Shown here one piece after another: positions 1 to 64,000 of a stretch of DNA of 64,000 nucleotides. Numbering within the stretch: position 1 is the first letter of the stretch; each line of letters opens with the position of its first letter. The notes below the pieces were generated by a model, which saw nothing but the letters and a program-made list of their open reading frames with translations, was not told the DNA's origin and did not search any database. The stretch is taken from contig NW_027506901.1 of NCBI RefSeq assembly GCF_052324685.1, positions 1,218,001-1,282,000 of the forward strand, in the 5' to 3' direction. The DNA is from Brachyhypopomus gauderio (lineage: Eukaryota; Chordata; Actinopteri; Gymnotiformes; Hypopomidae). The position numbers and the translations under genes were made by a program.

Positions 1-83
1 CAGAATCAATGACATCTGTGCACTCCTCCTTGAGCTAGAGGAAGTCAAAGGAATTGATCTCGATTCTACTCCTACACATTTGG

Positions 84-165
84 TCTGCAATGGCCGAGAG
101 GTTAAGGCGTTGGACTTGAAATCCAATGGGGTTTCCCCGCGCAGGTTTGACTCCTGCTTGCAGCG
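84..165 (+). tRNA. trnas-uga: tRNA-Ser(TGA), degenerate
   Basis: Unit 1. Anticodon TGA at 117-119. Position 1 is T instead of G, which opens the first acceptor pair. The T loop has C56 changed to T, which damages the B box and the G19-C56 contact. Probably a weak gene or pseudogene. Confidence 0.55.
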
Positions 166-348
166 TAGAGAAGAAAATATCATATCCCTTTTTGGATGTG
201 TGGTAAAATAGAGTCTACTCTCCTCATGCTTGCCAGTTTTGAATATGCTTCTCATGCCATTTGTAAATTTGTGCTGTCAAACTGTAGCAGTCCAGTGGAA
301 AGACTGTCTGGTCACTGGTTTCTCTGCCTTGTGCTTAAAAAGAAAGAA

Positions 349-420
349 CTCCCCGTCGGGGAATCGAACCCCGGTCTTCCGCGTGACAGGCGGAGATACT
401 ATCCACTATACTAACGAGGA
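349..420 (-). tRNA. trnad-guc: tRNA-Asp(GTC)
   Basis: Unit 1. Full 72-nt cloverleaf: acceptor TCCTCGT/ACGGGGA with discriminator G, anticodon loop CTGTCAC, B box GGTTCGATTCC. This sequence is the array consensus. It resembles the vertebrate tRNA-Asp but has ATAGTATCTCC where the usual form is TGAGTATCCCC. Confidence 0.92.
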
Positions 421-745
421 CGTATGTCTTATCATGCAGTGATGCTGAGTGAGGTGACTTGCACCTGTACCCTTGATTTTGAAAGTTGCATAAGAAAGAT
501 CTGCAATCAATAGATCAAACGCCACATCTCACTTTTGATTCACAGAATGCCACGCTTTTGAACACCTGATCACCTGGAGTTGATACCAGCTTGAAGTTAA
601 CAGTGAGTAGACTCTTATGGAGATTCATGTATTTGAATTTACTTCTTAAGCCATTGGCAACTCATAAGCAATCACATCTGTGCACTCCTCCTTGAGCTTG
701 AGGAAGTCAAAGGAATTGATCTCGATTCTACTCCTACACATTTGG

Positions 746-827
746 GCTGCAATGGCCGAGAGGTTAAGGCGTTGGACTCGAAATCCAATGGGGTTTCCCC
801 GCGCAGGTTCGACTCCTGCTTGCAGCG
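746..827 (+). tRNA. trnas-cga: tRNA-Ser(CGA)
   Basis: Unit 2; defines the array consensus. Acceptor GCTGCAA pairs with TTGCAGC, discriminator G73, anticodon loop CTCGAAA (anticodon 779-781, reads UCG), long variable arm TGGGGTTTCCCCG as expected for serine tRNAs, B box GGTTCGACTCC. No intron and no encoded CCA. Confidence 0.93.
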
Positions 828-850
828 TAGAGAAGAAAATGTTGTATCCC

Positions 851-855
851 TTTTT
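851..855 (+). terminator. Pol III T5 terminator of tRNA-Ser, unit 2 (representative)
   Basis: TTTTT run beginning 24 nt after the Ser 3' end. The same run recurs at this offset in the other units. Confidence 0.75.
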
Positions 856-998
856 GGATGTGTGGTAAAATAGAGTCTACTCTCCTCATGGTTGCCAGTT
901 TTGAATATGCTTCTCATGCCATTTGTAAATTTGTGCTGTCAAACTGTAGCAGTCCAGTGGAAAGACTGTCTGGTCACTGGTTTCTCTGCCTTGTGCTT

Positions 999-1003
999 AA
1001 AAA
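999..1003 (-). terminator. Pol III T5 terminator of tRNA-Asp, unit 2 (representative)
   Basis: AAAAA on the plus strand, so T5 on the transcribed side, 7 nt past the Asp 3' end. It recurs in every unit except unit 33, where it is interrupted. Confidence 0.75.
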
Positions 1004-1010
1004 GAAAGAA

Positions 1011-1082
1011 CTCCCCGTCGGGGAATCGAACCCCGGTCTTCCGCGTGACAGGCGGAGATACTATCCACTATACTAACGAGGA
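1011..1082 (-). tRNA. trnad-guc: tRNA-Asp(GTC)
   Basis: Unit 2. Array consensus. Confidence 0.92.
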
Positions 1083-1407
1083 CGTAAGCCTTATCATGCA
1101 GTGATGCTGAGTGAGGTGACTTGCACCTGTACCCTTGATTTTGAAAGTTGCATAAGAAAGATCTGCAATCAATAGATCAAACGCCACATCTCACTTTTGA
1201 TTCACAGAATGCCACGCTTTTGAACACCTGATCACCTGGAGTTGATACCAGCTGGAAGTTAACAGTGTGTAGACTCTTATGGAGATTCATGTATTTGAAT
1301 TTACTTCTTAAGCCATTGGCAACTCAGAATCAATGACATATGTGCACTCCTCCTTGAGCTTGAGGAAGTCAAAGGAATTGATCTCGATTCTACTCCTACA
1401 CATTTGG

Positions 1408-1489
1408 GCTGCAATGGCCGAGAGGTTAAGGCGTTGGACTCGAAATCCAATGGGGTTTCCCCGCGCAGGTTCGACTCCTGCTTGCAGCG
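1408..1489 (+). tRNA. trnas-cga: tRNA-Ser(CGA)
   Basis: Unit 3. Consensus; anticodon 1441-1443. Confidence 0.92.
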
Positions 1490-1672
1490 TAGAGAAGAAA
1501 ATGTTGTATCCCTTTTTGGATGTGTGGTAAAATAGAGTCTACTCTCCTCATGGTTGCCAGTTTTGAATATGCTTCTCATGCCATTTGTAAATTTGTGCTG
1601 TCAAACTGTAGCAGTCCAGTGGAAAGACTGTCTGGTCACTGGTTTCTCTGCCTTGTGCTTAAAAAGAAAGAA

Positions 1673-1744
1673 CTCCCCGTCGGGGAATCGAACCCCGGTC
1701 TTCCGTGTGACAGGCGGAGATACTATCCACTATACTAACGAGGA
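1673..1744 (-). tRNA. trnad-guc: tRNA-Asp(GTC), stem variant
   Basis: Unit 3. G39 is changed to A, a C-A mismatch closing the anticodon stem; otherwise consensus. Confidence 0.8.
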
Positions 1745-2069
1745 CGTATGTTTTATCATGCAGTGATGCTGAGTGAGGTGACTTGCACCTGTACCCTTGA
1801 TTTTGAAAGTTGCATTAAAAAGATCTGCAATCAATAGATCAAACGCCACATCTCACTTTTGATTCACAGAATGCCACGCTTTTGAACACCTGATCACCTG
1901 GAGTTGATACCAGCTTGAAGTTAACAGTGAGTAGACTCTTATGGAGATTCATGTATTTGAATTTACTTCTTAAGCCATTGGCAACTCATAAGCAATCACA
2001 TCTGTGCACTCCTCCTTGAGCTTGAGGAAGTCAAAGGAATTGATCTCGATTCTACTCCTACACATTTGG

Positions 2070-2151
2070 TCTGCAATGGCCGAGAGGTTAAGGCGTTGGA
2101 CTTGAAATCCAATGGGGTTTCCCTGCGCAGGTTCGACTCCTGCTTGCAGCG
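2070..2151 (+). tRNA. trnas-uga: tRNA-Ser(TGA), acceptor mismatch
   Basis: Unit 4. Anticodon 2103-2105. T at position 1 opposite C72; one C to T in the variable arm (gives G-U); T arm normal. Confidence 0.65.
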
Positions 2152-2334
2152 TAGAGAAGAAAATGTTGTATCCCTTTTTGGATGTGTGGTAAAATAGAGT
2201 CTACTCTCCTCATGGTTGCCAGTTTTTAATATGCTTCTCATGCCATTTGTAAATTTGTGCTGTCAAACTGTAGCAGTCCAGTGGAAAGACTGTCTGGTCA
2301 CTGGTTTCTCTGCCTTGTGCTTAAAAAGAAAGAA

Positions 2335-2406
2335 CTCCCCGTCGGAGAATCGAACCCCGGTCTTCCGCGTGACAGGCGGAGATACTATCCACTATACTAA
2401 CGAGGA
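2335..2406 (-). tRNA. trnad-guc: tRNA-Asp(GTC)
   Basis: Unit 4. One T-stem change (C62 to T) leaves a G-U pair; this gtcggag form is otherwise found in most truncated copies, so this is a full-length relative of them. Confidence 0.85.
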
Positions 2407-2731
2407 CGTATGTTTTATCATGCAGTGATGCTGAGTGAGGTGACTTGCACCTGTACCCTTGATTTTGAAAGTTGCATTAAAAAGATCTGCAATCAATAGA
2501 TCAAACGCCACATCTCACTTTTGATTCACAGAATGCCACGCTTTTGAACACCTGATCACCTGGAGTTGATACCAGCTTGAATTTAACAGTGAGTAGACTC
2601 TTATGGAGATTCATGTATTTGAATTTACTTCTTAAGCCATTGGCAACTCAGAATCAATGACATCTGTGCACTCCTCCTTGAGCTTGAGGAAGTCAAAGGA
2701 ATTGATCTCGATTCTACTCCTACACATTTGG

Positions 2732-2813
2732 GCTGCAATGGCCGAGAGGTTAAGGCGTTGGACTCGAAATCCAATGGGGTTTCCCCGCGCAGGTTCGACT
2801 CCTGCTTGCAGCG
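2732..2813 (+). tRNA. trnas-cga: tRNA-Ser(CGA)
   Basis: Unit 5. Consensus; anticodon 2765-2767. Confidence 0.92.
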
Positions 2814-2996
2814 TAGAGAAGAAAATATCATATCCCTTTTTGGATGTGTGGTAAAATAGAGTCTACTCTCCTCATGCTTGCCAGTTTTGAATATGCTTCT
2901 CATGCCATTTGTAAATTTGTGCTGTCAAACTGTAGCAGTCCAGTGGAAAGACTGTCTGGTCACTGGTTTCTCTGCCTTGTGCTTAAAAAGAAAGAA

Positions 2997-3068
2997 CTCC
3001 CCGTCGGGGAATCGAACCCCGGTCTTCCGCGTGACAGGCGGAGATACTATCCACTATACTAACAAGGA
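2997..3068 (-). tRNA. trnad-guc: tRNA-Asp(GTC)
   Basis: Unit 5. Acceptor position 5 C to T gives a G-U pair; shared with units 10 and 15. Confidence 0.87.
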
Positions 3069-3393
3069 CGTATGTCTTATCATGCAGTGATGCTGAGTGA
3101 GGTGACTTGCACCTGTACCCTTGATTTTGAAAGTTGCATAAGAGAGATCTGCAATCAATAGATCAAACGCCACATCTCACTTTTGATTCACAGAATGCCA
3201 CGCTTTTGAACACCTGATCACCTGGAGTTGATACCAGCTTGAAGTTAACAGTGAGTAGACTCTTATGGAGATTCATGTATTTGAATTTACTTCTTAAGCC
3301 ATTGGCAACTCATAAGCAATCACATCTGTGCACTCCTCCTTGAGCTTGAGGAAGTCAAAGGAATTGATCTCGATTCTACTCCTACACATTTGG

Positions 3394-3475
3394 TCTGCAA
3401 TGGCCGAGAGGTTAAGGCGTTGGACTTGAAATCCAATGGGGTTTCCCCGCGCAAGTTTGACTCCTGCTTGCAGCG
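3394..3475 (+). tRNA. trnas-uga: tRNA-Ser(TGA), degenerate
   Basis: Unit 6. Anticodon 3427-3429. T1 mismatch, G52 to A in the T stem and C56 to T in the T loop. Same form as units 11 and 16. Confidence 0.5.
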
Positions 3476-3658
3476 TAGAGAAGAAAATGTTGTATCCCTT
3501 TTTGGATGTGTGGTAAAATAGAGTCTACTCTCCTCATGGTTGCCAGTTTTTAATATGCTTCTCATGCCATTTGTAAATTTGTGCTGTCAAACTGTAGCAG
3601 TCCAGTGGAAAGACTGTCTGGTCACTGGTTTCTCTGCCTTGTGCTTAAAAAGAAAGAA

Positions 3659-3706
3659 CTCCCCGTCGGAGAATCGAACCCCGGTCTTCCGCGTGACAGG
3701 CGGAGA
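3659..3706 (-). pseudogene. truncated tRNA-Asp
   Basis: Unit 6. The 3' 48 nt remain (part of the anticodon arm, variable region, T arm, acceptor 3' strand). The 5' acceptor strand and D arm, and with them the A box, are lost in the 52-bp deletion, so it cannot fold. Confidence 0.9.
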
Positions 3707-4003
3707 GTGAGGTGACTTGCACCTGTACCCTTGATTTTGAAAGTTGCATAAAAAAGATCTGCAATCAATAGATCAAACGCCACATCTCACTTTTGATTCA
3801 CAGAATGCCACGCTTTTGAACACCTGATCACCTGGAGTTGATACCAGCTGGAAGTTAACAGTGTGTAGACTCTTATGGAGATTCATGTATTTGAATTTAC
3901 TTCTTAAGCCATTGGCAACTCAGAATCAATGACATATGTGCACTCCTCCTTGAGCTTGAGGAAGTCAAAGGAATTGATCTCGATTCTACTCCTACACATT
4001 TGG

Positions 4004-4085
4004 GCTGCAATGGCCGAGAGGTTAAGGCGTTGGACTCGAAATCCAATGGGGTTTCCCCACGCAGGTTCGACTCCTGCTTGCAGCG
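4004..4085 (+). tRNA. trnas-cga: tRNA-Ser(CGA)
   Basis: Unit 7. Anticodon 4037-4039; one G to A just after the variable-arm stem. Confidence 0.88.
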
Positions 4086-4268
4086 TAGAGAAGAAAATGT
4101 TGTATCCCTTTTTGGATGTGTGGTAAAATAGAGTCTACTCTCCTCATGGTTGCCAGTTTTGAATATGCTTCTCATGCCATTTGTAAATTTGTGCTGTCAA
4201 ACTGTAGCAGTCCAGTGGAAAGACTGTCTGGTCACTGGTTTCTCTGCCTTGTGCTTAAAAAGAAAGAA

Positions 4269-4340
4269 CTCCCCGTCGGGGAATCGAACCCCGGTCTTCC
4301 GCGTGACAGGCGGAGATACTATCCACTATACTAACGAGGA
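4269..4340 (-). tRNA. trnad-guc: tRNA-Asp(GTC)
   Basis: Unit 7. Consensus. Confidence 0.92.
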
Positions 4341-4665
4341 CGTATGTTTTATCATGCAGTGATGCTGAGTGAGGTGACTTGCACCTGTACCCTTGATTTT
4401 GAAAGTTGCATTAAAAAGATCTGCAATCAATAGATCAAACGCCACATCTCACTTTTGATTCACAGAATGCCACGCTTTTGAACACCTGATCACCTGGAGT
4501 TGATACCAGCTTGAAGTTAACAGTGAGTAGACTCTTATGGAGATTCATGTATTTGAATTTACTTCTTAAGCCATTGGCAACTCAGAATCAATGACATCTG
4601 TGCACTCCTCCTTGAGCTTGAGGAAGTCAAAGGAATTGATCTCGATTCTACTCCTACACATTTGG

Positions 4666-4747
4666 GCTGCAATGGCCGAGAGGTTAAGGCGTTGGACTCG
4701 AAATCCAATGGGGTTTCCCCGCGCAGGTTCGACTCCTGCTTGCAGCG
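4666..4747 (+). tRNA. trnas-cga: tRNA-Ser(CGA)
   Basis: Unit 8. Consensus; anticodon 4699-4701; its Asp partner is truncated. Confidence 0.92.
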
Positions 4748-4930
4748 TAGAGAAGAAAATGTTGTATCCCTTTTTGGATGTGTGGTAAAATAGAGTCTAC
4801 TCTCCTCATGGTTGCCAGTTTTTAATATGCTTCTCATGCCATTTGTAAATTTGTGCTGTCAAACTGTAGCAGTCCAGTGGAAAGACTGTCTGGTCACTGG
4901 TTTCTCTGCCTTGTGCTTAAAAAGAAAGAA

Positions 4931-4978
4931 CTCCCCATCAGAGAATCGAACCCCGGTCTTCCGCATGACAGGCGGAGA
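4931..4978 (-). pseudogene. truncated tRNA-Asp
   Basis: Unit 8. Same 52-bp deletion, with three further changes (catcaga in the acceptor and T stem region, gcatgac at position 38); the most decayed truncated copy. Confidence 0.9.
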
Positions 4979-5275
4979 GTGAGGTGACTTGCACCTGTAC
5001 CCTTGATTTTGAAAGTTGCATAAAAAAGATCTGCAATCAATAGATCAAACGCCACATCTCACTTTTGATTCACAGAATGCCACGCTTTTGAACACCTGAT
5101 CACCTGGAGTTGATACCAGCTGGAAGTTAACAGTGTGTAGACTCTTATGGAGATTCATGTATTTGAATTTACTTCTTAAGCCATTGGCAACTCAGAATCA
5201 ATGACATATGTGCACTCCTCCTTGAGCTTGAGGAAGTCAAAGGAATTGATCTCGATTCTACTCCTGCACATTTGG

Positions 5276-5357
5276 GCTGCAATGGCCGAGAGGTTAAGGC
5301 GTTGGACTCGAAATCCAATGGGGTTTCCCCGCACAGGTTCGACTCCTGCTTGCAGCG
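5276..5357 (+). tRNA. trnas-cga: tRNA-Ser(CGA)
   Basis: Unit 9. Anticodon 5309-5311. G49 to A leaves a mismatch at the base of the T stem. Confidence 0.82.
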
Positions 5358-5540
5358 TAGAGAAGAAAATGTTGTATCCCTTTTTGGATGTGTGGTAAAA
5401 TAGAGTCTACTCTCCTCATGCTTGCCAGTTTTGAATATGCTTCTCATGCCATTTGTAAATTTGTGCTGTCAAACTGTAGCAGTCCAGTGGAAAGACTGTC
5501 TGGTCACTGGTTTCTCTGCCTTGTGCTTAAAAAGAAAGAA

Positions 5541-5612
5541 CTCCCCGTCGGGGAATCGAACCCCGGTCTTCCGCGTGACAGGCGGAGATACTATCCACTA
5601 TACTAACGAGGA
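5541..5612 (-). tRNA. trnad-guc: tRNA-Asp(GTC)
   Basis: Unit 9. Consensus. Confidence 0.92.
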
Positions 5613-5937
5613 CGTATGTTTTATCATGCAGTGATGCTGAGTGAGGTGACTTGCACCTGTACCCTTGATTTTGAAAGTTGCATAAAAAAGATCTGCAATC
5701 AATAGATCAAACGCCACATCTCACTTTTGATTCACAGAATGCCACGCTTTTGAACACCTGATCACCTGGAGTTGATACCAGCTTGAAGTTAACAGTGAGT
5801 AGACTCTTATGGAGATTCATGTATTTGAATTTACTTCTTAAGCCATTGGCAACTCAGAATCAATGACATCTGTGCACTCCTCCTTGAGCTAGAGGAAGTC
5901 AAAGGAATTGATCTCGATTCTACTCCTACACATTTGG

Positions 5938-6019
5938 GCTGCAATGGCCGAGAGGTTAAGGCTTTGGACTCGAAATCCAATGGGGTTTCCCCGCGCAGGT
6001 TCTACTCCTGCTTGCAGCG
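5938..6019 (+). tRNA. trnas-cga: tRNA-Ser(CGA), B-box variant
   Basis: Unit 10. Anticodon 5971-5973. G26 to T before the anticodon stem and G57 to T in the T loop (B box GGTTCTACTCC), which should weaken TFIIIC binding. Confidence 0.65.
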
Positions 6020-6202
6020 TAGAGAAGAAAATATCATATCCCTTTTTGGATGTGTGGTAAAATAGAGTCTACTCTCCTCATGCTTGCCAGTTTTGAATAT
6101 GCTTCTCATGCCATTTGTAAATTTGTGCTGTCAAACTGTAGCAGTCCAGTGGAAAGACTGTCTGGTCACTGGTTTCTCTGCCTTGTGCTTAAAAAGAAAG
6201 AA

Positions 6203-6274
6203 CTCCCCGTCGGGGAATCGAACCCCGGTCTTCCGCGTGACAGGCGGAGATACTATCCACTATACTAACAAGGA
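6203..6274 (-). tRNA. trnad-guc: tRNA-Asp(GTC)
   Basis: Unit 10. G-U acceptor variant as in unit 5. Confidence 0.87.
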
Positions 6275-6599
6275 CGTATGTCTTATCATGCAGTGATGCT
6301 GAGTGAGGTGACTTGCACCTGTACCCTTGATTTTGAAAGTTGCATAAGAGAGATCTGCAATCAATAGATCAAACGCCACATCTCACTTTTGATTCACAGA
6401 ATGCCACGCTTTTGAACACCTGATCACCTGGAGTTGATACCAGCTTGAAGTTAACAGTGAGTAGACTCTTATGGAGATTCATGTATTTGAATTTACTTCT
6501 TAAGCCATTGGCAACTCATAAGCAATCACATCTGTGCACTCCTCCTTGAGCTTGAGGAAGTCAAAGGAATTGATCTCGATTCTACTCCTACACATTTGG

Positions 6600-6681
6600 T
6601 CTGCAATGGCCGAGAGGTTAAGGCGTTGGACTTGAAATCCAATGGGGTTTCCCCGCGCAAGTTTGACTCCTGCTTGCAGCG
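6600..6681 (+). tRNA. trnas-uga: tRNA-Ser(TGA), degenerate
   Basis: Unit 11. Anticodon 6633-6635; T1, G52A and C56T as in unit 6. Confidence 0.5.
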
Positions 6682-6864
6682 TAGAGAAGAAAATGTTGTA
6701 TCCCTTTTTGGATGTGTGGTAAAATAGAGTCTACTCTCCTCATGGTTGCCAGTTTTTAATATGCTTCTCATGCCATTTGTAAATTTGTGCTGTCAAACTG
6801 TAGCAGTCCAGTGGAAAGACTATCTGGTCACTGGTTTCTCTGCCTTGTGCTTAAAAAGAAAGAA

Positions 6865-6912
6865 CTCCCCGTCGGAGAATCGAACCCCGGTCTTCCGCGT
6901 GACAGGCGGAGA
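6865..6912 (-). pseudogene. truncated tRNA-Asp
   Basis: Unit 11. 52-bp deletion, gtcggag form. Confidence 0.9.
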
Positions 6913-7209
6913 GTGAGGTGACTTGCACCTGTACCCTTGATTTTGAAAGTTGCATAAAAAAGATCTGCAATCAATAGATCAAACGCCACATCTCACTTTT
7001 GATTCACAGAATGCCACGCTTTTGAACACCTGATCACCTGGAGTTGATACCAGCTGGAAGTTAACAGTGAGTAGACTCTTATGGAGATTCATGTATTTGA
7101 ATTTACTTCTTAAGCCATTGGCAACTCAGAATCAATGACATATGTGCACTCCTCCTTGAGCTTGAGGAAGTCAAAGGAATTGATCTCGATTCTACTCCTA
7201 CACATTTGG

Positions 7210-7291
7210 GCTGCAATGGCCGAGAGGTTAAGGCGTTGGACTCGAAATCCAATGGGGTTTCCCCGCGCAGGTTCGACTCCTGCTTGCAGCG
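7210..7291 (+). tRNA. trnas-cga: tRNA-Ser(CGA)
   Basis: Unit 12. Consensus; anticodon 7243-7245. Confidence 0.92.
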
Positions 7292-7474
7292 TAGAGAAGA
7301 AAATGTTGTATCCCTTTTTGGATGTGTGGTAAAATAGAGTCTACTCTCCTCATGGTTGCCAGTTTTGAATATGCTTCTCATGCCATTTGTAAATTTGTGC
7401 TGTCAAACTGTAGCAGTCCAGTGGAAAGACTGTCTGGTCACTGGTTTCTCTGCCTTGTGCTTAAAAAGAAAGAA

Positions 7475-7522
7475 CTCCCCGTCGGGGAATCGAACCCCGG
7501 TCTTCCGCGTGACAGGCGGAGA
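7475..7522 (-). pseudogene. truncated tRNA-Asp
   Basis: Unit 12. The same deletion junction, but on the consensus gtcgggg background; the only such combination in the window. Confidence 0.9.
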
Positions 7523-7819
7523 GTGAGGTGACTTGCACCTGTACCCTTGATTTTGAAAGTTGCATAAAAAAGATCTGCAATCAATAGATCAAACGCCACA
7601 TCTCACTTTTGATTCACAGAATGCCACGCTTTTGAACACCTGATCACCTGGAGTTGATACCAGCTGGAAGTTAACAGTGAGTAGACTCTTATGGAGATTC
7701 ATGTATTTGAATTTACTTCTTAAGCCATTGGCAACTCAGAATCAATGACATATGTGCACTCCTCCTTGAGCTTGAGGAAGTCAAAGGAATTGATCTCGAT
7801 TCTACTCCTACACATTTGG

Positions 7820-7901
7820 GCTGCAATGGCCGAGAGGTTAAGGCGTTGGACTCGAAATCCAATGGGGTTTCCCCGCGCAGGTTCGACTCCTGCTTGCAGC
7901 G
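7820..7901 (+). tRNA. trnas-cga: tRNA-Ser(CGA)
   Basis: Unit 13. Consensus; anticodon 7853-7855. Confidence 0.92.
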
Positions 7902-8084
7902 TAGAGAAGAAAATGTTGTATCCCTTTTTGGATGTGTGGTAAAATAGAGTCTACTCTCCTCATGGTTGCCAGTTTTGAATATGCTTCTCATGCCATTTGT
8001 AAATTTGTGCTGTCAAACTGTAGCAGTCCAGTGGAAAGACTGTCTGGTCACTGGTTTCTCTGCCTTGTGCTTAAAAAGAAAGAA

Positions 8085-8156
8085 CTCCCCGTCGGGGAAT
8101 CGAACCCCGGTCTTCCGCGTGACAGGCGGAGATACTATCCACTATACTAACGAGGA
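8085..8156 (-). tRNA. trnad-guc: tRNA-Asp(GTC)
   Basis: Unit 13. Consensus. Confidence 0.92.
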
Positions 8157-8481
8157 CGTATGTTTTATCATGCAGTGATGCTGAGTGAGGTGACTTGCAC
8201 CTGTACCCTTGATTTTGAAAGTTGCATTAAAAAGATCTGCAATCAATAGATCAAACGCCACATCTCACTTTTGATTCACAGAATGCCACGCTTTTGAACA
8301 CCTGATCACCTGGAGTTGATACCAGCTTGAAGTTAACAGTGAGTAGACTCTTATGGAGATTCATGTATTTGAATTTACTTCTTAAGCCATTGGCAACTCA
8401 GAATCAATGACATCTGTGCACTCCTCCTTGAGCTTGAGGAAGTCAAAGGAATTGATCTCGATTCTACTCCTACACATTTGG

Positions 8482-8563
8482 GCTGCAATGGCCGAGAGGT
8501 TAAGGCGTTGGACTCGAAATCCAATGGGGTTTCCCCGCGCAGGTTCGACTCCTGCTTGCAGCG
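8482..8563 (+). tRNA. trnas-cga: tRNA-Ser(CGA)
   Basis: Unit 14. Consensus; anticodon 8515-8517. Confidence 0.92.
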
Positions 8564-8746
8564 TAGAGAAGAAAATGTTGTATCCCTTTTTGGATGTGTG
8601 GTAAAATAGAGTCTACTCTCCTCATGGTTGCCAGTTTTGAATATGCTTCTCATGCCATTTGTAAATTTGTGCTGTCAAACTGTTGCAGTCCAGTGGAAAG
8701 ACTGTCTGGTCACTGGTTTCTCTGCCTTGTGCTTAAAAAGAAAGAA

Positions 8747-8818
8747 CTCCCCGTCAGGGAATCGAGCCCCGGTCTTCCGCGTGACAGGCGGAGATACTAT
8801 CCACTATACTAACGAGGA
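8747..8818 (-). tRNA. trnad-guc: tRNA-Asp(GTC), B-box variant
   Basis: Unit 14. T54 to C changes the B box to GGCTCGATTCC, and C65 to T alters the T-stem end. Expression is doubtful. Confidence 0.6.
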
Positions 8819-9143
8819 CGTATGTCTTATCATGCAGTGATGCTGAGTGAGGTGACTTGCACCTGTACCCTTGATTTTGAAAGTTGCATAAAAAAGATCT
8901 GCAATCAATAGATCAAACGCCACATCTCACTTTTGATTCACAGAATGCCACGCTTTTGAACACCTGATCACCTGGAGTTGATACCAGCTTGAAGTTAACA
9001 GTGAGTAGACTCTTATGGAGATTCATGTATTTGAATTTACTTCTTAAGCCATTGGCAACTCAGAATCAATGACATCTGTGCACTCCTCCTTGAGCTAGAG
9101 GAAGTCAAAGGAATTGATCTCGATTCTACTCCTACACATTTGG

Positions 9144-9225
9144 GCTGCAATGGCCGAGAGGTTAAGGCATTGGACTCGAAATCCAATGGGGTTTCCCCGT
9201 GCAGGTTCGACTCCTGCTTGCAGCG
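9144..9225 (+). tRNA. trnas-cga: tRNA-Ser(CGA)
   Basis: Unit 15. Anticodon 9177-9179; G26 to A and one C to T next to the variable arm. Confidence 0.85.
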
Positions 9226-9408
9226 TAGAGAAGAAAATATCATATCCCTTTTTGGATGTGTGGTAAAATAGAGTCTACTCTCCTCATGCTTGCCAGTTTT
9301 GAATATGCTTCTCATGCCATTTGTAAATTTGTGCTGTCAAACTGTAGCAGTCCAGTGGAAAGACTGTCTGGTCACTGGTTTCTCTGCCTTGTGCTTAAAA
9401 AGAAAGAA

Positions 9409-9480
9409 CTCCCCGTCGGGGAATCGAACCCCGGTCTTCCGCGTGACAGGCGGAGATACTATCCACTATACTAACAAGGA
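9409..9480 (-). tRNA. trnad-guc: tRNA-Asp(GTC)
   Basis: Unit 15. G-U acceptor variant as in unit 5. Confidence 0.87.
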
Positions 9481-9805
9481 CGTATGTCTTATCATGCAGT
9501 GATGCTGAGTGAGGTGACTTGCACCTGTACCCTTGATTTTGAAAGTTGCATAAGAGAGATCTGCAATCAATAGATCAAACGCCACATCTCACTTTTGATT
9601 CACAGAATGCCACGCTTTTGAACACCTGATCACCTGGAGTTGATACCAGCTTGAAGTTAACAGTGAGTAGACTCTTATGGAGATTCATGTATTTGAATTT
9701 ACTTCTTAAGCCATTGGCAACTCATAAGCAATCACATCTGTGCACTCCTCCTTGAGCTTGAGGAAGTCAAAGGAATTGATCTCGATTCTACTCCTACACA
9801 TTTGG

Positions 9806-9887
9806 TCTGCAATGGCCGAGAGGTTAAGGCGTTGGACTTGAAATCCAATGGGGTTTCCCCGCGCAAGTTTGACTCCTGCTTGCAGCG
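9806..9887 (+). tRNA. trnas-uga: tRNA-Ser(TGA), degenerate
   Basis: Unit 16. Anticodon 9839-9841; T1, G52A, C56T. Its 3' flank lacks a TTG triplet before the terminator, a marker also seen in units 23 and 28. Confidence 0.5.
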
Positions 9888-10067
9888 TAGAGAAGAAAAT
9901 GTATCCCTTTTTGGATGTGTGGTAAAATAGAGTCTACTCTCCTCATGGTTGCCAGTTTTTAATATGCTTCTCATGCCATTTGTAAATTTGTGCTGTCAAA
10001 CTGTAGCAGTCCAGTGGAAAGACTATCTGGTCACTGGTTTCTCTGCCTTGTGCTTAAAAAGAAAGAA

Positions 10068-10115
10068 CTCCCCGTCGGAGAATCGAACCCCGGTCTTCCG
10101 CGTGACAGGCGGAGA
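10068..10115 (-). pseudogene. truncated tRNA-Asp
   Basis: Unit 16. 52-bp deletion, gtcggag form. Confidence 0.9.
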
Positions 10116-10412
10116 GTGAGGTGACTTGCACCTGTACCCTTGATTTTGAACGTTGCATAAAAAAGATCTGCAATCAATAGATCAAACGCCACATCTCACT
10201 TTTGATTCACAGAATGCCATGCTTTTGAACACCTGATCACCTGGAGTTGATACCAGCTGGAAGTTAACAGTGAGTAGACTCTTATGGAGATTCATGTATT
10301 TGAATTTACTTCTTAAGCCATTGGCAACTCATAAGCAATCACATCTGTGCACTCCTCCTTGAGCTTGAGGAAGTCAAAGGAATTGATCTCGATTCTACTC
10401 CTACACATTTGG

Positions 10413-10494
10413 TCTGCAATGGCCGAGAGGTTAAGGCGTTGGACTTGAAATCCAATGGGGTTTCCCTGCGCAGGTTCGACTCCTGCTTGCAGCG
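10413..10494 (+). tRNA. trnas-uga: tRNA-Ser(TGA), acceptor mismatch
   Basis: Unit 17. Anticodon 10446-10448; T1 mismatch, variable-arm C to T, normal T arm; same form as units 4, 25, 30 and 53. Confidence 0.65.
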
Positions 10495-10677
10495 TAGAGA
10501 AGAAAATGTTGTATCCCTTTTTGGATGTGTGGTAAAATAGAGTCTACTCTCCTCATGGTTGCCAGTTTTTAATATGCTTCTCATGCCATTTGTAAATTTG
10601 TGCTGTCAAACTGTAGCAGTCCAGTGGAAAGACTGTCTGGTCACTGGTTTCTCTGCCTTGTGCTTAAAAAGAAAGAA

Positions 10678-10725
10678 CTCCCCGTCGGAGAATCGAACCC
10701 CGGTCTTCCGCGTGACAGGCGGAGA
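10678..10725 (-). pseudogene. truncated tRNA-Asp
   Basis: Unit 17. 52-bp deletion, gtcggag form. Confidence 0.9.
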
Positions 10726-11022
10726 GTGAGGTGACTTGCACCTGTACCCTTGATTTTGAAAGTTGCATAAAAAAGATCTGCAATCAATAGATCAAACGCC
10801 ACATCTCACTTTTGATTCACAGAATGCCACGCTTTTGAACACCTGATCACCTGGAGTTGATACCAGCTGGAAGTTAACAGTGTGTAGACTCTTATGGAGA
10901 TTCATGTATTTGAATTTACTTCTTAAGCCATTGGCAACTCAGAATCAATGACATATGTGCACTCCTCCTTGAGCTTGAGGAAGTCAAAGGAATTGATCTC
11001 GATTCTACTCCTACACATTTGG

Positions 11023-11104
11023 GCTGCAATGGCCGAGAGGTTAAGGCGTTGGACTCGAAATCCAATGGGGTTTCCCCGCGCAGGTTCGACTCCTGCTTGC
11101 AGCG
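11023..11104 (+). tRNA. trnas-cga: tRNA-Ser(CGA)
   Basis: Unit 18. Consensus; anticodon 11056-11058. Confidence 0.92.
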
Positions 11105-11287
11105 TAGAGAAGAAAATGTTGTATCCCTTTTTGGATGTGTGGTAAAATAGAGTCTACTCTCCTCATGGTTGCCAGTTTTGAATATGCTTCTCATGCCATT
11201 TGTAAATTTGTGCTGTCAAACTGTAGCAGTCCAGTGGAAAGACTGTCTGGTCACTGGTTTCTCTGCCTTGTGCTTAAAAAGAAAGAA

Positions 11288-11359
11288 CTCCCCGTCGGGG
11301 AATCGAACCCCGGTCTTCCGCATGACAGGCGGAGATACTATCCACTATACTAACGAGGA
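11288..11359 (-). tRNA. trnad-guc: tRNA-Asp(GTC)
   Basis: Unit 18. C38 to T in the anticodon loop; shared with units 26, 31 and 34. Its upstream spacer holds the piggyBac insertion, 229 bp away. Confidence 0.85.
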
Positions 11360-11588
11360 CGTATGTTTTATCATGCAGTGATGCTGAGTGAGGTGACTTG
11401 CACCTGTACCCTTGATTTTGAAAGTTGCATTAAAAAGATCTGCAATCAATAGATCAAACGCCACATCTCACTTTTGATTCACAGAATGCCACGCTTTTGA
11501 ACACCTGATCACCTGGAGTTGATACCAGCTTGAAGTTAACAGTGAGTAGACTCTTATGGAGATTCATGTATTTGAATTTACTTCTTAA

Positions 11589-11601
11589 CACTAGAGCTCC
11601 T
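11589..11601 (+). repeat. piggyBac left terminal inverted repeat
   Basis: CACTAGAGCTCCT, directly after TTAA at 11585-11588. Perfect 13-bp partner at the other end. Confidence 0.93.
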
Positions 11602-12788
11602 AGAGAAGCGAAAATTTTCACAGGGCTTGGTAAGGTCCATGTAGCCCACTCCCCTGCTGTGAAGGGATTAACGCCCATTGTCTTGGTAATGCGGTGGAAG
11701 CGGCTCACCCCCGCTCATACGCCTGCCAAAGCCCTGGCTCTCCCCCAAGCTCATACGCCTGCCAAAGCACTCGCTCACCCCCAAGCTCATACGACTTCAC
11801 GAAAAACTTTTCAAGGTTACAAAGTCGGTATATGTTACCGATGCTACAACAAACAGCGGAAAATTTGTAGACTCGTGTTTCAAGTTACAATTCAAGCGCA
11901 CGTAGAGACGACAAGTTTCTGTAATGAGTCCCATCAAACTATAAAAATAAATAAAATTGTTTGAATCTTGCTCTTTGTATATTTCCTATACTATACTGTA
12001 TAATATTTGTTGTAATCAAACACTTTCTGATTCCGCGTTTGAATTCGCGTTTGAAAAGCTAAGAAATTATTAGGCGCAATTAGCTTGATGCTAATGTTAT
12101 ATAGGAAATCTCATCATATGGCTAGCGGAAATTAGCGTGATCGCGTTGCATCACTGCATCACTGATAAATATTGTGATCTAAACAGCAGGCTGGAAAAGG
12201 AGAGGAAAAGACAGGAAAACAAATTCATGTGCTGCAAAACAACTTTATTCTGATCAAATATGGATGTCTATTCCGGGTTTCTTGAAGTGGAATGTCCATT
12301 CCGGGTGTGGTGAAGTGCGACTCTGGAACAGAAAGAAGAGATTATTGGAGATTATAAAAAGCGATAGGAGATTATAGTGTGTATGTGTGCCTCTTGTGCT
12401 CGCAGTGTTTTTGAACTTTCCTTTCCATGATGTCGACAGGTGTAAGTGCGTCTAGTGCTCGCGGGGTATTTGAACCTTCTGGTCCATGATGGCGATGCCA
12501 CACTGAAGAACAATTCAAAGTACACCTTACATTTTGAATAAGATCTTTCAGAAGACAAAAAAATATGTACCACCACATATACTTATCAACGTACCTTCAT
12601 GTAGTTGTAGCTAACACTTGCTACACAGCCAGGGTGTATTCGCCAGGTGTACTCGCCGCATGCAACACACGCGTTGATACTGTGGAGAACAATTCAAAGT
12701 ACACCTTACATTTTGAATAAGATCTTTCAGAAGACAAAAAATATGTACCACCACATATACTTATCAACGTACCTTCATGTAGTTGTAG
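11602..12788. other. piggyBac 3' flank with duplicated exon-3 fragments
   Basis: No gene. A candidate polyadenylation signal AATAAA for the minus-strand transposase lies at 12244-12249, about 540 nt past the stop. Two stretches (about 12507-12633 and 12686-12812) are copies of each other with a 179-bp offset, and the second includes the end of the transposase reading frame. Around 12370-12505 two copies of a roughly 65-bp segment resemble the start of exon 3 (13139-13180). Between 11716 and 11790 there is a short imperfect repeat of the phrase ctcatacgcctgccaaagc. Confidence 0.7.
12244..12249 (-). promoter_or_regulatory. candidate poly(A) signal of the transposase
   Basis: TTTATT on plus, AATAAA on minus. 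Distance of about 540 nt from the stop is long but possible; no other AATAAA on the minus strand was noticed nearer. Confidence 0.4.
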
Positions 12789-14895
12789 CTAACACTTGCT
12801 ACACCGCCAGGGACCCTCGTTCTTACATTTGCGGCAGGTGTACTTGCCGCATTCAACACACACGTTGATGCTGTGGTTGCGGTTGCAGTGTGACTGCACT
12901 TGACACGTGGTCGTCTTTCCAGGTGAAGGCGAAGGACGTGGCGTTTTCTTCAACTCCTTTTCCTGTAGATGACGATGACGAAGTTCCCCAGCAAGAGCAT
13001 ATAGAAAAACTCTCCTGCTCTCTGTGGACCCCGTGCATGCTGTGTACAAAACATGCGCGTTCATCGCTGCCAGGTCAAGTATGTTATAAAACACTGCAAC
13101 GGGCCACCGGCGTGTTCCTGCGCGCACTGTGTATGAACGCACCTTCTGATCCATGATGTCAACGGCGCACTGCAAAGAACAATTACAAAGAAGTACATGT
13201 TATATTTTGAACGAATTCATTCATGTATAAATTGATTCTGCCATGCCAACACATATGCATACCTTCATCCGGTTGTAGTCCGTCACGGTGTTTGGCTTCT
13301 TTTTTCTGTCGTCGGCAATCCTCACGTGCGTATGCATAGTGCTGAGAACGCAGACGACTTTATTAGCCTTGGGGGCATACACCGTCAGCAGCGCATCATG
13401 TGATCTGTACAGCTCTGTTGAAAACTTGTCACGTCCCTTGGTGTTTTTGGCTTCCGTGGGAATTTCCCGTCGAATCTTATTTATTGTCCCAAGCAGAGTT
13501 GTGTTGGCCTCCAGCAACTTTTCAGCCAGTGAAAGAGATGTGAAGAAATTGTCCGTGGCTACAGTTCTTCCCTTGCCCAGGTATGGCTTCATGAGTTTCA
13601 TAACCACATTCTCGGACACTCTTTCACCCTTGGGACGATCGGGGTCCTTTCCCAGATATGGAATTGCGTTGCACATGAACTTCGTCTTCAAGTCAGAAGC
13701 AACCCAAAACTTAATCCCAAATTTGTCCGGCTTTGATGCAATGTACTGTGTGAACGGACAGCAAACCTTGGTAGGAAACAGCTGCTCGTCGACTGTAAGA
13801 TCTTGACCGGGGGTGTAAGACAGGTTGCAATTCTTCACAAATCGCTGCCAGATGTCCGAGATCGCAGCAAACTTGTCGCTCTTCGCACGCTCCGCACGGG
13901 TGTCCTTGTTATCAAACCGCAGGTACCGCATAATTTCCTGGTACCGGTCCCGCGGCATTGTCTCCTTGATCGAAGGCACAGCGAACATTGCTGACCAACA
14001 CTCCGTCATGGCTCCAACAGGAGAGAGGACTGCACGTAGAAAAAGGATGGCTACGAACGCCATCAATTCACTGACCGAAAAACTCCAGGTGCGGTCTGTT
14101 CTGTGGGCTTCATGGACTGTGCAATCGGTGATGAGTCGCAGCATCTCCATGTCGAGCAAACACAGAAAACTCTGCAGCCTACTTGTGATCCTACGCTGTA
14201 TGAGTAAAAATAAATAAATGACGCAAGGTTAATTACACGTACGAAATATCAGTCAAACACAAGCATAAACACTGCAAAGAATATTACGTTACTACGTTGT
14301 ATGAGTAAAAATAAATAAATGACGCAAGGTTAATTACATGTACGAAATATCAGTCAAACACAAGCATAAACACTGCAAAGAATATTACGTTACTACGTTG
14401 TATGAGTAAAAATAAATAAATGACGCAAGGTTAATTACACGTACGAAATATCAGTCAAACACAAGCATAAACACTGCAAAAAATATTACGTTACTATACC
14501 TTGGCATGTTCTGTAGGCCCAGCCGGCTCAACGAATGATGAATTGGGCAAACGGCTGACATGAGAGCGTGTGATGTCAACCTTCTCCCACACAGTACCGT
14601 CTTTTGCCCGTACAGCCTGTGTAGAAGCGCTTGGTCCAGGTGTGGTGTCGGCCTGTGTAGCGCTTGGTCCAGGTGTGGTGTCGGCCTGTGTACGATTCCT
14701 CTTTCTTGGAGGGCTCTTCTTTACCTCATCCGATGAAAAGTTTGTGTCTTCATCCGATGAATCGCTGGTAAAACTACAGCAAGAAAGTTCCTCTCCCCCA
14801 TCGGACTCGCAGCAGTCCACGTTTGTAAGGATGGTCGCAAGTTCTTTAGCAGTGTACCTCCTCTGGTGCGCCATAGTGTTTTCCGTCTTCTCCAC
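12789..14895 (-). CDS. piggyBac transposase, three exons
   Basis: Spliced model: exon 1 14895-14500 (132 aa), exon 2 14195-13263 (311 aa), exon 3 13169-12789 (126 aa plus stop), 569 aa in total. Both introns have GT..AG ends and phase 0. Order of parts: an acidic, Ser/Asp-rich N-terminus, then a basic stretch KKSPPRKRNR (possible nuclear signal), then a duplicated QADTTPGPSA segment. The DDE/D core carries catalytic Asp at residue 268 (LTVDEQLF), 347 (ATDNFF) and 447 (CAVDIMDQ), close to the positions known in the Trichoplusia ni enzyme. The C-terminus is Cys/His-rich (CVECGKYTCRKC, then WRCSKC), matching the family's zinc-binding end domain. The family cuts and pastes at TTAA without leaving a scar. 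Length is normal for the family. The start could instead be the second Met (residue 8, MAHQRRY). Nothing seen disables it. Family assignment is firm; activity is inference. Confidence 0.9.
13170..13262 (-). other. transposase intron 2
   Basis: 93 bp. Donor AAG|GTATGC at 13262 and acceptor TTTGCAG at 13170. It separates the YNRMK motif from the third catalytic Asp, so splicing is needed for a complete active site. Confidence 0.8.
14196..14499 (-). repeat. transposase intron 1, made of three 101-bp repeats
   Basis: The 304-bp intron is almost exactly three tandem copies of a 101-bp unit (breaks near 14297 and 14398). Donor AAG|GTATAG. The copy next to exon 2 ends catacAG and serves as acceptor; the other two read catacaac and lack AG at that point. 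Each copy also holds a tttgcAG that could act as an alternative acceptor. Confidence 0.8.
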
Positions 14896-15184
14896 ACAGG
14901 ATAGTAAGGAAAATGTAAGTCACCAGCATTTGTGTTTCTGCTTTTATCATGACTCTGAAGAACACACCCACAGCAGCTCATACAAATGTAAATCTGGGAC
15001 GCTTCATACATAACGCCGAAACCACGCTAATGACATACATACATGGGACCCGTGATAATGGTTCAAATATGTAAATGTGTTGCGCTATTGAAATGTGGCG
15101 CTATTCCTGCTTCTATCATGACTGAAGAACACACCCACAGACAGCAGCTCATACTAACTGAACATACCCCTAACTGAAAAGAAA
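14896..15184. other. transposase upstream region with diverged minisatellite copy
   Basis: No ORF of interest. About 14992-15100 is a diverged copy of the 125-bp unit found at 15514-17089. The phrase gaacacacccacag occurs here twice and again near 15357 and 17104, so the 5' flank itself has been duplicated. No TATA box could be identified with confidence. Confidence 0.6.
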
Positions 15185-15225
15185 AATCTATCTATCTATC
15201 TATTTACTATCTATCTATCTATTTA

Positions 15226-15293
<68 letters not shown>

Positions 15294-15294
15294 G
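15185..15294. repeat. (TATC)n microsatellite
   Basis: Nearly pure tetranucleotide run with two tttac interruptions at its left side. Confidence 0.95.
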
Positions 15295-15414
15295 CTTCAT
15301 AAATAACGCCAATACCACGCTAATGATAATGTGTTTCAGCTTCTATCATGACTGAAGAACACACCCACAGACAGCAGCTCATACTAACTGAACATACCCC
15401 TCACTGAAAAGAAA

Positions 15415-15432
15415 AATCTATCTATCTATCTA

Positions 15433-15496
<64 letters not shown>

Positions 15497-15513
15497 CTAT
15501 CTATCTATCTATC
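15415..15513. repeat. compound (TATC)n(TC)n(TA)n(TATC)n microsatellite
   Basis: Four successive simple runs. The same order, with TG added, recurs at 17160-17296. Confidence 0.95.
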
Positions 15514-17089
15514 GACGCTTCATAACGACAATAACACGCTAATGATAATGTGTTTCACGGGAACACTATGGACCCGTGATAATGGTTCAGCGATGTAAAT
15601 GTGTGGCGCTATTGAAGTGCATACACAAGAAAATCTGGGACGCTTCATAACGACAATACCACGCTAATGATAATGTGTTTCACGGGAACAATATAGACCC
15701 GTGATAATGGTTCAGCGATGTAAATGTGTGGCGCTATTGAAGTGCATACACAAGAAAATCTGGGACGCTTCATAACGACAATACCACGCTAATGATAATG
15801 TGTTTCACGGGAACACTATGGACCCGTGATAATGGTTCAGCGATGTAAATGTGTGGCGCTATTGAAGTGCATACACAAGAAAATCTGGGACGCTTCATAA
15901 CGACAATACCACGCTAATGATAATGTGTTTCACGGGAACAATATAGACCCGTGATAATGGTTCAGCGATGTAAATGTGTGGCGCTATTGAAGTGCATACA
16001 CAAGAAAATCTGGGACGCTTCATAACGACAATACCACGCTAATGATAATGTGTTTCACGGGAACAATATAGACCCGTGATAATGGTTCTGCGATGTAAAT
16101 GTGTGGCGCTATTGAAGTGCATACACAAGAAAATCTGGGACGCTTCATAACGACAATAACACGCTAATGATAATGTGTTTCACGGGAACAATATAGACCC
16201 GTGATAATGGTTCAGCGATGTAAATGTGTGGCGCTATTGAAGTGCATACACAAGAAAATCTGGGACGCTTCATAACGACAATACCACGCTAATGATAATG
16301 TGTTTCACGGGAACACTATGGACCCGTGATAATGGTTCAGCGATGTAAATGTGTGGCGCTATTGAAGTGCATACACAAGAAAATCTGGGACGCTTCATAA
16401 CGACAATACCACGCTAATGATAATGTGTTTCACGGGAACAATATAGACCCGTGATAATGGTTCAGCGATGTAAATGTGTGGCGCTATTGAAGTGCATACA
16501 CAAGAAAATCTGGGACGCTTCATAACGACAATACCACGCTAATGATAATGTGTTTCACGGGAACACTATGGACCCGTGATAATGGTTCTGCGATGTAAAT
16601 GTGTGGCGCTATTGAAGTGCATACACAAGAAAATCTGGGACGCTTCATAACGACAATAACACGCTAATGATAATGTGTTTCACGGGAACAATATAGACCC
16701 GTGATAATGGTTCAGCGATGTAAATGTGTGGCGCTATTGAAGTGCATACACAAGAAAATCTGGGACGCTTCATAACGACAATACCACGCTAATGATAATG
16801 TGTTTCACGGGAACACTATGGACCCGTGATAATGGTTCTGCGATGTAAATGTGTGGCGCTATTGAAGTGCATACACAAGAAAATCTGGGACGCTTCATAA
16901 CGACAATAACACGCTAATGATAATGTGTTTCACGGGAACAATATAGACCCGTGATAATGGTTCAGCGATGTAAATGTGTGGCGCTATTGAAGTGCATACA
17001 CAAGAAAATCTGGGACGCTTCATAACGACAATACCACGCTAATGATAATGTGTTTCACGGGAACACTATGGACCCGTGATAATGGTTCA
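15514..17089. repeat. 125-bp minisatellite inside the piggyBac element
   Basis: About 12.6 tandem copies; for example cgcttcataacg recurs at 15641, 15766 and 15891. Two alleles alternate irregularly: gaacactatggac and gaacaatatagac. Each unit holds an inverted repeat CACGGG/CCCGTG around an 11-bp loop. No ORF. Confidence 0.95.
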
Positions 17090-17159
17090 TAATAATGACT
17101 GAAGAACACACCCACAGACAGCAGCTCATACTAACTGAGCATACCCCTAACTGAAAAGA
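17090..17159. other. fourth copy of the 5'-flank phrase
   Basis: Repeats the segment with gactgaagaacacacccac and catacccctaactgaaaag seen at about 15118-15182. Confidence 0.7.
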
Positions 17160-17700
<541 letters not shown>

Positions 17701-17713
17701 AGGAGCTCTAGTG
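17701..17713 (-). repeat. piggyBac right terminal inverted repeat
   Basis: AGGAGCTCTAGTG, followed by TTAA at 17714-17717. Confidence 0.93.
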
Positions 17714-17813
17714 TTAAGCCATTGGCAACTCAGAATCAATGACATCTGTGCACTCCTCCTTGAGCTTGAGGAAGTCAAAGGAATTGATCTCGATTCTACT
17801 CCTACACATTTGG

Positions 17814-17895
17814 GCTGCAATGGCCGAGAGGTTAAGGCGTTGGACTCGAAATCCAATGGGGTTTCCCCGCGCAGGTTCGACTCCTGCTTGCAGCG
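17814..17895 (+). tRNA. trnas-cga: tRNA-Ser(CGA)
   Basis: Unit 19. Consensus; anticodon 17847-17849. Confidence 0.92.
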
Positions 17896-18078
17896 TAGAG
17901 AAGAAAATGTTGTATCCCTTTTTGGATGTGTGGTAAAATAGAGTCTACTCTCCTCATGGTTGCCAGTTTTGAATATGCTTCTCATGCCATTTGTAAATTT
18001 GTGCTGTCAAACTGTTGCAGTCCAGTGGAAAGACTGTCTGGTCACTGGTTTCTCTGCCTTGTGCTTAAAAAGAAAGAA

Positions 18079-18150
18079 CTCCCCGTCGGGGAATCGAACC
18101 CCGGTCTTCCGCGTGACAGGCGGAGATACTATCCACTATACTAACGAGGA
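18079..18150 (-). tRNA. trnad-guc: tRNA-Asp(GTC)
   Basis: Unit 19. Consensus. Confidence 0.92.
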
Positions 18151-18432
18151 CGTATGTCTTATCATGCAGTGATGCTGAGTGAGGTGACTTGCACCTGTAC
18201 CCTTGATTTTGAAAGTTGCATAAAAAAGATCTGCAATCAATAGATCAAACGCCACATCTCACTTTTGATTCACAGAATGCCACGCTTTTGAACACCTGAT
18301 CACCTGGAGTTGATACCAGCTTGAAGTTAACAGTGAGTAGACTCTTATGGAGATTCATGTATTTGAATTTACTTCTTAAGCCATTGGCAACTCAGAATCA
18401 ATGACATCTCTGCACTCCTCCTTGAGCTTGAG

Positions 18433-18868
18433 TAAGTAAACGTAGTGGGCTTTTGGGATTTTGATGAACTAAATAAATTGCCATTGTACGCAATAGTGGG
18501 GCAATGGGATTGTAACCCGAATTTGGATCCCAATTGCCGTTTAACTAAATTGCCGAATGGACACCTTTGTGATTTCCTTACTGACCACACTGGTAAGTCA
18601 ATAGGGGCTTCGTGGACGCCTGTAGGGGCGCCCTCGCGCTGTCCGTGGACCACGCCCGATACCGGCCACTGATCCGAAGTCAGTTTTAAGTCGTGGCACG
18701 TGGCATAATGGGCAAGCTGGCAAGGGATCCCACTTCCAATTTATTCAATGTGTTGGCATGCTATTCAAATAGATTGCAAGTGGGAGGTTTCAACACACCT
18801 CCCCCAAACCCCACCCACATCCCATTTCTAGTTTATACCATGTGTTTGCTTGGTATTGAAATAGATTG
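18433..18868. other. left end of the 13.8-kb insertion
   Basis: Mostly single-copy within the window, no gene. Contains scattered variants of the motif cccaattccaattta (for example near 18530 and 18730) that build the inner arrays. Confidence 0.6.
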
Positions 18869-19512
18869 CAATTGGGATGTTGGCCACCACCCACCCCAGG
18901 TGGGCGTGTACAAGTTCAGGAATTAAAGGTAGGGGCACAGGAAGAGAACCGAAGGTCGTAGGGGTCCGAAACTTGGTGGGGGGGTAGTGTGGGACCCCCT
19001 AAACAACATATTGAAGCCCCGCCCCCAAAAGTGGGCGTGGCCGGAAGTAGATGTTCCCATGGTCCGATTGGCTCGAGACTTGATAGGGGAGTAGTGTGGG
19101 ACCCCCTAAACAACATATTGAAGCCCCGCCCCCAAAAGTGGGCGTGGCCGGAAGTAGATGTTCCCATGGTCCGATCGGCTCGAGACTTGATAGGGGAGTA
19201 GTGTGGGACCCCCTAAACAACATATTGAAGCCCCGCCCCCAAAAGTGGGCGTGGCCGGAAGTTGTAGTTCCCATGGGCCAATCGGCTCGAAACTTTGCAG
19301 GGTAGTTCTGTTAGGGACCTCAAACAACATATTAAAAGCTCGTGTCCGTAGGTGGTCGGGAAGTCGAAAAACGAACCAGGAAGTGGAACAGGAAGTGACT
19401 TTCCCGAGGTCGTAGGGTCATGAAATTTCATAGGGCATGTCTGAGAGGGCTCCGGCACAACATACTGTAAGCCCGAGTCCGAACGCCAAGCGGAATTTTC
19501 ACACCGCCCAAC
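18869..19512. repeat. GC-rich 107-bp repeat block, copy 1
   Basis: Units start gtgtgggacc at 18987, 19094 and 19201, with a diverged tail to 19512. Each unit includes gccccgcccccaaaagtggg. ORFs on both strands are by-products of the repeat. Confidence 0.9.
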
Positions 19513-19860
19513 CAAATCCTTACTAACCCTTTCGCATCCCAATTCCAATTTATCTCACATAGTGCTCATAGATGGTTCGTGGACACAAATCCTATTCACC
19601 TAGTCCATTGAAAATAATTTTCAGGAATATTTTTTTCTGATTTTTTTACAAGGCTCTGGAAGGGCCTAGACATGCGGTTTTCGGATATGTGGTCGAGGGC
19701 CCCGGGACGAACCAGCATTCGACGCCCCGACTTCGAAGCTCCTCCCTAAACCCTGATTGGCCGCATCCCAATCCCAATCTATTTCCATTCATTTTTCGTG
19801 GACACATTGAAAAAGCAATTACCTGTTGGCATGCTTAAATAGATGGCAAGTGGGATGGTT
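19513..19860. other. spacer between the two GC-rich blocks
   Basis: No gene and no internal repeat; ends with a variant of the ccaatcccaatctattt motif. Confidence 0.6.
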
Positions 19861-20430
19861 AGACACACAATAGATTGCAATTGGGATGTTGGCCACCACC
19901 CACCCCAGGTGGGCGTGTACAAAGTTCAGAATTAGAGTTAAGAGCACAGGAAGAGAACCGAATATCGTAGGGGCCCGAAACTTGATAGGGGGGTAGTGTG
20001 GGACCCCTAAAACAACATATTGAAGCCCCGCCCCCAAAAAGTGGGCGTGGCCGGAAGTAGGTGTTCCCATAGGCCGATTGGCTTGAGACTTCATAGGGGA
20101 GTAGTGTGGGGCCCCTAAAACAACATATTTAAGCCCCGCCCCCAAAAGTGGGCGTGGCCGGAAGTAGGTGTTCCCATGGGCCAATCGGCTCGAAACTTTG
20201 CAGGGGAGTTATGTTAGGGACCCCAAACAACATACTAAAAGCTCGTGTCCGTAAGTGGGCGGGAAGTCAAAAAACGAACCAGGAAGTGGAACAGGAAGTG
20301 ACTTTCCCGAGGTCGGAGGGTCATGAAATTTCATAAGGGATGTCTGAGAGGGCTTTGGAACAACATACTGTAAGCACGGAGCCCTAGGTCATACCGTTTG
20401 GGCGTGGCTAAGTTTTAAAGGTGTTTTTTT
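19861..20430. repeat. GC-rich 107/108-bp repeat block, copy 2
   Basis: Direct duplicate of the block at 18869-19512 including the leader ttggccaccacccacccc; units start at 19996 and 20104. Confidence 0.9.
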
Positions 20431-21949
20431 TCTAACACAGAACAGTCACAAGCATACATTTGGGGCCGCTGAAGGGCCAAAATTTGACGTAAAGGTCCCA
20501 AAATCGGTCGGGGTCATGTATGTTATGGCCTAAAAGAGGATCCCAAGGCCCAAGTCCGTAGCTCAAAGCGTTGGCGTATGGCAACAAAAAAGATAATGCA
20601 CTGTAGGGAGAGGCCTAAAGTTTAAACGCATATTTTCATACATTTGGGGCCGCTGAGGGGCCAAAATTTAACCTAGGGGTCCCAAAATCGGTCGAGGTCA
20701 TGTATGTTATGGCCTAAAAGAGGATCCCAAGGCCCAAGTCCGTAGCTCGAAGCGTTGGCGTATGGCAGCAAAAAAGATATTGCACTGTAGGGAGAGGCCT
20801 AAAGTTTAAACGCATATTTTCATACATTTGGGGCCGCTGAGGGGCCAAAATTTAACCTAGGGGTCCCAAAATCGGTCGAGGTCGTCTCTGTGATGGCCCG
20901 ATGGAGGATCCCGAGTTGCAAGTCCGTAGCTCAAAGCGTTGGCGTATGGCAGCCTAAAAGATATTGCGCTGTAGTCGTAGGCCAAAGGTCAAACAGAAAT
21001 GTACATACATTTGGGGCCGCTGAGGGCCCAAAATTTAACCTAGGGGTCCCAAAATCGGTCGAGGTCATGTATGTTATGGCCTAAAAGAGGATCCCAAGGC
21101 CCAAGTCCGTAGCTCGAAGCGTTGGCGTATGGCAGCAAAAAAGATATTGCACTGTAGGGAGAGGCCTAAAGTTTAAACGCATATTTTCATACATTTGGGG
21201 CCGCTGAGGGGCCAAAATTTAACCTAGGGGTCCCAAAATCGGTCGAGGTCGTCTCTGTGATGGCCCGATGGAGGATCCCGAGTTGCAAGTCCGTAGCTCA
21301 AAGCGTTGGCGTATGGCAGCCTAAAAGATATTGCGCTGTAGTCGTAGGCCAAAGGTCAAACAGAAATGTACATACATTTGGGGCCGCTGAGGGCCCAAAA
21401 TTTAACCTAGGGGTCCCAAAATCGGTCGAGGTTGTCTCTGTGATGGCCCGATGGAGGATCCCAAGGCCCAAGTCCGTAGCTCGAAGCGTTGGCGTATGGC
21501 AGCAAAAAAGATATTGCACTGTAGGGAGAGGCCTAAAGTTTAAACGCATATTTTCATACATTTGGGGCCGCTGAGGGGCCAAAATTTGACGTAGGGGTCC
21601 CAAAATCGGTCGAGGTCGTCTCTGTGATGGCCCGATGGAGGATCCCGAGTTGCAAGTCCGTAGCTCAAAGCGTTGGCGTATGGCAGCCTAAAAGATATTG
21701 CGCTGTAGTCGTAGGCCAAAGGTCAAACAGAAATGTACATACATTTGGGGCCGCTGAGGGCCCAAAATTTAACCTAGGGGTCCCAAAATCGGTCGAGGTT
21801 GTCTCTGTGATGGCCCGATGGAGGATCCCAAGTTGCAAGTCCGTAGCTCAAAGCGTTGGCGTATGGCAGCCATTAATCTATTGCGCTGTAGTCGTACACC
21901 TAAAGGTCAAACACAAATGTGCACACACTTGTGGCTCCTGAGAGTCTAA
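20431..21949. repeat. 184-bp satellite, first array
   Basis: catttggggccgctga recurs at 20457, 20641, 20825, 21008, 21192, 21375, 21559 and 21742. From 20825 on, units alternate between 183 and 184 bp and between two sequence types, giving a 367-bp dimeric higher-order repeat. Confidence 0.93.
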
Positions 21950-22560
21950 ACCTGCACGTATCCACACATGCCTGCAGAGTGTTATTAGACCCAACAAATT
22001 GATAAAGATAGTGCATGCACAGACTCATAGGTCATATGGTTTGGGTGTGGCTATCATTTGAATTTGCACTTTTAGGCAGAATCTCCAACACTTAAAGCAC
22101 AAGACCATGTGTGCGGGGCCCCTGAAGGACCAAACCTGCACGTATCCACACGTGCCTGCAGAGTGTTATTAGACCCAACAAATTGATAAAGATAGTGCAT
22201 GCACAGACTCATAGGTCATATGGTTTGGGTGTGGCTATCATTTGAATTTGCACTTTTAGGCAGAATCTCCTCTAACACTTAAAGCACAAGACCATGTGTG
22301 CGGGGCCCCTGAAGGACCAAACCTGCACGTATCCACACGTGCCTGCAGAGTGTTATTAGACCCAACAAATTGATAAAGATAGTGCATGCACAGACTCATA
22401 GGTCATATGGTTTGGGTGTGGCTATCATTTGAATTTGCACTTTTAGGCAGAATCTCCTCTAACACTTAAAGCACAAGACCATGTGTGTGGGGCCCCTGAA
22501 GGACCAAACCTGCACGTATCCACACGTGCTTCCAGAGTGTTAATATACCCCACCCACTGA
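21950..22560. repeat. related 184-187-bp satellite, second subfamily
   Basis: cctgcacgtatccacac recurs at 21951, 22135, 22322 and 22509. Shares phrases such as aggtcata and gggtgtggcta with 20381-20412 and 22590-22615, so it descends from the same ancestor as the flanking arrays. Confidence 0.9.
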
Positions 22561-23930
22561 GGAAGATACTCCGAGCACAGACCCTTAGGTCATACGGATT
22601 GGGCGTGGCTAACTTTTGAAAGTGATTTTTTTCTAACACAGAGAGGTCACGAGCATACATTTGGGGATGCTGAGGGGCCAAAATTTGACGTAGAGGTCCC
22701 AAAATCGGTCGAGGTCATCTCTGTGATGGCCCGATGGACCATCCCAAGTTGCAAGTCCGTAGCTCGAAGCGTTGGCGTATGGCAGCCATTAATCTATTGC
22801 GCTGTAGTCGTAGGCCTTAAGGTCAAACACAAATTTTCATACATTTGGGGCCCCTGAGGGGCCAAAATTTGACGTAGAGGTCCCAAAATCGGTCGAGGTC
22901 GTCTCTGTGATGGCCCGATGGACCATCCCAAGTTGCAAGTCCGTAGCTCGAAGCGTTGGCGTATGGCAGCCATTAATCTATTGCGCTGTAGTCGTAGGCC
23001 TTAAGGTCAAACCCAAATTTTCATACATTTGGGGCCCCTGAGGGGCCAAAATTTGACGTAGAGGTCCCAAAATCGGTCGAGGTCGTCTCTGTGATGGCCC
23101 GATGGACCATCCCAAGTTGCAAGTCCGTAGCTCGAAGCGTTGGCGTATGGCAGCCATTAATCTATTGCGCTGTAGTCGTAGGCCTTAAGGTCAAACCCAA
23201 ATTTTCATACATTTGGGGCCCCTGAGGGGCCAAAATTTGACGTAGAGGTCCCAAAATCGGTCGAGGTCGTCTCTGTGATGGCCCGATGGACCATCCCAAG
23301 TTGCAAGTCCGTAGCTCGAAGCGTTGGCGTATGGCAGCCATTAATCTATTGCGCTGTAGTCGTAGGCCTTAAGGTCAAACCCAAATTTTCATACATTTGG
23401 GGCCCCTGAGGGGCCAAAATTTGACGTAGAGGTCCCAAAATCGGTCGAGGTCGTCTCTGTGATGGCCCGATGGACCATCCCAAGTTGCAAGTCCGTAGCT
23501 CGAAGCGTTGGCGTATGGCAGCCATTAATCTATTGCGCTGTAGTCGTAGGCCTTAAGGTCAAACCCAAATTTTCATACATTTGGGGCCCCTGAGGGGCCA
23601 AAATTTGACGTAGAGGTCCCAAAATCGGTCGAGGTCGTCTCTGTGATGGCCCGATGGACCATCCCAAGTTGCAAGTCCGTAGCTCGAAGCGTTGGCGTAT
23701 GGCAGCCATTAATCTATTGCGCTGTAGTCGTAGGCCTTAAGGTCAAACCCAAATTTTCATACATTTGGGGCCCCTGAGGGGCCAAAATTTGACGTAGAGG
23801 TCCCAAAATCGGTCGAGGTCGTCTCTGTGATGGCCCGATGGACCATCCCAAGTTGCAAGTCCGTAGCTCGAAGCGTTGGCGTATGGCAGCCATTAATCTA
23901 TTGCGCTGTAGTCGTAGGCCTTAAGGACCC
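22561..23930. repeat. 184-bp satellite, third array, homogeneous
   Basis: catttgggg recurs at 22658, 22842, 23026, 23210, 23394, 23578 and 23762 with a constant 184-bp step and very few differences, the most recently amplified of the three arrays. Confidence 0.93.
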
Positions 23931-24553
23931 CATTCAAATAGATTGGAATTGGACGATTTGTACTTACCGATCCCAATTCCAATCTATTTGAATGGGACCC
24001 CATTCAAATAGATTGGAATTGTACGATTTGTACTTACCGATCCCAATTCCAATCTATTTGAATGGCATCCCAATTCCAATTTATTTGACTGATGGAAATA
24101 AATTGGAATTGGGATCCCATTCAAATAGATTGGAAGTGGGATCGGTAAGTACAAATTGTCCAATTCCAATTTATTTGAATGGGGTCCCATTGAAATAGAT
24201 TGGAATTGGGATCGGTAAGTACAAATTGTCCAATTCCAATTTATTTGAATGGGGTCCCATTGAAATAGATTGGAATTGGGATCGGTAAGTACAAATCGTC
24301 CAATTCCAATTTATTTGAATGGGGTCCCATTGAAATAGATTGGAATTGGGATCGGTAAGTACAAATTGTCCAATTCCAATTTATTTGAATGGCATCCCAA
24401 TTCCAACTTATTTAAGTGATGGAAATAAATTGGAATTGGGATCCCATTCAAATAGATTGGAATTGGGATCGGTAAGTACAAATCGTCCAATTCCAATTTA
24501 TTTGAATGGCATCCCAATTCCAATCTATTTAACACATGGAAATAAATTGGAAT
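23931..24553. repeat. hairpin repeat array 1
   Basis: Built of inverted pairs of the motif ccaattccaatttatttgaa (arms of about 20-23 bp) around a loop containing ggtaagtacaaat. Translations on either strand are repetitive artefacts. Confidence 0.92.
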
Positions 24554-25168
24554 TGGGATGCAGTAAAATGAGGTTATAAGTTATTTTACAAAACACTTAT
24601 TTTAAGCTTAAAAAACCATTTATCCATACTCCCCATGTCTGTCTGATGCAAACTGAGTGGTCAGAGTTTTGAAATTCCACTGTCCAATACCCCACTATTT
24701 TGATGACTTGAATAAATTGGAAGTGGGATCTCTATATCTCAGCTTCAGAATGACATAGCTTGAAAATTTCAACACTCAGCACTAAGTTTAGGTGTGCCTG
24801 ACTCACTGTGTGAGTTTGGAGAAGATTGCAGAAAGTCAAAATTTTGGCTCAAAAAAACTCTAAGGGGTTAGTGTGTGTGTTTTTTTGAAGCAAAATTTTG
24901 ACTTTCTGCAAACTTCACCAAACTCACACAGTGAGTTAGGAGGACTCAAACTTAGAGAGGAGTGGTAAAAGAATCGTGCTATCATATTCCAAAGCTGAGA
25001 TCTGGAGATCCCACTTCCAATTTATTCAAGTCATCAAAATAGTGGGGTTTTGGACACCACAGTCTGACAACTCTGAACACCCAGCTTGCATAAACCAGAC
25101 ATGGGGAGCATGGATAAATGGTTTTTGAAGTGTTTTAGTGATAAGAAAAAAAAACTTAGAAATCAATG
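24554..25168. repeat. 0.6-kb imperfect palindrome, copy 1
   Basis: Arms of roughly 290 bp, left from about 24575 and right ending about 25145. Matching landmarks: ccatttatccatactcccc against its reverse complement near 25103-25121, and gacttgaataaattggaagt against 25012-25031. Looks like a foldback unit. No gene. Confidence 0.85.
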
Positions 25169-27189
25169 TATTTGAATGGCATCCCAATTCCAATTTATTT
25201 GACTGATGGAAATAAATTGGAATTGGGATCCCATTCAAATAGATTGGAATTGGGATCGGTAAGTACAAATTGTCCAATTCCAATTTATTTGAATGGGGTC
25301 CCATTGAAATAGATTGGAATTGGGATCGGTAAGTACAAATTGTCCAATTCCAATTTATTTGAATGGGGTCCCATTGAAATAGATTGGAATTGGGATTGGT
25401 AAGTACAAATCGTCCAATTCCAATTTATTTGAATGGGGTCCCATTGAAATAGATTGGAATTGGGATCGGTAAGTACAAATTGTCCAATTCCAATTTATTT
25501 GAATGGCATCCCAATTCCAATTTATTTAAGTGATGGAAATAAATTGGAATTGGGATCCCATTCAAATAGATTGGAATTGGGATTGGTAAGTACAAATTGT
25601 CCAATTCCAATTTATTTGAATGGCATCCCAATTCCAATTTATTTAAGTGATGGAAATAAATTGGAATTGGGATCCCATTGAAATAGATTGGAATTGGGAT
25701 CGGTAAGTACAAATTGTCCAATTCCAATTTATTTGAAAGGGGTCCCATTGAAATAGATTGGAATTGGGATCGGTAAGTACAAATTGTCCAATTCCAATTT
25801 ATTTGAATGGGGTCCCATTGAAATAGATTGGAATTGGGATCGGTAAGTACAAATTGTCCAATTCCAATTTATTTGAATGGGGTCCCATTGAAATAGATTG
25901 GAATTGGGATTGGTAAGTACAAATCGTCCAATTCCAATTTATTTGAATGGGGTCCCATTGAAATAGATTGGAATTGGGATCGGTAAGTACAAATTGTCCA
26001 ATTCCAATTTATTTGAATGGCATCCCAATTCCAATTTATTTAAGTGATGGAAATAAATTGGAATTGGGATCCCATTGAAATAGATTGGAATTGGGATCGG
26101 TAAGTACAAATTGTCCAATTCCAATTTATTTGAATGGCATCCCAATTCCAATTTATTTAAGTGATGGAAATAAATTGGAATTGGGATCCCATTGAAATAG
26201 ATTGGAATTGGGATCGGTAAGTACAAATTGTCCAATTCCAATTTATTTGAAAGGGGTCCCATTGAAATAGATTGGAATTGGGATCGGTAAGTACAAATTG
26301 TCCAATTCCAATTTATTTGAATGGGGTCCCATTGAAATAGATTGGAATTGGGATCGGTAAGTACAAATTGTCCAATTCCAATTTATTTGAATGGGGTCCC
26401 ATTGAAATAGATTGGAATTGGGATTGGTAAGTACAAATCGTCCAATTCCAATTTATTTGAATGGGGTCCCATTGAAATAGATTGGAATTGGGATCGGTAA
26501 GTACAAATTGTCCAATTCCAATTTATTTGAATGGCATCCCAATTCCAATTTATTTAAGTGATGGAAATAAATTGGAATTGGGATCCCATTGAAATAGATT
26601 GGAATTGGGATCGGTAAGTACAAATTGTCCAATTCCAATTTATTTGAATGGCATCCCAATTCCAATTTATTTAAGTGATGGAAATAAATTGGAATTGGGA
26701 TCCCATTGAAATAGATTGGAATTGGGATCGGTAAGTACAAATTGTCCAATTCCAATTTATTTGAATGGGGTCCCATTGAAATAGATTGGAATTGGGATTG
26801 GTAAGTACAAATCGTCCAATTCCAATTTATTTGAATGGGGTCCCATTGAAATAGATTGGAATTGGGATCGGTAAGTACAAATTGTCCAATTCCAATTTAT
26901 TTGAATGGCATCCCAATTCCAATTTATTTAAGTGATGGAAATAAATTGGAATTGGGATCCCATTGAAATAGATTGGAATTGGGATCGGTAAGTACAAATT
27001 GTCCAATTCCAATTTATTTGAATGGCATCCCAATTCCAATTTATTTAAGTGATGGAAATAAATTGGAATTGGGATCCCATTGAAATAGATTGGAATTGGG
27101 ATCGGTAAGTACAAATTGTCCAATTCCAATTTATTTGAATGGCATCCCAATTCCAATTTATTTAAGTGATGGAAATAAATTGGAATTGG
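25169..27189. repeat. hairpin repeat array 2 with 514-bp higher-order period
   Basis: Same hairpin motif as array 1. The block recurs at about 25425, 25939 and 26453, an exact step of 514 bp. Confidence 0.92.
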
Positions 27190-27806
27190 GATGCAGTAAA
27201 ATGAGGTTATAAGTTATTTTACAAAACACTTATTTTAAGCTTAGAAAACCATTTATCCATACTCCCCATGTCTGTCTGATGCAAACTGAGTGGTCAGAGT
27301 TTTGAAATTCCACTGTCCAATACCCCACTATTTTGATGACTTGAATAAATTGGAAGTGGGATCTCTATATCTCAGCTTCAGAATGACCTAGCTTGAAAAT
27401 TTCAATGCTCAGCACTAAGTTTAGGTGTGCCTGACTCACTGTGTGAGTTTGGAGAAGATTGCAGAAAGTCAAAATTTTGGCTCAAAAAAACTCTAAGGGG
27501 TTAGTGTGTGAGTTTTTTTGGGGCAAAATTTTGACTTTCTGCAAACTTCACCAAACTCACACAGTGAGTTAGGAGGACTCAAACTTAGAGAGGAGTGGTA
27601 AAAGAATCGTGCTATCATATTCCAAAGCTGAGATCTGGAGATCCCACTTCCAATTTATTCAAGTCATCAAAATAGTGGGGTTTTGGACACCACAGTCTGA
27701 CAACTCTGAACACCCAGCTTGCATAAACCAGACATGGGGAGCATGGATAAATGGTTTTTGAAGTGTTTTAGTGATAAGAAAAAAAAACTTAGAAATCAAT
27801 GTATTT
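27190..27806. repeat. 0.6-kb imperfect palindrome, copy 2
   Basis: Near-identical to copy 1, with a handful of substitutions. Confidence 0.87.
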
Positions 27807-28982
27807 GAATGGCATCCCAATTCCAATTTATTTGACTGATGGAAATAAATTGGAATTGGGATCCCATTGAAATAGATTGGAATTGGGATCGGTAAGTACA
27901 AATTGTCCAATTCCAATTTATTTTAATGGCATCCCAATTCCAATTTATTTAAGTGATGGAAATAAATTGGAATTGGGATCCCATTGAAATAGATTGGAAT
28001 TGGGATTGGTAAGTACAAATTGTCCAATTCCAATTTATTTGAATGGCATCCCAATTCCAATTTATTTAAGTGATGGAAATAAATTGGAATTGGGATCCCA
28101 TTGAAATAGATTGGAATTGGGATCGGTAAGTACAAATTGTCCAATTCCAATTTATTTGAATGGGGTCCCATTGAAATAGATTGGAATTGGGATCGGTAAG
28201 TACAAATTGTCCAATTCCAATTTATTTGAATGGGGTCCCATTGAAATAGATTGGAATTGGGATTGGTAAGTACAAATCGTCCAATTCCAATTTATTTGAA
28301 TGGGGTCCCATTGAAATAGATTGGAATTGGGATCGGTAAGTACAAATTGTCCAATTCCAATTTATTTGAATGGCATCCCAATTCCAATTTATTTAAGTGA
28401 TGGAAATAAATTGGAATTGGGATCCCATTGAAATAGATTGGAATTGGGATCGGTAAGTACAAATTGTCCAATTCCAATTTATTTGAATGGCATCCCAATT
28501 CCAATTTATTTAACTGATGGAAATAAATTGGAATTGGGATCCCATTGAAATAGATTGGAATTGGGATCGGTAAGTACAAATTGTCCAATTCCAATTTATT
28601 TGAATGGGGTCCCATTGAAATAGATTGGAATTGGGATCAGTAAGTACAAATTGTCCAATTCCAATTTATTTGAATGGGGTCCCATTGAAATAGATTGGAA
28701 TTGGGATTGGTAAGTACAAATCGTCCAATTCCAATTTATTTGAATGGGGTCCCATTGAAATAGATTGGAATTGGGATCGGTAAGTACAAATTGTCCAATT
28801 CCAATTTATTTGAATGGCATCCCAATTCCAATTTATTTAAGTGATGGAAATAAATTGGAATTGGGATCCCATTGAAATAGATTGGAATTGGGATCGGTAA
28901 GTACAAATTGTCCAATTCCAATTTATTTGAATGGCATCCCAATTCCAATTTATTTAACTGATGGAAATAAATTGGAATTGGG
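27807..28982. repeat. hairpin repeat array 3
   Basis: Same family as arrays 1 and 2. Confidence 0.92.
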
Positions 28983-29592
28983 ATGCAGTAAAATGAGGTT
29001 ATAAGTTATTTTACAAAACACTTATTTTAAGCTTAGAAAACCATTTATCCATACTCCCCATGTCTGTCTGATGCAAACTGGGTGGTCAGAGTTTTGAAAT
29101 TCCACTGTCCAATACCCCACTATTTTGATGACTTGAATAAATTGGAAGTGGGATCGCCAGATCTCAGCCTTAGAATGACATAGCTTGAAAATTTCAACGC
29201 TCAGCACTAAGTTTAGGTGTGCCTGACTCACTGTGTGAGTTTGGAGAAGATTGCAGAAAGTCAAAATTTTGGCTCAAAAAAACTCTAAGGGGTTAGTGTG
29301 TGAGTTTTTTTGGGGCAAAATTTTGACTTTCTGCAAACTTCACCAAACTCACACAGTGAGTTAGGAGGACTCAAACTTAGAGAGGAGTGGTGAAAGAATT
29401 GTGCTATCATGTTCCAAAGCTGAGATCTGGAGATCCCACTTCCAATTTATTCAAGTCATCAAAATAGTGGGGTTTTGGACACCACAGTCTGACAACTCTG
29501 AACACCCAACTTGCATAAACCAGACATGGGGAGCATGGATAAATGATTTTTGAAGTGTTTTAGTGATAAGAAAAAAAACTTAGAAATCAATG
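28983..29592. repeat. 0.6-kb imperfect palindrome, copy 3
   Basis: As copies 1 and 2, slightly more diverged (for example gggatcgccagatctc in place of gggatctctatatctc). Confidence 0.87.
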
Positions 29593-30238
29593 TATTTGAA
29601 TGGCATCCCAATTCCAATTTATTTGACTGATGGAAATAAATTGGAATTGGGATCCCATTCAAATAGATTGGAATTGGGATCGGTAAGTACAAATCGTCCA
29701 ATTCCAATCTATTTGAATGGGGTCCCATTGAAATAGATTGGAATTGGGATCGGTAAGTACAAATCGTCCAATTCCAATTTATTTGAATGGGGTCCCATTG
29801 AAATAGATTGGAATTGGGATCGGTAAGTACAAATCGTCCAATTCCAATTTATTTGAATGGGGTCCCATTGAAATAGATTGGAATTGGGATCGGTAAGTAC
29901 AAATCGTCCAATTCCAATTTATTTGAATGGGGTCCCATTGAAATAGATTGGAATTGGGATCGGTAAGTACAAATCGTCCAATTCCAATTTATTTGAATGG
30001 GGTCCCATTCAAATAGATTGGAATTGGGATCGGTAAGTACAAATCGTCCAATTCCAATTTATTTGAATGGCATCCCAATTCCAATTTATTTGACTGATGG
30101 AAATAAATTGGAATTGGGATCCCATTCAAATAGATTGGAATTGGGATCGGTAAGTACAAATTGTCCAATTCCAATTTATTTGAATGGCATCCCAATTCCA
30201 ATTTATTTGACTGATGGAAATAAATTGGAATTGGGATG
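29593..30238. repeat. hairpin repeat array 4
   Basis: Same family. The monomer type with a loop ending aaatcgtcc dominates. Confidence 0.92.
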
Positions 30239-30765
30239 CGATAGAGTTTGGGTTAGTGGTGTAAAAATTCCGCTTGGCTTTCGGACTCGTGCTTACAGTA
30301 TGTTGCTCCAGTGCCCCCCCAGACCTCCCCTATGAAATTTCATGACCCTACGACCTCGGGAAAGTCACTTCCTGTTCCACTTCCTGGTTCATTTTTCGAC
30401 TTCCCGACCACCTACGGACACGAGCTTTTAGTATGTTGTTTGTGGTCCCAAATAGAACTCCCCTGCAAAGTTTTGAGCCGATCGGCCCATGGGAACACCT
30501 ACTTCCGGTCACGCCCACTTTTAGGGGCGGGGCTTAAATATGTTGTTTGAGGGGTCCCACACTACCCCCCTATCAAGTCTCGAGCCGATCGGCCCATGGG
30601 AACACCTACTTCCGGCCACGCCCACTTTTAGGGGGCGGGGCTTCAATATGTTGTTTAGGGGGTCCCACACTACCCCCCTATCAAGTTTCGGACCCCTACG
30701 ACATTCCTGAACTTGTACAAGCCCACCTGGGGTGGGTAGTGGCCAACATCCCAATTGCAATCTAT
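30239..30765 (-). repeat. inverted copy of the GC-rich block
   Basis: Reverse complement of the 18869-19512 / 19861-20340 family: aaagtcacttcctgttcc here against ggaacaggaagtgacttt there, plus two 107-bp type units. It gives the insertion its inverted-repeat architecture. Confidence 0.9.
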
Positions 30766-31990
30766 TTGAATAGGCATCCCATAATAGCTGAAATAGATTG
30801 GAAGTGGGATAGGTAATCACAAAACATCCCAATTGCAATCTATTTGAATAGGCATCCCATAATAATGGAAATAAATTGGAAGTGGGATTGGTAATCACAA
30901 AACATCCCAATAGCAATCTATTTGAATAGGCATCCCATAATAGCTGAAATAGATTGGAAGTGGGATAGGTAATCACAAAACATCCCAATAGCAATCTATT
31001 TGAATAGGCATCCCATAATAGTGGAAATAGATTGGAAGTGGGATCGGTAATCACAAAACATCCCAATTGCAATCTATTTGAATAGGCATCCCATAATAGC
31101 TGAAATAGATTGGAAGTGGGATAGGTAATCACAAAACATCCCAATTGCAATCTATTTGAATAGGCATCCCATAATAGCTGAAATAGATTGGAAGTGGGAT
31201 AGGTAATCACAAAACATCCCAATTGCAATCTATTTGAATAGGCATCCCATAATAGTGGAAATAGATTGGAAGTGGGATAGGTAATCACAAAACATCCCAA
31301 TTGCAATCTATTTGAATAGGCATCCCATAATAATGGAAATAAATTGGAAGTGGGATTGGTAATCACAAAACATCCCAATTGCAATCTATTTGAATAGGCA
31401 TCCCATAATAGCTGAAATAGATTGGAAGTGGGATAGGTAATCACAAAACATCCCAATTGCAATCTATTTGAATAGGCATCCCATAATAATGGAAATAAAT
31501 TGGAAGTGGGATAGGTAATCACAAAACATCCCAATTGCAATCTATTTGAATAGGCATCCCATAATAGTGGAAATAGATTGGAAGTGGGATCGGTAATCAC
31601 AAAACATCCCAATTGCAATCTATTTGAATAGGCATCCCATAATAGCTGAAATAGATTGGAAGTGGGATAGGTAATCACAAAACATCCCAATTGCAATCTA
31701 TTTGAATAGGCATCCCATAATAATGGAAATAAATTGGAAGTGGGATAGGTAATCACAAAACATCCCAATTGCAATCTATTTGAATAGGCATCCCATAATA
31801 GCTGAAATAGATTGGAAGTGGGATAGGTAATCACAAAACATCCCAATTGCAATCTATTTGAATAGGCATCCCATAATAGCTGAAATAGATTGGAAGTGGG
31901 ATCGGTAATCACAAAACATCCCATTTGCAATCTATTTGATGAGGCATCCCATAATAATCGGAAAAATAAATTGGAAGTGGGATGTTTTTT
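30745..31990. repeat. 78-bp tandem array (about 16 copies)
   Basis: ggtaatcacaaaacatccc recurs every 78 bp (for example 30812 and 30890). Because 78 is a multiple of three, one frame on the minus strand stays open for 469 codons (30521-31930); its translation is a 26-residue repeat and starts inside the unrelated GC block, so I do not call it a gene. Each unit holds an imperfect inverted pair of the caatctattt motif. Confidence 0.93.
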
Positions 31991-32268
31991 ACTTACCTAT
32001 CCCACTTCCAATTTATTTGGATGTGCTCCACACTGTGGCCGAACTGTGTATCGCTCAAAAAACGCCCGTTTTTCAATAATTTATTGCCGGCCTCATGGGG
32101 GCGCTAGAGGCGGGGGGACAACTCCCCTCGTCTTTGGGGGTCCCCCCCTCGAGGCCTGACCCATCCACCGACCCGGCAAAAATCTGGGGGCTTCGGCGCG
32201 CAGCCCCCCTTTGGGGCCGTCAATTGGCCACTTAATAGATTGGGATTGGGATGTTGCTGCGCTAACTA
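31991..32268. other. right end of the 13.8-kb insertion, GC-rich hairpins
   Basis: No gene. Two strong inverted repeats: GGGGGGAC/GTCCCCCC at about 32113-32152 and GGGGGCT/AGCCCCC at about 32185-32210. Ends with ttgggattgggatg, a variant of the inner repeat motif, then gctgcgctaacta. Confidence 0.65.
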
Positions 32269-32314
32269 GAGGAAGTCAAAGGAATTGATCTCGATTCTAC
32301 TCCTACACATTTGG

Positions 32315-32396
32315 GCTGCAATGGCCGAGAGGTTAAGGCGTTGGACTCGAAATCCAATGGGGTTTCCCCGCGCAGGTTCGACTCCTGCTTGCAGCG
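32315..32396 (+). tRNA. trnas-cga: tRNA-Ser(CGA)
   Basis: Unit 20. Consensus; anticodon 32348-32350. Only 46 bp of its native 5' flank remain between it and the 13.8-kb insertion. Confidence 0.92.
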
Positions 32397-32579
32397 TAGA
32401 GAAGAAAATGTTGTATCCCTTTTTGGATGTGTGGTAAAATAGAGTCTACTCTCCTCATGGTTGCCAGTTTTGAATATGCTTCTCATGCCATTTGTAAATG
32501 TGTGCTGTCAAACTGTTGCAGTCCAGTGGAAAGACTGTCTGGTCACTGGTTTCTCTGCCTTGTGCTTAAAAAGAAAGAA

Positions 32580-32651
32580 CTCCCCGTCGGGGAATCGAAC
32601 CCCGGTCTTCCGCGTGACAGGCGGAGATACTATCCACTATACTAACGAGGA
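32580..32651 (-). tRNA. trnad-guc: tRNA-Asp(GTC)
   Basis: Unit 20. Consensus. Confidence 0.92.
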
Positions 32652-32976
32652 CGTATGTCTTATCATGCAGTGATGCTGAGTGAGGTGACTTGCACCTGTA
32701 CCCTTGATTTTGAAAGTTGCATAAAAAAGATCTGCAATCAATAGATCAAACGCCACATCTCACTTTTGATTCACAGAATGCCACGCTTTTGAACACCTGA
32801 TCACCTGGAGTTGATACCAGCTTGAAGTTAACAGTGAGTAGACTCTTATGGAGATTCATGTATTTGAATTTACTTCTTAAGCCATTGGCAACTCAGAATC
32901 AATGACATCTGTGCACTCCTCCTTGAGCTTGAGGAAGTCAAAGGAATTGATCTCGATTCCACTCCTACACATTTGG

Positions 32977-33058
32977 GCTGCAATGGCCGAGAGGTTAAGG
33001 CATTGGACTCGAAATCTAATGGGGTTTCCCCACGCAGGTTCGACTCCTGCTTGCAGCG
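32977..33058 (+). tRNA. trnas-cga: tRNA-Ser(CGA), stem variant
   Basis: Unit 21. Anticodon 33010-33012; G26A, one anticodon-stem C to T (G-U), one G to A by the variable arm. Same form in units 37, 39 and 55. Confidence 0.83.
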
Positions 33059-33241
33059 TAGAGAAGAAAATGTTGTATCCCTTTTTGGATGTGTGGTAAA
33101 ATAGAGTCTACTCTCCTCATGCTTGCCAGTTTTGAATATGCTTCTCATGCCATTTGTAAATTTGTGCTGTCAAACTGTAGTAGTCCAGTGGAAAGACTGT
33201 CTGGTCACTGGTTTCTCTGCCTTGTGCTTAAAAAGAAAGAA

Positions 33242-33313
33242 CTCCCCGTCGGGGAATCGAACCCCGGTCTTCCGCGTGACAGGCGGAGATACTATCCACT
33301 ATACTAACGAGGA
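33242..33313 (-). tRNA. trnad-guc: tRNA-Asp(GTC)
   Basis: Unit 21. Consensus. Confidence 0.92.
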
Positions 33314-33638
33314 CATATGTCTTATCATGCAGTGATGCTGAGTGAGGTGACTTGCACCTGTACCCTTGATTTTGAAAGTTGCATAAGAAAGATCTGCAAT
33401 CAATAGATCAAACGCCACATCTCACTTTTGATTCACAGAATGCCACGCTTTTGAACACCTGATCACCTGGAGTTGATACCAGCTTGAAGTTAACAGTGAG
33501 TAGACTCTTATGGAGATTCATGTATTTGAATTTACTTCTTAAGCCATTGGCAACTCATAAGCAATCACATCTGTGCACTCCTCCTTGAGCTTGAGGAAGT
33601 CAAAGGAATTGATCTCGATTCTACTCCTACACATTTGG

Positions 33639-33720
33639 GCTGCAATGGCCGAGAGGTTAAGGCGTTGGACTCGAAATCCAATGGGGTTTCCCCGCGCAGG
33701 TTCGACTCCTGCTTGCAGCG
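33639..33720 (+). tRNA. trnas-cga: tRNA-Ser(CGA)
   Basis: Unit 22. Consensus; anticodon 33672-33674. Confidence 0.92.
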
Positions 33721-33903
33721 TAGAGAAGAAAATGTTGTATCCCTTTTTGGATGTGTGGTAAAATAGAGTCTACTCTCCTCATGGTTGCCAGTTTTGAATA
33801 TGCTTCTCATGCCATTTGTAAATTTGTGCTGTCAAACTGTAGCAGTCCAGTGGAAAGACTGTCTGGTCACTGGTTTCTCTGCCTTGTGCTTAAAAAGAAA
33901 GAA

Positions 33904-33975
33904 CTCCCCGTCGGGGAATCGAACCACGGTCTTCCGCGTGACAGGCGGAGATACTATCCACTATACTAACGAGGA
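33904..33975 (-). tRNA. trnad-guc: tRNA-Asp(GTC), T-stem mismatch
   Basis: Unit 22. G51 to T mismatches C63 in the T stem; B box unchanged. Same change in units 23, 27, 28, 32 and 40. Confidence 0.78.
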
Positions 33976-34300
33976 CGTAAGCCTTATCATGCAGTGATGC
34001 TGAGTGAGGTGACTTGCACCTGTACCCTTGATTTTGAAAGTTGCATAAGAAAGATCTGCAATCAATAGATCAAACGCCACATCTCACTTTTGATTCACAG
34101 AATGCCACGCTTTTGAACACCTGATCACCTGGAGTTGATACCAGCTGGAAGTTAACAGTGTGTAGACTCTTATGGAGATTCATGTATTTGAATTTACTTC
34201 TTAAGCCATTGGCAACTCAGAATCAATGACATATGTGCACTCCTCCTTGAGCTTGAGGAAGTCAAAGGAATTGATCTCGATTCTACTCCTACACATTTGG

Positions 34301-34382
34301 GCTGCAATGGCCGAGAGGTTAAGGCGTTGGACTCGAAATCCAATGGGGTTTCCCCGCGCAGGTTCGACTCCTGCTTGCAGCG
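34301..34382 (+). tRNA. trnas-cga: tRNA-Ser(CGA)
   Basis: Unit 23. Consensus; anticodon 34334-34336; 3' flank lacks TTG. Confidence 0.92.
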
Positions 34383-34562
34383 TAGAGAAGAAAATGTATC
34401 CCTTTTTGGATGTGTGGTAAAATAGAGTCTACTCTCCTCATGGTTGCCAGTTTTGAATATGCTTCTCATGCCATTTGTAAATTTGTGCTGTCAAACTGTA
34501 GCAGTCCAGTGGAAAGACTGTCTGGTCACTGGTTTCTCTGCCTTGTGCTTAAAAAGAAAGAA

Positions 34563-34634
34563 CTCCCCGTCGGGGAATCGAACCACGGTCTTCCGCGTGA
34601 CAGGCGGAGATACTATCCACTATACTAACGAGGA
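34563..34634 (-). tRNA. trnad-guc: tRNA-Asp(GTC), T-stem mismatch
   Basis: Unit 23. G51T form. Confidence 0.78.
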
Positions 34635-34959
34635 CGTAAGCCTTATCATGCAGTGATGCTGAGTGAGGTGACTTGCACCTGTACCCTTGATTTTGAAAGT
34701 TGCATAAGAAAGATCTGCAATCAATAGATCAAACGCCACATCTCACTTTTGATTCACAGAATGCCACGCTTTTGAACACCTGATCACCTGGAGTTGATAC
34801 CAGCTGGAAGTTAACAGTGTGTAGACTCTTATGGAGATTCATGTATTTGAATTTACTTCTTAAGCCATTGGCAACTCAGAATCAATGACATATGTGCACT
34901 CCTCCTTGAGCTTGAGGAAGTCAAAGGAATTGATCTCGATTCTACTCCTACACATTTGG

Positions 34960-35041
34960 GCTGCAATGGCCGAGAGGTTAAGGCGTTGGACTCGAAATCC
35001 AATGGGGTTTCCCCGCGCAGGTTCGACTCCTGCTTGCAGCG
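34960..35041 (+). tRNA. trnas-cga: tRNA-Ser(CGA)
   Basis: Unit 24. Consensus; anticodon 34993-34995. Confidence 0.92.
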
Positions 35042-35224
35042 TAGAGAAGAAAATGTTGTATCCCTTTTTGGATGTGTGGTAAAATAGAGTCTACTCTCCT
35101 CATGGTTGCCAGTTTTTAATATGCTTCTCATGCCATTTGTAAATTTGTGCTGTCAAACTGTAGCAGTCCAGTGGAAAGACTATCTGGTCACTGGTTTCTC
35201 TGCCTTGTGCTTAAAAAGAAAGAA

Positions 35225-35272
35225 CTCCCCGTCGGAGAATCGAACCCCGGTCTTCCGCGTGACAGGCGGAGA
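35225..35272 (-). pseudogene. truncated tRNA-Asp
   Basis: Unit 24. 52-bp deletion, gtcggag form. Confidence 0.9.
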
Positions 35273-35569
35273 GTGAGGTGACTTGCACCTGTACCCTTGA
35301 TTTTGAACGTTGCATAAAAAAGATCTGCAATCAATAGATCAAACGCCACATCTCACTTTTGATTCACAGAATGCCATGCTTTTGAACACCTGATCACCTG
35401 GAGTTGATACCAGCTGGAAGTTAACAGTGAGTAGACTCTTATGGAGATTCATGTATTTGAATTTACTTCTTAAGCCATTGGCAACTCATAAGCAATCACA
35501 TCTGTGCACTCCTCCTTGAGCTTGAGGAAGTCAAAGGAATTGATCTCGATTCTACTCCTACACATTTGG

Positions 35570-35651
35570 TCTGCAATGGCCGAGAGGTTAAGGCGTTGGA
35601 CTTGAAATCCAATGGGGTTTCCCTGCGCAGGTTCGACTCCTGCTTGCAGCG
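35570..35651 (+). tRNA. trnas-uga: tRNA-Ser(TGA), acceptor mismatch
   Basis: Unit 25. Anticodon 35603-35605; T1, variable-arm change, T arm normal. Confidence 0.65.
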
Positions 35652-35834
35652 TAGAGAAGAAAATGTTGTATCCCTTTTTGGATGTGTGGTAAAATAGAGT
35701 CTACTCTCCTCATGGTTGCCAGTTTTTAATATGCTTCTCATGCCATTTGTAAATTTGTGCTGTCAAACTGTAGCAGTCCAGTGGAAAGACTGTCTGGTCA
35801 CTGGTTTCTCTGCCTTGTGCTTAAAAAGAAAGAA

Positions 35835-35882
35835 CTCCCCGTCGGAGAATCGAACCCCGGTCTTCCGCGTGACAGGCGGAGA
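35835..35882 (-). pseudogene. truncated tRNA-Asp
   Basis: Unit 25. 52-bp deletion, gtcggag form. Confidence 0.9.
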
Positions 35883-36179
35883 GTGAGGTGACTTGCACCT
35901 GTACCCTTGATTTTGAAAGTTGCATAAAAAAGATCTGCAATCAATAGATCAAACGCCACATCTCACTTTTGATTCACAGAATGCCACGCTTTTGAACACC
36001 TGATCACCTGGAGTTGATACCAGCTGGAAGTTAACAGTGTGTAGACTCTTATGGAGATTCATGTATTTGAATTTACTTCTTAAGCCATTGGCAACTCAGA
36101 ATCAATGACATATGTGCACTCCTCCTTGAGCTTGAGGAAGTCAAAGGAATTGATCTCGATTCTACTCCTACACATTTGG

Positions 36180-36261
36180 GCTGCAATGGCCGAGAGGTTA
36201 AGGCGTTGGACTCGAAATCCAATGGGGTTTCCCCGCGCAGGTTCGACTCCTGCTTGCAGCG
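36180..36261 (+). tRNA. trnas-cga: tRNA-Ser(CGA)
   Basis: Unit 26. Consensus; anticodon 36213-36215. Confidence 0.92.
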
Positions 36262-36444
36262 TAGAGAAGAAAATGTTGTATCCCTTTTTGGATGTGTGGT
36301 AAAATAGAGTCTACTCTCCTCATGGTTGCCAGTTTTGAATATGCTTCTCATGCCATTTGTAAATTTGTGCTGTCAAACTGTAGCAGTCCAGTGGAAAGAC
36401 TGTCTGGTCACTGGTTTCTCTGCCTTGTGCTTAAAAAGAAAGAA

Positions 36445-36516
36445 CTCCCCGTCGGGGAATCGAACCCCGGTCTTCCGCATGACAGGCGGAGATACTATCC
36501 ACTATACTAACGAGGA
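36445..36516 (-). tRNA. trnad-guc: tRNA-Asp(GTC)
   Basis: Unit 26. C38T loop variant. Confidence 0.85.
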
Positions 36517-36841
36517 CGTATGTTTTATCATGCAGTGATGCTGAGTGAGGTGACTTGCACCTGTACCCTTGATTTTGAAAGTTGCATTAAAAAGATCTGC
36601 AATCAATAGATCAAACGCCACATCTCACTTTTGATTCACAGAATGCCACGCTTTTGAACACCTGATCACCTGGAGTTGATACCAGCTTGAAGTTAACAGT
36701 GAGTAGACTCTTATGGAGATTCATGTATTTGAATTTACTTCTTAAGCCATTGGCAACTCAGAATCAATGACATCTGTGCACTCCTCCTTGAGCTTGAGGA
36801 AGTCAAAGGAATTGATCTCGATTCTACTCCTACACATTTGG

Positions 36842-36923
36842 GCTGCAATGGCCGAGAGGTTAAGGCGTTGGACTCGAAATCCAATGGGGTTTCCCCGCGC
36901 AGGTTCGACTCCTGCTTGCAGCG
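36842..36923 (+). tRNA. trnas-cga: tRNA-Ser(CGA)
   Basis: Unit 27. Consensus; anticodon 36875-36877. Confidence 0.92.
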
Positions 36924-37106
36924 TAGAGAAGAAAATGTTGTATCCCTTTTTGGATGTGTGGTAAAATAGAGTCTACTCTCCTCATGGTTGCCAGTTTTGA
37001 ATATGCTTCTCATGCCATTTGTAAATTTGTGCTGTCAAACTGTAGCAGTCCAGTGGAAAGACTGTCTGGTCACTGGTTTCTCTGCCTTGTGCTTAAAAAG
37101 AAAGAA

Positions 37107-37178
37107 CTCCCCGTCGGGGAATCGAACCACGGTCTTCCGCGTGACAGGCGGAGATACTATCCACTATACTAACGAGGA
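37107..37178 (-). tRNA. trnad-guc: tRNA-Asp(GTC), T-stem mismatch
   Basis: Unit 27. G51T form. Confidence 0.78.
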
Positions 37179-37503
37179 CGTAAGCCTTATCATGCAGTGA
37201 TGCTGAGTGAGGTGACTTGCACCTGTACCCTTGATTTTGAAAGTTGCATAAGAAAGATCTGCAATCAATAGATCAAACGCCACATCTCACTTTTGATTCA
37301 CAGAATGCCACGCTTTTGAACACCTGATCACCTGGAGTTGATACCAGCTGGAAGTTAACAGTGTGTAGACTCTTATGGAGATTCATGTATTTGAATTTAC
37401 TTCTTAAGCCATTGGCAACTCAGAATCAATGACATATGTGCACTCCTCCTTGAGCTTGAGGAAGTCAAAGGAATTGATCTCGATTCTACTCCTACACATT
37501 TGG

Positions 37504-37585
37504 GCTGCAATGGCCGAGAGGTTAAGGCGTTGGACTCGAAATCCAATGGGGTTTCCCCGCGCAGGTTCGACTCCTGCTTGCAGCG
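37504..37585 (+). tRNA. trnas-cga: tRNA-Ser(CGA)
   Basis: Unit 28. Consensus; anticodon 37537-37539; 3' flank lacks TTG. Confidence 0.92.
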
Positions 37586-37765
37586 TAGAGAAGAAAATGT
37601 ATCCCTTTTTGGATGTGTGGTAAAATAGAGTCTACTCTCCTCATGGTTGCCAGTTTTGAATATGCTTCTCATGCCATTTGTAAATTTGTGCTGTCAAACT
37701 GTAGCAGTCCAGTGGAAAGACTGTCTGGTCACTGGTTTCTCTGCCTTGTGCTTAAAAAGAAAGAA

Positions 37766-37837
37766 CTCCCCGTCGGGGAATCGAACCACGGTCTTCCGCG
37801 TGACAGGCGGAGATACTATCCACTATACTAACGAGGA
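37766..37837 (-). tRNA. trnad-guc: tRNA-Asp(GTC), T-stem mismatch
   Basis: Unit 28. G51T form. Confidence 0.78.
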
Positions 37838-38162
37838 CGTAAGCCTTATCATGCAGTGATGCTGAGTGAGGTGACTTGCACCTGTACCCTTGATTTTGAA
37901 AGTTGCATAAGAAAGATCTGCAATCAATAGATCAAACGCCACATCTCACTTTTGATTCACAGAATGCCACGCTTTTGAACACCTGATCACCTGGAGTTGA
38001 TACCAGCTGGAAGTTAACAGTGTGTAGACTCTTATGGAGATTCATGTATTTGAATTTACTTCTTAAGCCATTGGCAACTCAGAATCAATGACATATGTGC
38101 ACTCCTCCTTGAGCTTGAGGAAGTCAAAGGAATTGATCTCGATTCTACTCCTACACATTTGG

Positions 38163-38244
38163 GCTGCAATGGCCGAGAGGTTAAGGCGTTGGACTCGAAA
38201 TCCAATGGGGTTTCCCCGCGCAGGTTCGACTCCTGCTTGCAGCG
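38163..38244 (+). tRNA. trnas-cga: tRNA-Ser(CGA)
   Basis: Unit 29. Consensus; anticodon 38196-38198. Confidence 0.92.
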
Positions 38245-38427
38245 TAGAGAAGAAAATGTTGTATCCCTTTTTGGATGTGTGGTAAAATAGAGTCTACTCT
38301 CCTCATGGTTGCCAGTTTTTAATATGCTTCTCATGCCATTTGTAAATTTGTGCTGTCAAACTGTAGCAGTCCAGTGGAAAGACTATCTGGTCACTGGTTT
38401 CTCTGCCTTGTGCTTAAAAAGAAAGAA

Positions 38428-38475
38428 CTCCCCGTCGGAGAATCGAACCCCGGTCTTCCGCGTGACAGGCGGAGA
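38428..38475 (-). pseudogene. truncated tRNA-Asp
   Basis: Unit 29. 52-bp deletion, gtcggag form. Confidence 0.9.
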
Positions 38476-38772
38476 GTGAGGTGACTTGCACCTGTACCCT
38501 TGATTTTGAACGTTGCATAAAAAAGATCTGCAATCAATAGATCAAACGCCACATCTCACTTTTGATTCACAGAATGCCATGCTTTTGAACACCTGATCAC
38601 CTGGAGTTGATACCAGCTGGAAGTTAACAGTGAGTAGACTCTTATGGAGATTCATGTATTTGAATTTACTTCTTAAGCCATTGGCAACTCATAAGCAATC
38701 ACATCTGTGCACTCCTCCTTGAGCTTGAGGAAGTCAAAGGAATTGATCTCGATTCTACTCCTACACATTTGG

Positions 38773-38854
38773 TCTGCAATGGCCGAGAGGTTAAGGCGTT
38801 GGACTTGAAATCCAATGGGGTTTCCCTGCGCAGGTTCGACTCCTGCTTGCAGCG
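38773..38854 (+). tRNA. trnas-uga: tRNA-Ser(TGA), acceptor mismatch
   Basis: Unit 30. Anticodon 38806-38808; T1, variable-arm change. Confidence 0.65.
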
Positions 38855-39037
38855 TAGAGAAGAAAATGTTGTATCCCTTTTTGGATGTGTGGTAAAATAG
38901 AGTCTACTCTCCTCATGGTTGCCAGTTTTTAATATGCTTCTCATGCCATTTGTAAATTTGTGCTGTCAAACTGTAGCAGTCCAGTGGAAAGACTGTCTGG
39001 TCACTGGTTTCTCTGCCTTGTGCTTAAAAAGAAAGAA

Positions 39038-39085
39038 CTCCCCGTCGGAGAATCGAACCCCGGTCTTCCGCGTGACAGGCGGAGA
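39038..39085 (-). pseudogene. truncated tRNA-Asp
   Basis: Unit 30. 52-bp deletion, gtcggag form. Confidence 0.9.
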
Positions 39086-39382
39086 GTGAGGTGACTTGCA
39101 CCTGTACCCTTGATTTTGAAAGTTGCATAAAAAAGATCTGCAATCAATAGATCAAACGCCACATCTCACTTTTGATTCACAGAATGCCACGCTTTTGAAC
39201 ACCTGATCACCTGGAGTTGATACCAGCTGGAAGTTAACAGTGTGTAGACTCTTATGGAGATTCATGTATTTGAATTTACTTCTTAAGCCATTGGCAACTC
39301 AGAATCAATGACATATGTGCACTCCTCCTTGAGCTTGAGGAAGTCAAAGGAATTGATCTCGATTCTACTCCTACACATTTGG

Positions 39383-39464
39383 GCTGCAATGGCCGAGAGG
39401 TTAAGGCGTTGGACTCGAAATCCAATGGGGTTTCCCCGCGCAGGTTCGACTCCTGCTTGCAGCG
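39383..39464 (+). tRNA. trnas-cga: tRNA-Ser(CGA)
   Basis: Unit 31. Consensus; anticodon 39416-39418. Confidence 0.92.
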
Positions 39465-39647
39465 TAGAGAAGAAAATGTTGTATCCCTTTTTGGATGTGT
39501 GGTAAAATAGAGTCTACTCTCCTCATGGTTGCCAGTTTTGAATATGCTTCTCATGCCATTTGTAAATTTGTGCTGTCAAACTGTAGCAGTCCAGTGGAAA
39601 GACTGTCTGGTCACTGGTTTCTCTGCCTTGTGCTTAAAAAGAAAGAA

Positions 39648-39719
39648 CTCCCCGTCGGGGAATCGAACCCCGGTCTTCCGCATGACAGGCGGAGATACTA
39701 TCCACTATACTAACGAGGA
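39648..39719 (-). tRNA. trnad-guc: tRNA-Asp(GTC)
   Basis: Unit 31. C38T loop variant. Confidence 0.85.
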
Positions 39720-40044
39720 CGTATGTTTTATCATGCAGTGATGCTGAGTGAGGTGACTTGCACCTGTACCCTTGATTTTGAAAGTTGCATTAAAAAGATC
39801 TGCAATCAATAGATCAAACGCCACATCTCACTTTTGATTCACAGAATGCCACGCTTTTGAACACCTGATCACCTGGAGTTGATACCAGCTTGAAGTTAAC
39901 AGTGAGTAGACTCTTATGGAGATTCATGTATTTGAATTTACTTCTTAAGCCATTGGCAACTCAGAATCAATGACATCTGTGCACTCCTCCTTGAGCTTGA
40001 GGAAGTCAAAGGAATTGATCTCGATTCTACTCCTACACATTTGG

Positions 40045-40126
40045 GCTGCAATGGCCGAGAGGTTAAGGCGTTGGACTCGAAATCCAATGGGGTTTCCCCG
40101 CGCAGGTTCGACTCCTGCTTGCAGCG
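40045..40126 (+). tRNA. trnas-cga: tRNA-Ser(CGA)
   Basis: Unit 32. Consensus; anticodon 40078-40080. Confidence 0.92.
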
Positions 40127-40309
40127 TAGAGAAGAAAATGTTGTATCCCTTTTTGGATGTGTGGTAAAATAGAGTCTACTCTCCTCATGGTTGCCAGTTT
40201 TGAATATGCTTCTCATGCCATTTGTAAATTTGTGCTGTCAAACTGTAGCAGTCCAGTGGAAAGACTGTCTGGTCACTGGTTTCTCTGCCTTGTGCTTAAA
40301 AAGAAAGAA

Positions 40310-40381
40310 CTCCCCGTCGGGGAATCGAACCACGGTCTTCCGCGTGACAGGCGGAGATACTATCCACTATACTAACGAGGA
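40310..40381 (-). tRNA. trnad-guc: tRNA-Asp(GTC), T-stem mismatch
   Basis: Unit 32. G51T form. Confidence 0.78.
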
Positions 40382-40706
40382 CGTAAGCCTTATCATGCAG
40401 TGATGCTGAGTGAGGTGACTTGCACCTGTACCCTTGATTTTGAAAGTTGCATAAGAAAGATCTGCAATCAATAGATCAAACGCCACATCTCACTTTTGAT
40501 TCACAGAATGCCACGCTTTTGAACACCTGATCACCTGGAGTTGATACCAGCTGGAAGTTAACAGTGTGTAGACTCTTATGGAGATTCATGTATTTGAATT
40601 TACTTCTTAAGCCATTGGCAACTCAGAATCAATGACATATGTGCACTCCTCCTTGAGCTTGAGGAAGTCAAAGGAATTGATCTCGATTCTACTCCTACAC
40701 ATTTGG

Positions 40707-40788
40707 GCTGCAATGGCCGAGAGGTTAAGGCGTTGGACTCGAAATCCAATGGGGTTTCCCCGCGCAGGTTCGACTCCTGCTTGCAGCG
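40707..40788 (+). tRNA. trnas-cga: tRNA-Ser(CGA)
   Basis: Unit 33. Consensus; anticodon 40740-40742. Confidence 0.92.
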
Positions 40789-40971
40789 TAGAGAAGAAAA
40801 TGTTGTATCCCTTTTTGGATGTGTGGTAAAATAGAGTCTACTCTCCTCATGGTTGCCAGTTTTTAATATGCTTCTCATGCCATTTGTAAATTTGTGCTGT
40901 CAAACTGTAGCAGTCCAGTGGAAAGACTGTCTGGTCACTGGTTTCTCTGCCTTGTGCTTAAAGAGAAAGAA

Positions 40972-41019
40972 CTCCCCGTCGGAGAATCGAACCCCGGTCT
41001 TCCGCGTGACAGGCGGAGA
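40972..41019 (-). pseudogene. truncated tRNA-Asp
   Basis: Unit 33. 52-bp deletion; here the downstream T5 terminator is also interrupted (plus strand aaagagaaag). Confidence 0.9.
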
Positions 41020-41316
41020 GTGAGGTGACTTGCACCTGTACCCTTGATTTTGAACGTTGCATAAAAAAGATCTGCAATCAATAGATCAAACGCCACATCT
41101 CACTTTTGATTCACAGAATGCCACGCTTTTGAACACCTGATCACCTGGAGTTGATACCAGCTGGAAGTTAACAGTGTGTAGACTCTTATGGAGATTCATG
41201 TATTTGAATTTACTTCTTAAGCCATTGGCAACTCAGAATCAATGACATATGTGCACTCCTCCTTGAGCTTGAGGAAGTCAAAGGAATTGATCTCGATTCT
41301 ACTCCTACACATTTGG

Positions 41317-41398
41317 GCTGCAATGGCCGAGAGGTTAAGGCGTTGGACTCGAAATCCAATGGGGTTTCCCCGCGCAGGTTCGACTCCTGCTTGCAGCG
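41317..41398 (+). tRNA. trnas-cga: tRNA-Ser(CGA)
   Basis: Unit 34. Consensus; anticodon 41350-41352. Paralog of unit 18. Confidence 0.92.
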
Positions 41399-41581
41399 TA
41401 GAGAAGAAAATGTTGTATCCCTTTTTGGATGTGTGGTAAAATAGAGTCTACTCTCCTCATGGTTGCCAGTTTTGAATATGCTTCTCATGCCATTTGTAAA
41501 TTTGTGCTGTCAAACTGTAGCAGTCCAGTGGAAAGACTGTCTGGTCACTGGTTTCTCTGCCTTGTGCTTAAAAAGAAAGAA

Positions 41582-41653
41582 CTCCCCGTCGGGGAATCGA
41601 ACCCCGGTCTTCCGCATGACAGGCGGAGATACTATCCACTATACTAACGAGGA
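41582..41653 (-). tRNA. trnad-guc: tRNA-Asp(GTC)
   Basis: Unit 34. C38T loop variant, as in paralogous unit 18. Confidence 0.85.
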
Positions 41654-41978
41654 CGTATGTTTTATCATGCAGTGATGCTGAGTGAGGTGACTTGCACCTG
41701 TACCCTTGATTTTGAAAGTTGCATTAAAAAGATCTGCAATCAATAGATCAAACGCCACATCTCACTTTTGATTCACAGAATGCCACGCTTTTGAACACCT
41801 GATCACCTGGAGTTGATACCAGCTTGAAGTTAACAGTGAGTAGACTCTTATGGAGATTCATGTATTTGAATTTACTTCTTAAGCCATTGGCAACTCAGAA
41901 TCAATGACATCTGTGCACTCCTCCTTGAGCTTGAGGAAGTCAAAGGAATTGATCTCGATTCTACTCCTACACATTTGG

Positions 41979-42060
41979 GCTGCAATGGCCGAGAGGTTAA
42001 GGCGTTGGACTCGAAATCCAATGGGGTTTCCCCGCGCAGGTTCGACTCCTGCTTGCAGCG
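41979..42060 (+). tRNA. trnas-cga: tRNA-Ser(CGA)
   Basis: Unit 35. Consensus; anticodon 42012-42014. Paralog of unit 19. Confidence 0.92.
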
Positions 42061-42243
42061 TAGAGAAGAAAATGTTGTATCCCTTTTTGGATGTGTGGTA
42101 AAATAGAGTCTACTCTCCTCATGGTTGCCAGTTTTGAATATGCTTCTCATGCCATTTGTAAATTTGTGCTGTCAAACTGTTGCAGTCCAGTGGAAAGACT
42201 GTCTGGTCACTGGTTTCTCTGCCTTGTGCTTAAAAAGAAAGAA

Positions 42244-42315
42244 CTCCCCGTCGGGGAATCGAACCCCGGTCTTCCGCGTGACAGGCGGAGATACTATCCA
42301 CTATACTAACGAGGA
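42244..42315 (-). tRNA. trnad-guc: tRNA-Asp(GTC)
   Basis: Unit 35. Consensus. Confidence 0.92.
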
Positions 42316-42640
42316 CGTATGTCTTATCATGCAGTGATGCTGAGTGAGGTGACTTGCACCTGTACCCTTGATTTTGAAAGTTGCATAAAAAAGATCTGCA
42401 ATCAATAGATCAAACGCCACATCTCACTTTTGATTCACAGAATGCCACGCTTTTGAACACCTGATCACCTGGAGTTGATACCAGCTTGAAGTTAACAGTG
42501 AGTAGACTCTTATGGAGATTCATGTATTTGAATTTACTTCTTAAGCCATTGGCAACTCAGAATCAATGACATCTCTGCACTCCTCCTTGAGCTTGAGGAA
42601 GTCAAAGGAATTGATCTCGATTCTACTCCTACACATTTGG

Positions 42641-42722
42641 GCTGCAATGGCCGAGAGGTTAAGGCGTTGGACTCGAAATCCAATGGGGTTTCCCCGCGCA
42701 GGTTCGACTCCTGCTTGCAGCG
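42641..42722 (+). tRNA. trnas-cga: tRNA-Ser(CGA)
   Basis: Unit 36. Consensus; anticodon 42674-42676. Uninterrupted paralog of unit 20. Confidence 0.92.
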
Positions 42723-42905
42723 TAGAGAAGAAAATGTTGTATCCCTTTTTGGATGTGTGGTAAAATAGAGTCTACTCTCCTCATGGTTGCCAGTTTTGAA
42801 TATGCTTCTCATGCCATTTGTAAATGTGTGCTGTCAAACTGTTGCAGTCCAGTGGAAAGACTGTCTGGTCACTGGTTTCTCTGCCTTGTGCTTAAAAAGA
42901 AAGAA

Positions 42906-42977
42906 CTCCCCGTCGGGGAATCGAACCCCGGTCTTCCGCGTGACAGGCGGAGATACTATCCACTATACTAACGAGGA
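42906..42977 (-). tRNA. trnad-guc: tRNA-Asp(GTC)
   Basis: Unit 36. Consensus. Confidence 0.92.
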
Positions 42978-43302
42978 CGTATGTCTTATCATGCAGTGAT
43001 GCTGAGTGAGGTGACTTGCACCTGTACCCTTGATTTTGAAAGTTGCATAAAAAAGATCTGCAATCAATAGATCAAACGCCACATCTCACTTTTGATTCAC
43101 AGAATGCCACGCTTTTGAACACCTGATCACCTGGAGTTGATACCAGCTTGAAGTTAACAGTGAGTAGACTCTTATGGAGATTCATGTATTTGAATTTACT
43201 TCTTAAGCCATTGGCAACTCAGAATCAATGACATCTGTGCACTCCTCCTTGAGCTTGAGGAAGTCAAAGGAATTGATCTCGATTCCACTCCTACACATTT
43301 GG

Positions 43303-43384
43303 GCTGCAATGGCCGAGAGGTTAAGGCATTGGACTCGAAATCTAATGGGGTTTCCCCACGCAGGTTCGACTCCTGCTTGCAGCG
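43303..43384 (+). tRNA. trnas-cga: tRNA-Ser(CGA), stem variant
   Basis: Unit 37. Anticodon 43336-43338; same three changes as unit 21. Confidence 0.83.
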
Positions 43385-43567
43385 TAGAGAAGAAAATGTT
43401 GTATCCCTTTTTGGATGTGTGGTAAAATAGAGTCTACTCTCCTCATGCTTGCCAGTTTTGAATATGCTTCTCATGCCATTTGTAAATTTGTGCTGTCAAA
43501 CTGTAGCAGTCCAGTGGAAAGACTGTCTGGTCACTGGTTTCTCTGCCTTGTGCTTAAAAAGAAAGAA

Positions 43568-43639
43568 CTCCCCGTCGGGGAATCGAACCCCGGTCTTCCG
43601 CGTGACAGGCGGAGATACTATCCACTATACTAACGAGGA
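43568..43639 (-). tRNA. trnad-guc: tRNA-Asp(GTC)
   Basis: Unit 37. Consensus. Confidence 0.92.
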
Positions 43640-43964
43640 CATATGTCTTATCATGCAGTGATGCTGAGTGAGGTGACTTGCACCTGTACCCTTGATTTTG
43701 AAAGTTGCATAAGAAAGATCTGCAATCAATAGATCAAACGCCACATCTCACTTTTGATTCACAGAATGCCACGCTTTTGAACACCTGATCACCTGGAGTT
43801 GATACCAGCTTGAAGTTAACAGTGAGTAGACTCTTATGGAGATTCATGTATTTGAATTTACTTCTTAAGCCATTGGCAACTCAGAATCAATGACATATGT
43901 GCACTCCTCCTTGAGCTTGAGGAAGTCAAAGGAATTGATCTCGATTCTACTCCTACACATTTGG

Positions 43965-44046
43965 GCTGCAATGGCCGAGAGGTTAAGGCGTTGGACTCGA
44001 AATCCAATGGGGTTTCCCCGCGCAGGTTCGACTCCTGCTTGCAGCG
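43965..44046 (+). tRNA. trnas-cga: tRNA-Ser(CGA)
   Basis: Unit 38. Consensus; anticodon 43998-44000. Confidence 0.92.
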
Positions 44047-44229
44047 TAGAGAAGAAAATGTTGTATCCCTTTTTGGATGTGTGGTAAAATAGAGTCTACT
44101 CTCCTCATGGTTGCCAGTTTTGAATATGCTTCTCATGCCATTTGTAAATTTGTGCTGTCAAACTGTAGCAGTCCAGTGGAAAGACTGTCTGGTCACTGGT
44201 TTCTCTGCCTTGTGCTTAAAAAGAAAGAA

Positions 44230-44301
44230 CTCCCCGTCGGGGAATCGAACCCCGGTCTTCCGCGTGACAGGCGGAGATACTATCCACTATACTAACGAGG
44301 A
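44230..44301 (-). tRNA. trnad-guc: tRNA-Asp(GTC)
   Basis: Unit 38. Consensus. Confidence 0.92.
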
Positions 44302-44626
44302 CGTATGTTTTATCATGCAGTGATGCTGAGTGAGGTGACTTGCACCTGTACCCTTGATTTTGAAAGTTGCATTAAAAAGATCTGCAATCAATAGATCAAA
44401 CGCCACATCTCACTTTTGATTCACAGAATGCCACGCTTTTGAACACCTGATCACCTGGAGTTGATACCAGCTTGAAGTTAACAGTGAGTAGACTCTTATG
44501 GAGATTCATGTATTTGAATTTACTTCTTAAGCCATTGGCAACTCAGAATCAATGACATCTGTGCACTCCTCCTTGAGCTTGAGGAAGTCAAAGGAATTGA
44601 TCTCGATTCCACTCCTACACATTTGG

Positions 44627-44708
44627 GCTGCAATGGCCGAGAGGTTAAGGCATTGGACTCGAAATCTAATGGGGTTTCCCCACGCAGGTTCGACTCCTGC
44701 TTGCAGCG
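44627..44708 (+). tRNA. trnas-cga: tRNA-Ser(CGA), stem variant
   Basis: Unit 39. Anticodon 44660-44662; unit 21 form. Confidence 0.83.
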
Positions 44709-44891
44709 TAGAGAAGAAAATGTTGTATCCCTTTTTGGATGTGTGGTAAAATAGAGTCTACTCTCCTCATGCTTGCCAGTTTTGAATATGCTTCTCATGC
44801 CATTTGTAAATTTGTGCTGTCAAACTGTAGCAGTCCAGTGGAAAGACTGTCTGGTCACTGGTTTCTCTGCCTTGTGCTTAAAAAGAAAGAA

Positions 44892-44963
44892 CTCCCCGTC
44901 GGGGAATCGAACCCCGGTCTTCCGCGTGACAGGCGGAGATACTATCCACTATACTAACGAGGA
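44892..44963 (-). tRNA. trnad-guc: tRNA-Asp(GTC)
   Basis: Unit 39. Consensus. Confidence 0.92.
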
Positions 44964-45288
44964 CATATGTCTTATCATGCAGTGATGCTGAGTGAGGTGA
45001 CTTGCACCTGTACCCTTGATTTTGAAAGTTGCATAAGAAAGATCTGCAATCAATAGATCAAACGCCACATCTCACTTTTGATTCACAGAATGCCACGCTT
45101 TTGAACACCTGATCACCTGGAGTTGATACCAGCTTGAAGTTAACAGTGAGTAGACTCTTATGGAGATTCATGTATTTGAATTTACTTCTTAAGCCATTGG
45201 CAACTCATAAGCAATCACATCTGTGCACTCCTCCTTGAGCTTGAGGAAGTCAAAGGAATTGATCTCGATTCTACTCCTACACATTTGG

Positions 45289-45370
45289 GCTGCAATGGCC
45301 GAGAGGTTAAGGCGTTGGACTCGAAATCCAATGGGGTTTCCCCGCGCAGGTTCGACTCCTGCTTGCAGCG
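45289..45370 (+). tRNA. trnas-cga: tRNA-Ser(CGA)
   Basis: Unit 40. Consensus; anticodon 45322-45324. First unit of the three-unit repeat. Confidence 0.92.
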
Positions 45371-45553
45371 TAGAGAAGAAAATGTTGTATCCCTTTTTGG
45401 ATGTGTGGTAAAATAGAGTCTACTCTCCTCATGGTTGCCAGTTTTGAATATGCTTCTCATGCCATTTGTAAATTTGTGCTGTCAAACTGTAGCAGTCCAG
45501 TGGAAAGACTGTCTGGTCACTGGTTTCTCTGCCTTGTGCTTAAAAAGAAAGAA

Positions 45554-45625
45554 CTCCCCGTCGGGGAATCGAACCACGGTCTTCCGCGTGACAGGCGGAG
45601 ATACTATCCACTATACTAACGAGGA
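45554..45625 (-). tRNA. trnad-guc: tRNA-Asp(GTC), T-stem mismatch
   Basis: Unit 40. G51T form; last such copy, the later equivalents are consensus. Confidence 0.78.
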
Positions 45626-45950
45626 CGTAAGCCTTATCATGCAGTGATGCTGAGTGAGGTGACTTGCACCTGTACCCTTGATTTTGAAAGTTGCATAAGA
45701 AAGATCTGCAATCAATAGATCAAACGCCACATCTCACTTTTGATTCACAGAATGCCACGCTTTTGAACACCTGATCACCTGGAGTTGATACCAGCTGAAA
45801 GTTAACAGTGTGTAGACTCTTATGGAGATTCATGTATTTGAATTTACTTCTTAAGCCATTGGCAACTCAGAATCAATGACATATGTGCACTCCTCCTTGA
45901 GCTTGAGGAAGTCAAAGGAATTGATCTCGATTCTACTCCTACACATTTGG

Positions 45951-46032
45951 GCTGCAATGGCCGAGAGGTTAAGGCGTTGGACTCGAAATCCAATGGGGTT
46001 TCCCCGCGCAGGTTCGACTCCTGCTTGCAGCG
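45951..46032 (+). tRNA. trnas-cga: tRNA-Ser(CGA)
   Basis: Unit 41. Consensus; anticodon 45984-45986. Confidence 0.92.
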
Positions 46033-46215
46033 TAGAGAAGAAAATGTTGTATCCCTTTTTGGATGTGTGGTAAAATAGAGTCTACTCTCCTCATGGTTGC
46101 CAGTTTTGAATATGCTTCTCATGCCATTTGTAAATTTGTGCTGTCAAACTGTAGCAGTCCAGTGGAAAGACTGTCTGGTCACTGGTTTCTCTGCCTTGTG
46201 CTTAAAAAGAAAGAA

Positions 46216-46287
46216 CTCCCCGTCGGGGAATCGAACCCCGGTCTTCCGCGTGACAGGCGGAGATACTATCCACTATACTAACGAGGA
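46216..46287 (-). tRNA. trnad-guc: tRNA-Asp(GTC)
   Basis: Unit 41. Consensus. Confidence 0.92.
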
Positions 46288-46612
46288 CGTATGTTTTATC
46301 ATGCAGTGATGCTGAGTGAGGTGACTTGCACCTGTACCCTTGATTTTGAAAGTTGCATTAAAAAGATCTGCAATCAATAGATCAAACGCCACATCTCACT
46401 TTTGATTCACAGAATGCCACGCTTTTGAACACCTGATCACCTGGAGTTGATACCAGCTTGAAGTTAACAGTGAGTAGACTCTTATGGAGATTCATGTATT
46501 TGAATTTACTTCTTAAGCCATTGGCAACTCATAAGCAATCACATCTGTGCACTCCTCCTTGAGCTTGAGGAAGTCAAAGGAATTGATCTCGATTCTACTC
46601 CTACACATTTGG

Positions 46613-46694
46613 TCTGCAATGGCCGAGAGGTTAAGGCGTTGGACTTGAAATCCAATGGGGTTTCCCCGCGCAGGTTCGACTCCTGCTTGCAGCG
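46613..46694 (+). tRNA. trnas-uga: tRNA-Ser(TGA), acceptor mismatch
   Basis: Unit 42. Anticodon 46646-46648; T1 is the only structural defect. Confidence 0.7.
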
Positions 46695-46877
46695 TAGAGA
46701 AGAAAATATCATATCCCTTTTTGGATGTGTGGTAAAATAGAGTCTACTCTCCTCATGCTTGCCAGTTTTGAATATGCTTCTCATGCCATTTGTAAATTTG
46801 TGCTGTCAAACTGTAGCAGTCCAGTGGAAAGACTGTCTGGTCACTGGTTTCTCTGCCTTGTGCTTAAAAAGAAAGAA

Positions 46878-46949
46878 CTCCCCGTCGGGGAATCGAACCC
46901 TGGTCTTCCGCGTGACAGGCGGAGATACTATCCACTATACTAACGAGGA
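46878..46949 (-). tRNA. trnad-guc: tRNA-Asp(GTC), T-stem mismatch
   Basis: Unit 42. G50 to A mismatches C64; shared only with unit 44. Confidence 0.78.
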
Positions 46950-47274
46950 CGTATGTCTTATCATGCAGTGATGCTGAGTGAGGTGACTTGCACCTGTACC
47001 CTTGATTTTGAAAGTTGCATAAGAAAGATCTGCAATCAATAGATCAAACGCCACATCTCACTTTTGATTCACAGAATGCCACGCTTTTGAACACCTGATC
47101 ACCTGGAGTTGATACCAGCTTGAAGTTAACAGTGAGTAGACTCTTATGGAGATTCATGTATTTGAATTTACTTCTTAAGCCATTGGCAACTCATAAGCAA
47201 TCACATCTGTGCACTCCTCCTTGAGCTTGAGGAAGTCAAAGGAATTGATCTCGATTCTACTCCTACACATTTGG

Positions 47275-47356
47275 GCTGCAATGGCCGAGAGGTTAAGGCG
47301 TTGGACTCGAAATCCAATGGGGTTTCCCCGCGCAGGTTCGACTCCTGCTTGCAGCG
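47275..47356 (+). tRNA. trnas-cga: tRNA-Ser(CGA)
   Basis: Unit 43. Consensus; anticodon 47308-47310. Confidence 0.92.
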
Positions 47357-47539
47357 TAGAGAAGAAAATGTTGTATCCCTTTTTGGATGTGTGGTAAAAT
47401 AGAGTCTACTCTCCTCATGGTTGCCAGTTTTGAATATGCTTCTCATGCCATTTGTAAATTTGTGCTGTCAAACTGTAGCAGTCCAGTGGAAAGACTGTCT
47501 GGTCACTGGTTTCTCTGCCTTGTGCTTAAAAAGAAAGAA

Positions 47540-47611
47540 CTCCCCGTCGGGGAATCGAACCCCGGTCTTCCGCGTGACAGGCGGAGATACTATCCACTAT
47601 ACTAACGAGGA
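47540..47611 (-). tRNA. trnad-guc: tRNA-Asp(GTC)
   Basis: Unit 43. Consensus. Confidence 0.92.
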
Positions 47612-47936
47612 CGTAAGCCTTATCATGCAGTGATGCTGAGTGAGGTGACTTGCACCTGTACCCTTGATTTTGAAAGTTGCATAAGAAAGATCTGCAATCA
47701 ATAGATCAAACGCCACATCTCACTTTTGATTCACAGAATGCCACGCTTTTGAACACCTGATCACCTGGAGTTGATACCAGCTGGAAGTTAACAGTGTGTA
47801 GACTCTTATGGAGATTCATGTATTTGAATTTACTTCTTAAGCCATTGGCAACTCAGAATCAATGACATATGTGCACTCCTCCTTGAGCTTGAGGAAGTCA
47901 AAGGAATTGATCTCGATTCTACTCCTACACATTTGG

Positions 47937-48018
47937 GCTGCAATGGCCGAGAGGTTAAGGCGTTGGACTTGAAATCCAATGGGGTTTCCCCGCGCAGGTT
48001 CGACTCCTGCTTGCAGCG
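47937..48018 (+). tRNA. trnas-uga: tRNA-Ser(TGA), structurally intact
   Basis: Unit 44. The only TGA copy in the window with G1, so the acceptor stem is fully paired; anticodon 47970-47972, normal variable and T arms. Its 5' flank (tcagaatcaatgacatatg) belongs to the CGA class and its 3' flank (atcatatccc) to the TGA class, so it is a recombinant unit. Best candidate for a working tRNA-Ser(UGA). Confidence 0.9.
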
Positions 48019-48201
48019 TAGAGAAGAAAATATCATATCCCTTTTTGGATGTGTGGTAAAATAGAGTCTACTCTCCTCATGCTTGCCAGTTTTGAATATG
48101 CTTCTCATGCCATTTGTAAATTTGTGCTGTCAAACTGTAGCAGTCCAGTGGAAAGACTGTCTGGTCACTGGTTTCTCTGCCTTGTGCTTAAAAAGAAAGA
48201 A

Positions 48202-48273
48202 CTCCCCGTCGGGGAATCGAACCCTGGTCTTCCGCGTGACAGGCGGAGATACTATCCACTATACTAACGAGGA
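48202..48273 (-). tRNA. trnad-guc: tRNA-Asp(GTC), T-stem mismatch
   Basis: Unit 44. G50A as in unit 42. Confidence 0.78.
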
Positions 48274-48598
48274 CGTATGTCTTATCATGCAGTGATGCTG
48301 AGTGAGGTGACTTGCACCTGTACCCTTGATTTTGAAAGTTGCATAAGAAAGATCTGCAATCAATAGATCAAACGCCACATCTCACTTTTGATTCACAGAA
48401 TGCCACGCTTTTGAACACCTGATCACCTGGAGTTGATACCAGCTTGAAGTTAACAGTGAGTAGACTCTTATGGAGATTCATGTATTTGAATTTACTTCTT
48501 AAGCCATTGGCAACTCATAAGCAATCACATCTGTGCACTCCTCCTTGAGCTTGAGGAAGTCAAAGGAATTGATCTCGATTCTACTCCTACACATTTGG

Positions 48599-48680
48599 GC
48601 TGCAATGGCCGAGAGGTTAAGGCGTTGGACTCGAAATCCAATGGGGTTTCCCCGCGCAGGTTCGACTCCTGCTTGCAGCG
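48599..48680 (+). tRNA. trnas-cga: tRNA-Ser(CGA)
   Basis: Unit 45. Consensus; anticodon 48632-48634. Confidence 0.92.
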
Positions 48681-48863
48681 TAGAGAAGAAAATGTTGTAT
48701 CCCTTTTTGGATGTGTGGTAAAATAGAGTCTACTCTCCTCATGGTTGCCAGTTTTGAATATGCTTCTCATGCCATTTGTAAATTTGTGCTGTCAAACTGT
48801 AGCAGTCCAGTGGAAAGACTGTCTGGTCACTGGTTTCTCTGCCTTGTGCTTAAAAAGAAAGAA

Positions 48864-48935
48864 CTCCCCGTCGGGGAATCGAACCCCGGTCTTCCGCGTG
48901 ACAGGCGGAGATACTATCCACTATACTAACGAGGA
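48864..48935 (-). tRNA. trnad-guc: tRNA-Asp(GTC)
   Basis: Unit 45. Consensus. Confidence 0.92.
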
Positions 48936-49260
48936 CGTAAGCCTTATCATGCAGTGATGCTGAGTGAGGTGACTTGCACCTGTACCCTTGATTTTGAAAG
49001 TTGCATAAGAAAGATCTGCAATCAATAGATCAAACGCCACATCTCACTTTTGATTCACAGAATGCCACGCTTTTGAACACCTGATCACCTGGAGTTGATA
49101 CCAGCTGGAAGTTAACAGTGTGTAGACTCTTATGGAGATTCATGTATTTGAATTTACTTCTTAAGCCATTGGCAACTCAGAATCAATGACATATGTGCAC
49201 TCCTCCTTGAGCTTGAGGAAGTCAAAGGAATTGATCTCGATTCTACTCCTACACATTTGG

Positions 49261-49342
49261 GCTGCAATGGCCGAGAGGTTAAGGCGTTGGACTCGAAATC
49301 CAATGGGGTTTCCCCGCGCAGGTTCGACTCCTGCTTGCAGCG
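49261..49342 (+). tRNA. trnas-cga: tRNA-Ser(CGA)
   Basis: Unit 46. Consensus; anticodon 49294-49296. Confidence 0.92.
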
Positions 49343-49525
49343 TAGAGAAGAAAATGTTGTATCCCTTTTTGGATGTGTGGTAAAATAGAGTCTACTCTCC
49401 TCATGGTTGCCAGTTTTGAATATGCTTCTCATGCCATTTGTAAATTTGTGCTGTCAAACTGTAGCAGTCCAGTGGAAAGACTGTCTGGTCACTGGTTTCT
49501 CTGCCTTGTGCTTAAAAAGAAAGAA

Positions 49526-49597
49526 CTCCCCGTCGGGGAATCGAACCCCGGTCTTCCGCGTGACAGGCGGAGATACTATCCACTATACTAACGAGGA
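49526..49597 (-). tRNA. trnad-guc: tRNA-Asp(GTC)
   Basis: Unit 46. Consensus. Confidence 0.92.
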
Positions 49598-49921
49598 CGT
49601 ATGTTTTATCATGCAGTGATGCTGAGTGAGGTGACTTGCACCTGTACCCTTGATTTTGAAAGTTGCATAAAAAGATCTGCAATCAATAGATCAAACGCCA
49701 CATCTCACTTTTGATTCACAGAATGCCACGCTTTTGAACACCTGATCACCTGGAGTTGATACCAGCTTGAAGTTAACAGTGAGTAGACTCTTATGGAGAT
49801 TCATGTATTTGAATTTACTTCTTAAGCCATTGGCAACTCATAAGCAATCACATCTGTGCACTCCTCCTTGAGCTTGAGGAAGTCAAAGGAATTGATCTCG
49901 ATTCTACTCCTACACATTTGG

Positions 49922-50003
49922 TCTGCAATGGCCGAGAGGTTAAGGCGTTGGACTTGAAATCCAATGGGGTTTCCCCGCGCAAGTTCGACTCCTGCTTGCA
50001 GCG
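49922..50003 (+). tRNA. trnas-uga: tRNA-Ser(TGA), degenerate
   Basis: Unit 47. Anticodon 49955-49957; T1 and G52A, but C56 is normal. Confidence 0.6.
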
Positions 50004-50186
50004 TAGAGAAGAAAATATCATATCCCTTTTTGGATGTGTGGTAAAATAGAGTCTACTCTCCTCATGCTTGCCAGTTTTGAATATGCTTCTCATGCCATTT
50101 GTAAATTTGTGCTGTCAAACTGTAGCAGTCCAGTGGAAAGACTGTCTGGTCACTGGTTTCTCTGCCTTGTGCTTAAAAAGAAAGAA

Positions 50187-50258
50187 CTCCCCGTCGGGGA
50201 ATCGAACCCCGGTCTTCCGCGTGACAGGCGGAGATACTATCCACTATACTAACGAGGA
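50187..50258 (-). tRNA. trnad-guc: tRNA-Asp(GTC)
   Basis: Unit 47. Consensus. Confidence 0.92.
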
Positions 50259-50583
50259 CGTATGTCTTATCATGCAGTGATGCTGAGTGAGGTGACTTGC
50301 ACCTGTACCCTTGATTTTGAAAGTTGCATAAGAAAGATCTGCAATCAATAGATCAAACGCCACATCTCACTTTTGATTCACAGAATGCCACGCTTTTGAA
50401 CACCTGATCACCTGGAGTTGATACCAGCTTGAAGTTAACAGTGAGTAGACTCTTATGGAGATTCATGTATTTGAATTTACTTCTTAAGCCATTGGCAACT
50501 CATAAGCAATCACATCTGTGCACTCCTCCTTGAGCTTGAGGAAGTCAAAGGAATTGATCTCGATTCTACTCCTACACATTTGG

Positions 50584-50665
50584 GCTGCAATGGCCGAGAG
50601 GTTAAGGCGTTGGACTCGAAATCCAATGGGGTTTCCCCGCGCAGGTTCGACTCCTGCTTGCAGCG
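50584..50665 (+). tRNA. trnas-cga: tRNA-Ser(CGA)
   Basis: Unit 48. Consensus; anticodon 50617-50619. Confidence 0.92.
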
Positions 50666-50848
50666 TAGAGAAGAAAATGTTGTATCCCTTTTTGGATGTG
50701 TGGTAAAATAGAGTCTACTCTCCTCATGGTTGCCAGTTTTGAATATGCTTCTCATGCCATTTGTAAATTTGTGCTGTCAAACTGTAGCAGTCCAGTGGAA
50801 AGACTGTCTGGTCACTGGTTTCTCTGCCTTGTGCTTAAAAAGAAAGAA

Positions 50849-50920
50849 CTCCCCGTCGGGGAATCGAACCCCGGTCTTCCGCGTGACAGGCGGAGATACT
50901 ATCCACTATACTAACGAGGA
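50849..50920 (-). tRNA. trnad-guc: tRNA-Asp(GTC)
   Basis: Unit 48. Consensus. Confidence 0.92.
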
Positions 50921-51245
50921 CGTAAGCCTTATCATGCAGTGATGCTGAGTGAGGTGACTTGCACCTGTACCCTTGATTTTGAAAGTTGCATAAGAAAGAT
51001 CTGCAATCAATAGATCAAACGCCACATCTCACTTTTGATTCACAGAATGCCACGCTTTTGAACACCTGATCACCTGGAGTTGATACCAGCTGGAAGTTAA
51101 CAGTGTGTAGACTCTTATGGAGATTCATGTATTTGAATTTACTTCTTAAGCCATTGGCAACTCAGAATCAATGACATATGTGCACTCCTCCTTGAGCTTG
51201 AGGAAGTCAAAGGAATTGATCTCGATTCTACTCCTACACATTTGG

Positions 51246-51327
51246 GCTGCAATGGCCGAGAGGTTAAGGCGTTGGACTCGAAATCCAATGGGGTTTCCCC
51301 GCGCAGGTTCGACTCCTGCTTGCAGCG
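51246..51327 (+). tRNA. trnas-cga: tRNA-Ser(CGA)
   Basis: Unit 49. Consensus; anticodon 51279-51281. Confidence 0.92.
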
Positions 51328-51510
51328 TAGAGAAGAAAATGTTGTATCCCTTTTTGGATGTGTGGTAAAATAGAGTCTACTCTCCTCATGGTTGCCAGTT
51401 TTGAATATGCTTCTCATGCCATTTGTAAATTTGTGCTGTCAAACTGTAGCAGTCCAGTGGAAAGACTGTCTGGTCACTGGTTTCTCTGCCTTGTGCTTAA
51501 AAAGAAAGAA

Positions 51511-51582
51511 CTCCCCGTCGGGGAATCGAACCCCGGTCTTCCGCGTGACAGGCGGAGATACTATCCACTATACTAACGAGGA
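51511..51582 (-). tRNA. trnad-guc: tRNA-Asp(GTC)
   Basis: Unit 49. Consensus. Confidence 0.92.
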
Positions 51583-51906
51583 CGTATGTTTTATCATGCA
51601 GTGATGCTGAGTGAGGTGACTTGCACCTGTACCCTTGATTTTGAAAGTTGCATAAAAAGATCTGCAATCAATAGATCAAACGCCACATCTCACTTTTGAT
51701 TCACAGAATGCCACGCTTTTGAACACCTGATCACCTGGAGTTGATACCAGCTTGAAGTTAACAGTGAGTAGACTCTTATGGAGATTCATGTATTTGAATT
51801 TACTTCTTAAGCCATTGGCAACTCATAAGCAATCACATCTGTGCACTCCTCCTTGAGCTTGAGGAAGTCAAAGGAATTGATCTCGATTCTACTCCTACAC
51901 ATTTGG

Positions 51907-51988
51907 TCTGCAATGGCCGAGAGGTTAAGGCGTTGGACTTGAAATCCAATGGGGTTTCCCCGCGCAAGTTCGACTCCTGCTTGCAGCG
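51907..51988 (+). tRNA. trnas-uga: tRNA-Ser(TGA), degenerate
   Basis: Unit 50. Anticodon 51940-51942; T1 and G52A as in unit 47. Confidence 0.6.
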
Positions 51989-52171
51989 TAGAGAAGAAAA
52001 TATCATATCCCTTTTTGGATGTGTGGTAAAATAGAGTCTACTCTCCTCATGCTTGCCAGTTTTGAATATGCTTCTCATGCCATTTGTAAATTTGTGCTGT
52101 CAAACTGTAGCAGTCCAGTGGAAAGACTGTCTGGTCACTGGTTTCTCTGCCTTGTGCTTAAAAAGAAAGAA

Positions 52172-52243
52172 CTCCCCGTCGGGGAATCGAACCCCGGTCT
52201 TCCGCGTGACAGGCGGAGATACTATCCACTATACTAACGAGGA
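52172..52243 (-). tRNA. trnad-guc: tRNA-Asp(GTC)
   Basis: Unit 50. Consensus. Confidence 0.92.
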
Positions 52244-52568
52244 CGTATGTCTTATCATGCAGTGATGCTGAGTGAGGTGACTTGCACCTGTACCCTTGAT
52301 TTTGAAAGTTGCATAAGAAAGATCTGCAATCAATAGATCAAACGCCACATCTCACTTTTGATTCACAGAATGCCACGCTTTTGAACACCTGATCACCTGG
52401 AGTTGATACCAGCTTGAAGTTAACAGTGAGTAGACTCTTATGGAGATTCATGTATTTGAATTTACTTCTTAAGCCATTGGCAACTCATAAGCAATCACAT
52501 CTGTGCACTCCTCCTTGAGCTTGAGGAAGTCAAAGGAATTGATCTCGATTCTACTCCTACACATTTGG

Positions 52569-52650
52569 GCTGCAATGGCCGAGAGGTTAAGGCGTTGGAC
52601 TCGAAATCCAATGGGGTTTCCCCGCGCAGGTTCGACTCCTGCTTGCAGCG
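52569..52650 (+). tRNA. trnas-cga: tRNA-Ser(CGA)
   Basis: Unit 51. Consensus; anticodon 52602-52604. Confidence 0.92.
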
Positions 52651-52833
52651 TAGAGAAGAAAATGTTGTATCCCTTTTTGGATGTGTGGTAAAATAGAGTC
52701 TACTCTCCTCATGGTTGCCAGTTTTGAATATGCTTCTCATGCCATTTGTAAATTTGTGCTGTCAAACTGTAGCAGTCCAGTGGAAAGACTGTCTGGTCAC
52801 TGGTTTCTCTGCCTTGTGCTTAAAAAGAAAGAA

Positions 52834-52905
52834 CTCCCCGTCGGGGAATCGAACCCCGGTCTTCCGCGTGACAGGCGGAGATACTATCCACTATACTAAC
52901 GAGGA
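52834..52905 (-). tRNA. trnad-guc: tRNA-Asp(GTC)
   Basis: Unit 51. Consensus. Confidence 0.92.
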
Positions 52906-53230
52906 CGTAAGCCTTATCATGCAGTGATGCTGAGTGAGGTGACTTGCACCTGTACCCTTGATTTTGAAAGTTGCATAAGAAAGATCTGCAATCAATAGAT
53001 CAAACGCCACATCTCACTTTTGATTCACAGAATGCCACGCTTTTGAACACCTGATCACCTGGAGTTGATACCAGCTGGAAGTTAACAGTGTGTAGACTCT
53101 TATGGAGATTCATGTATTTGAATTTACTTCTTAAGCCATTGGCAACTCAGAATCAATGACATATGTGCACTCCTCCTTGAGCTTGAGGAAGTCAAAGGAA
53201 TTGATCTCGATTCTACTCCTACACATTTGG

Positions 53231-53312
53231 GCTGCAATGGCCGAGAGGTTAAGGCGTTGGACTCGAAATCCAATGGGGTTTCCCCGCGCAGGTTCGACTC
53301 CTGCTTGCAGCG
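53231..53312 (+). tRNA. trnas-cga: tRNA-Ser(CGA)
   Basis: Unit 52. Consensus; anticodon 53264-53266. Confidence 0.92.
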
Positions 53313-53495
53313 TAGAGAAGAAAATGTTGTATCCCTTTTTGGATGTGTGGTAAAATAGAGTCTACTCTCCTCATGGTTGCCAGTTTTGAATATGCTTCTC
53401 ATGCCATTTGTAAATTTGTGCTGTCAAACTGTAGCAGTCCAGTGGAAAGACTGTCTGGTCACTGGTTTCTCTGCCTTGTGCTTAAAAAGAAAGAA

Positions 53496-53567
53496 CTCCC
53501 CGTCGGGGAATCGAACCCCGGTCTTCCGCGTGACAGGCGGAGATACTATCCACTATACTAACGAGGA
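53496..53567 (-). tRNA. trnad-guc: tRNA-Asp(GTC)
   Basis: Unit 52. Consensus. Confidence 0.92.
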
Positions 53568-53892
53568 CGTATGTTTTATCATGCAGTGATGCTGAGTGAG
53601 GTGACTTGCACCTGTACCCTTGATTTTGAAAGTTGCATTAAAAAGATCTGCAATCAATAGATCAAACGCCACATCTCACTTTTGATTCACAGAATGCCAC
53701 GCTTTTGAACACCTGATCACCTGGAGTTGATACCAGCTTGAAGTTAACAGTGAGTAGACTCTTATGGAGATTCATGTATTTGAATTTACTTCTTAAGCCA
53801 TTGGCAACTCATAAGCAATCACATCTGTGCACTCCTCCTTGAGCTTGAGGAAGTCAAAGGAATTGATCTCGATTCTACTCCTACACATTTGG

Positions 53893-53974
53893 TCTGCAAT
53901 GGCCGAGAGGTTAAGGCGTTGGACTTGAAATCCAATGGGGTTTCCCTGCGCAGGTTCGACTCCTGCTTGCAGCG
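53893..53974 (+). tRNA. trnas-uga: tRNA-Ser(TGA), acceptor mismatch
   Basis: Unit 53. Anticodon 53926-53928; T1, variable-arm change; unit 17 form. Confidence 0.65.
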
Positions 53975-54157
53975 TAGAGAAGAAAATGTTGTATCCCTTT
54001 TTGGATGTGTGGTAAAATAGAGTCTACTCTCCTCATGGTTGCCAGTTTTTAATATGCTTCTCATGCCATTTGTAAATTTGTGCTGTCAAACTGTAGCAGT
54101 CCAGTGGAAAGACTGTCTGGTCACTGGTTTCTCTGCCTTGTGCTTAAAAAGAAAGAA

Positions 54158-54205
54158 CTCCCCGTCGGAGAATCGAACCCCGGTCTTCCGCGTGACAGGC
54201 GGAGA
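54158..54205 (-). pseudogene. truncated tRNA-Asp
   Basis: Unit 53. 52-bp deletion, gtcggag form; the only truncated copy in the last 22 kb. Confidence 0.9.
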
Positions 54206-54502
54206 GTGAGGTGACTTGCACCTGTACCCTTGATTTTGAAAGTTGCATAAAAAAGATCTGCAATCAATAGATCAAACGCCACATCTCACTTTTGATTCAC
54301 AGAATGCCACGCTTTTGAACACCTGATCACCTGGAGTTGATACCAGCTGGAAGTTAACAGTGTGTAGACTCTTATGGAGATTCATGTATTTGAATTTACT
54401 TCTTAAGCCATTGGCAACTCAGAATCAATGACATATGTGCACTCCTCCTTGAGCTTGAGGAAGTCAAAGGAATTGATCTCGATTCTACTCCTACACATTT
54501 GG

Positions 54503-54584
54503 GCTGCAATGGCCGAGAGGTTAAGGCGTTGGACTCGAAATCCAATGGGGTTTCCCCGCGCAGGTTCGACTCCTGCTTGCAGCG
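54503..54584 (+). tRNA. trnas-cga: tRNA-Ser(CGA)
   Basis: Unit 54. Consensus; anticodon 54536-54538. Confidence 0.92.
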
Positions 54585-54767
54585 TAGAGAAGAAAATGTT
54601 GTATCCCTTTTTGGATGTGTGGTAAAATAGAGTCTACTCTCCTCATGGTTGCCAGTTTTGAATATGCTTCTCATGCCATTTGTAAATTTGTGCTGTCAAA
54701 CTGTAGCAGTCCAGTGGAAAGACTGTCTGGTCACTGGTTTCTCTGCCTTGTGCTTAAAAAGAAAGAA

Positions 54768-54839
54768 CTCCCCGTCGGGGAATCGAACCCCGGTCTTCCG
54801 CGTGACAGGCGGAGATACTATCCACTATACTAACGAGGA
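54768..54839 (-). tRNA. trnad-guc: tRNA-Asp(GTC)
   Basis: Unit 54. Consensus. Confidence 0.92.
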
Positions 54840-55164
54840 CGTATGTTTTATCATGCAGTGATGCTGAGTGAGGTGACTTGCACCTGTACCCTTGATTTTG
54901 AAAGTTGCATTAAAAAGATCTGCAATCAATAGATCAAACGCCACATCTCACTTTTGATTCACAGAATGCCACGCTTTTGAACACCTGATCACCTGGAGTT
55001 GATACCAGCTTGAAGTTAACAGTGAGTAGACTCTTATGGAGATTCATGTATTTGAATTTACTTCTTAAGCCATTGGCAACTCAGAATCAATGACATCTGT
55101 GCACTCCTCCTTGAGCTTGAGGAAGTCAAAGGAATTGATCTCGATTCCACTCCTACACATTTGG

Positions 55165-55246
55165 GCTGCAATGGCCGAGAGGTTAAGGCATTGGACTCGA
55201 AATCTAATGGGGTTTCCCCACGCAGGTTCGACTCCTGCTTGCAGCG
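55165..55246 (+). tRNA. trnas-cga: tRNA-Ser(CGA), stem variant
   Basis: Unit 55. Anticodon 55198-55200; unit 21 form. Confidence 0.83.
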
Positions 55247-55429
55247 TAGAGAAGAAAATGTTGTATCCCTTTTTGGATGTGTGGTAAAATAGAGTCTACT
55301 CTCCTCATGCTTGCCAGTTTTGAATATGCTTCTCATGCCATTTGTAAATTTGTGCTGTCAAACTGTAGCAGTCCAGTGGAAAGACTGTCTGGTCACTGGT
55401 TTCTCTGCCTTGTGCTTAAAAAGAAAGAA

Positions 55430-55501
55430 CTCCCCGTCGGGGAATCGAACCCCGGTCTTCCGCGTGACAGGCGGAGATACTATCCACTATACTAACGAGG
55501 A
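55430..55501 (-). tRNA. trnad-guc: tRNA-Asp(GTC)
   Basis: Unit 55. Consensus. Confidence 0.92.
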
Positions 55502-55826
55502 CATATGTCTTATCATGCAGTGATGCTGAGTGAGGTGACTTGCACCTGTACCCTTGATTTTGAAAGTTGCATAAGAAAGATCTGCAATCAATAGATCAAA
55601 CGCCACATCTCACTTTTGATTCACAGAATGCCACGCTTTTGAACACCTGATCACCTGGAGTTGATACCAGCTTGAAGTTAACAGTGAGTAGACTCTTATG
55701 GAGATTCATGTATTTGAATTTACTTCTTAAGCCATTGGCAACTCATAAGCAATCACATCTGTGCACTCCTCCTTGAGCTTGAGGAAGTCAAAGGAATTGA
55801 TCTCGATTCTACTCCTACACATTTGG

Positions 55827-55908
55827 GCTGCAATGGCCGAGAGGTTAAGGCGTTGGACTCGAAATCCAATGGGGTTTCCCCGCGCAGGTTCGACTCCTGC
55901 TTGCAGCG
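55827..55908 (+). tRNA. trnas-cga: tRNA-Ser(CGA)
   Basis: Unit 56. Consensus; anticodon 55860-55862. Confidence 0.92.
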
Positions 55909-56091
55909 TAGAGAAGAAAATGTTGTATCCCTTTTTGGATGTGTGGTAAAATAGAGTCTACTCTCCTCATGGTTGCCAGTTTTGAATATGCTTCTCATGC
56001 CATTTGTAAATTTGTGCTGTCAAACTGTAGCAGTCCAGTGGAAAGACTGTCTGGTCACTGGTTTCTCTGCCTTGTGCTTAAAAAGAAAGAA

Positions 56092-56163
56092 CTCCCCGTC
56101 GGGGAATCGAACCCCGGTCTTCCGCGTGACAGGCGGAGATACTATCCACTATACTAACGAGGA
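56092..56163 (-). tRNA. trnad-guc: tRNA-Asp(GTC)
   Basis: Unit 56. Consensus. Confidence 0.92.
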
Positions 56164-56488
56164 CGTAAGCCTTATCATGCAGTGATGCTGAGTGAGGTGA
56201 CTTGCACCTGTACCCTTGATTTTGAAAGTTGCATAAGAAAGATCTGCAATCAATAGATCAAACGCCACATCTCACTTTTGATTCACAGAATGCCACGCTT
56301 TTGAACACCTGATCACCTGGAGTTGATACCAGCTGGAAGTTAACAGTGTGTAGACTCTTATGGAGATTCATGTATTTGAATTTACTTCTTAAGCCATTGG
56401 CAACTCAGAATCAATGACATATGTGCACTCCTCCTTGAGCTTGAGGAAGTCAAAGGAATTGATCTCGATTCTACTCCTACACATTTGG

Positions 56489-56570
56489 GCTGCAATGGCC
56501 GAGAGGTTAAGGCGTTGGACTCGAAATCCAATGGGGTTTCCCCGCGCAGGTTCGACTCCTGCTTGCAGCG
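56489..56570 (+). tRNA. trnas-cga: tRNA-Ser(CGA)
   Basis: Unit 57. Consensus; anticodon 56522-56524. Confidence 0.92.
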
Positions 56571-56753
56571 TAGAGAAGAAAATGTTGTATCCCTTTTTGG
56601 ATGTGTGGTAAAATAGAGTCTACTCTCCTCATGGTTGCCAGTTTTGAATATGCTTCTCATGCCATTTGTAAATTTGTGCTGTCAAACTGTAGCAGTCCAG
56701 TGGAAAGACTGTCTGGTCACTGGTTTCTCTGCCTTGTGCTTAAAAAGAAAGAA

Positions 56754-56825
56754 CTCCCCGTCGGGGAATCGAACCCCGGTCTTCCGCGTGACAGGCGGAG
56801 ATACTATCCACTATACTAACGAGGA
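56754..56825 (-). tRNA. trnad-guc: tRNA-Asp(GTC)
   Basis: Unit 57. Consensus. Confidence 0.92.
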
Positions 56826-57150
56826 CGTATGTTTTATCATGCAGTGATGCTGAGTGAGGTGACTTGCACCTGTACCCTTGATTTTGAAAGTTGCATTAAA
56901 AAGATCTGCAATCAATAGATCAAACGCCACATCTCACTTTTGATTCACAGAATGCCACGCTTTTGAACACCTGATCACCTGGAGTTGATACCAGCTTGAA
57001 GTTAACAGTAAGTAGACTCTTATGGAGATTCATGTATTTGAATTTACTTCTTAAGCCATTGGCAACTCATAAGCAATCACATCTGTGCACTCCTCCTTGA
57101 GCTTGAGGAAGTCAAAGGAATTGATCTCGATTCTACTCCTACACATTTGG

Positions 57151-57232
57151 TCTGCAATGGCCGAGAGGTTAAGGCGTTGGACTTGAAATCCAATGGGGTT
57201 TCCCCGCGCAGGTTCGACTCCTGCTTGCAGCG
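57151..57232 (+). tRNA. trnas-uga: tRNA-Ser(TGA), acceptor mismatch
   Basis: Unit 58. Anticodon 57184-57186; T1 only. Confidence 0.7.
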
Positions 57233-57415
57233 TAGAGAAGAAAATATCATATCCCTTTTTGGATGTGTGGTAAAATAGAGTCTACTCTCCTCATGCTTGC
57301 CAGTTTTGAATATGCTTCTCATGCCATTTGTAAATTTGTGCTGTCAAACTGTAGCAGTCCAGTGGAAAGACTGTCTGGTCACTGGTTTCTCTGCCTTGTG
57401 CTTAAAAAGAAAGAA

Positions 57416-57487
57416 CTCCCCGTCGGGGAATCGAACCCCGGTCTTCCGCGTGACAGGCGGAGATACTATCCACTATACTAACGAGGA
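57416..57487 (-). tRNA. trnad-guc: tRNA-Asp(GTC)
   Basis: Unit 58. Consensus. Confidence 0.92.
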
Positions 57488-57812
57488 CGTATGTCTTATC
57501 ATGCAGTGATGCTGAGTGAGGTGACTTGCACCTGTACCCTTGATTTTGAAAGTTGCATAAGAAAGATCTGCAATCAATAGATCAAACGCCACATCTCACT
57601 TTTGATTCACAGAATGCCACGCTTTTGAACACCTGATCACCTGGAGTTGATACCAGCTTGAAGTTAACAGTGAGTAGACTCTTATGGAGATTCATGTATT
57701 TGAATTTACTTCTTAAGCCATTGGCAACTCATAAGCAATCACATCTGTGCACTCCTCCTTGAGCTTGAGGAAGTCAAAGGAATTGATCTCGATTCTACTC
57801 CTACACATTTGG

Positions 57813-57894
57813 GCTGCAATGGCCGAGAGGTTAAGGCGTTGGACTCGAAATCCAATGGGGTTTCCCCGCGCAGGTTCGACTCCTGCTTGCAGCG
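57813..57894 (+). tRNA. trnas-cga: tRNA-Ser(CGA)
   Basis: Unit 59. Consensus; anticodon 57846-57848. Confidence 0.92.
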
Positions 57895-58077
57895 TAGAGA
57901 AGAAAATGTTGTATCCCTTTTTGGATGTGTGGTAAAATAGAGTCTACTCTCCTCATGGTTGCCAGTTTTGAATATGCTTCTCATGCCATTTGTAAATTTG
58001 TGCTGTCAAACTGTAGCAGTCCAGTGGAAAGACTGTCTGGTCACTGGTTTCTCTGCCTTGTGCTTAAAAAGAAAGAA

Positions 58078-58149
58078 CTCCCCGTCGGGGAATCGAACCC
58101 CGGTCTTCCGCGTGACAGGCGGAGATACTATCCACTATACTAACGAGGA
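58078..58149 (-). tRNA. trnad-guc: tRNA-Asp(GTC)
   Basis: Unit 59. Consensus. Confidence 0.92.
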
Positions 58150-58474
58150 CGTAAGCCTTATCATGCAGTGATGCTGAGTGAGGTGACTTGCACCTGTACC
58201 CTTGATTTTGAAAGTTGCATAAGAAAGATCTGCAATCAATAGATCAAACGCCACATCTCACTTTTGATTCACAGAATGCCACGCTTTTGAACACCTGATC
58301 ACCTGGAGTTGATACCAGCTGGAAGTTAACAGTGTGTAGACTCTTATGGAGATTCATGTATTTGAATTTACTTCTTAAGCCATTGGCAACTCAGAATCAA
58401 TGACATATGTGCACTCCTCCTTGAGCTTGAGGAAGTCAAAGGAATTGATCTCGATTCTACTCCTACACATTTGG

Positions 58475-58556
58475 GCTGCAATGGCCGAGAGGTTAAGGCG
58501 TTGGACTCGAAATCCAATGGGGTTTCCCCGCGCAGGTTCGACTCCTGCTTGCAGCG
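58475..58556 (+). tRNA. trnas-cga: tRNA-Ser(CGA)
   Basis: Unit 60. Consensus; anticodon 58508-58510. Confidence 0.92.
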
Positions 58557-58739
58557 TAGAGAAGAAAATGTTGTATCCCTTTTTGGATGTGTGGTAAAAT
58601 AGAGTCTACTCTCCTCATGGTTGCCAGTTTTGAATATGCTTCTCATGCCATTTGTAAATTTGTGCTGTCAAACTGTAGCAGTCCAGTGGAAAGACTGTCT
58701 GGTCACTGGTTTCTCTGCCTTGTGCTTAAAAAGAAAGAA

Positions 58740-58811
58740 CTCCCCGTCGGGGAATCGAACCCCGGTCTTCCGCGTGACAGGCGGAGATACTATCCACTAT
58801 ACTAACGAGGA
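58740..58811 (-). tRNA. trnad-guc: tRNA-Asp(GTC)
   Basis: Unit 60. Consensus. Confidence 0.92.
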
Positions 58812-59136
58812 CGTATGTTTTATCATGCAGTGATGCTGAGTGAGGTGACTTGCACCTGTACCCTTGATTTTGAAAGTTGCATTAAAAAGATCTGCAATCA
58901 ATAGATCAAACGCCACATCTCACTTTTGATTCACAGAATGCCACGCTTTTGAACACCTGATCACCTGGAGTTGATACCAGCTTGAAGTTAACAGTGAGTA
59001 GACTCTTATGGAGATTCATGTATTTGAATTTACTTCTTAAGCCATTGGCAACTCATAAGCAATCACATCTGTGCACTCCTCCTTGAGCTTGAGGAAGTCA
59101 AAGGAATTGATCTCGATTCTACTCCTACACATTTGG

Positions 59137-59218
59137 TCTGCAATGGCCGAGAGGTTAAGGCGTTGGACTTGAAATCCAATGGGGTTTCCCCGCGCAGGTT
59201 CGACTCCTGCTTGCAGCG
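59137..59218 (+). tRNA. trnas-uga: tRNA-Ser(TGA), acceptor mismatch
   Basis: Unit 61. Anticodon 59170-59172; T1 only. Confidence 0.7.
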
Positions 59219-59401
59219 TAGAGAAGAAAATATCATATCCCTTTTTGGATGTGTGGTAAAATAGAGTCTACTCTCCTCATGCTTGCCAGTTTTGAATATG
59301 CTTCTCATGCCATTTGTAAATTTGTGCTGTCAAACTGTAGCAGTCCAGTGGAAAGACTGTCTGGTCACTGGTTTCTCTGCCTTGTGCTTAAAAAGAAAGA
59401 A

Positions 59402-59473
59402 CTCCCCGTCGGGGAATCGAACCCCGGTCTTCCGCGTGACAGGCGGAGATACTATCCACTATACTAACGAGGA
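59402..59473 (-). tRNA. trnad-guc: tRNA-Asp(GTC)
   Basis: Unit 61. Consensus. Confidence 0.92.
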
Positions 59474-59798
59474 CGTATGTCTTATCATGCAGTGATGCTG
59501 AGTGAGGTGACTTGCACCTGTACCCTTGATTTTGAAAGTTGCATAAGAAAGATCTGCAATCAATAGATCAAACGCCACATCTCACTTTTGATTCACAGAA
59601 TGCCACGCTTTTGAACACCTGATCACCTGGAGTTGATACCAGCTTGAAGTTAACAGTGAGTAGACTCTTATGGAGATTCATGTATTTGAATTTACTTCTT
59701 AAGCCATTGGCAACTCATAAGCAATCACATCTGTGCACTCCTCCTTGAGCTTGAGGAAGTCAAAGGAATTGATCTCGATTCTACTCCTACACATTTGG

Positions 59799-59880
59799 GC
59801 TGCAATGGCCGAGAGGTTAAGGCGTTGGACTCGAAATCCAATGGGGTTTCCCCGCGCAGGTTCGACTCCTGCTTGCAGCG
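59799..59880 (+). tRNA. trnas-cga: tRNA-Ser(CGA)
   Basis: Unit 62. Consensus; anticodon 59832-59834. Hybrid unit: type-one 5' flank and type-two 3' flank, which removes one unit from the local three-unit period. Confidence 0.92.
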
Positions 59881-60063
59881 TAGAGAAGAAAATGTTGTAT
59901 CCCTTTTTGGATGTGTGGTAAAATAGAGTCTACTCTCCTCATGGTTGCCAGTTTTGAATATGCTTCTCATGCCATTTGTAAATTTGTGCTGTCAAACTGT
60001 AGCAGTCCAGTGGAAAGACTGTCTGGTCACTGGTTTCTCTGCCTTGTGCTTAAAAAGAAAGAA

Positions 60064-60135
60064 CTCCCCGTCGGGGAATCGAACCCCGGTCTTCCGCGTG
60101 ACAGGCGGAGATACTATCCACTATACTAACGAGGA
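60064..60135 (-). tRNA. trnad-guc: tRNA-Asp(GTC)
   Basis: Unit 62. Consensus. Confidence 0.92.
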
Positions 60136-60460
60136 CGTATGTTTTATCATGCAGTGATGCTGAGTGAGGTGACTTGCACCTGTACCCTTGATTTTGAAAG
60201 TTGCATTAAAAAGATCTGCAATCAATAGATCAAACGCCACATCTCACTTTTGATTCACAGAATGCCACGCTTTTGAACACCTGATCACCTGGAGTTGATA
60301 CCAGCTTGAAGTTAACAGTGAGTAGACTCTTATGGAGATTCATGTATTTGAATTTACTTCTTAAGCCATTGGCAACTCATAAGCAATCACATCTGTGCAC
60401 TCCTCCTTGAGCTTGAGGAAGTCAAAGGAATTGATCTCGATTCTACTCCTACACATTTGG

Positions 60461-60542
60461 TCTGCAATGGCCGAGAGGTTAAGGCGTTGGACTTGAAATC
60501 CAATGGGGTTTCCCCGCGCAGGTTCGACTCCTGCTTGCAGCG
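60461..60542 (+). tRNA. trnas-uga: tRNA-Ser(TGA), acceptor mismatch
   Basis: Unit 63. Anticodon 60494-60496; T1 only. Confidence 0.7.
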
Positions 60543-60725
60543 TAGAGAAGAAAATATCATATCCCTTTTTGGATGTGTGGTAAAATAGAGTCTACTCTCC
60601 TCATGCTTGCCAGTTTTGAATATGCTTCTCATGCCATTTGTAAATTTGTGCTGTCAAACTGTAGCAGTCCAGTGGAAAGACTGTCTGGTCACTGGTTTCT
60701 CTGCCTTGTGCTTAAAAAGAAAGAA

Positions 60726-60797
60726 CTCCCCGTCGGGGAATCGAACCCCGGTCTTCCGCGTGACAGGCGGAGATACTATCCACTATACTAACGAGGA
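60726..60797 (-). tRNA. trnad-guc: tRNA-Asp(GTC)
   Basis: Unit 63. Consensus. Confidence 0.92.
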
Positions 60798-61122
60798 CGT
60801 ATGTCTTATCATGCAGTGATGCTGAGTGAGGTGACTTGCACCTGTACCCTTGATTTTGAAAGTTGCATAAGAAAGATCTGCAATCAATAGATCAAACGCC
60901 ACATCTCACTTTTGATTCACAGAATGCCACGCTTTTGAACACCTGATCACCTGGAGTTGATACCAGCTTGAAGTTAACAGTGAGTAGACTCTTATGGAGA
61001 TTCATGTATTTGAATTTACTTCTTAAGCCATTGGCAACTCATAAGCAATCACATCTGTGCACTCCTCCTTGAGCTTGAGGAAGTCAAAGGAATTGATCTC
61101 GATTCTACTCCTACACATTTGG

Positions 61123-61204
61123 GCTGCAATGGCCGAGAGGTTAAGGCGTTGGACTCGAAATCCAATGGGGTTTCCCCGCGCAGGTTCGACTCCTGCTTGC
61201 AGCG
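61123..61204 (+). tRNA. trnas-cga: tRNA-Ser(CGA)
   Basis: Unit 64. Consensus; anticodon 61156-61158. Confidence 0.92.
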
Positions 61205-61387
61205 TAGAGAAGAAAATGTTGTATCCCTTTTTGGATGTGTGGTAAAATAGAGTCTACTCTCCTCATGGTTGCCAGTTTTGAATATGCTTCTCATGCCATT
61301 TGTAAATTTGTGCTGTCAAACTGTAGCAGTCCAGTGGAAAGACTGTCTGGTCACTGGTTTCTCTGCCTTGTGCTTAAAAAGAAAGAA

Positions 61388-61459
61388 CTCCCCGTCGGGG
61401 AATCGAACCCCGGTCTTCCGCGTGACAGGCGGAGATACTATCCACTATACTAACGAGGA
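61388..61459 (-). tRNA. trnad-guc: tRNA-Asp(GTC)
   Basis: Unit 64. Consensus. Confidence 0.92.
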
Positions 61460-61784
61460 CGTAAGCCTTATCATGCAGTGATGCTGAGTGAGGTGACTTG
61501 CACCTGTACCCTTGATTTTGAAAGTTGCATAAGAAAGATCTGCAATCAATAGATCAAACGCCACATCTCACTTTTGATTCACAGAATGCCACGCTTTTGA
61601 ACACCTGATCACCTGGAGTTGATACCAGCTGGAAGTTAACAGTGTGTAGACTCTTATGGAGATTCATGTATTTGAATTTACTTCTTAAGCCATTGGCAAC
61701 TCAGAATCAATGACATATGTGCACTCCTCCTTGAGCTTGAGGAAGTCAAAGGAATTGATCTCGATTCTACTCCTACACATTTGG

Positions 61785-61866
61785 GCTGCAATGGCCGAGA
61801 GGTTAAGGCGTTGGACTCGAAATCCAATGGGGTTTCCCCGCGCAGGTTCGACTCCTGCTTGCAGCG
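61785..61866 (+). tRNA. trnas-cga: tRNA-Ser(CGA)
   Basis: Unit 65. Consensus; anticodon 61818-61820. Confidence 0.92.
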
Positions 61867-62049
61867 TAGAGAAGAAAATGTTGTATCCCTTTTTGGATGT
61901 GTGGTAAAATAGAGTCTACTCTCCTCATGGTTGCCAGTTTTGAATATGCTTCTCATGCCATTTGTAAATTTGTGCTGTCAAACTGTAGCAGTCCAGTGGA
62001 AAGACTGTCTGGTCACTGGTTTCTCTGCCTTGTGCTTAAAAAGAAAGAA

Positions 62050-62121
62050 CTCCCCGTCGGGGAATCGAACCCCGGTCTTCCGCGTGACAGGCGGAGATAC
62101 TATCCACTATACTAACGAGGA
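62050..62121 (-). tRNA. trnad-guc: tRNA-Asp(GTC)
   Basis: Unit 65. Consensus. Confidence 0.92.
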
Positions 62122-62446
62122 CGTATGTTTTATCATGCAGTGATGCTGAGTGAGGTGACTTGCACCTGTACCCTTGATTTTGAAAGTTGCATTAAAAAGA
62201 TCTGCAATCAATAGATCAAACGCCACATCTCACTTTTGATTCACAGAATGCCACGCTTTTGAACACCTGATCACCTGGAGTTGATACCAGCTTGAAGTTA
62301 ACAGTGAGTAGACTCTTATGGAGATTCATGTATTTGAATTTACTTCTTAAGCCATTGGCAACTCATAAGCAATCACATCTGTGCACTCCTCCTTGAGCTT
62401 GAGGAAGTCAAAGGAATTGATCTCGATTCTACTCCTACACATTTGG

Positions 62447-62528
62447 TCTGCAATGGCCGAGAGGTTAAGGCGTTGGACTTGAAATCCAATGGGGTTTCCC
62501 CGCGCAGGTTCGACTCCTGCTTGCAGCG
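62447..62528 (+). tRNA. trnas-uga: tRNA-Ser(TGA), acceptor mismatch
   Basis: Unit 66. Anticodon 62480-62482; T1 only. Confidence 0.7.
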
Positions 62529-62711
62529 TAGAGAAGAAAATATCATATCCCTTTTTGGATGTGTGGTAAAATAGAGTCTACTCTCCTCATGCTTGCCAGT
62601 TTTGAATATGCTTCTCATGCCATTTGTAAATTTGTGCTGTCAAACTGTAGCAGTCCAGTGGAAAGACTGTCTGGTCACTGGTTTCTCTGCCTTGTGCTTA
62701 AAAAGAAAGAA

Positions 62712-62783
62712 CTCCCCGTCGGGGAATCGAACCCCGGTCTTCCGCGTGACAGGCGGAGATACTATCCACTATACTAACGAGGA
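62712..62783 (-). tRNA. trnad-guc: tRNA-Asp(GTC)
   Basis: Unit 66. Consensus. Confidence 0.92.
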
Positions 62784-63108
62784 CGTATGTCTTATCATGC
62801 AGTGATGCTGAGTGAGGTGACTTGCACCTGTACCCTTGATTTTGAAAGTTGCATAAGAAAGATCTGCAATCAATAGATCAAACGCCACATCTCACTTTTG
62901 ATTCACAGAATGCCACGCTTTTGAACACCTGATCACCTGGAGTTGATACCAGCTTGAAGTTAACAGTGAGTAGACTCTTATGGAGATTCATGTATTTGAA
63001 TTTACTTCTTAAGCCATTCGCAACTCATAAGCAATCACATCTGTGCACTCCTCCTTGAGCTTGAGGAAGTCAAAGGAATTGATCTCGATTCTACTCCTAC
63101 ACATTTGG

Positions 63109-63190
63109 GCTGCAATGGCCGAGAGGTTAAGGCGTTGGACTCGAAATCCAATGGGGTTTCCCCGCGCAGGTTCGACTCCTGCTTGCAGCG
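63109..63190 (+). tRNA. trnas-cga: tRNA-Ser(CGA)
   Basis: Unit 67. Consensus; anticodon 63142-63144. Confidence 0.92.
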
Positions 63191-63373
63191 TAGAGAAGAA
63201 AATGTTGTATCCCTTTTTGGATGTGTGGTAAAATAGAGTCTACTCTCCTCATGGTTGCCAGTTTTGAATATGCTTCTCATGCCATTTGTAAATTTGTGCT
63301 GTCAAACTGTAGCAGTCCAGTGGAAAGACTGTCTGGTCACTGGTTTCTCTGCCTTGTGCTTAAAAAGAAAGAA

Positions 63374-63445
63374 CTCCCCGTCGGGGAATCGAACCCCGGT
63401 CTTCCGCGTGACAGGCGGAGATACTATCCACTATACTAACGAGGA
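63374..63445 (-). tRNA. trnad-guc: tRNA-Asp(GTC)
   Basis: Unit 67. Consensus. Confidence 0.92.
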
Positions 63446-63770
63446 CGTAAGCCTTATCATGCAGTGATGCTGAGTGAGGTGACTTGCACCTGTACCCTTG
63501 ATTTTGAAAGTTGCATAAGAAAGATCTGCAATCAATAGATCAAACGCCACATCTCACTTTTGATTCACAGAATGCCACGCTTTTGAACACCTGATCACCT
63601 GGAGTTGATACCAGCTGGAAGTTAACAGTGTGTAGACTCTTATGGAGATTCATGTATTTGAATTTACTTCTTAAGCCATTGGCAACTCAGAATCAATGAC
63701 ATATGTGCACTCCTCCTTGAGCTTGAGGAAGTCAAAGGAATTGATCTCGATTCTACTCCTACACATTTGG

Positions 63771-63852
63771 GCTGCAATGGCCGAGAGGTTAAGGCGTTGG
63801 ACTCGAAATCCAATGGGGTTTCCCCGCGCAGGTTCGACTCCTGCTTGCAGCG
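63771..63852 (+). tRNA. trnas-cga: tRNA-Ser(CGA)
   Basis: Unit 68. Consensus; anticodon 63804-63806. Its Asp partner would start about 36 bp beyond the window. Confidence 0.92.
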
Positions 63853-64000
63853 TAGAGAAGAAAATGTTGTATCCCTTTTTGGATGTGTGGTAAAATAGAG
63901 TCTACTCTCCTCATGGTTGCCAGTTTTGAATATGCTTCTCATGCCATTTGTAAATTTGTGCTGTCAAACTGTAGCAGTCCAGTGGAAAGACTGTCTGGTC

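Follow-up and report, generated by a model that had tools for sequence, protein, structure and literature searches.

The analyzed window, a 64,000-nucleotide stretch of the Brachyhypopomus gauderio genome (contig NW_027506901.1, positions 1,218,001 to 1,282,000), contains tandem tRNA-Ser/tRNA-Asp units, one of which carries an insertion of 13,836 bp (18433 to 32268, plus strand) in its spacer, 46 bp upstream of tRNA-Ser. The borders, read from the window sequence, are exact, with GAG on the left (18430 to 18432) and on the right (32269 to 32271), as an earlier sequence-only reading had proposed. The empty site is known: GAAGTCAAAGG occurs at 68 places in the window, of which one is the right junction and 67 are array units that read GAGGAAGTCAAAGG, uninterrupted by an insert. 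The GAG repeat alone is weak evidence of insertion, since an apparent repeat of at least 3 bp arose in 5.6% of simulated blunt insertions; the proof comes from other copies of the same DNA.

Architecture of the inserted DNA

A 20-bp motif, about ATCCCAnTTnCAATCTATTT, occurs 190 times in the inserted DNA and nowhere else in the window. The left end (18433 to 18726; all features are on the plus strand unless stated otherwise) starts with TAAGTAAACG and is followed by two degenerate units of a hairpin repeat built on this motif (18727 to 18898) and by two copies of block A, made of 107-bp GC-rich repeats (18869 to 19556 and 19861 to 20400). Next comes a 184-bp satellite array (20453 to 23926), in which a 187-bp array is embedded (21948 to 22620), and then 70/117-bp satellite arrays (23925 to 30237) composed of the 20-bp motif in inverted pairs. 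Between the arrays lie three imperfect palindromes, about 600 to 650 bp long and 97.5 to 98.9% alike (24560 to 25165, 27193 to 27800, and 28985 to 29595); the halves of the first are imperfect inverted repeats. On the right are an inverted copy of block A (30217 to 30766, minus strand), 15.8 copies of a 78-bp satellite also consisting of inverted motif pairs (30745 to 31983), and the right end (32020 to 32268), which has the motif at 32233 with two mismatches and ends with GCGCTAACTA. Satellite makes up nearly the whole interior, where the first reading had it fill all of it; the exceptions are the three palindromes and the single-copy ends (294 bp on the left and about 250 bp on the right), which are unique in the window apart from motif copies, weak matches in the case of the left end.

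The subterminal inverted block seen in the first reading was borne out by two alignments, 19074 to 19556 against 30690 to 30217 (89.9% over 484 bp) and 19869 to 20378 against 30766 to 30288 (87.3% over 510 bp). The weak terminal inversion found no such support in the window copy: its first and last 15 to 60 bp align no better than shuffled sequences, the one exception being the global score at 13 bp (reached by 15 of 1,000 shuffles, against 320 of 1,000 for the local score). No recognizable gene was present in the frames tested, and to that extent the insert is gene-less. The sole long frame, of 491 codons, runs through the 78-bp satellite, whose unit length is divisible by 3.

Recurrence of the ends and the 18S rRNA gene target

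Both ends recur elsewhere in the genome. When the left 500 bp were compared with their own genome, 37 of 42 rows (from the 40 of 531 candidates that were scored, the window's row included) started at the same base, and the remaining rows represent one interrupted copy and two diverged copies of a longer sister family, B, which has its preferred site in common with the window's family, A. The right end is equally sharp, with at least 36 genome places for families A and B together by a pattern search that misses variants such as C103 and C134. Of 20 inner stretches fetched, 15 contained it. Two of the other five (C26a and C57b) were later paired with right ends, at 22.3 and 23.1 kb; C359 and C61 contain N gaps, which the assembly has within or near several copies, and C833 runs into the contig end. 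Complete copies in 18S rRNA genes span 10.9 to 28.3 kb, which excludes an element of fixed length and the fixed spacing of ends that the first reading had proposed to look for. The ends do recur elsewhere, base-precisely and at many unrelated sites, which supports the proposal of a giant DNA element that is non-autonomous and has satellite arrays of its own. Eleven family-A left ends, including the window's, are 100% identical over 500 bp, as are 11 of 12 additional 18S starts belonging to family B; by this sequence identity the family has spread recently.

The family chiefly targets the 18S rRNA gene, at CTAGAG^GAAGTAAAAG, 53 nt before the 3' end of the gene. We counted 28 left and 20 right junctions at this site and none in reversed-pattern controls. 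The flank of the one copy scanned (L017) matched Rfam SSU_rRNA_eukarya, and another 18S copy (L064) has the 53-nt remainder of 18S, 5.8S, and 28S on its right. Among 39 fetched left-end stretches, 38 left flanks were readable, 17 of them being the 18S flank. The 20 distinct left flanks invariably have AG as their last two bases, with GAG in 13, AAG in 3, TAG in 3, and CAG in 1, and all 31 right flanks read (15 and 14 from two fetched sets, the window copy, and the family-B copy C531) have GAG. A true 3-bp duplication, for which the first reading had proposed to look, is thereby rejected, since the right flank is GAG whichever trinucleotide stands on the left.

Sites outside 18S show a weak preference for the same sequence. 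In 19 non-18S right flanks, 90 of 190 positions match GAAGTAAAAG (shuffled mean, 66.5; 0 of 2,000 as high), leaving out C458 (flanked by another element), C365 (18S reversed), and C57b (the window's site); single sites vary, and 5 of the 19 match at no more than 3 of 10 positions. In 19 left flanks, 38 of 76 positions match CTAG before the AG (shuffled mean, 18.9; 0 of 2,000 as high). The target in the window, CTTGAG^GAAGTCAAAG, likewise resembles the 18S target. Families A and B both have exact ends and insert exactly at many sites, with this target preference. The window insertion probably belongs to a gene-less, non-autonomous family of giant DNA elements that has spread recently and prefers a single site in the 18S rRNA gene. 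Recombination within rDNA, rather than new insertion, may account for part of the spread among 18S genes, and the mismatched flanks of three copies (C25, C169, and C197) may reflect assembly joins or exchange between copies. At the cutoffs used, elements A and B showed no similarity to the rDNA downstream of the site (8 loci), a piggyBac copy, or the tRNA unit.

Candidate mechanisms and the search for an enzyme

We infer that an enzyme encoded elsewhere recognizes the 20-bp motif adjoining each end and links both ends to a target at an AG. Brought together, the two ends match the target at 15 of 18 bases in family A and at 14 of 18 in family B; the best 18-mer within the window element matches at 12 (plus strand) and 11 (minus strand). 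The joined-end junction reads CTAGAG^TAAGTAAACG, also written CTAACTAGAG^TAAGTAAA or CTAGAG^TAAGTAAA. Because the joined ends imitate the target, we favor, at a little below an even chance, a circular form that would integrate by site-specific recombination through a tyrosine- or serine-recombinase-like enzyme.

Next in rank, plausible but doubtful, is a non-autonomous Dada-superfamily element with 18S rDNA as its new target; its DDE transposase, acting in trans, would leave CTAGAG as a 6-bp duplication at 18S and carry the old target hexamer on the right elsewhere. Dada elements, in published accounts, lack terminal inverted repeats and have sub-terminal ones, make 6- to 7-bp duplications, for which one-sided replacement is reported, target multicopy RNA genes, and have part of the target gene recurring near their ends. 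Family A similarly has no terminal inverted repeat, the family-B copy C531 has, in a reading by eye, the 15-bp inverted repeat TTTCGCATCCCACTT sub-terminally near both ends, and the 18S copies carry CTAGAG on both sides. The hexamer comparison fits less well outside 18S. The window copy has CTTGAG on the left and CTAGAG on the right; both flanks were compared in six non-18S copies, and only two of these (C270 and C107) have the whole hexamer in common. The flanks of C6, C26b, and C334 have only AG or GAG in common, a pattern that does not fit a DDE enzyme duplicating 6 bp, whereas the 18S copies fit it. Furthermore, the known Dada elements, with their known transposase, insert inside small RNA genes, whereas the window copy lies in a tRNA spacer and others lie in 18S and dispersed sites, and the main text of the fish Dada paper never mentions "18S".

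A further reading, rather unlikely, is a non-autonomous element that is Crypton-like or otherwise depends on a tyrosine recombinase. The joined ends resemble the target, animal Cryptons are described as having no terminal repeats and having non-autonomous derivatives, and crustacean whispoviruses bearing a tyrosine recombinase are reported to integrate in 28S rDNA. The Crypton-type recombinase domain (PF12012) has 23 matches in the genome, but by coordinates none is near a listed element end (the nearest is about 2.9 Mb away), and L091, a 5-kb Crypton copy and the only TE-like one read, contains neither end. The invariant core AG is also shorter than the 4- to 6-bp repeats that are described for Cryptons generally.

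The autonomous relative with a transposase that had been envisaged was not found, and no recombinase or transposase gene turned up in the window copy or in C531. C531, the sole family-B copy read whole (24.5 kb), is gene-less, and as far as it shows, family B is excluded as the autonomous partner. Another copy, with its interior read in part, could carry the enzyme gene. In viral contigs, the motif gave no place as a 23-mer and 2 single matches as a 20-mer, and in prokaryote contigs it gave 6 single matches, all of which look like chance.

A passenger of a non-LTR R element or a Helitron-like rolling-circle element is improbable. R8 retrotransposons are reported to insert in 18S, but six frames of the window element and seven of C531 gave no reverse transcriptase match, and the 37 left-end rows sharing a start are complete at the 5' end. 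Helitrons start with 5' TC, end with 3' CTRR, insert between A and T, and often carry tandem repeats. The right end here contains CTAG, but the left end begins 5' TA, and insertion takes place at AG^G rather than A^T. A satellite segment translocated by break repair, with GAG as microhomology, has a negligible chance of being correct and is refuted by the base-precise recurrence of both ends, even though simulated blunt insertions show that such repeats arise by chance.

Precedents and the proposed origin of the satellites

The satellites probably arose by amplification of the putative enzyme-binding motif into arrays, which would have grown through slippage and unequal exchange of hairpin units. 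We tentatively suggest that these giant, gene-less elements form a new class of selfish DNA, which would home to 18S in an att-like manner through its joined ends, stack in tandem at the regenerated junctions, and consist mostly of amplified arrays of its own putative enzyme-binding site. DNA elements aimed at rRNA genes are rare, and among open-licence PMC papers, as far as their available text goes, we found no description of an 18S-targeting, satellite-bearing DNA element. A family at a fixed 18S site provides a test case for the aiming of noncoding DNA at rDNA, for the origin of satellites inside mobile elements, and for the tolerance of rDNA arrays to 11- to 28-kb interruptions, and the missing enzyme can be searched for directly through the family's sharply defined ends and target.

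The closest precedents are Dada in small RNA genes, which likewise carries target-like sequence and aims at multicopy RNA genes, and, in 28S, Pokey and the crustacean whispoviruses. Pokey and mPok (piggyBac superfamily, Daphnia 28S rDNA) resemble the present family in that they are described as DNA elements at one rDNA site and elsewhere, with a weak liking for rDNA-like flanks outside rDNA, head-to-tail copies, and non-autonomous relatives. Pokey differs in its TTAA duplication, inverted terminal repeats, coding members, and 28S site, and mPok elements are MITEs, in contrast to the 11- to 28-kb satellite carriers here; piggyBac is excluded by the AG^G target and the lack of a terminal inverted repeat. 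The whispoviruses (endogenous nimaviruses) are likewise large DNA at an rDNA site, which their authors link to the tyrosine recombinase, but they are gene-rich viral genomes of crustaceans at 28S, whereas the present element yielded no gene. Cryptons share the missing terminal inverted repeats, the non-autonomous derivatives, and a proposed recombination at a short common sequence; they differ in that no tyrosine recombinase was found with the present ends and that the published descriptions consulted give no 18S target for them. The R8 retrotransposons of Hydra are alike in the 18S rRNA gene as target, by gene and not by exact site, and differ in having reverse transcriptase.

Foldback-type elements have long inverted blocks of tandem subrepeats, and the inverted blocks here are also composed of tandem subrepeats, but they stop short of the ends, and the ends are not inverted repeats, which excludes this type. 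The presence of the window copy in a tRNA array is probably explained by a chance look-alike of the 18S target in the spacer. A second copy, of 23.1 kb (C57b), occupies the same tRNA-array site 59 kb away.

Copies in the 18S rRNA gene

When searching the 796.5-Mb genome (840 contigs) with the left 500 bp of the 13,836-bp element (18433-32268), we obtained at least 42 matches, of which at least 37 begin at base 1, the window's own among them (40 of 531 candidates were scored). The five others are C9, a locus where the left end is interrupted, and two copies of family B, a longer sister of the window element's family (family A), in two pieces each. Of 39 left ends fetched, 38 had a readable flank (L051 is without a left end). 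These comprise 20 distinct flanks, all 20 ending in AG, and 17 of the 38 share one identical flank, which is 18S rDNA. In L017, the one copy scanned, this flank is Rfam SSU_rRNA_eukarya; the shared flanks are identical to that of L019 over 446-458 bp, the full extent of the sequence compared. Inner stretches from 20 copies gave 15 right ends, every one followed by GAG, and in eight of the 15, 18S bases come next; in the one right flank scanned (L064), the final 53 nt of 18S are followed by 5.8S and 28S.

The left junction pattern at this 18S site was found at 28 places (17 family A and 11 family B) and the right junction pattern at 20, with none in the controls for either. Coordinate pairing yielded nine complete family A copies (10,865-18,958 bp) and six complete family B copies (23,682-28,253 bp), some of these lengths taking in assembly gaps, and 13 of the 28 left junctions have no paired 18S right junction. 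The 11 family B starts are identical across 500 bp. By flank reading, one 18S copy (C365) is in reverse orientation. At C458, a family A element with 18S to its left abuts the left end of a family B element, which is stacking at a regenerated junction. Three loci (C25, C169, and C197) have 18S on one side only. Exchange within rDNA can multiply 18S copies without new insertion, but it fails, as do the discordant flanks and assembly gaps, to explain many dispersed, precise insertions.

The sequence-only reading was right about a satellite-built insertion with no recognisable gene at 18433-32268, and right in kind about a giant non-autonomous element, as both ends recur base-precise at many sites. 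The ends co-occur, which it had proposed as a check; the fixed spacing in that check did not stand (10,865-28,253 bp in complete 18S copies). What is new is the target, 18S rDNA, at which a family of giant gene-less elements is aimed. We also observed a hybrid at C110 (L101/L047), with a family A-like left end (98.8%) and a family B-type right end 22.1 kb apart, which suggests exchange between the families.

Borders and the tRNA array copy

GAG stands in all 31 right flanks read (two sets of fetched copies, the window, and C531), while the left trinucleotide varies among the 20 distinct flanks (GAG 13, AAG 3, TAG 3, and CAG 1). The G is therefore part of the element, and the bases shared by the two sides are AG alone, which reflect a 2-bp duplication or else come from the element itself; the earlier idea of a 3-bp GAG duplication falls. 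At insertion sites outside 18S, likeness to 18S extends beyond the site, at 90 of 190 right positions (compared without C458, C365, and C57b) and 38 of 76 left positions, each reached in 0 of 2000 shuffles; single right flanks match at 1 to 9 of 10 positions.

The window site reads CTTGAG^GAAGTCAAAG. This copy, in a tRNA array, is an off-target one. The tandem array (1-11588, 17718-18432, and 32269-64000) carries tRNA-Ser on the plus strand, with anticodons CGA and TGA, and tRNA-Asp on the minus strand, in a 662-bp unit and a 610-bp variant without the tRNA-Asp gene; ARAGORN found 123 tRNA genes in the 64-kb window. A second copy, 23.1 kb long, lies 59 kb downstream at the equivalent point of the spacer; the pair may have arisen by separate insertions or through duplication of the array. 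The array is also broken by a piggyBac-like element (11589-17713) with a TTAA copy at each side, 125-bp and 101-bp tandem repeats of its own, and a transposase frame of 312 codons (13221-14159; Pfam DDE_Tnp_1_7, E 7.3e-60). According to the flank reading of L051 (C9), sequence like the left region of this piggyBac-like element breaks the left end of that copy.

Possible recombination and coding content

The joined element ends (right^left), AACTAGAG^TAAGTAAACG, are identical to the 18S target, ATCTAGAG^GAAGTAAAAG, at 15 of 18 positions (14 of 18 for family B); the best internal 18-mer of the window element reaches 12 on the plus strand and 11 on the minus strand. Judged by sequence, joined ends and target look like an attP/attB pair, through which a recombinase would join the element to 18S. 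A precedent for such a route to rDNA is the crustacean whispoviruses with tyrosine recombinases, which sit in 28S rDNA. A Dada-like mechanism, of the DDE transposon type, could instead lie behind the insertions: Dada transposons show similar mimicry, a sub-terminal repeat recurring in the target gene, and sometimes retention of the old target hexamer on one side. We place the recombinase reading ahead and keep both. The window element and C531, the two copies read whole, yielded no coding partner, and no Crypton-type match lies near a listed element end, so that neither reading is proved.

Stop-to-stop frames of at least 80 codons in the window element are satellite-like. Pfam was run on seven window frames, among them that of the piggyBac transposase. 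A repetitive frame of 491 codons, open because the 78-bp satellite unit is a multiple of 3, was above the cut-off for two families across the whole protein, with no single stretch passing, and two further frames had matches below their cut-offs. The corresponding frame is longer in several other copies. Family B was tested as the coding partner on C531, read whole (24,451 bp), of which 19.2 kb resembles the window element. All its frames are satellite-like; among seven run against Pfam, two repetitive ones exceed cut-offs across the whole protein, with no single stretch passing, and family B is rejected as the autonomous partner as far as this one copy shows. A genome search for the Crypton-type recombinase family gave 23 matches, several as exon-like pieces, none near any listed element end. 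The frame at C9 resembles a host KCTD1-type gene, and the transposon-like copy at C33 (L091), when read, lacked the element's ends. This Crypton-A-like tyrosine-recombinase element occurs at three places (C33, C1, and C2) with equal scores.

Architecture of the window element

The element opens on the left with an end of 294 bp, followed by a pair of degenerate hairpin repeats and by block A in two copies. Next come a satellite of 184-bp units, 70/117-bp satellite over about 6.3 kb, block A in inverted orientation, and a satellite of 78-bp units; the right end is about 250 bp long. Three palindromic islands, each about 600-650 bp long, lie within the 70/117-bp satellite and probably spread through duplication within the element, since they are 97.5-98.9% alike. 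With up to 4 mismatches allowed, the 20-bp motif AAATARATTGSAAKTGGGAT has 190 copies inside the element, most of them in inverted pairs, against none in the rest of the window; five base-shuffled versions of the element held 0 or 1. One copy sits at 32233, close to the right end, and family B carries the motif close to both of its ends. GC-rich stretches in both ends (18433-18726 and 32020-32268) also contain GGGGGCGCTA-like motifs, which may resemble CTCF sites.
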